From Catenulispora sp. (GTDB lineage Bacteria; Actinomycetota; Actinomycetes; Streptomycetales; Catenulisporaceae): DNA of 32,339 nucleotides. Of the stretch, positions 1-32,339 are shown piece by piece. Location: positions 1 to 32,339 of the forward strand of contig JABFWL010000681.1 in NCBI GenBank assembly GCA_013362315.1, given 5' to 3'. The number at the start of each line of letters is the position of its first letter. Positions within the stretch are counted from its first letter, which is position 1. The notes beneath the pieces were generated by a model that was not told where the DNA came from, made no database searches, and saw nothing but the letters and a program-made list of their open reading frames with translations. The translations under genes and the position numbers were made by a program.

Positions 1-135
1 GGTGGTGCTCATGGTCAAGTCCTGGGCCGAGGCCAATGTCGCGACCATCCAGGCCGCGAGAGCCGAATACGACGCCTGCGAGAGCGGTGCGTTCCACCCG
101 GTGTAGGGGTTCGATCCGCCATATCCGAGTACTGA

Positions 136-678
136 TTTGCCGGCGGCGTTGACCGGGCTGATAACATCCGCTGCCCGAGCGTCGTCACAGTATGGGGGGA
201 AGGCCGTCATGACGTCTTCGATCACACGGCCCCCACTCCGGAGCAGGCGCCGACCCACCTCGTGGCGATCGGCGGCGGCGCGGCGAAGGCGGTCGGTACC
301 CTGCCCGGCGTCGATGAGAACCCGACGACGGGCAACACGTTGGTCTTCGTCGGCGCGAACCGCTACGACACCGCCGCCAAGGTCGCCGGGTTCTTCCTGG
401 ACAGCGGCAAGCACAACGGCACCTACTTCTCCGTCGGAATCGCCACCGGCGTCGGCTACGCCGACGCCCTCACCGGCGGTTCCTACCTCTCCGCGGTCGG
501 CGGCGGCCCCCTGCTGCTCACCAACCCCGCGAGCGAATCCCCGCAGACCTCGGCGGAACTCACGAAGTGGGCCGGCTACGCGCCGAACGTCTTGGTGCTC
601 GGCGGTACCACCGCGGTGTCGGCCGGCGTCTTCAGCTCGGTGGTGTCGCAGGTCCACGGCGTCGTGGCCGCGTTCTGA
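136..678 (+). pseudogene. truncated or decayed cell-wall-binding-repeat (CWB2-type) protein fragment
   Basis: Frame 1 is open from 136 to 678 and reads ...VFDHTAPTPEQAPTHLVAIGGGAAKAVG...GVGYADALTGGSYLSAVGGGPLLLTNP...VLVLGGTTAVSAGVFSSV, which is typical of CWB2 repeats. There is no ATG/GTG/TTG before GTG262 and no signal peptide. An unrelated ORF tail ends at 106. Confidence 0.5.
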
Positions 679-736
679 CCACCCGCGATCAGCCCTCGGC
701 CGCCACGGTGGTCGCCGTTGAGCCGACCGTCGGCGA

Positions 737-1480
737 TCAGCCCCGGTCGAGCGTCTTCAGCAGCGCCTCCGACGACGCGACGGCTCCGAACACGCCGCCC
801 TGCATCGTCACCATCCGCACCGCGGCCTCGTGGTTGGCCGGGTCGGTCGCCCCGGTGCAGTCGGTCAGGAGCAGGCACTCGTACCCGCGGTCGTTGGCCT
901 CGCGCATCGTGGTGTGGACGCAGACGTCCGTCGTGATCCCGGTCAGGATGATGTGGGTGATCCCGCGGGTGCGCAGCAGCAGGTCGAGGTCGGTGGCGTA
1001 GAAGGCGCCCTTGCCGGGCTTGTCGACGATCAGCTCGCCGTCCAGCGGCGCGGCCTCCGGGACGATCTGCCAGCCGGGCTCGCCCCGGACCAGGATGCGG
1101 CCGCAGGGCCCGGAATCGCCGATGCCCGCGCCGATCTGCCGCGAGCGCCACAGCTTGTTCGGCGGGCAGTCGGCGAGGTCGGCGCGGTGGCCCTCCCGCG
1201 TGTGGATCACGGTGAAGCCGAGGGCGCGCGCCGCCGCCAGCACGCGCGCGGTCGGGATGAGCGGGGCTCTGGTCAGGGCGAGGTCGTAGCCCATGGTGTC
1301 GACGTAGCCGCCGGGACCGCAGAAGTCCGTCTGCCAGTCGATGCAGATCAGGGCGGTGGCGGCCGGATTCAGGACACCGTCATAGGGCCACGCGTACGGT
1401 TCTGCCGCGACGGTGCCGTAGGTGCGCGGCGCCGTCTGAGGTACCTTCTGGGGCGCCGCCTGAGCCTCGGTCTCGGTCAT
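737..1480 (-). CDS. isochorismatase-family cysteine hydrolase (biuret/ureide amidohydrolase-like)
   Basis: Asp-Lys-Cys motifs: [52 protein letters not shown]. Confidence 0.88.
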
Positions 1481-1519
1481 CGGTCTGCCTCTCTGCGGTC
1501 GAGGTGCCAGTCGAGTGTG

Positions 1520-2230
1520 TCAGTCGAGGGTCGCCATCCGGGCGATGGCGCGCAGGGCCCGCTCCTCGGCGATCTCCTTGGATTGCGCGAGATGCGCGCG
1601 GAAGAGCCTCTCGGCGCCGACCGGATCGTCGGCGGCGACGGCCCGCAGGATCCCCAGGTGCTCGCCGATGGTCGCCTCGACGCGGTCGTCGCTCAGGAAG
1701 TCGTGGATCCGGATCACCCGGATCCGGGCGTTGACCGAGCGCAGCAGATCGGCGACGACCTCGTTGCCGGCGGCCTGGGCGAGCCGGACGTGGAAGTCCT
1801 CGTCGGTGGCGACGAACCCGGCGTCGGCCGCGGGCGGATCACGGCGCAGCGCCTCCCAGTCGTCGCGCAGCGCGTCCAGCTTCCGGCGGTCGTGCGACGT
1901 GCCGGCCTCCTGAGGCCGCCAGAGCGCGCCGATCTCCAGTGACCGGCGGGCCTCGTAGAGGCAGGCGATGTCGTTCGGATCGGGAACGGCGGGACGGTAG
2001 CCGCCCTGCGGGTGCTGGCTGACGAGCCCCTCGCCGTGCAGGCGGATCAGCGCGTGCCGGACCGGTGTCCGCGAGACCCCGAACTCCGCCGCGAGCCGCT
2101 CCTCGGCCAGCCGCCGGGTCAGCGGGAACCCGCCGGCCAGCAGGCGGTCGCGCAGCCGGCGGTAGGCGGATTCGCTGGGCGACACATTCGACGGAGCGGG
2201 ATCCTGAAGCGTATCCACGGCGGAATCCAT
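1520..2230 (-). CDS. GntR-family transcriptional regulator (FCD subfamily)
   Basis: N-terminal wHTH LAEERLAAEFGVSRTPVRHALIRLHGEGLV followed by an all-helical FCD-like domain (DEDFHVRLAQAAGN...; EHLGILRAV). Confidence 0.9.
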   Translation of the reverse strand: MDSAVDTLQDPAPSNVSPSESAYRRLRDRLLAGGFPLTRRLAEERLAAEFGVSRTPVRHALIRLHGEGLVSQHPQGGYRPAVPDPNDIACLYEARRSLEIGALWRPQEAGTSHDRRKLDALRDDWEALRRDPPAADAGFVATDEDFHVRLAQAAGNEVVADLLRSVNARIRVIRIHDFLSDDRVEATIGEHLGILRAVAADDPVGAERLFRAHLAQSKEIAEERALRAIARMATLD

Positions 2231-2357
2231 GCCGTAATCCTGCGCAGACGGCGTGTCGCGGCCGTTGCCCGGGCGTTACTTCGGCGTCAATACCACCGTC
2301 TGGCAGCCCTCTGACATAGTGCCCTGGCCGGAACCGCGGGCCGCCGTCGCGCACTCT

Positions 2358-3026
2358 ATGCTGACCGGCATGCCCGCCCCGCGAGTGGTCCTCATCCATG
2401 GCGCCGCTACGACCGCGGCGGTCTGGAACCCGGTGTGCGAAGTCCTGTCGCGGACTCGGCCCGACATCAAGGTGGCGGCTCCGCAGCGGGCTTACAGCGG
2501 TGATCTGGACACGGAGTTGGCGTCCCTGGCCGAGCCGGCGGCAGGAGCGGTGGTGGTCGGCGTGAGCGGTGGGGCGACCCTGGGCCTGGCTCTGCTGGCT
2601 TCGGGCGTGCCGCTGGCCGGCGCGGTCCTGCACGAACCCGCCGTCGGGAGCCTCGTCCCCGGCCTGCTCGCGCCCGTCGCGGCCGGGTACCGGGCGCGCG
2701 GCGTGCCGGGGTTCGGCGCGGCGTTGTACGGGCCGGCCTGGGACGCCTCGATGGCCCCGGCGGATCCCGAGGCGGTGGGCCGCGACTTCGCCATGTTCGG
2801 CGCCTTCGAACCGGCGGCGCCGGCGACCGTCCCCGACCCCGGCCGGACGTCGACGACGGTCGGCGAGCTGTCGCCACCGGCCCGGCACGAAGCGGCGCGC
2901 GCCTTGAGCAGTTTCGCGGGCCTGCCCTTCCAGGTGCTGGAAGGGTGCGGGCACGCGGTGCATCTGGAGCGGCCGCAGTTGTTCGCGGCCGTCATCGGGC
3001 GGGCCGTGGGGCCGGTGCGGGGGTGA
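2358..3026 (+). CDS. alpha/beta hydrolase
   Basis: RVVLIHGAATTAAVWNPV oxyanion motif, GVSGGATLGLAL nucleophile elbow (G-x-S-x-G), C-terminal GCGHAVHLERP. Start chosen at ATG2358. Confidence 0.82.
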   Translation: MLTGMPAPRVVLIHGAATTAAVWNPVCEVLSRTRPDIKVAAPQRAYSGDLDTELASLAEPAAGAVVVGVSGGATLGLALLASGVPLAGAVLHEPAVGSLVPGLLAPVAAGYRARGVPGFGAALYGPAWDASMAPADPEAVGRDFAMFGAFEPAAPATVPDPGRTSTTVGELSPPARHEAARALSSFAGLPFQVLEGCGHAVHLERPQLFAAVIGRAVGPVRG

Positions 3027-3048
3027 GCTCCGGCCCCGCCGGCCACCC

Positions 3049-4695
3049 TCAGGCCGGTTCGGCGACCAACAGCGCCTCGTCGGGGGCGGGGACGCGCGCA
3101 GGCACCTTGCGGAAGTGGAACAGGATGCAGACGACGGCGGCGAACGCATAGCCGAGCGCCACCTCGCCGTTGATGTCCCAACCGACCTTCGGGCCGTGGA
3201 TCAGGCCGACGAAGGCCAGGACGGCGCCGGCCGCGCAGTAGATCGCGGCCTTGGCGAACGCCCGGTCGATCAGGAAGACGACGATGGCTCCGAGGATGAG
3301 GCCCGCGAGCACCGCTCCGTCGCCGAGGTACATCAGGCCTTTGTAGATCACGCCCGCGCTGACCAGAGAGCTCTCCGGGACGGTGCCCGGGGTGGTGCTG
3401 GTCGGCGGGATCAGCTTGGCGCCCGAGGAGAAGTCCACGTTCTGGTAGCCGACGGCGGACAGGACGTTCGCCATCTGGCCCTGGGCCCAGGAGGCGACGT
3501 TGGGGATGATGGCGATCATGACCGCCGCCGCGTGCGCGCGGGGGACCGCCTGGAAGGCCTGGGCACCGATGAGCAGGCCGATGTAGAGCAGGATCGGAAC
3601 GATCGCCGGCAGCGGGAGCAGTGCGCCGAGGAGGCCGAACATGCCGGTGAAACAGAGGATTGCCACAACGATGCCGGAGGCCATGGAGTAGCTCGTGCGG
3701 CCGCCGGCCTCCTTCCAGCCGGGGTGGCCGATGTAGACGGCCGGCGGGAAGGGGCTGCCCAGGGCGGCGCCGACGATGGCCCCGGTGCCGTCCGCGAGCA
3801 GGACGGACCGCAGGTTGTAGTCGTCGCCCGCGACCGAGGCGCTCTCCACGTTGGTCATGCCCTCGGTGAAGTTGTAGATGCCCAGCGGGATGGCCGTGGA
3901 CAGCAGCGGCCCGATGTGGCTGATGCCGGTGAACAGCAGGTGGAACTGGAAGGTCGGCAGCCCGATCGCGATGTCCTTGGCGGCGGTCGAGACGTCCGGG
4001 GCGGACATGAACCCGCCGGCCCAGCCGACGGCCGTGCCGACGAGCAGGGCGGCCAGGCCGACCGGAATGTTGCCGGGCAGGCGCAGGTTGGTGAAGAAGC
4101 CGATCAGGATGATCATGAGCACCGGCAGCGCGATCCAGGCCTGCTCCCACATCTGGCCGGCCGGCCGCATCGAGATGAAGGCCACCGAGATGCCGGCCAG
4201 CGTGCCGAGCAGCGCCGCGCGGGGCGTCCACCGCCGGATGTACGGCCCGACGAAGGCGCCGACCAGGACGATGACACCGATGACGAACGCCCAGGCCAGA
4301 CCGGCCTCCCAGGCCCGGATCGGGTCCTTCGTCGCCAGGTAGGTGGGAAGCATGATGACGAACGTCACGATGAACATGTGCGGCACCGAGGGCCCGTACG
4401 GCATCGCCGCGACGTCGGTCCGGTTCTCCCGGCGCGCCAGGCGCCGCGCGAGGTAGGTGTAGTACACGTTGCCGATCAGCAGTTCGACGCCGAGCGCCGG
4501 CAGGATCGTGTGGAACGCGTCGTGCTTGGAGACGCCGACGACGCCGACGACGAGTCCGGTGAGGACGAGCACGTTGACCAGCACGTTGAATCCGAGGCCG
4601 AAGAACGCGTTGGTGTCGCCGGGCACCCACCAGGGGAGTACGAGCGGCGGGCGGGTCTCCGTGTTGGCGGCCGGGGATGGTGTGACCGTGGACAT
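3049..4695 (-). CDS. NCS2-type (xanthine/uracil-like) permease
   Basis: WWVPGDTNAFFGLGFNVLVNVLVLTGL start, many hydrophobic helices, FNF-like GIYNFTEGMTNVESA segment. Start chosen at ATG4695. Confidence 0.78.
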   Translation of the reverse strand: MSTVTPSPAANTETRPPLVLPWWVPGDTNAFFGLGFNVLVNVLVLTGLVVGVVGVSKHDAFHTILPALGVELLIGNVYYTYLARRLARRENRTDVAAMPYGPSVPHMFIVTFVIMLPTYLATKDPIRAWEAGLAWAFVIGVIVLVGAFVGPYIRRWTPRAALLGTLAGISVAFISMRPAGQMWEQAWIALPVLMIILIGFFTNLRLPGNIPVGLAALLVGTAVGWAGGFMSAPDVSTAAKDIAIGLPTFQFHLLFTGISHIGPLLSTAIPLGIYNFTEGMTNVESASVAGDDYNLRSVLLADGTGAIVGAALGSPFPPAVYIGHPGWKEAGGRTSYSMASGIVVAILCFTGMFGLLGALLPLPAIVPILLYIGLLIGAQAFQAVPRAHAAAVMIAIIPNVASWAQGQMANVLSAVGYQNVDFSSGAKLIPPTSTTPGTVPESSLVSAGVIYKGLMYLGDGAVLAGLILGAIVVFLIDRAFAKAAIYCAAGAVLAFVGLIHGPKVGWDINGEVALGYAFAAVVCILFHFRKVPARVPAPDEALLVAEPA

Positions 4696-4870
4696 GGCGG
4701 CTCCATGGCTGGGTTGGATGGCCGGGCGTGCGGCGCGGTGTCGCGCCGAGGTGCGGTGATGCACGGTGATGTGCGGTGCGCGGTGCCAGACGAGCCGTGC
4801 TGTGCCGCCCGTGGTACCCGGCCGAACCTCGCGCCGGACGGGCGACGGCGGTAGTGACATCAAGCTCTGA

Positions 4871-4960
4871 GACCCCAGAGCCCTGTGACCTCAGTAGACC
4901 GGGATCTCAGAACGTCGAGATCTCAGAACGTCGAGATCTCAGAACGCTGGGATCTCAGGA
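4871..4960. repeat. 16-bp tandem repeat array, consensus GATCTCAGAACGTCGA
   Basis: Units: gaccccagagccctgt / gacctcagtagaccgg / gatctcagaacgtcga / gatctcagaacgtcga / gatctcagaacgctgg / gatctcagga. Confidence 0.85.
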
Positions 4961-5665
4961 CACCGTCGTGACGGCGTCCGCGCCGGCCGCCGATCCGAGC
5001 GCGGCCAGATAGTCGGCGGACGTCGCCGTCCAGCCGAAGATGCCGCCCTGAGCCGCGATCATCGCCAACGCGGCCTGCTGGAAGTCGGCGAAATACGAGC
5101 CGACGCAGTCGGAGAGCACCAGGCAGTCGAAGCCGCGGTCGTTCGCCTCGCGGACCGTCGTATGGACGCACACCTCGGTGGTCACGCCGGTGACGATCAG
5201 CTGGGTGACGCCGAGCCCGGCGAGGATCTCCCCGAACGCGGTCGCGTAGAACGCTCCCTTGCCGGGCTTGTCGACGACCGGCTCGCCGGGTACCGGAGCC
5301 AACTCGTCGACGATGTCGTGGCCGTACTCGCCGCGGATGAGGATGCGGCCCTTGGGCCCCAAGTCGCCGATCCGCATCGACGGCGCGCCGCGGTGGAGCT
5401 TGCTCGGCGGGCAGTCGGACAGATCGGGCAGATGCCCCTCCCGGGTGTGGATCACGGGCATGCCGGACGCGCGGGCGGCGGCGAGCACGGCCTGCAGCGG
5501 GGCGATGGTCTTGCGCAGCAGGGAGACGTCGTTGCCGAGCGACTCCCCGAACCCGCCGGGCTCGAGGAAGTCCCGCTGCATGTCGATGAGGATGAGCGCG
5601 GCCGACCCGGGGTCGAGCGCGAACGGCGCCGGGCTGGCCGGCACCAGGACGGTGGGGGTGGTCAT
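4955..5665 (-). CDS. isochorismatase-family cysteine hydrolase, paralog of 737-1480
   Basis: [60 protein letters not shown]. Start at ATG5665 (MTTPTVLVPA). Confidence 0.88.
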   Translation of the reverse strand: MTTPTVLVPASPAPFALDPGSAALILIDMQRDFLEPGGFGESLGNDVSLLRKTIAPLQAVLAAARASGMPVIHTREGHLPDLSDCPPSKLHRGAPSMRIGDLGPKGRILIRGEYGHDIVDELAPVPGEPVVDKPGKGAFYATAFGEILAGLGVTQLIVTGVTTEVCVHTTVREANDRGFDCLVLSDCVGSYFADFQQAALAMIAAQGGIFGWTATSADYLAALGSAAGADAVTTVS

Positions 5666-5879
5666 GACGGGGTCGTCGCCTGGGACATCGGATGCCCTCC
5701 TGACGGGGAGTCGGCGCCACCGCCGGGTCGGCGGGTGCGCGGTGTTGCGATGACTGTCGGGCGAGGTGTTTGCCGATGCGAGTCGCCATCGTGAAGAACT
5801 GATTACTGAGGTATCCCATGGTGTATCCGGAACGGGATCCATGATCGGGGCAGGGGCCGGCACATGGCGCCATCGCCGG

Positions 5880-6071
5880 TCATAACCGGACGTGGCGCAC
5901 GGCGTGGACCGGCAGCCGGGCGGCGACGGTGATCTGGTCGGGGAGGTATCGCAGAGCTCTGACGTGACAGGCGGCGCCCGCCGGGGCGTGGATCTGCTCG
6001 GCGGCGGTGAGCCTGGCACCTAGGTGCCAGGCACGTTGGTGCCACCGGATAAGTCTTCTCGGCCAGGTCAA
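5880..6071 (-). CDS. possible small ORF of unknown function (or gene remnant)
   Basis: Strong codon third-position G/C bias from about 6015 down to 5880 (ARLTAAEQIHAPAGAACHVRALRYLPDQITVAARLPVHAVRHVRL). Start is uncertain (TTG). Confidence 0.25.
   Translation of the reverse strand: MTWPRRLIRWHQRAWHLGARLTAAEQIHAPAGAACHVRALRYLPDQITVAARLPVHAVRHVRL
6011..6032. promoter_or_regulatory. perfect 22-bp palindrome, candidate operator
   Basis: GCCTGGCACCTAGGTGCCAGGC is its own reverse complement. A further GGTGCCA half-site lies at 6038-6044. It sits about 150 bp upstream of the first operon ORF. Confidence 0.6.
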
Positions 6072-6182
6072 CGGCTGGAAGAGTCTTCCTCAGCAGCAGC
6101 CGCGGATGCGAACCGCGCAGCCTCGCCGGACCGGTTCTGGGCCCGAGGCGATCACCTACCGACGCCGTTTGGGGATACCGCC

Positions 6183-6398
6183 ATGCCATTTTCCAAGCCG
6201 TTCTCCGCCCGAAACCGTTCTGCGGCCCGCAAGCCTGTCGTCGTCCTGGCCGGAGCCGTCGTACTGCTCAGTACCGCCTACACGGCCGTCGGGGCGAGTG
6301 CCGCCGAAGCTCGGGGCACCACGATCAACGCTCAGGCGGACTCCGGGCCGACTGTGTCTTCGCCCGCCTGCTCCGCGTGCTGGGAGAACGGCCCGTGA
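6183..6398 (+). CDS. small protein with N-terminal signal/TM segment and Cys-containing C-terminus
   Basis: MPFSKPFSARNRSAARKPVVVLAGAVVLLSTAYTAVGASAAEARGTTINAQADSGPTVSSPACSACWENGP; basic N-region, hydrophobic core and an ASA-type cleavage site. Confidence 0.55.
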   Translation: MPFSKPFSARNRSAARKPVVVLAGAVVLLSTAYTAVGASAAEARGTTINAQADSGPTVSSPACSACWENGP

Positions 6399-6399
6399 C

Positions 6400-6699
6400 A
6401 TGGATCTGATCCTCATCCGGTTGACGGCTTCGGCAACCGCCGCCACGGGGCGGCCGCCCCCCGAGGCCGTGGTCGACATCCTGTGGGTCAACTCGACGCC
6501 GACCGATCGGCTCGAATATGTCAGTGCCCGGGAACGTGAACCGCCGGATCCCGAGTCGATAGACGTGGCCTTGTTCCTGCGCAGCGGTCCGGAATCGGCC
6601 ATAGCGCTCGCTCATGGTCTGTGTTACCGGGCGATCCACAACTCGCCTGTTCTGACCGGTTGGACCGTGAGTGACATCTGTGAATCCTCAGACGATTGA
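6400..6699 (+). CDS. hypothetical protein (99 aa)
   Basis: ATG lies 1 nt after the stop of the previous ORF, and the next gene follows within about 20 nt. No recognisable family. Confidence 0.55.
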   Translation: MDLILIRLTASATAATGRPPPEAVVDILWVNSTPTDRLEYVSAREREPPDPESIDVALFLRSGPESAIALAHGLCYRAIHNSPVLTGWTVSDICESSDD

Positions 6700-6716
6700 A
6701 ATGTGAGGCTGGGCAA

Positions 6717-7955
6717 GTGGAGAGATCGCTGAAGTCGATGATGCCCCCCAAGGAGATAGCCGGAGCTCGGAATTTGGCCATCAACGGCGGCGTGCCCTAT
6801 TTGGATTCCATCCCGTGGGAGGATCCGGGAGTGTGCACGGAGGCCGCGGATGACGTGGCCGCGGTGGTCCGAAGTGGGCGGACCTGCTATTGGGGCGGTG
6901 GGCCGAAGGCGAAAGAGCTGGAGCGGCGATTCGCTGCCGGCCTCGGCCGTAAGCACGCCTTTTTCCATAGTTCCGGGTCCTCGGCGCTGGTGACCGCGGT
7001 CTTCGCGGTGGGCGCGGATGAGAACCAGTCGGTCGTCATCGGCAGTTCCGGCTTCGTGGCCGCGATCAACGCGGTCTACCACAACCGTGCTCGACCGATC
7101 TTCCTCAAAACTGACGTGCGCACGCTGCAGTGCACTGCGGAAGGCTATATCCCGAGCGCGACTCAGCAGCCTGCGGCACTTCTGGTGACGCACTTCCTGG
7201 GGAACGTCGTCGACGTTCCGGCGATCCAGGCCGCCGTCAACGCGACCCGCGTCATCGAGGACGCCGGGCAGGCGCACGGGGCGTTCCTCGCCGGCAAGCC
7301 GGTCGGTTCGTGGGGCGACATCGGTTCCTTCGCGGGTTCTCACAAGAAGCTTGTGACAGCCGGCCAGGGCGGTCTCAACGTCTGCGACTCCGATCTCCTC
7401 AACGACCGGATGCGCATGGTGGGCCACCACGGCAAAGCGGGCCGGACGGTCGGTGAGGTCCCGGGCTACAACTTCCGGGGCGGTGAGATGGAAGCCGTGC
7501 TCGCGATGCACGCCCTCGGACGGCTGGAAGACCGAACGAAGGACCGCCTGCGCACGGCGGCAGCGATCCAGGATGTCCTCGACGAGGCGGGATTCGTGAG
7601 CGCCCGCGCGTCGTCGGAGGCGCCCGACGCCAGGCCGGCTTGGTTCGACGTCGCTCTCATCCTCCCGCCCGAGTGGGCTTCCTATCGGGACTGGCTCATC
7701 CAGGCACTCAACGCCGAGAACATCCCCGTCTCGACGTATCCGTCCCTGATAGAGATGCCTTGGGTCAAGCCGTGGATGACGAGCCAGGGATGGTGGGGCG
7801 ACCGTGAGGAGCAGATACTCGCGCACGAGCGGTCCCTATGGGGGCGGGTCATCGTCATCGGCACGCAGATGAGCCCGGAGGACGGCCGCCGCTGTGCCGA
7901 AGGGATCGTCGCCGTTCTCACCGGGGCGCGGATCGGCGAGGAGGTCTTCGCATGA
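6717..7955 (+). CDS. DegT/DnrJ/EryC1/StrS-family PLP aminotransferase
   Basis: GGGPKAKELERRFAAGLGRKHAFFHSSGSSAL, VIEDAGQAHGA, GSFAGSHKKLVTAGQGG (PLP Lys region), GYNFRGGEMEAVLAMHAL. Start GTG6717 or ATG6738. Confidence 0.88.
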   Translation: MERSLKSMMPPKEIAGARNLAINGGVPYLDSIPWEDPGVCTEAADDVAAVVRSGRTCYWGGGPKAKELERRFAAGLGRKHAFFHSSGSSALVTAVFAVGADENQSVVIGSSGFVAAINAVYHNRARPIFLKTDVRTLQCTAEGYIPSATQQPAALLVTHFLGNVVDVPAIQAAVNATRVIEDAGQAHGAFLAGKPVGSWGDIGSFAGSHKKLVTAGQGGLNVCDSDLLNDRMRMVGHHGKAGRTVGEVPGYNFRGGEMEAVLAMHALGRLEDRTKDRLRTAAAIQDVLDEAGFVSARASSEAPDARPAWFDVALILPPEWASYRDWLIQALNAENIPVSTYPSLIEMPWVKPWMTSQGWWGDREEQILAHERSLWGRVIVIGTQMSPEDGRRCAEGIVAVLTGARIGEEVFA

Positions 7956-9121
7956 GTGCGGATGTCGCCACCGGGGCCCCTCGGCTGCCGGACCTCACCC
8001 AGTACGAACTCGAAGCCCTCGCCGGCAGGCACAACGTCTCCGACGCCCATGCTCATCAACGGCAGTCCAGGGCCGAGCAGAAGGTGATCGACGCGCTGCC
8101 GGAGATCTGGGACCGGTCGCAGGCCCTCACCCAGGCCGACATCGACAAGGAGTTCATCCGCACGTTCTTCGGGTTCCAGGGTCAGCGGACCATGGTGGAA
8201 GCCCCCGATCGAGCTCTGCTGTGCTATGCCGCCTCGGTGGCGATGACGATCGTCGCCACCCAGCTCCGGCTGCGGCGCGCCACGGTCACTCTCATCGAGC
8301 CCTGCTTCGACAACCTCCACGACATCCTGGTCCAGAACGAGCTACCCATCGAGCCGATGGCCGAAGCCGTGCTCTTCCGGTCCCCGGACGTCTACGCGGC
8401 GCTCGCCGCCCACGGCGTCGCCGACGTCCTGATCCTGGTCGACCCCAACAACCCGACCGGGGAGACGTCGTTCACCGACGGTTCGTCGAGGTTCGAAGAG
8501 ATCGTGCGCTTCTGCGCGGATCACCGCAAGACGCTGGTCCTGGACTTCTCGTTCGCGTCGTTCCTGCACAGCGGCGCCCGGCCGGGGCGTCCCGACGTCT
8601 ACGAGATCCTGGAACGCTCCGGCGTCAGCTACATGGCGATCGAGGACACCGGGAAGACGTGGCCGACGCAGGACGTCAAATGCGGGATCCTGAGCGCCAG
8701 CGCGGACATCTGGGCACAGGTCCGCGATCTCCATACCGGCGTCCTGCTGAACGTCTCGCCTTTCGCCCTCTCTGTACTCACCGGGTTCATCGAGGCCAGT
8801 GCTTCCGAAGGCTTCGGCTCCGTCCTGGATCTGCTGGCGCAGAACCGTCGAGTCCTGACTGACGCGCTGTGCGGCACCGACCTGGAGATCGTGCCCCCTA
8901 CCGCGGCGGTGAGCGTGGCGTGGCTGCGACTGCACCAGGGCACCGCGTCGGAACTTCAGGCGCGACTCGCCAGGGAGGGAGTCCACGTCCTGCCGGGAAC
9001 GCACTTCTTCTGGAGCGACCACCAGCGCGGCGAGTCCTACGTCCGGATCGCGTTGGCCCGTGATCCGGCCGCGTTCGCCGCCAGCGCCGAAGCTCTGCGG
9101 GCAGCTCTGATGCGGCCATGA
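7952..9121 (+). CDS. PLP-dependent enzyme of the MppP/RohP/MilM-like L-arginine oxidase/hydroxylase type (aminotransferase fold I/II)
   Basis: LTQYELEALAGRHNVSDAHAHQRQS...QKVIDALPEIW, DPNNPTGETSF, YMAIEDTGKTWPTQDVKCGILSASADI, NVSPFALSVL; these resemble enduracididine MppP segments as recalled (IEDTGKLWPT, NIADGHA). ATGA overlap with the previous gene. Confidence 0.75.
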   Translation: MSADVATGAPRLPDLTQYELEALAGRHNVSDAHAHQRQSRAEQKVIDALPEIWDRSQALTQADIDKEFIRTFFGFQGQRTMVEAPDRALLCYAASVAMTIVATQLRLRRATVTLIEPCFDNLHDILVQNELPIEPMAEAVLFRSPDVYAALAAHGVADVLILVDPNNPTGETSFTDGSSRFEEIVRFCADHRKTLVLDFSFASFLHSGARPGRPDVYEILERSGVSYMAIEDTGKTWPTQDVKCGILSASADIWAQVRDLHTGVLLNVSPFALSVLTGFIEASASEGFGSVLDLLAQNRRVLTDALCGTDLEIVPPTAAVSVAWLRLHQGTASELQARLAREGVHVLPGTHFFWSDHQRGESYVRIALARDPAAFAASAEALRAALMRP

Positions 9122-9930
9122 CTGCCCGTCCGTCGGGCGTGATCGCGCCCCTGGTGACGCCGATGGGCCGCGGGCTGGGCGTCTCCGAGGAGGGAATCGG
9201 CGCTCAGATCCAGGCGGTCCGTCCCCGGGTGTCGGGGCTCATGCCGTGCATCAGTTCCGGCGAGGGATGGCGGCTGACGCAGTCCCAATGGCGGGCTACT
9301 GTTGAGGCGACCATACGCTTGGCCGATGGCCTGCCCGTCTACGCGGGTTGTCAGGCTTCTGACTGGCGGACCATGGAGCGGCGCGCGCTCGAGGCCGAGG
9401 AGCTGGGCGCGGACGCGATCGTGATCTCCATCCCCGCGCGCCACGGCCGTTCTTCGACGAGCACCCTGTTGGAGAAGTTCGGGCATCTCCGAAGGGCCCT
9501 GGGAGGACCAGTGGTCTACTACTGGGAATCGTTCGTGTCCGGCTGGGACGTCGATGCCGATCTGGGTGTCCGGATCTGCGAGGAACTGGACGCCGTCGCT
9601 GTCAAGGATTCCATGCGGAACGCGCAGCTGACATCCGTGCTCCTGGCGCGCCTGGCCGGCCGCACGAACATCCTGCAAGGCTGGGAGGACATGCTGTCGC
9701 CGGACCTTCCCGTCGACGGGTATGTCGGCCCCCTGGCTCTGCTGTCCGAGTGCACGGCGACGCTCTTCACCGCCGATCCACAGTGGGCTGACATCGCCAA
9801 GCAGACCGAGCGTTTCGGCGTCCTCGACCGGGACTACATCGCCCGGGTCAAGACCGAGCTTCAACTTCGAGGCTTGATTCCGTCGGCTGCCGAGTTCCCG
9901 GGGGTGCGCGGTGTCGCTTGGGACAGTTGA
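9118..9930 (+). CDS. dihydrodipicolinate synthase/N-acetylneuraminate lyase superfamily aldolase
   Basis: GVIAPLVTPMGRGLGVSEEGI, GLMPCISSGEGWRLTQSQW, VVYYWES, Schiff-base-type AVKDSMRN. Confidence 0.85.
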   Translation: MTARPSGVIAPLVTPMGRGLGVSEEGIGAQIQAVRPRVSGLMPCISSGEGWRLTQSQWRATVEATIRLADGLPVYAGCQASDWRTMERRALEAEELGADAIVISIPARHGRSSTSTLLEKFGHLRRALGGPVVYYWESFVSGWDVDADLGVRICEELDAVAVKDSMRNAQLTSVLLARLAGRTNILQGWEDMLSPDLPVDGYVGPLALLSECTATLFTADPQWADIAKQTERFGVLDRDYIARVKTELQLRGLIPSAAEFPGVRGVAWDS

Positions 9931-10738
9931 TCGCCTTTCGGCCGGCGGCCGCGCGCACCGCGCGGTGCACGCCTTCTTCGCGACCATGCGCATCTCCGCG
10001 GCCATGCCGGTGTCCGACACGCCGTTCCGGATCATCGGTCTCGGGCTTCGAGTGCTGCAGTTCGGCGTCCTGGTGGGCATCTGGCGAAGCCTTCCCGCCG
10101 ACCGGCTCGCCGCGAGCGGGCTGACGGTGTCCGCCTTGCTCACCTACAGCGCCCTCGCCCAAGCCGTCGGTCCTCTGCTCAACCCCCAGACCAGCTTGAC
10201 CGAGCACATAGCGAACGGCTCGCTGGCGGTTCGGATGCTCTGGCCCATGGGCGTCGTCTCCCAGTTCGCGAGCGAGATGCTCGGGGCGATCGTGCCGATC
10301 ACGCTCGTCGGGGCCGCCGTGATCTCGGGCGCGGCGCTGCTCTTCCACGTGCCGCTGACAGGTGCCGGTTCGCCGTCGCTGTTCGTTCTGAGCCTGCTGC
10401 TCGCCATTGTCGTCGGTCTGGCCGTCGACTTCTGGTTCGCGCTTCTGACGGTGCGGCTCGGCAACGGCATCTGGTTCGTCAACGCCATCAGGGCGGCGTG
10501 CACCTCGGTCATATCCGGAGCGCTGATCCCGCTGAGCTTGATGCCCTGGCACGTCGGCCGCGTTCTCCAGGTTCTGCCGTTCGCGGCCATGGCCTCCGGG
10601 CCGCTGCGCGTCTACACGCAGTCCTCCGGCGCCGCGACTCTGCTGGCCTCGCAGGCGGCCTGGGCCATCGTGCTCTGGGCCGGCGTCGTCTGGTGGGCTG
10701 CGAAGTCCCGCGACAAGGTGGTGGGTCAGGGTGGATAG
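9911..10738 (+). CDS. ABC-2 type transporter permease
   Basis: About six hydrophobic helices. Paired with a second permease and an ABC ATPase with overlapping genes. Confidence 0.82.
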   Translation: MSLGTVDRLSAGGRAHRAVHAFFATMRISAAMPVSDTPFRIIGLGLRVLQFGVLVGIWRSLPADRLAASGLTVSALLTYSALAQAVGPLLNPQTSLTEHIANGSLAVRMLWPMGVVSQFASEMLGAIVPITLVGAAVISGAALLFHVPLTGAGSPSLFVLSLLLAIVVGLAVDFWFALLTVRLGNGIWFVNAIRAACTSVISGALIPLSLMPWHVGRVLQVLPFAAMASGPLRVYTQSSGAATLLASQAAWAIVLWAGVVWWAAKSRDKVVGQGG

Positions 10739-11567
10739 GAAGATGAGGTCGCTCCTGGCCGCGAACGGACGCATGGGGCTGGAGCCGTTCCTCCGAGGCG
10801 GTTGGCAGGCTCTGGGCTGGGTCGTCGGGGAGACGCTGATCAACGTCAGCACCGTCCTGGCGATGCTGCTGCTGGCCGGCCGATTCACCGGCGTGGGTCC
10901 CTGGAGCTCGACAGAGCTCTTCTTCATGGTGGGGTTCGTCCTGGTCTCCCGAGGTCTGGCGAACATCTTCTCGGGCCGCAACGTGCTGATGATCAGCAGG
11001 AAGATCGGGCGCGGGCAGCTCGACCATGTGCTTGTTCAGCCGATTCCGGTGTGGAAGGCGCTGGCGGCCGAGGGGTTCAGTCCGTTCGACCTCGCCGCCA
11101 CCCTGGTCGTCGGGGTCGGCACGTTGGCCTGGTCCGTCACGGCTCTTCCGCGGACCCACGACGCTCTGTGGTTTGGCGCACTGCTTCTGAACGTCGCGGG
11201 ATCGGCTTGCGTGATCGTGGCCTACCAGTACCTCTGGGGGGCACTCGCGTTCTGGTCTCCGCGCGGGGCGGAAGAGGTCAACTCGGTGAGTGCCGCCGTG
11301 GTCAGCGACCTGAGCGCCTACCCGTTGGACGCCGCACCGCGCGCCGTCCTCAGCACCCTGGTGACGGTCGTCCCGGTCGGCTTCATCGGGTGGATTCCGA
11401 CAAGAGAGCTACTACAGACGGCCCATGGCCCGGGCGTCGGCGTGCTGGCCGGACCTGCGGCGGCACTGACGCTGGCCGCGATCACATTCGCGGTTTTTCG
11501 AAGGGGTTTGAGAAGGTATGAACGCTACGGAAGCGGACGGTACTCCGACTTCGGACATCGTCGTTGA
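10731..11567 (+). CDS. ABC-2 type transporter permease (second subunit)
   Basis: Hydrophobic protein; ISRKIGRGQLDHVLVQPIPVW segment typical of this permease group. Confidence 0.82.
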   Translation: MDRKMRSLLAANGRMGLEPFLRGGWQALGWVVGETLINVSTVLAMLLLAGRFTGVGPWSSTELFFMVGFVLVSRGLANIFSGRNVLMISRKIGRGQLDHVLVQPIPVWKALAAEGFSPFDLAATLVVGVGTLAWSVTALPRTHDALWFGALLLNVAGSACVIVAYQYLWGALAFWSPRGAEEVNSVSAAVVSDLSAYPLDAAPRAVLSTLVTVVPVGFIGWIPTRELLQTAHGPGVGVLAGPAAALTLAAITFAVFRRGLRRYERYGSGRYSDFGHRR

Positions 11568-12570
11568 GCTGGCTGACGTCTGGAAGACCTACCACCAGCG
11601 GCAGCGTCCCGAGTCCTTGGGCGAGACCTTCCGGAGTCTGCTGCGCCCCACGATGAAGACCATCGAGGCGCTGAAGGGCGTGAGCCTTGAGGTGCGACGG
11701 GGTGAGATGGTGGCCTACGCGGGCCCCAACGGTGCCGGGAAGAGCACGACCATCAAACTGCTGTCCGGGCTCATGGTGCCCGACCGGGGTTCGGTCCGGG
11801 CGCTCGGGATGAGCCCGGCGGCCGACCGGGTCGAGTACGTCCGCCGGATCGCGGTGGTGTTCGGCCAGCGGACCGAACTGTGGTGGGACCACTCCATCGG
11901 CGCGAGCTTCCGCTGGAAGAAGGCCACCTGGGGAATCCCGGACGATGTCTACCGGGACATGCTGGGCCAGCTCAGCGAGCAGTTCGAGCTCCAGCCGATC
12001 TGGAAGACCCTCGCCCGGGAACTGAGCCTGGGCCAGCGGATGCGGGCCGACCTGGCCCTGGCACTGCTGCACGATCCCGAGCTGATCCTGCTCGACGAGC
12101 CGACCCTGGGCCTGGACGTGATCGCCCGGGAACGCATGCTCGACTGGATCAAGCACCTCAACCGGCGGGACCGGAAGACCGTTCTGATCACCAGCCACAA
12201 CATGGCGGACCTGGAACGGCTCGACGCCCGTGTCGTCATGGTGCACCAGGGCTCCGTCCGCTTCGACGGCGGGTTCGACGACCTGCGGGCCACCGTCGCC
12301 GATCGCCGGGTCATGACGGTCTCGACCGATGTCCTGGCCGCGCCGGCTCTGCAGGGCGCCGAGCTCACGCGCAGTGACGGCACGCGGCACGAATACCGTT
12401 TCGACGCCTCCCGGGTGTCGGTCGTCCGATTGCTGGAGGAACTGTCCTCGACGTGCAAGGTCGACGACATCCAGACTTCGGTCGCCTCCATCGACGATGT
12501 CGTGTCCGAGGTGTATCAGCAGCTGGAGAAAGGGACTGTTCACGACCTCCCGGCTAAGGCACTGCGGTGA
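11518..12570 (+). CDS. ABC transporter ATP-binding protein (ABC-2 exporter family)
   Basis: Walker A GPNGAGKSTT, signature LSLGQRMRADLALAL, Walker B LILLDEPTLGLD. Confidence 0.93.
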   Translation: MNATEADGTPTSDIVVELADVWKTYHQRQRPESLGETFRSLLRPTMKTIEALKGVSLEVRRGEMVAYAGPNGAGKSTTIKLLSGLMVPDRGSVRALGMSPAADRVEYVRRIAVVFGQRTELWWDHSIGASFRWKKATWGIPDDVYRDMLGQLSEQFELQPIWKTLARELSLGQRMRADLALALLHDPELILLDEPTLGLDVIARERMLDWIKHLNRRDRKTVLITSHNMADLERLDARVVMVHQGSVRFDGGFDDLRATVADRRVMTVSTDVLAAPALQGAELTRSDGTRHEYRFDASRVSVVRLLEELSSTCKVDDIQTSVASIDDVVSEVYQQLEKGTVHDLPAKALR

Positions 12571-13481
12571 GCGCCGACCTTGTGACCGCCGATCCGAGGA
12601 TGCGCATCCTCCTCGTGTCCCAGTACGTCTCGGCGCTTCGAGGGATGGTGCGGGTCTGCCGACGGGGCGGATATCAGCCGGTGGCCGCCGTGTGCACCAG
12701 GGCCGAATCGCCGACGAGCGGTCTGAGCACTCCGCGCATGGTCACACTGTCGAAGGCACTCGTGGGCTCGTGCCCGCCTGGCCTCAGTGTGAACGTCGTC
12801 GACGGTATGGATCCGCTCTGCGATGTCATCGAGCGCTACTCGCCTGACCTGCTGCTCGTGCGGGGCTTCCCGTGGCGGTTGCCGGCCCGCGCCCTGCAGG
12901 CCCCCCGCTTCGGAGCGGTGAATCTGCATCCTTCTTCTCTGCCGGAGTTCCGTGGGCCGTTCCCGGTCGACTGGGCGATCCGCCGGGGAGATTCAGAGCT
13001 CGGGTTCACGGCTCATCGGATGGACGCCGGTTTCGACACCGGGCGGATCCTGGCCGCCGTCCGCTTCCCGGTCGGCCCGGACGAGTTCGGCGGTGCGATC
13101 TGGAGCCGCGTCGACGCCGCCGCCGAACGGGTGTTGGCGCCCGCGTTGGACCGGGTGTTCGGCAAGGACCCCGGCGTTGACCAGGACGACAGCCAGGCGT
13201 CGTATGCCGGCGCCTTCGACGCCGACGACGAGGTCGTGGACTGGACGCGTTCCGCCCTGGAGATCCATCACCAAGTCCGGGCCTGGAGTCTGGGATCCCA
13301 GGGAGTCGAAGGACCCCTCGCGGATCTCGACGGATCCCCGGTTCGCATCCACCGGACCAGCCTGACCGCGATCGACGCGCCCCGGGTCTCCTGCCGCGAC
13401 GCACCGATCTGGCTGGCCGACTTCACGCGACTGCCTCCCGGAAACACTCCGAGCTCGGAAAGAAAGGCTTCTGTGAAATGA
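12567..13481 (+). CDS. formyltransferase-family protein (Met-tRNA/sugar N-formyltransferase-like)
   Basis: NLHPSSLPEFRGPFPVDWAIRRGDSELGFTAHRMDAGFDTGRIL (Asn-His-Asp formyltransferase motif). Confidence 0.87.
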   Translation: MSADLVTADPRMRILLVSQYVSALRGMVRVCRRGGYQPVAAVCTRAESPTSGLSTPRMVTLSKALVGSCPPGLSVNVVDGMDPLCDVIERYSPDLLLVRGFPWRLPARALQAPRFGAVNLHPSSLPEFRGPFPVDWAIRRGDSELGFTAHRMDAGFDTGRILAAVRFPVGPDEFGGAIWSRVDAAAERVLAPALDRVFGKDPGVDQDDSQASYAGAFDADDEVVDWTRSALEIHHQVRAWSLGSQGVEGPLADLDGSPVRIHRTSLTAIDAPRVSCRDAPIWLADFTRLPPGNTPSSERKASVK

Positions 13482-14602
13482 GTGAGCAGACGATAGTCGA
13501 CCTGGTGCCGGCGCCTGTGCTGGCGCCCCCGGACACCACCGCGGAACGGGTGGCGGACCGGCCCCCGCGGCTGGAGGTCCGCGAGATCCTGACGCCGGCG
13601 GATGCGAAGGCCTTCACCGCCTTGTTGCTGAAGGAGCTCCCTTCGCACTACGACGAGGTGGACGCCACTTTTCCCGAGTCGATCCTCAGCAACGCCCGCA
13701 ATGGCCAAGACCCCTTCGGCTACTTCACGCTCAGCAAGAACGTCTACACGACGTATGTCGACGGGCGCCTCGCCGGCTTCACGGTCGTGACGATGAAGCG
13801 CGGCGGTTCGGCCAAGATCGGCCCGACCGCCGTGCTCCCGGAGTTCCGCCGGACCGGGATCGCGAGCGCCTTGCGGGACATCGTCGAGCGCAAGCTCTAC
13901 GAGGGGCTCGGGGTGCGCAAGCTCTATATGACGGTGTCGGCGTCCAACGTCCCGGCTCTGCTGTTCAACCTTGATCGCGGATTCAAGATCGAGGGGATCC
14001 TGCGCGGCCAGTATCGACGGGACCAGGACGAGTTCGTCCTCGGCGCGTTCAATCCCGCCGGACCCCCGGCCGTGGCGGCGGCGGAGACCCGCTACGACGT
14101 CGAAGCGGCGCGCGGTCGTTGGAACGACGCGGTCGGCAGTACCGCGGCGCTGTGGACGGATCCTGACGTGCAGGAGCTGAGAGCCTTTCTCTCGCCGCGG
14201 CTGCAGGACTCCTTCGACCAGCTCGACATCGGGTTCTACCAGGCGATCGTCGACGCCTGCCGCGAATCCCGACAGACGTACCACCAGAAGGGCAAGCGCC
14301 TGTTGGCCGCCCGGACGGATGGAGTGGTGTCGGCGGTAGCCGTCTACGTCCCGAAGCGAGGCGGGGGTGCGAAGCTGTCGCCGTGCGTCGCCGACAACGC
14401 CGACGCGGCCCGGGCGCTGATCGCCGAGGCGCTCGAGCTGGCGGCGTCCGAAGGCCGCCGGAAGATCTACATCCACGTTCCGGACACCAGGTTCGACATG
14501 GTGGCGCTGCTGGTCTGGCTGGGCTTTGCCATCGAGGCCCAGCTGCGGGAGGCCTACCGCCCCGGGACGAACATCATCGTGCTGGGCCGGCTCCTGCCAT
14601 GA
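13478..14602 (+). CDS. double GNAT-domain N-acetyltransferase-like protein
   Basis: AKIGPTAVLPEFRRTGIASALRDIVERKLYEGLGVRKLYMTVSASNVPALLFNLDRGFKIEG (GNAT motif A). Second, weaker GNAT-like half: LSPCVADNADAARALIAEALELAASEGRRKIYIHVPD. Confidence 0.82.
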   Translation: MSEQTIVDLVPAPVLAPPDTTAERVADRPPRLEVREILTPADAKAFTALLLKELPSHYDEVDATFPESILSNARNGQDPFGYFTLSKNVYTTYVDGRLAGFTVVTMKRGGSAKIGPTAVLPEFRRTGIASALRDIVERKLYEGLGVRKLYMTVSASNVPALLFNLDRGFKIEGILRGQYRRDQDEFVLGAFNPAGPPAVAAAETRYDVEAARGRWNDAVGSTAALWTDPDVQELRAFLSPRLQDSFDQLDIGFYQAIVDACRESRQTYHQKGKRLLAARTDGVVSAVAVYVPKRGGGAKLSPCVADNADAARALIAEALELAASEGRRKIYIHVPDTRFDMVALLVWLGFAIEAQLREAYRPGTNIIVLGRLLP

Positions 14603-15165
14603 GCCGAACGATCCGGGTGGCGACCGGCAACGCCGCCAAGATGGAGATGATCGGCCGCTTTCTCGCAGCCGCGGGCCTCACCCCGGTGATGGCCGACCCC
14701 GGCGACGCCGAGGACCTGGCCCCGCTCGGCTACGAATCGGCTGTCCTGGCCAAGCTGGCCGGTGTTGTCGCCGGCGACCCCGGGGATCACTCCCCGGTTG
14801 TCGCGCACGACTGCGGCTTCGAGTTCGAGTGCCTCGGCGGTGCTCCGGGGGCCGACACCAAGAAGTGGCTCACGCAGGTCGGTCCCGACATCAGCGGCGT
14901 TCTGACGCCGAATACCGCGGTGCGGGTCGTCCATTGGGCGGCCCTCAGGCTCGGGTCGCAGACCCACACCTTCTCCGAGACCGACCTGCGGACCGTACCT
15001 GAGCGTTGGGCGGTAACGAACCGCGGGCTGCCGCTGACCGACTGCTTCCCCGGGCCGAGCGACGGCCTGCAGCGGCTGATGACCCGCGTGGCGGCCCAGA
15101 TTCTTACAGAAGCCAAGCTCCGGACAGAAGTCGAGGAGGAACCCCGATGGGCCTTGAAGGAGTAG
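14599..15165 (+). CDS. HAM1/ITPase-like NTP pyrophosphatase
   Basis: IRVATGNAAKMEMIGRFL (compare TGN.GK), AHDCGFEFECLGGAPGADTKKW (compare DDSGL.V.AL.G.PG). Confidence 0.78.
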   Translation: MSRTIRVATGNAAKMEMIGRFLAAAGLTPVMADPGDAEDLAPLGYESAVLAKLAGVVAGDPGDHSPVVAHDCGFEFECLGGAPGADTKKWLTQVGPDISGVLTPNTAVRVVHWAALRLGSQTHTFSETDLRTVPERWAVTNRGLPLTDCFPGPSDGLQRLMTRVAAQILTEAKLRTEVEEEPRWALKE

Positions 15166-15680
15166 AAGTACTCTGCGGCGGTCCGATCAAAAGCCTGTTT
15201 TCCGGCGGAGTGTTCGACGCTGGAATGCGCGAGCTGGTCACCGAAACCGTGGCCGTCCTTCAGGCGGCGGGCGCGCTGGTGAGGAGCGCCCACCTCGCTG
15301 AGCGGTTCTCGATCGTCGACCTTTCCTCCCAGGACGTCACCCGCCGCGATCATGCCTGGTGCGTGTCCTGCGACGTCTATGTGGCCCTGCTGCCGACCGA
15401 TGCCGAGGGCACGGCGTACCCGAGTGCGGGCACCGCCGTCGAGCTCGGCTGGGTCTCGGCCCTGGGCAAGCCGATCGTCGTCCTGTGGGACTCCAGTCGT
15501 CCGCGCGCCTACAGCCATCTCGTCCGGGGGCTGAACGCGATATCGCCGGTGGTCTTTCTCGATCTGCTCGAGGCACGCGCGAATCCCGGGCTCCTCGTCG
15601 AAACCGTCGAACGCGCGGGCCGCTCACCTGGCGCCGGGCCGAAGGGAGGGCGGCTTCTTGCTCACGGTCATCCGCAGTGA
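15147..15680 (+). CDS. nucleoside 2-deoxyribosyltransferase superfamily protein; candidate BlsM/MilB-like nucleotide N-glycosidase
   Basis: VEVLCGGPIKSLF, SAHLAERFSIVDLSSQDVTRRDHAWCVSCDVYVALL, YPSAGTAVELGWVSALGKPIVVLWD. Confidence 0.75.
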   Translation: MGLEGVEVLCGGPIKSLFSGGVFDAGMRELVTETVAVLQAAGALVRSAHLAERFSIVDLSSQDVTRRDHAWCVSCDVYVALLPTDAEGTAYPSAGTAVELGWVSALGKPIVVLWDSSRPRAYSHLVRGLNAISPVVFLDLLEARANPGLLVETVERAGRSPGAGPKGGRLLAHGHPQ

Positions 15681-16251
15681 CAGCCCGGCGGGGGCTAAGG
15701 CCGGCGTCATCGAGATGCTCTTGGCGGGCTCCGATCCCGCGACGTTTCAGGACGCCGGTCGGCAGGCGGTGACGGATGTCTCAGGTCTCGACGGCGTGTC
15801 CGTCGCCATCGCGGCTGGCTGGCCCGAGTGCCGACCGGGACCGTGCGGTGGCGAAGGGCGGTCCGGTGTCGAAGGGCGGTCCGGCGTCGACCTGGTGAGT
15901 CCCTTCGACGCGCTCTTCCGGAAAGCGGAGCGCGCCTTCGCCGACGGGAACCGGGAAGTGCAGGTCTGGCACGGCACTTCGGACGACGCCATGTGGGGTT
16001 CGCTGCAGGTCCGTGCCGACGCGATGCGAGTCACGGTCGCGACGACGACCGGCGAGGTTCTGGCCTCGATCGACCGACTCTGGCTACAGACGACGGCACT
16101 GTGCGATGCCGTCTGGACGTCGAGGTCCCGCTCTGGCCGGGCCCGAGTAGAGATCACCCTGCACTACACCACGGCGCGGCTGACCGCCGCCCAACTGGCA
16201 CAGGCTTTGCGGGCGGCGCAGGAATGGGAATCGAACCGCGACACGACGTGA
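15658..16251 (+). CDS. hypothetical protein, no recognised family
   Basis: Open frame in the operon overlapping the upstream stop (TTG start). Contains an in-frame EGRSGV duplication. Confidence 0.55.
   Translation: MLTVIRSDSPAGAKAGVIEMLLAGSDPATFQDAGRQAVTDVSGLDGVSVAIAAGWPECRPGPCGGEGRSGVEGRSGVDLVSPFDALFRKAERAFADGNREVQVWHGTSDDAMWGSLQVRADAMRVTVATTTGEVLASIDRLWLQTTALCDAVWTSRSRSGRARVEITLHYTTARLTAAQLAQALRAAQEWESNRDTT
15853..15888 (+). repeat. 18-bp in-frame tandem duplication
   Basis: gaagggcggtccggtgtc / gaagggcggtccggcgtc (17/18 identical), encoding EGRSGV x2. Confidence 0.85.
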
Positions 16252-16264
16252 ACTTGGAGGAGAC

Positions 16265-17248
16265 ATGGCAGGCAACGGAAAGTATTTGTTCGTCAGGGTT
16301 CTGGAAGCTTGCAACGCCGATTGCTTCATGTGCGGATTCGCGTTGTCGCGAGATCGCTATCGGCTGCCTCCCGACGAGTTCTCGACGCTCCTGAGCCAGG
16401 CTAAGGGCTTGGGCGTCGGGTATGTGCGCTTCACAGGCGGCGAACCGCTCATGCACAAGGAGATCCTGTCCCTGATCCGCGTGGGCTCGGAGATGCCGAC
16501 GCAGGTCTCGTTGATCACCAACGGTTTCAGCCTGCCGTTGATGGCGCGAGACCTCGCCCAGGCCGGCCTGAACCAGGTGATCGTGAGTATCGACGCGGCA
16601 TACGCCGCACAGCACGACGAATATCGCAACACGCCGGGGTTGTTCGCGAAGGCGTTCTCGGGGATCGAGGAGGCGCTGCGCCACTCCATTTCCGTGCGCG
16701 TCAACACGGTTGTCGGGCCGCACAATTATCAGGACATGCCGATGCTGGGGCGAGCGCTGAAGGAGGCGGGGGTTTCGCACTGGGAACTGTCGGCGCTGAA
16801 GCTCAGCAGCGAGATCACCTACCCGGACCGTGAGGACGTGCTGAGAGCGGGAGAGGAAGTGTTCTCCGGGTCCGGCCTGGTGCCGATGGGCAAGCGCTGG
16901 TACGGCGACACAGAAGAGGAACAGGACCGCTATTTCGACCAGGGGATCCCACCACGGCCGTCTGGACCCCTCTGTCACGTGACGGACGACGTGATGTACC
17001 TCGATGCGAAGGCCGGCTACTTGTTTCCCTGCAGCCTGCTGCCCCATCGGTCGACTCCGGCGCTTTACGGAGCGCAGGTCCGCAACGAGGACGGCACCTA
17101 CATGCTGGACTCGCCGAAGTTCGAGGAGCGGCGGCAGTTCTTCCGCCAGAACGGCGCGAGCATCTGCACCGGCTGTTCGAGTTCGGCCGCGGGATACAGC
17201 GATGATCGGGCTCTGTCCCAGGAGAATCTCCCGGCTTGGTCCTACTAG
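16265..17248 (+). CDS. radical SAM protein, candidate BlsE/MilG-like base-glucuronate decarboxylase
   Basis: YLFVRVLEACNADCFMCGFALSRD (CxxxCxxC), RFTGGEPLMH (GGEP), additional C-terminal Cys (PLCHV, FPCSL, CTGCS). Confidence 0.88.
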   Translation: MAGNGKYLFVRVLEACNADCFMCGFALSRDRYRLPPDEFSTLLSQAKGLGVGYVRFTGGEPLMHKEILSLIRVGSEMPTQVSLITNGFSLPLMARDLAQAGLNQVIVSIDAAYAAQHDEYRNTPGLFAKAFSGIEEALRHSISVRVNTVVGPHNYQDMPMLGRALKEAGVSHWELSALKLSSEITYPDREDVLRAGEEVFSGSGLVPMGKRWYGDTEEEQDRYFDQGIPPRPSGPLCHVTDDVMYLDAKAGYLFPCSLLPHRSTPALYGAQVRNEDGTYMLDSPKFEERRQFFRQNGASICTGCSSSAAGYSDDRALSQENLPAWSY

Positions 17249-17251
17249 GCG

Positions 17252-18094
17252 ATGGACAGCTCGAAGCCGGCAGGCGAGCCGACACGGACGATCCTGGCGC
17301 GGATCCTGCGCAGCCAGCGCTTGACCGGACGGGAGGTGTGCGACCTCCAGCTGAGTGCGTCGGGCAACACGATCGTCGTCGAGACAGCGGCTCTCATCAT
17401 CCGGATCGCGTGGTGCGCCCCGATCCATGCCCGGGCTGAGAGCCGAATCTGGCGTGCGGCGGAACACGCGGGCCTTCCCGTTCCCGAACTCACGGCGCAC
17501 GGGGAAGTCGACGGGCACGAATTCGTCGTCTACCCCCGGCTGCCCGGCCGGCCGTCGCCGACGGGCGTGGCAGTCCTGCGGGAGGCCGGCGTCAAACTGG
17601 CGGCCCTGCACAGCGCGACCGTGGACGCCTTCCCGGCCGAGCTCGACTCGCGACCCCGCAGAGTCCGGCGCTTCGCCCTGGCCCGGAGGTTCGTCCGGGA
17701 CCAGGTCGGGAACCTGCCCAAAGGGGTTCCTGAGTGTGTCGGGCGAGCGGAGGCGGACTGGAAGTCGGCCTTCCACACCCCGACGCACGGCGATTTCCGC
17801 GGCCCGAACATCCTGGCCCGCGGCGGCCGCCTGTCCGGCGTCCTCGACTGGTCCGACGCGCGCCGGGCCAGCCGGGAGGCGGATCTGGGGAGTATCGACT
17901 GGGCCCGCTTCTGCGGGGTTCTGGACGGCTACTTGACCGTCGCGCCGGACGTGCGGGGAACCGAACTGGTCGGGTACTTCGCGGGCCGGTATGGAGCCCT
18001 GGCTGCCGGCGGGGTCGTCACCAGCGGCGTCGCGCTCGAGGCCGTGGAACGTTGTGTCGCGGCCGTCGAGCTGCGTGGAATCACTTTCGAATGA
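17252..18094 (+). CDS. aminoglycoside phosphotransferase (APH)-like kinase
   Basis: PTHGDFRGPNILARGGRLSGVLDWSDARRASREADLGSIDW (Brenner motif HGDxxxxN and DW). Confidence 0.85.
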   Translation: MDSSKPAGEPTRTILARILRSQRLTGREVCDLQLSASGNTIVVETAALIIRIAWCAPIHARAESRIWRAAEHAGLPVPELTAHGEVDGHEFVVYPRLPGRPSPTGVAVLREAGVKLAALHSATVDAFPAELDSRPRRVRRFALARRFVRDQVGNLPKGVPECVGRAEADWKSAFHTPTHGDFRGPNILARGGRLSGVLDWSDARRASREADLGSIDWARFCGVLDGYLTVAPDVRGTELVGYFAGRYGALAAGGVVTSGVALEAVERCVAAVELRGITFE

Positions 18095-18107
18095 AGGGCT
18101 TTTCGTG

Positions 18108-19880
18108 ATGGGGAAGAAAGCGGATCCGGATACGCCGGCCGACGAGATACTCGGCCCTGTCGAGTTGCTCGAGGCGAGGGCCCGTATGTACGCCGACGAG
18201 GCCGCTCTGGCTCTGGGACCGGAAGTCCTGTCCTATGGCACCTGGCTGGAAAAGGCGCTGAACACCGCGATGCGGTTCGAGGGCCGCGGAGTCCGGCCTG
18301 ATGACGTGGTCCTGCTGCGGTTCTCCCTGGAGAGCTTCCTGGACTACGCGGTCGCGTACATAGCGACGCTCGCCGTCGGCGCGGTGGCTGTGCCACTGGC
18401 TCAGGGCCTGCCGGATGACGCGTCAACCCGGGTGGCGACGGCGTGTCAGGCATCGTGGCTGGCCGCCCCGGCAGCTGACGGCTCCGGGACGGTGATCATC
18501 GGCCGCACCGGGCCGCCGGCTGAGCTTGCTCAAGGCATTGACACGGCGGCGGTGAGGCGGCGGTGCGCCACCGACATCGCCGAGATCCTCTTCACCTCTG
18601 GGTCCACCGGCGATCCGCAGGGGGTCGCGTGCCCCTATGGCGAAATCGGGTTCGCCTATGATCTGACGCCACCAGTGGACCTCGCCGTGCCTGCCCGGGG
18701 TGTGGACCTACACGCTGCCGCGTTCGGGACCAACTTCTGCCAGGAGATGCTCCGCTCGCCGCTGAACTGGGGCTCCATGGTGGTGACCCTGCCCGACTTC
18801 GGCGCGCAGACGCTTCGGGCCGCGGTACAGCGCTACGGTGTCGAAACGCTACGGCTCACGCCGGTCATGGCCCGGATGCTCGCGCGCCTGGGTCCGACGG
18901 ACGCGGCCTGGCTTTCCGGGATCCGGGAGATCTCGGTGAGTTCCGCGTACTGCCCGCCCGAAGTTCTGGGCCGGCTCCAGCAGGCGGCTCCCAACGCCAA
19001 GATCGTGAATCAATACTCGCTCACCGAGTCCGGCCGGGCCAAGATCAAGAACGTTTGGGGGACCGACCCGGCCGACTCCCTCGGCAGACCGGTGGAGGGA
19101 TCCGAGGTACGGATCGTCGACGAGCGGGGAACGTGCGCCGTGAACCAGGTCGGCGAGATCCAGATCCGGCACGTCGAGGCGATTTCGCGGGCCTACCTGC
19201 CGGCGAGCGGTGACGCGGCTCCGCACGCCGGGGACAAGGCGGACTGGATCTCGACCGGCGACATCGGCTACGTGGACGGCGACGGCTACGTCTACCTCGT
19301 GGACCGGGCCAAGGACATCATCAACGTGGGCGGACGGAAGGTCTCGCCGCTGGCCGTCGAGCGCGTGCTCGGCCAGGAATCGGCGGTGGCGGATGTCGCC
19401 GTGGTCGGCGTACCGCACGAGACGCTGGGCGAAGTGGTCGCGGCGATGGTGGTCTTGGCGGACGGCTACGCCGTCCTGCCCGATATTCCGTTGGAGTGGA
19501 CGCTGCAGCCTCATGAGATTCCGAAGATCTATGTCACCTCGGATCACATACCGCTCAATGCTGCCGGAAAAGTATCGCGCGACCAGGTGCGGACGGCGAT
19601 CACCACACGGGCTCGGCCCCAGGACTACACGCAGCGCGGGCCGGATGACGACGATCTGGCCGAGGTCTTCCGGGCCATCTGCAGCCACCTCCTGGAACGG
19701 CAGATCCACGGACTCGGAGGCAACTGGTTCACGGAGGGCGGCGACTCGCTGACCGCCGTGGAGTTGTTGGCGACCCTTGAGGATCGCTTCGGGATCGAAA
19801 TGGATGAGGGGCTCTTCTTCGGCGAACATACTCTGCACGACATTTTGGACGCTTTGCGGCTCCGAGTGTCCAAGTTGTGA
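18108..19880 (+). CDS. adenylation-domain protein with C-terminal carrier (A-PCP)
   Basis: ILFTSGSTGDPQGVACP, NQYSLTESG, WISTGDIGYVDGDGYVYLVDRAKDIINVGGRKVSP, GKVSRDQV; carrier motif GGNWFTEGGDSLTAVELLATLEDRFGIEM. Confidence 0.92.
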   Translation: MGKKADPDTPADEILGPVELLEARARMYADEAALALGPEVLSYGTWLEKALNTAMRFEGRGVRPDDVVLLRFSLESFLDYAVAYIATLAVGAVAVPLAQGLPDDASTRVATACQASWLAAPAADGSGTVIIGRTGPPAELAQGIDTAAVRRRCATDIAEILFTSGSTGDPQGVACPYGEIGFAYDLTPPVDLAVPARGVDLHAAAFGTNFCQEMLRSPLNWGSMVVTLPDFGAQTLRAAVQRYGVETLRLTPVMARMLARLGPTDAAWLSGIREISVSSAYCPPEVLGRLQQAAPNAKIVNQYSLTESGRAKIKNVWGTDPADSLGRPVEGSEVRIVDERGTCAVNQVGEIQIRHVEAISRAYLPASGDAAPHAGDKADWISTGDIGYVDGDGYVYLVDRAKDIINVGGRKVSPLAVERVLGQESAVADVAVVGVPHETLGEVVAAMVVLADGYAVLPDIPLEWTLQPHEIPKIYVTSDHIPLNAAGKVSRDQVRTAITTRARPQDYTQRGPDDDDLAEVFRAICSHLLERQIHGLGGNWFTEGGDSLTAVELLATLEDRFGIEMDEGLFFGEHTLHDILDALRLRVSKL

Positions 19881-19905
19881 TTCCTGGGATTGAGAGATTG
19901 AGATC

Positions 19906-20646
19906 ATGATGAAGCAGAACACTCGTCGGGAACGTGGAGTCCGCCAACGCGAACAGCTTCGGCGCCTCGTCGCCGGCGGCGGGTCGTCCACCTACGGTCT
20001 TGAGGGACCCGAAGACGTCGCCAGGCTGGGCGCGGGCGCGTCATGGTGGTCGCGTCAGAGCCAGTGGGGGCAAGCGGTCACCGCACCCGCGTCGCAGATT
20101 GCTGCGACCACTCAGGCGATGGCTTCTTCGTCGCCTCCTGCGGCCCTTCTGTTCGAGCTCGGCCGGATGGCGCTGGGTTTCTCCCAGTCCCTCGGCCGGG
20201 TGTTGGGCGACGCGATCGATGAGATCGCGCCCCCGGCGAGCGGGGCCGCCGCCGTCGCGGGTCACTCCTGCCCCATCTGCCGCGACGCGGTGGGGGGCGC
20301 TGTGTGGACGGATCACGAGTTCGAGTTTCTTCGGATCGCCTGCACGCGGTGTCAGTCGATGACCGCGATCGCGCGCATGGCGGCGGATTCTCCGGTCCGC
20401 TGGGCATCCCCGCGATTCGAGGAGACCGAGCGCACCATGGTTCTTGGATTTCCGCGGACGGCGGTTTCGGCGGTCTGGCTGGACGGCGGCCTCATCGGTG
20501 ACCGTGCCGTCAAGGACGATCGTCTGGCGATCGAGCCGGAGTGTTCGGCTGTCCCCTCAGATACCGGTGAACCCGCGATCCCGGCGCAGGCCAGGATTAC
20601 GGCGCTCCTGGACCTGGCGCCGGTGACGATCGCCTGGAGCCGGTAA
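19906..20646 (+). CDS. hypothetical protein with zinc-ribbon-like Cys pairs
   Basis: HSCPICRDAV...RIACTRCQSM (CxxC...CxxC). No other recognised domain. Stop TAA overlaps the next ATG by 1 nt. Confidence 0.6.
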   Translation: MMKQNTRRERGVRQREQLRRLVAGGGSSTYGLEGPEDVARLGAGASWWSRQSQWGQAVTAPASQIAATTQAMASSSPPAALLFELGRMALGFSQSLGRVLGDAIDEIAPPASGAAAVAGHSCPICRDAVGGAVWTDHEFEFLRIACTRCQSMTAIARMAADSPVRWASPRFEETERTMVLGFPRTAVSAVWLDGGLIGDRAVKDDRLAIEPECSAVPSDTGEPAIPAQARITALLDLAPVTIAWSR

Positions 20647-21824
20647 TGGCCTCCGGTGCGGTGTCGGTGGGAGAGGGTGCAGTGTCGATGGCCGAGGCCG
20701 GTGCCGACCGGCGTCGGATCATCAGAATCATGCCGGTCGAATTCGGATACGGGCCCCTCGGGAAGGCACTGCATGTGGCCAGGGCTATCCGCAGTCTTGT
20801 CGGAGACTTGGTGCGGATCGAACTCGTAGCGTCCGCGAACTTCCGGAGCCCGGTCGATGGCGGGCTTTTCGACGCGAGCATGAGCTCCATCGCCGCCGCC
20901 GCGCGCGCTGACGCCGTGGTGACCATGATGAACGTCAAGGGCATAGCGGCCGCCGCGGCAAGGGGCGAGAAGGTATATGTCGTCGATTCGCTGGCCTGGC
21001 TGTGGGATGAGCCCCTGCCCATCAGGGATCTGATACACGCCTACTTCTATCAGGACCTCCCTGTACTTCCCGTGCCGGTGCGGAACATCGCCGGAATGCC
21101 GAATGCCACGGCGATCGCCGCCATCGGCCGACTGCCGGCCGACGTGCGGAACGCCTCGCAGACTTCGACCGAGTCACGTCTGGACGGCGGAACCGTCGTC
21201 AGTCTGTCTGGCATAGAAGCCCCTGGATCGCGACTGGGGTGGGGCGCCCTGGCATATCCCCCCTATATCCTTGAAGCGCTGGAGCACTTGGTCGAGAGCG
21301 GGAGGCTGGACGCGACGCGGCTGGCCCTGTTCGGAAACACCACAGTGCTACGACACTTCGCCGGCAGTCGGCTGTCGCCCGCGCTGCGCGAGGGATCGCA
21401 AGGCGAGTTCGGCACCGTCGCTCGCTCGGCCGGTTCGGTCGTCTGCCCTCCAGGGCTGACGACGATCGTGGAGTGCCTGCGCAGCGGCGTCAGTCTCAAG
21501 CTGCTTCCGCCGCAGAACTATTCGCAGGTCAAGCTCATGAAAGCGTTCTCGGGCCCGGCCGGGATACCGGCCATGTCCTGGGGCGGTGCGATCGAGCCTT
21601 GGCTGCAGCAGGCGACGCTGCCGGAGCCGGTCGGAGCAGAGATCGTCCGCGGAGTGATCTCCAACGCCCGCCTGGCGAACCGACACGCGGACCCTGACGC
21701 CTTGATGGCCCTGCTGGAGCAGGAATCTCCGGTACTGGACAGCTCGGCGGTGGACAGTCTGATCGGCCCTGGGGACGGTGCGCTTGCCGTGGCCGAGCGT
21801 GTTCTGACGGACCTGCTTGGCTGA
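20646..21824 (+). CDS. GT-B-like glycosyltransferase, candidate BlsD/MilC-like cytosylglucuronate synthase
   Basis: RIIRIMPVEFGYGPLGKALHVARAIRSL (sugar-donor/acceptor Rossmann start with FGYGPLGK), SVVCPPGLTTIVECLRSGVSLKLLPPQNYSQ donor-site region. Confidence 0.68.
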   Translation: MASGAVSVGEGAVSMAEAGADRRRIIRIMPVEFGYGPLGKALHVARAIRSLVGDLVRIELVASANFRSPVDGGLFDASMSSIAAAARADAVVTMMNVKGIAAAAARGEKVYVVDSLAWLWDEPLPIRDLIHAYFYQDLPVLPVPVRNIAGMPNATAIAAIGRLPADVRNASQTSTESRLDGGTVVSLSGIEAPGSRLGWGALAYPPYILEALEHLVESGRLDATRLALFGNTTVLRHFAGSRLSPALREGSQGEFGTVARSAGSVVCPPGLTTIVECLRSGVSLKLLPPQNYSQVKLMKAFSGPAGIPAMSWGGAIEPWLQQATLPEPVGAEIVRGVISNARLANRHADPDALMALLEQESPVLDSSAVDSLIGPGDGALAVAERVLTDLLG

Positions 21825-21887
21825 TTCAGGCCTGCCGATCTTCAACGACGACAACATTTTTCCGAGCCGCAGGGGTGAGGCGGGGCG

Positions 21888-22790
21888 ATGATTCTTTCCG
21901 ATTTCGAAGTATCAGTCAGTGTTAGAGATCTGGTGGCCAAGCTCCTCAGAATCCCCGATCGTGCACGCATCTTCACAGTTCCAGCCAATATCGCCGAGTC
22001 GTCTTTCCGTATCACCCCGAATCTTCAGGAGATCTTGCGGAAGAGCGGCCTGCCCTGTCGGCGAGTGAACCAGGACTGGCTGTATGACCAGGTTGATCTG
22101 AACAATATCGCACTGCATCTCGTCCCCGGCTCGCAGCAGCGCAAAATGCTGCAGTGGTGGGCTCGGGAGCTGAATCGCCAGTATGGCGAGGTGCACAGCT
22201 ATCGTGTCGACGTCGTCGCGCAATGTCCTTCGCCGAGGCCCTGCGGCAAGTGCGAGTTCAGCGTCCTGCGCCCGGACCTGCCGCGCCTGCGCGTGGTGAC
22301 GTTTGCCGAGTCGCCGACGAAGCTGCACAGCGAGGTGTTCACCTTGGCCAGATCGTGGCCGCAGTTGCCTGCCAAGGTCCTCGAGCTGATCGATGATTAC
22401 AGCTGGCTGAAGTACATGCAGATTCCGGCGCCCCTCAACTGGCATGAGGATTTCATCCTCAGCCAGGGGATCAGTGACTGCTCCGGATTCGGGAGACTGC
22501 TGGCGAACGAGGGCCGTGCCCGCGGCCTGACCACCCGCTTCTGCTATGGCCGCTCGCTGACACCTCCCTTCTCATACGGCCACTATTGGGCAGAGTTCCT
22601 GGTGGAAGACGTATGGGTCCCGGTCGATTCGCTGCTTATCGACGCAATGCTCAGCTGGGGAGTGCTGGACGGGACGAAATGGGATCGAAGCTCCTGCCTC
22701 GGCGGCATCCTGGGCCGTCTTGCCCGCGGGCATCGTCCGATGCTGTTACACCGTGGTCGTCCGGCGCCGGTGCAGCTGCAGGTGGCGTGA
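21888..22790 (+). CDS. transglutaminase-like cysteine protein
   Basis: SDCSGFGRLLANEGRARGLTTRFCYG (Cys), SYGHYWAEFLVEDVWVPVDSL (His, Asp) match transglutaminase-like triad spacing. Codon 287 is TTA. Confidence 0.72.
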   Translation: MILSDFEVSVSVRDLVAKLLRIPDRARIFTVPANIAESSFRITPNLQEILRKSGLPCRRVNQDWLYDQVDLNNIALHLVPGSQQRKMLQWWARELNRQYGEVHSYRVDVVAQCPSPRPCGKCEFSVLRPDLPRLRVVTFAESPTKLHSEVFTLARSWPQLPAKVLELIDDYSWLKYMQIPAPLNWHEDFILSQGISDCSGFGRLLANEGRARGLTTRFCYGRSLTPPFSYGHYWAEFLVEDVWVPVDSLLIDAMLSWGVLDGTKWDRSSCLGGILGRLARGHRPMLLHRGRPAPVQLQVA

Positions 22791-22802
22791 CCGGTACCGG
22801 TT

Positions 22803-23783
22803 CTACAGCCAGCCGCGTTGGCCGGCCTTGAGGCCGGCTTCGAACCGGGACCCGGCGTCCAGGCGGCGCATCAGAACTTCCATACGGCGTTTGACGGTAC
22901 GCAGCGACACACCGAGACGCTTGGCGGCGGCTTCGTCGGTGAGTCCGGCGGCCAGCATTCTCAGCAGTTCCCGTTCCGTCGGGGTGATGTCGTCTTCGCC
23001 GCCGGCTTCGGTCGTATCGAGGTCGGTCCCGTCGCTCCACGTCTGCTCGAACAGTGCCAGCAGCCCGGCCAGGACCCCCGGCTCACGCAGGACGGCGATA
23101 CCGCGGGCGGTGGCGTCCGGGTCGAGGGCCAGGACCGCTATCCGGCGGTCGACGATGATCATTCGGGGCGGAACCAGCGGTGCGGTGCGGACCTGCGCGC
23201 CGAGTCCGATCGTCCAGCGGGCGTAGTCCATGTTGGTCCGATCGGCGCGCATACTGTCCTGGTAGACACTGCGGCGGGTCAGCCCGCGGACCGCGAGATC
23301 CTCATCCAGCAGGCGAGCGGCGGCCAACGTCGCAGGGGCCTGCGGCCCGCCGGGGATCAGCGTCAGCACTTCCTCGGTCGCCGTGGTCATCAGCTCTTCA
23401 AGGCGGCCCTGGATCGCGTCCAAGCCCAGCAGTCGCTCTATCGGATCGCCGCTGGCCCCGGGCGTAGTGGTCGGTTCGGTGAGCAAGGCGGTGACCTGTT
23501 CACGGCTGGCGGCGAGTTGGGCGCGGCGGGCTTCCAGCTCGTTCTGTTGCCGTTGGAGCAAGATCGCCATCGCCCGCTGGAGGCTGACGGGAAGCCGGAC
23601 TCCGGGATCTTCCCGCGAGACTCGGAGCAGTGCCAGGTCGGCCAGCTCGTCCAGCGCGGCATGTACGTCGGCCTCGGGCAATAACAAGTGCGCCGACAAC
23701 TCGTCGACGCCAAACCCCGGAAAGGCCAGAAGTCCGCGATAGACCTTCTCCGTCGTCTCGTTCAACCCCAGTGCTGAAAGCAT
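22803..23783 (-). CDS. LuxR-type regulator with TrmB-like N-terminal region
   Basis: C-terminal HTH ITPTERELLRMLAAGLTDEAAAKRLGVSLRTVKRRMEVLMRRL; N-terminal LGLNETTEKVYRGLLAFPGFGVDELSAHLLLPEADVHAALDEL. Start ATG23783; codon 34 is TTA. Confidence 0.85.
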   Translation of the reverse strand: MLSALGLNETTEKVYRGLLAFPGFGVDELSAHLLLPEADVHAALDELADLALLRVSREDPGVRLPVSLQRAMAILLQRQQNELEARRAQLAASREQVTALLTEPTTTPGASGDPIERLLGLDAIQGRLEELMTTATEEVLTLIPGGPQAPATLAAARLLDEDLAVRGLTRRSVYQDSMRADRTNMDYARWTIGLGAQVRTAPLVPPRMIIVDRRIAVLALDPDATARGIAVLREPGVLAGLLALFEQTWSDGTDLDTTEAGGEDDITPTERELLRMLAAGLTDEAAAKRLGVSLRTVKRRMEVLMRRLDAGSRFEAGLKAGQRGWL

Positions 23784-24088
23784 CGTAGAGCCTCCCCAAC
23801 TCGACAACACCGCCGCGGCTCGGTTGTCACGATGCAAGAGCGCGGCGGCGGCGCGCAACGTCCGGCGTGGCGGCTGGCCGTCATCGGCCAGCTTTCCGGC
23901 CAGATCTCCGCCCGCGGATCCCGGGCACGACGCGTCACGCTCCGCGGGCGAGGCGACAGCCGCAGATTGGCCACATCCGGCCGATCCTCCTCGCGCGGGC
24001 CGTCGCGCTCTTGACCCTGATATCAGATCCCTAAGACGCTGGCCGAGGTGATTGTCACGTCGATGAGTGTGTGGGGAGTCTTTCGCGG

Positions 24089-24328
24089 ATGGTACTCGAG
24101 GAGCGGCTACGGGGCGTCTTCGTGCAGGCGCTCGAGCTGGAGGACGGCGTCGATCCGGGCGTGATCCGCTACCGGAACCACCCGCGCTGGGACTCGCTGG
24201 GCCACATGACCCTGATCGTCGCGATGGAGTCTGAGTTCGACGTCGAGATCGGCCCCGAGCAGCTGATCGAGATCGACTGCTTCGACGCCGCCGTCAAGGT
24301 GCTGCGCGATGTCGGCGCGCATGGCTGA
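24089..24328 (+). CDS. acyl carrier protein
   Basis: RWDSLGHMTLIVAMESEFDVEIGPEQL (phosphopantetheine Ser in DSL). Confidence 0.85.
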   Translation: MVLEERLRGVFVQALELEDGVDPGVIRYRNHPRWDSLGHMTLIVAMESEFDVEIGPEQLIEIDCFDAAVKVLRDVGAHG

Positions 24329-25067
24329 ACTCGACGGGCGGGTGGCCCTGGTCACCGGCGCGACCCGGGGGATCGGCTACGCCGTGGCGCACGAACTGGC
24401 GGTGCACGGAGCCACGGTGATCCTCAGCGGTCGCGACGGGAGCCGGGCCGCCGAACGCGCGCGAGACCTCGCGGAGCAGACCGGCGCGCAGGTCGAGGGC
24501 GCCGTCCTCGACGTGAGTGCCTTCGACGCGGTCGCGCCGGCGGTGAGCGCGGCGGTCAGACCGCACGGCAGACTGGACATCCTGGTCGCGAACGCCGGAG
24601 TCATGCTCTCCTCCCCGCTCGGCGCCGTCACCGGCGCGGACGTGCGCACGACGCTCGACACCAACATCGCCGGAGTGATCGCCACCGTCCAGGCGGCCGG
24701 GCGGCTGATGATGCGCCGCAAGTCCGGCGCCATGGTGCTGCTCGGATCGATCGCCGGACGGGACGGAAGCGCCGGCCAGATCGCCTACAGCGCTTCGAAG
24801 GCCGCCGTGGCCGGGGCCACCCGCTCCGCCGCTCGGGAGCTCGGCCGCTGGGGGATCCGGGTCAACGCCGTCGCCCCCGGCGTCATCGACACCGACCTCA
24901 TCGCCGGGCTCCCGGCCGAGGCCAAGGAGCGGTACAGCACCGCGACGCCGATGGGCCGGCTCGGCACCGCGGCCGACGTCGCGAAGGCGGTGCGGTTCCT
25001 CGTCGGCGACGACGCGGGCTTCATCGCCGGACAGGTGCTCGGTGTCGACGGAGGGCTCGTGTTGTGA
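24321..25067 (+). CDS. SDR-family 3-oxoacyl-ACP reductase-like protein
   Basis: ALVTGATRGIGYAVA, NAG, YSASKAAVAG (YxxxK), VAPGVIDTDL, C-terminal GQVLGVDGGLVL. Start 24321 or 24309. Confidence 0.92.
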   Translation: MAELDGRVALVTGATRGIGYAVAHELAVHGATVILSGRDGSRAAERARDLAEQTGAQVEGAVLDVSAFDAVAPAVSAAVRPHGRLDILVANAGVMLSSPLGAVTGADVRTTLDTNIAGVIATVQAAGRLMMRRKSGAMVLLGSIAGRDGSAGQIAYSASKAAVAGATRSAARELGRWGIRVNAVAPGVIDTDLIAGLPAEAKERYSTATPMGRLGTAADVAKAVRFLVGDDAGFIAGQVLGVDGGLVL

Positions 25068-26479
25068 CGGCTCGCCTGGCCGCGCCCGGTGCGCGCCTGA
25101 TCGAGGCGTCCTGCGGGCTCGTGCTCGAGGGCGCGCGGTTCGCGACGCGGATCGACGGCGTCGCCGCCGAACTGGAGTCCTTGCCACCCGGTGCCGTGTT
25201 CACGTCGGCGCAGTCCACTGCCGCCACTGCCTTGCACATGCTGGGCGCGTGGGCCGCGCGCCGACCTGTGCTGCCGGTGGATCCCTCCTGTGGGGACCCG
25301 GAGTTTGCGGACCTACTCGCCCGATTCCGTCCCGCCATACTCACCGGGCTTGGCGAAGAGCAACTCACCCGCCTCGGACAGTGCGCCGGCTACCGCGTGG
25401 CGCCGCTGCCGCTCCTCGGTCCCAGCCTGGTGCGCACCGTCGAACCCGCGCCGAGCCCGCACCCCGAACTCGGGGTGCTGCTCGCCACATCGGGCTCGAC
25501 CGGGCGGCCGAAGCTCGTCCGGCTCTCGCGCCACGGTGTCGTGGCCAATGCCGAGGCGATCGCCGGCGCGCTGGCCATCGGTCCCGACAGCGTGGCGGCG
25601 ACCACGCTTCCCCTCTTCTACAGCTACGGACTCAGTGTCCTGACAAGCCACCTGCGCGCCGGGGCGACCGTCGTCCTCGTCGACGGCGATGTCACCGGCC
25701 GGGCCCTGTGGTCCGCGGTGGAGACGCACGGCGTCACCACGCTTCCCCTGGTGCCCAGCCAGCTGGAGATGCTGCGCAGGATGCGGTGGGTACCGGAGCG
25801 CTACCCGCGCATCAGAAGTCTGACGGCGGCTGGCGGCCGGCTGCGGGAGGCCACGGCGCAGCATTTCCACACGCTTCTCAGCGCCTCCGGCGGCGGGCTG
25901 TCCGTCATGTACGGCCAGACCGAAGCCGGCCCGCGTATCGCGATCCTGCCGCCGGAGGCGCTGGAGAAGAAGCTGGGCTCGGTCGGTCCGGCGATCGCGG
26001 GGGTGCGGCTGAGCATCCGCCTGGCCGACGGCACCGAGACCGTCGAGCCCGGAGCGAGCGGCGAGGTGATCTGCCGGGGGCCGGGCGTGATGATGGGCTA
26101 CGCGCAGGAGGCGCTGGACCTTGCCGCACCCGACGAGCTCGACGGCACCCTGCGCACCGGCGATCTGGGCCGCCTCGACGAGGACGGTTGCCTGTGGCTG
26201 TCCGGAAGGATCAGCCGCATCGGCAAGGTCTTCGGCATCCGGGTGGATCTGGACGCCGTGGAGCGCACGCTCGCCGCCGAGGGACCGGTCGCGGCCGTGG
26301 CGGTCGACGACGCGATCCGGATCTGGGTCCAGGGCCCCGAGGGGCGCGAAGCCGAGTCGGCTCAGCACGTCGCGGACAGTCTGCGTATCCCGCGCTCCGG
26401 GGTGGACGTGCGGTTCCTCGATCTCCTGCCGACCCTCCCGAACGGCAAGACCGACTATCGCGCCCTGGAGGCCTTATGA
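25064..26479 (+). CDS. AMP-dependent acyl synthetase/ligase
   Basis: VLLATSGSTGRPKLVRLS, VMYGQTEAGPRIA, LRTGDLGRLDEDGCLWLSGRISRIGKVFGIRVD, LPNGKTDYRAL. Last sense codon is TTA. Confidence 0.92.
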   Translation: MTARLAAPGARLIEASCGLVLEGARFATRIDGVAAELESLPPGAVFTSAQSTAATALHMLGAWAARRPVLPVDPSCGDPEFADLLARFRPAILTGLGEEQLTRLGQCAGYRVAPLPLLGPSLVRTVEPAPSPHPELGVLLATSGSTGRPKLVRLSRHGVVANAEAIAGALAIGPDSVAATTLPLFYSYGLSVLTSHLRAGATVVLVDGDVTGRALWSAVETHGVTTLPLVPSQLEMLRRMRWVPERYPRIRSLTAAGGRLREATAQHFHTLLSASGGGLSVMYGQTEAGPRIAILPPEALEKKLGSVGPAIAGVRLSIRLADGTETVEPGASGEVICRGPGVMMGYAQEALDLAAPDELDGTLRTGDLGRLDEDGCLWLSGRISRIGKVFGIRVDLDAVERTLAAEGPVAAVAVDDAIRIWVQGPEGREAESAQHVADSLRIPRSGVDVRFLDLLPTLPNGKTDYRALEAL

Positions 26480-27534
26480 CGACGACGCTCCGCGGCGGAC
26501 GTTTCACCCTGAGCCAACCGGAGCGCGAAGCCAAGCTCCTGCCGGAACTGGCCGAACTGACGGCTCATCACTACGCGTCGTGCGCGCCGTACGCGCGGAT
26601 CCTGGCGGCGATGGACGAATCACCCCGCCGCGACTACGCCCACTGCCGCGATCTGCCCTGGTTGCCGGTCCGGCTGTTCAAGCACCACACGTTCAAGAGC
26701 GTGCCCGACGCCGAGGTCTTCACGACGGTCACCTCCTCCGGCACGACGGGAGACGCGAGCCGGATCTATCTGGACCGCGCCGCGGCGTCGATGCAGCAGC
26801 GCGCACTCTCGGAGACGCTGCGCACGGTCATCGGCTCGCATCGGCTGCCGATGCTGATCGCCGATTCCAGCGCGACGGTCGCCCGCGGCGGCACCCACTC
26901 CACCCGCGGCGCGGCGATCCTCGGCATGATGATGTACGGCAAGAACCATACTTTCCTGCTCGACGCGGACGACCAGGTCGACCTGCCGGCGGTGCGCGCG
27001 TTCCTGGCGGCCCACGGCGAGCGCCCGTTCCTGGTTTTCGGGTTCACGTACCTCATCTGGTCGCGGCTGCACCCCGTCCTGGTGCAGGAGGGGCTGGATC
27101 TGTCCCAGGGTGTGCTCGTGCACACGGGAGGCTGGAAGAAGCTGGCCGACCGGGCCGTCAGCGCGCAGGAGTTCCGGCGCGGGCTCGAGCTTTGCGGCCT
27201 GCGCCGAGTCCACGACTTCTACGGGATGGCCGAGCAGATCGGCACCGTCTTCCTCCAGGGCCCGGACACGCACGACCTGTACTGCCCCGACTTCGCCGAC
27301 GTCATCATCAGGGATCCGCAGACCTGGCGGGAGGCGCCGGTGGGCACCCCGGGCGTGATCGAGGTACTCAGTACTCTGCCGCGCTCCTACCCCGGTCATG
27401 TGCTGCTCACCGAGGATCTGGGCGTGGTGCACGGCATCGACGACGGCGAGTGGCCGGGCAAGCGCTTCTCCGTGCTCGGGCGGCTGCCCCGAGCTGAGGC
27501 CCGCGGGTGCAGCGACGCTGTGGGGACGCCATGA
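26476..27534 (+). CDS. LuxE-like acyl-protein synthetase
   Basis: LPVRLFKHHTFKSV, TVTSSGTTGDASRI, HTGGWKK, DFYGMAEQIGTVF, C-terminal LGRLPRAEARGCSD (LuxE-type C-terminal Cys). Confidence 0.87.
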   Translation: MTTTLRGGRFTLSQPEREAKLLPELAELTAHHYASCAPYARILAAMDESPRRDYAHCRDLPWLPVRLFKHHTFKSVPDAEVFTTVTSSGTTGDASRIYLDRAAASMQQRALSETLRTVIGSHRLPMLIADSSATVARGGTHSTRGAAILGMMMYGKNHTFLLDADDQVDLPAVRAFLAAHGERPFLVFGFTYLIWSRLHPVLVQEGLDLSQGVLVHTGGWKKLADRAVSAQEFRRGLELCGLRRVHDFYGMAEQIGTVFLQGPDTHDLYCPDFADVIIRDPQTWREAPVGTPGVIEVLSTLPRSYPGHVLLTEDLGVVHGIDDGEWPGKRFSVLGRLPRAEARGCSDAVGTP

Positions 27535-28751
27535 TCCAGCAACGATTTCCCAAGCCGCAGGAGTCGAGCACCGCGGGACTGCTCACTCGGCTGAGCGCCG
27601 AGCCGCCAGACGGCCGGCTGGTCTTCGGCGACGAACGCGTCGTGGACTTCCTCGACACGGTCTCGCGGCGGCTGCTCGCGCCGACGCTCACCCGCAGCCA
27701 TCCGGAGCTGGCGGCCCTCGGCTTCTTCCTGCGCCGTTCCCGGCTGCGGCGCCTGCTTTCCGACCTGGCGAACCGCCCGGCCGAAGTGCGGGTTCCCCGC
27801 GGGCTGGTGTTCCACATCCCACCGGCGAATGTGGCTTCCCTGCTGGTGTACCCGTGGGCGCTGTCGATGCTCGCCGGCAACGCCAACGTGGTGCGGCTTC
27901 CCACTCGGGGTTCGGAAACCACCGAGCCGCTCCTGGAACTGCTCTGCGAATGCGCCGAGGACGCTGCGCCTGCCGTGTCGCACTCCCAGTCCGTCGTGGC
28001 GTACGGCCGCGACGAGGAGGTCACCGCGGCGTTGAGCGCGGCCTGCCGGCTGCGAGTGCTGTGGGGCGGCGACCGGACGGTCCAGGAACTGCGACGCTTC
28101 CAGCTCGGCCCGGACGTCCGTGACCTGGCCATGGCCGACCGGTGTTCGCTGTGTGCGATCTCGGCGCGAAGTTGGCTGGCCGCGAGCTCTTCGGAACGTG
28201 AGGACGTCGTGGAAGGCTTCTACAACGACGCGTACTGGTATGGGCAGGCGGCATGCGCTTCGCCGCTGACCGTGTGCTGGATCGGGTCGCCCGCTCAGGC
28301 CGAAGCCGCCCGCCGGGACTTCTCGGACCGGCTCGAAGCCGTCGTGGCGAAGCGTGAGCCGCGCATCGAGCCCGAGATCGCCATCCAGAAGCGGGTGGCG
28401 ACCTACGGCCTCGCTGCCGAGGGCGACGTCGAGGCGATACGTCATGTGAGCAACGCGCTGGCGATCGTCTCGTTGGCCCCCGGCCGCCTGCTCGACCGCT
28501 GGTCCGGGACCGGCACGTTCGGACTCGCCACCTTTGCGAGCCTGCTCGATCTGGTACCGCTGATCACCACGCGGCACCAGACCATGGGGTACTTCGGGTT
28601 GAGCCGCGCCGAGCTCGTCTCGTTCGTCGAGGCTCTGGGCGGCCGCGGCATCGACAGGCTGGTCCCGATCGGCGAGGCGCTGGCGTTCGAACCGGTGTGG
28701 GACGGCTACGACCTCGTGCACGAGTTCAGCAAGCTGGTCACTGTGCGCTGA
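27531..28751 (+). CDS. LuxC-like acyl-CoA/acyl-protein reductase
   Basis: VFHIPPANVASLLVYPWALSMLAGNANVVRLP, YWYGQAACASPLTVCWIG (catalytic Cys region). ATGA overlap with the LuxE-like gene. Confidence 0.87.
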   Translation: MIQQRFPKPQESSTAGLLTRLSAEPPDGRLVFGDERVVDFLDTVSRRLLAPTLTRSHPELAALGFFLRRSRLRRLLSDLANRPAEVRVPRGLVFHIPPANVASLLVYPWALSMLAGNANVVRLPTRGSETTEPLLELLCECAEDAAPAVSHSQSVVAYGRDEEVTAALSAACRLRVLWGGDRTVQELRRFQLGPDVRDLAMADRCSLCAISARSWLAASSSEREDVVEGFYNDAYWYGQAACASPLTVCWIGSPAQAEAARRDFSDRLEAVVAKREPRIEPEIAIQKRVATYGLAAEGDVEAIRHVSNALAIVSLAPGRLLDRWSGTGTFGLATFASLLDLVPLITTRHQTMGYFGLSRAELVSFVEALGGRGIDRLVPIGEALAFEPVWDGYDLVHEFSKLVTVR

Positions 28752-28786
28752 ACCGAGGTGCGCTGAACCGACCCCGCTGAACCGGC
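28743..28786. repeat. three near-tandem CGCTGAACCG repeats
   Basis: gtgcgctgaaccgag/gtgcgctgaaccgacc/ccgctgaaccggcc, spanning the stop of the LuxC-like gene. Confidence 0.6.
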
Positions 28787-28847
28787 CCCGGCAACGCCGC
28801 CGGTGGTCGGCGACGACAGCCGAGGCGTCGCGGGCCGTCGGTACCCG

Positions 28848-30620
28848 CTATCCGACGACCCGCCCGGATCCCCGCGCCAGCACCGGCGTCATCTCCCAGC
28901 CGGCCAGGTCGCGCGTGCGCGGCTTACCGGAGCACACGACGTACTCCTGCGGCGCCATGGCGGTGCGGTTTCCGGGCAACGCCGCTACGCACTCCTCGTG
29001 CAGCCGTGTGAGATCCAGGTCATGCCGACCGCCATCGATGAAGGCGGTGAGCCGTGAGCCCTCGGGTGACGGCACCGCGAAGACGTCCGTCACGGCGGCT
29101 GCGGACGCGCCGCGCACCAGTGCCGCCACGTCCGGGAGCCGGACCCAGTTGCCGTCCGAGAGCGTCCAGTCGGCGCCGCGGGAGACCTGGCTCAGCTCGG
29201 CGTGCTCCCCGATTCGCGCGACCGCGATCTCCTGGGAGACCGATGCGCCCAGAACCCGCTCCACCGCCTGCACCCAGGCGAGGGCCTCGTGCGCGGGTAG
29301 TACCGCGGTGTCCACGATGAGCGTCAGCACGAGCGCGTCCTCGGAGCCGTTGGCGAAGACGAAGTAAGTACTCGTGCTGTTGTCCGTGCCCTCGATCCAC
29401 CGCCAGTGACCCTGCGTCCGCGCCTGCGCCAGCTGGGAAGCGGACGGGCGCTGCGCGCTGGACGAGATCCGCGCGATGGGAACGACATTGAGCCAGCAGG
29501 ACAGGTCGAACGCGGTTCCGCGCTCGAGTTCCAGCCGCTTGCGCGCGGCTTCCAGATCGATCGGCGGATACCTGCCGAATCGCGCGGCCTGCAAGATGGA
29601 CGGCGTGGCACGGTCGATGACATCCGCCACGCTCGCGTCGGCGAGGTCGACCCGGGCCGGGACGTCCTGGGTGTACATGCCGACCGCCCCGTGGAGCTGT
29701 GGCTCGAGCCGGTTGCCGACGGTCAGCTGGATGAAGGCTCCTGGCAGAGCGCTGACGAACCCGGCCACCGAGCAGATGCCCGCGTACAGCACGGCAGCGG
29801 GAGTCGTGTTGTGCCGGGCGGCGAGATAAGGGACCGCCATGGCCAGCAGGGGCGAGGTGAACTCGAGATAGCGGTACCGGGGCGCCTCGACCTCCTGGAC
29901 CGGTCTGGGCAGCATGGTCTGCGGCATCGCGCGGTACGTGGCCTCGTGCTGGGCCACGGCACGGGACCCCAGACGCACCCCGGCCGGCGAGGATTCCCAT
30001 TGCGCCGCGTCCCGCATCAGGTACGGGACCCGCGGAGCGCGGGGGTCCTCGGGAATGTCGCTCAGCAGCGCCCGCAGATGGTATTTGATCCACTGCCAAC
30101 CCGTGACGTCGGTGATCAGGTGGTTCAACGCGAAGGCGGCGTAGCGTGCCGAACCGTCCTCGAGGACGACGGCGGCTCGGATCGGCGATCCGTTCTCGAG
30201 GTCGAAGGGCTGCCCGGCGAGTGCCGCGACGACAGCGGGCACCGTGGCGTCCGGGACCTTCTCGCCGCAGTCGACGACCGCCACCGGAAGGCTGACCTCG
30301 CTCAGGACGCGCTGTGCCGGGCCGAGCGGCGGGGGGACGTACCGGGTGCGCAGCGCCTCGTGGCTCATCAGCAGGTCGCGCAGCGCCTCGATCACTTCGT
30401 CCAGGCTGAGGCCGGGCCGCAGGACGAGCCAGACGCTCAGGTTCAGCGACTGGGTCTCCGGCTCCAGCGCCTGGAACAGCATCAGCATGTGCTGCTGAGC
30501 CCAGTTCAGCGGCGCCGTCACCGGATCACCGGCGGCCGCGCAGTCGATGCGGTGGAACCGGATGCTCTGCGCGCCGAGGAGGGCGGGCTCGAAGTCCGCC
30601 AGCGGGGAGTCCGAGGTCAT
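28848..30620 (-). CDS. stand-alone NRPS condensation-domain-like protein
   Basis: PLNWAQQHMLMLFQ, SHEALRTRYV, AFALNHLITDVTGWQWI (HHxxxDG replaced by NHxxxDV), VGMYTQDVPARVDL. Confidence 0.78.
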   Translation of the reverse strand: MTSDSPLADFEPALLGAQSIRFHRIDCAAAGDPVTAPLNWAQQHMLMLFQALEPETQSLNLSVWLVLRPGLSLDEVIEALRDLLMSHEALRTRYVPPPLGPAQRVLSEVSLPVAVVDCGEKVPDATVPAVVAALAGQPFDLENGSPIRAAVVLEDGSARYAAFALNHLITDVTGWQWIKYHLRALLSDIPEDPRAPRVPYLMRDAAQWESSPAGVRLGSRAVAQHEATYRAMPQTMLPRPVQEVEAPRYRYLEFTSPLLAMAVPYLAARHNTTPAAVLYAGICSVAGFVSALPGAFIQLTVGNRLEPQLHGAVGMYTQDVPARVDLADASVADVIDRATPSILQAARFGRYPPIDLEAARKRLELERGTAFDLSCWLNVVPIARISSSAQRPSASQLAQARTQGHWRWIEGTDNSTSTYFVFANGSEDALVLTLIVDTAVLPAHEALAWVQAVERVLGASVSQEIAVARIGEHAELSQVSRGADWTLSDGNWVRLPDVAALVRGASAAAVTDVFAVPSPEGSRLTAFIDGGRHDLDLTRLHEECVAALPGNRTAMAPQEYVVCSGKPRTRDLAGWEMTPVLARGSGRVVG

Positions 30621-30699
30621 GACGTGATCGCCTTCCGGTCGTTCGGTGTGGACCCGCGCCGGTCAGCGGATCGCTCCTGCGCCTGCGGCGAGCGCGCCA

Positions 30700-30969
30700 T
30701 CAGATGTATCCGCGCCTGGCGGCCCAGGCGACGGCCTCGATGGGGGTGCCGACCCCGAGCTTCTCGCACAGCGCCCGGATCCGCCGGCGGTTGGTGCGGC
30801 ACGAGGTGTAGAGCTGGCGCGCGATGGTGTCCATGGGCACACCCTGGGCGAGCAGGCGCAGCAGTTCGATGTCGGTCGCTGTGAGTCCGGGGCTTCCGGA
30901 CGGCGCCTGGTCCGCGCCCGCTTCCTTCGCCGATGCGGCCCCGGCGTCCAGAGTGTCGATCTCGGACAT
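30700..30969 (-). CDS. small LuxR-type HTH regulator
   Basis: LTATDIELLRLLAQGVPMDTIARQLYTSCRTNRRRIRALCEKLGVGTPIEAVAWAARRGYI. Start at MSEIDTLD (30969) or upstream ATG31005. Confidence 0.75.
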   Translation of the reverse strand: MSEIDTLDAGAASAKEAGADQAPSGSPGLTATDIELLRLLAQGVPMDTIARQLYTSCRTNRRRIRALCEKLGVGTPIEAVAWAARRGYI

Positions 30970-31409
30970 TGTCACCTCAACCTTCGCGACACGGGTACGG
31001 CGCATGATGAGAGCCGCTGTACGGTGTCGAAGCCGGTTCCGATGCCCTCGCCGGGATCCGCCGAGGGGAAGAATCCGCGGCGGGCTTCATCGGACTTCTC
31101 GGGCCACCAGGCGGGCACTGTCATGGTTCTCTTTCCCACAGGCGCGATGCCGGTGTGCAGACCGCATGACGAACTCACCCCGTTGTGACTCGATCAATGA
31201 TTGGCGTACGAAGATGGAGTTTTCCGGCGGCGCGAGCGGCATGAGGACACGTTCCGCCGAGAACTTGACCAGAAGACTGCTCGCCGAGGCCAAGCCATCC
31301 GGCGTGCTGAGGCGGCCCCGTGCTGCGAACTTCGCAATGTGTTTGCTACGTCCCGAAGGACGTATCGATGATCCCCACGAATCAGTTTTCTGTCAACCCT
31401 GGTCAGCTT

Positions 31410-31420
31410 CGAAAGTTTCG
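31410..31420. promoter_or_regulatory. CGAAAGTTTCG palindromic element (actinomycete xylanase-type operator)
   Basis: Exact CGAAAGTTTCG, reverse complement of CGAAACTTTCG. Confidence 0.5.
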
Positions 31421-31730
31421 ATATCCACGCACTGATATAGCAGCGTCGCAAGACGTGGAGGCAAGCGTGCCGGCTTCGATCTGAAATGGCTGTCAGACGT
31501 GGTCCAGAACCGCCAAGGACTTGTTTTGACGGCTCTTGGTGGCGACGCGTGCCTCGCCCACGGGCAAGCGCATGTCCCCCCACCGATCCCTCCTGCACGA
31601 GCTGCTTGATCGAAACATTCGGAACGCCGGCCCGATCTGCCCGGCGTCCTTCAGCTCGGACCGGCTCGGTCTGGCGGATGCTGGCGCCCACGCTAGAGCG
31701 GAGCAGGGAGCGGCGGCAGTCCCGCAATCG

Positions 31731-31763
31731 TGGGACAGGGCCAGCCGGTCTCGTCCTGTCCCA
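31731..31763. other. stem-loop (9-bp perfect stem, 15-nt loop) followed by CAGTCCTGTCCC repeats
   Basis: tgggacagg - loop - cctgtccca; further gtcctgtctcag and gtcctgtcccag copies at 31773-31795. Confidence 0.55.
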
Positions 31764-31852
31764 GTCAGTCCAGTCCTGTCTCAGTCCTGTCCCAGGAATC
31801 CCCGCAGGCCGCATTGAAATAACGCTCTCGACAACCGCGGGCCCCCTGGCTC

Positions 31853-31863
31853 CGAAAGTTTCA
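31853..31863. promoter_or_regulatory. CGAAAGTTTCA element upstream of xylanase
   Basis: 10/11 match to CGAAAGTTTCG, about 170 bp upstream of the ATG. Confidence 0.45.
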
Positions 31864-31909
31864 CAAGCTTCCTTCAGGCCGCCTAGTGGGCATTCGCAAG
31901 ATCGAGTAT

Positions 31910-31926
31910 CGAAACCTTTTCGAAAC
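31910..31926. promoter_or_regulatory. CGAAACCTTTTCGAAAC element upstream of xylanase
   Basis: Direct and inverted CGAAA half-sites, about 110 bp upstream of the ATG. Confidence 0.4.
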
Positions 31927-32033
31927 ATTGACACCCGCGTCCACCAGGCTCACAGTGATGCCGATCGCGCGCGTGGCACACCGTGCGCGAACATTTCCCG
32001 CTGCGCGAATTGCGAATTGAGAGAAGTCCACAT

Positions 32034-32339
32034 ATGAACGATGCTCTTACGCGTCCGAACCATCGCGCGCACGGCCGTGGCAGGATCAGCCTTCTGATCA
32101 GCACTCTGTGCACCGCGTTGCTCGCCGGCGTCATGGCGCTCCTGCCGGGAAGCGCCAGCGCCGCGACGACCATCTGCTCCAGCCAGACCAACACCGTCAA
32201 CGGGTACTGGTACTCGTTCTGGACCGAGGGCTCCGGCTCGGCCTGCATGACCTTCGGCTCGGCCGGCAACTACAGCACCTCCTGGAGCAACGCCGGCAAC
32301 TTCGTCGGCGGCCTGGGCTGGAGCACCGGCGGCCGCAAG
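32034..32339 (+). CDS. secreted GH11 endo-1,4-beta-xylanase, N-terminal part (cut by window end)
   Basis: Signal peptide LLISTLCTALLAGVMALLPGSASAA, then NGYWYSFWTEGSGSACMTFGSAGNYSTSWSNAGNFVGGLGWSTGG, characteristic of GH11. Confidence 0.92.
   Translation, partial: MNDALTRPNHRAHGRGRISLLISTLCTALLAGVMALLPGSASAATTICSSQTNTVNGYWYSFWTEGSGSACMTFGSAGNYSTSWSNAGNFVGGLGWSTGGRK

Follow-up and report, generated by a model that had tools for sequence, protein, structure and literature searches.

What does a set of acyl-activating and acyl-reducing genes, headed by a free acyl carrier protein (ACP) and convergent with the gene for a stand-alone condensation (C) protein, do in the genome of a Catenulispora strain? 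An earlier sequence-only reading of the 32,339-nucleotide stretch analysed here (the window) had proposed a separate, uncharacterised small-molecule locus. The genes that bear on the question are the following (coordinates in the window, strand, product).

16265..17248, plus strand, radical SAM cytosylglucuronate decarboxylase of the BlsE family (TIGR04466, 432.7 bits against a cut-off of 400)
17991..19880, plus strand, adenylation-carrier protein of the nucleoside operon, a possible amine partner (PF00501 1.4e-37, PF00550 2.3e-9)
20646..21824, plus strand, cytosylglucuronate-synthase-like (CGA-synthase-like) protein (TIGR04467 2.6e-15, 56.5 bits against a cut-off of 300)
21888..22790, plus strand, transglutaminase-like protein, last gene of the nucleoside operon (PF01841 1.3e-6)
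22803..23858, minus strand, TrmB/LuxR-type regulator, divergent from the ACP gene
24089..24328, plus strand, free ACP of 79 aa with attachment site W-D-S-L-G-H-M (PF00550 8.3e-4, slightly under cut-off)
24309..25067, plus strand, FabG-like SDR, an NAD(P)H reductase with an S-Y-K site (PF13561 1.7e-58)
25064..26479, plus strand, AMP-forming acid ligase with A-motifs and NGK lysine intact (PF00501 7.6e-44)
26476..27534, plus strand, LuxE acyl-protein synthetase with C-terminal Cys345 in RGCSD (PF04443 1.2e-42)
27531..28751, plus strand, LuxC acyl reductase with its active-site Cys in C-A-S-P (PF05893 4.7e-20)
28848..30620, minus strand, stand-alone C protein with an N-H-L-I-T-D site (PF00668 4.1e-22)
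30700..31005, minus strand, small LuxR-type HTH protein (PF00196 5.5e-5, slightly under cut-off), adjoining the C gene, a link that is positional only

The six proteins on which the earlier proposal was built are all encoded where it had placed them, comprising a five-gene cassette (ACP, SDR, ligase, LuxE and LuxC; 24089-28751, plus strand) and the convergent C gene, and their GC content by codon position is as usual for coding DNA within the window. Overlaps of 4 bp between the SDR and ligase, ligase and LuxE, and LuxE and LuxC genes indicate translational coupling of the cassette. A GGGGAG some 12 bases upstream supports 24089 as the ACP start, with an alternative GTG at 24071 possible, and LuxC was started from the ATG at 27531, the mechanical open reading frame beginning at an upstream GTG (27507). 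Catalytic motifs are intact throughout, including DSL in the ACP, TGxxxGIG, NAG and S-Y-K in the SDR, TSGSTGRPK, YGQTE and NGK in the ligase, SSGTTG and the C-terminal GC in LuxE, and CASP in LuxC. The W-D-S attachment site is invariant among 10 aligned ACP relatives, as is the C-A-S-P cysteine in aligned LuxC relatives, and this LuxC gave the sole match to its family in the genome. Neither a ketosynthase nor a luciferase (luxA/luxB) family was matched among the window proteins scanned, in agreement with the sequence-only reading.

The specificity of these enzymes is less well defined. The top NCBIfam matches of the SDR are 3-oxoacyl-ACP reductases, under their equivalog cut-offs. For the ligase, the top match was the exosortase-A ligase model TIGR03098; both this identity and AmcH were rejected, and its substrate was left unnamed, because these curated models score far under cut-off. 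The ligase is presumed to load the ACP. In the literature, an assayed function was not found for any cassette enzyme in any context.

A neighbourhood search, which the sequence-only reading had suggested as a check, found the five genes together in several phyla, with their order almost unchanged, a recurrence that rules out chance clustering. An ACP, a 3-oxoacyl-ACP reductase, an AMP synthetase, luxE and luxC occur in that order in the group II flagellin-glycosylation islands of Aeromonas (98 strains; PMC7874193), and Acp, LuxE, LuxC, CaiC and FabG sets, matched by family, are present in those of Enterobacteriaceae (PMC4875605). In such islands, where they are common, the cassette genes have been labelled 'fatty acid synthesis' or 'liposugar', without a product. 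In Actinoplanes and Nonomuraea, related cassettes adjoin PseB (over cut-off), PseC and PseG, and in the actinobacterial genome G384 the neighbours are flagellin and an LpxA-like acyltransferase; the window LuxE shares 58-65% identity with these three. Elsewhere, the cassette lies in an exopolysaccharide locus of Deinococcus that includes glycosyltransferases and NeuD (over cut-off), near a PseH-like protein in Ponticoccus, near a NeuD-like protein and DegT in Rhizobium, and beside malate synthase, ThiS and ThiF in Burkholderiaceae. In the LuxE tree the window sequence groups with that of Actinospica (98/96), and this pair falls inside a clade (98/98) that also holds the malate-synthase set of Burkholderiaceae and cassettes linked to pse genes or flagellin. 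The window set thus shares with the cassette of flagellin and glycan islands its five families, gene order, coupled operon and sequence kinship. It was classed with this enzyme cassette and not as a glycosylation island, because glycan and flagellin genes are not adjacent and neither PseB nor flagellin was matched in the genome.

The closest counterpart is in Actinospica durhamensis (NZ_JAGSOG010000002), which carries the whole cassette (52-71% identity; LuxE 69%, SDR 71%), the C protein (61%) and a transglutaminase-like protein. In line with the C gene, this locus additionally encodes a nucleotide-sugar dehydrogenase (UDP-glucose type) and a stand-alone adenylation protein, and a malic-enzyme-like gene lies nearby. 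Flagellin (PF00669) and PseB had no match in either genome, an absence that is weak for the window genome (82% complete, 770 contigs) and better founded for Actinospica (97% complete). A GH11 xylanase near both loci was considered as a sign of a fixed chromosomal site; this argument was dropped because most of these genomes carry several such xylanases.

The C protein belongs to the NRPS condensation superfamily, as indicated by Pfam, by an AlphaFold model with the condensation-domain fold (mean pLDDT 86.5) and by Foldseek, which matched the C-A didomain 6p1j (1.6e-24) and also CmnI (9uay). Within the family alignment, the second His and the Asp of the HHxxxD active site are invariant, while the first His is replaced by Asn. 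The C-terminal tail of about 110 aa matched no Pfam family and, judging from the order of its strands and helices in the model and from longer Foldseek alignments to C-A didomains, may be adenylation-domain-lid-like.

The five-gene set is therefore known as such, and what is unusual here is its partnership with a C protein, without a flagellin or PseB match, in two genera. Our favoured explanation, which we hold with moderate confidence, is that a glycan-decoration cassette, known but without a proven product, has been redeployed together with the C protein for a small molecule in this actinobacterial family. The earlier proposal accordingly stands in part: we retain a reductive acyl/aldehyde set that is accompanied by a C protein and is probably devoted to a small molecule, whereas the set itself had already been charted (PMC7874193, PMC4875605).

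The most serious competitor, which we consider possible but unlikely, is that the cassette and C protein form a tailoring arm of the adjacent gene cluster, adding an acyl- or aldehyde-derived unit to a cytosine amino-sugar core. The region from 6.7 to 22.8 kb of the window resembles a blasticidin/mildiomycin-type nucleoside cluster, apparently previously unreported, whose operon ends only 1.3 kb ahead of the cassette and whose adenylation-carrier protein could feed the C protein; furthermore, the Actinospica dehydrogenase belongs to an enzyme class that provides this pathway with its glucuronate donor. Against this, BlsE had no match in the 97% complete Actinospica genome, which has cassette and C protein, so that the cassette appears separable from the nucleoside cluster. 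Two Streptomyces BlsE loci were likewise devoid of LuxE, LuxC, ACP and C homologues over about 37 kb around BlsE, and on their evidence the LuxEC cassette is not a regular part of such clusters. The TrmB/LuxR-type regulator gene also intervenes on the opposite strand between operon and cassette; a homologue of its product adjoins BlsE in a Streptomyces genome (33% over 215 aa).

The transglutaminase-like protein, in which Cys198, His232 and Asp247 are conserved, is the point at which these two explanations meet. Its gene is the last of the nucleoside operon here, and in Actinospica a homologue is encoded 3' of LuxC, which favours a tailoring arm and counts against redeployment, since a cassette partner in one genome is a nucleoside-operon member in the other. 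The homologues are only 28-31% identical, however, and relatives occur in unrelated clusters with neither partner, and we have downgraded this gene as a firm cassette partner. A role as an andrimid-type transglutaminase amide synthase was considered as a candidate, but the literature found was not decisive. The placement of this gene leaves the separation from the nucleoside cluster uncertain. The 'separate' locus of the sequence-only reading, which overlooked the flanking nucleoside cluster, is thus likely from the Actinospica comparison but not proven.

It is less probable still that the cassette decorates the cell surface or a glycoprotein, with glycan genes elsewhere in the genome. Most other cassettes do lie in glycan or flagellin loci, including those published (PMC7874193, PMC4875605), but PseB and flagellin were unmatched in the window and Actinospica genomes, and what both genera conserve beside the cassette is a C protein of NRPS type, not a glycosyltransferase or NeuD/LpxA acyltransferase. 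An ordinary bioluminescence-type supply of fatty aldehyde, or a decaying remnant, was rejected as very improbable despite the homology of LuxE and LuxC to the solved pair 7xc6, since no luciferase family was matched among the scanned window proteins, the ACP, ligase and SDR conserved with the set across phyla are absent from lux operons, and the genes are coupled with all motifs intact.

Under the favoured redeployment, the ligase would load a carboxylic acid onto the ACP and the SDR would reduce a keto or aldehyde group. LuxE would activate a carboxylate with ATP and pass the acyl group via its cysteine to that of LuxC, where reduction by NADPH would yield an aldehyde, and the C protein may couple the acyl unit on its carrier to an acceptor through an amine or hydroxyl group. 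The acceptor in this strain is a guess, because the cassette has no adjoining sugar acyltransferase of the NeuD/LpxA kind, none being found in the window. In the chemistry we prefer, the weakest part of this proposal, ligase and LuxE would each serve one end of a single dicarboxylic acid, giving an omega-hydroxyacyl-ACP.

In a more specific and doubtful version, the cassette would act on malate-type dicarboxylic acids as a 'half-reduction' machine. The ligase would place one carboxylate on the ACP, LuxE would activate the other, LuxC would convert it to the aldehyde and the SDR to the alcohol, such that malate would yield dihydroxybutanoyl-ACP; the omega-hydroxyacyl group would then be moved to an amine by a sugar acyltransferase or, here, by the C protein. 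This would explain why a single set contains two acid-activating enzymes, and would account for the Burkholderiaceae malate synthase and Actinospica malic-enzyme-like genes and for two unexplained masses of the Aeromonas AH-3 flagellin glycan, a 102-Da moiety and a 376.14-Da sugar. The latter corresponds to Pse5Ac7Ac in which C4H6O3 takes the place of one acetyl (calculated 376.148). An O-methylglyceroyl group, having the same formula, also fits this replacement.

The C-protein-linked version, away from flagella and pseudaminic acid, offers a simpler setting in which to learn the cassette product, and a small-molecule role, if true, would connect protein-glycan decoration with small-molecule assembly. 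The window LuxE and LuxC are homologous to those of the bioluminescence fatty acid reductase LuxC-LuxE (PDB 7xc6; profile matches 2.1e-27 and 5.8e-11, respectively) and have corresponding active cysteines, Cys345 aligning with KGCS, whereas the sequence similarity is remote and the window has an additional ACP, ligase and SDR and no luciferase match. Blasticidin S and mildiomycin clusters share with the window genes for a BlsE-type radical SAM enzyme and for DegT and MilM/MilN-like proteins, together with a CGA-synthase-like gene whose match is under cut-off; their published gene roles do not include LuxE or LuxC, and the window cassette lies outside the operon. CmnI of capreomycin (PDB 9uay; PMC12400406), one of the stand-alone or A-domain-less NRPS condensation proteins, has in common with the C protein its fold and its separate polypeptide, while the latter differs in lacking a carrier domain, in its lid-like tail, in having Asn for the first His of HHxxxDG and in having a LuxEC cassette as partner. 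Finally, the Aeromonas and Enterobacteriaceae islands share the five enzyme families, and for Aeromonas also the gene order, as compared by published names and families. There, pse, glycosyltransferase and flagellar genes flank the set, whereas in the window, from a genome with no flagellin or PseB match, its neighbours are a nucleoside-type cluster and the gene for a C protein.

The sequence-only reading had placed an ACP-SDR-ligase-LuxE-LuxC gene set beside a condensation-domain protein, with neither ketosynthase nor luciferase. Window ORFs and domain searches confirmed these six genes, and the scanned window proteins gave no hit to any ketosynthase or luciferase family.

Genes of the LuxEC cassette and its convergent partner (window ORFs and domain search)
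24089-24328, + strand, ACP
24309-25067, + strand, FabG-like SDR
25064-26479, + strand, AMP ligase
26476-27534, + strand, LuxE
27531-28751, + strand, LuxC
28848-30620, - strand (opposite to the cassette), stand-alone NRPS-type C-domain protein (C protein)

Three cassette joints have 4-bp start/stop overlaps, and inspection found all catalytic motifs intact, the ACP serine, the LuxC cysteine and most LuxE landmarks being invariant among aligned relatives. By profile comparison the window LuxE and LuxC match the LuxE-LuxC complex 7xc6, with the C-terminal Cys of LuxE aligned to KGCS of the 7xc6 LuxE; the genome has a single LuxC-family match. In these families ligases load ACPs, SDRs reduce, LuxE activates, LuxC reduces and C proteins condense. 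The ligase is accordingly predicted to load the ACP and the SDR to provide a reduction, while LuxE would activate a carboxylate that LuxC would reduce to the aldehyde, and the C protein would carry out a condensation. That the set includes two enzymes which activate acids suggests that its substrate is a dicarboxylic one. Malate synthase in the Burkholderiaceae version, a malic-enzyme-like gene near another version and the Aeromonas mass arithmetic given below do no more than hint at this.

Neighbourhood comparison drew on 13 loci from a LuxE scan, 15 from plasmid records with LuxE, and LuxE matches in 3 of 398 sampled genomes of the phylum (the window's genome counted; two further loci). Compared with the window proteins, the complete cassette recurs in Actinospica, Actinoplanes, Nonomuraea, five Burkholderiaceae (order ACP-LuxE-SDR-SDR-ligase-LuxC), Deinococcus and Ponticoccus, at least ACP-SDR-ligase-LuxE in Rhodospirillales, and partial or more rearranged forms in Rhizobium, Stygiobacter, archaeal and KSB1 loci. 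In the LuxE tree the window pairs with Actinospica (support 98/96), and the pair falls within a starred clade that also holds Actinoplanes, Nonomuraea, the actinobacterial genome G384 and the Burkholderiaceae set, finer branching being unstarred; this is compatible with, and no proof of, recruitment from a glycan setting.

Association with glycan genes is purely descriptive, the contexts coming from our own ORF calling on a non-random set of loci. The cassette adjoins PseB above the curated cut-off, and PseC and PseG near theirs, in Actinoplanes and Nonomuraea; annotated glycosyltransferases and NeuD above cut-off in Deinococcus; a PseH-like protein under cut-off in Ponticoccus; and NeuD-like, DegT and transketolase halves in Rhizobium. 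In G384, of the window's phylum, flagellin, an LpxA-like acyltransferase and, by eye, FlhA/FlhB/FliR-like genes surround it. In this locus (L057 1-15938) flagellin lies on one side of the cassette and flagellar export genes on the other, which makes it a candidate island for flagellin modification beyond the Gram-negatives. Malate synthase, ThiS-like, cassette with two SDRs and ThiF-rhodanese form one Burkholderiaceae operon (L026 6816-16394; likewise L024, L025, L027 and L028), which looks like a so far unrecognised locus for a small molecule that contains sulfur.

The available text on Aeromonas group II flagella glycosylation islands reports the same five-gene set and describes no cassette mutant (PMC7874193), and that on enterobacterial islands the same enzyme families (PMC4875605). 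The AH-3 glycan is reported there to contain an unidentified 102-Da moiety and a 376.14-Da pseudaminic acid derivative (PMC7874193). One C4H6O3 acyl unit can account for both, as the arithmetic hints (316.127 - 42.011 + 102.032 = 376.148). The single-sugar strains Sch3 (reportedly plain Pse5Ac7Ac) and AH-1 (403 Da) are compatible with this idea, though few.

The C protein, whose confident model (mean pLDDT 86.5) matches NRPS C domains, has a 61% identical relative sharing one locus with the Actinospica cassette, where a free-standing adenylation gene and one for a nucleotide-sugar dehydrogenase precede it. The next-best relatives among 396 genomes reach ~30% identity; several retain the C-terminal tail, one adjoins PseB and one a glycosyltransferase. 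Sugar acylation may be a role of C proteins in this family. In Streptomyces locus L062 (6987-10882) PseB above cut-off is followed by a relative that shares a single long ORF with a stretch resembling, by eye, a glycosyltransferase, and on contig C5 of the window's genome a family copy adjoins a glycosyltransferase 2 gene.

Upstream, a 6.7-22.8 kb operon (window 6696-22790) encodes a radical SAM BlsE-type cytosylglucuronate decarboxylase above cut-off, together with CGA-synthase-like, DegT, MppP-like, DapA-like and deoxyribosyltransferase-like proteins, an adenylation-carrier protein, a formyltransferase, a two-GNAT protein and an ABC exporter. Judged by its proteins, it looks like a blasticidin S/mildiomycin-type cytosine nucleoside cluster, resembling the mildiomycin cluster in its MilC/D/G/M/N-type proteins, with a divergent BlsE (432 bits vs 633-647 in two Streptomyces BlsE loci). 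Since BlsE found no match in the Actinospica genome and the two Streptomyces loci show no cassette in the roughly 37 kb surrounding BlsE, each gene set occurs without the other; a functional link in the window's genome may nonetheless exist because a transglutaminase-like gene, also present at the Actinospica cassette locus, bridges both. Two isochorismatase-family hydrolases, a GntR regulator and a permease-like protein (737-5873, - strand; by eye) are probably an unrelated catabolic operon. The window end interrupts a GH11 xylanase gene (31983-32339); GH11 genes are many in these genomes, one lying near the Actinospica cassette.

The proposal of an uncharacterised small-molecule locus thus holds in part: the cassette itself is already known, and its partnership with the C protein is new. 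In the window and Actinospica the cassette is partnered by the C protein, and at the thresholds applied neither genome gave a match to PseB or flagellin; at several of the other loci it lies in pse, flagellin or other glycan settings.
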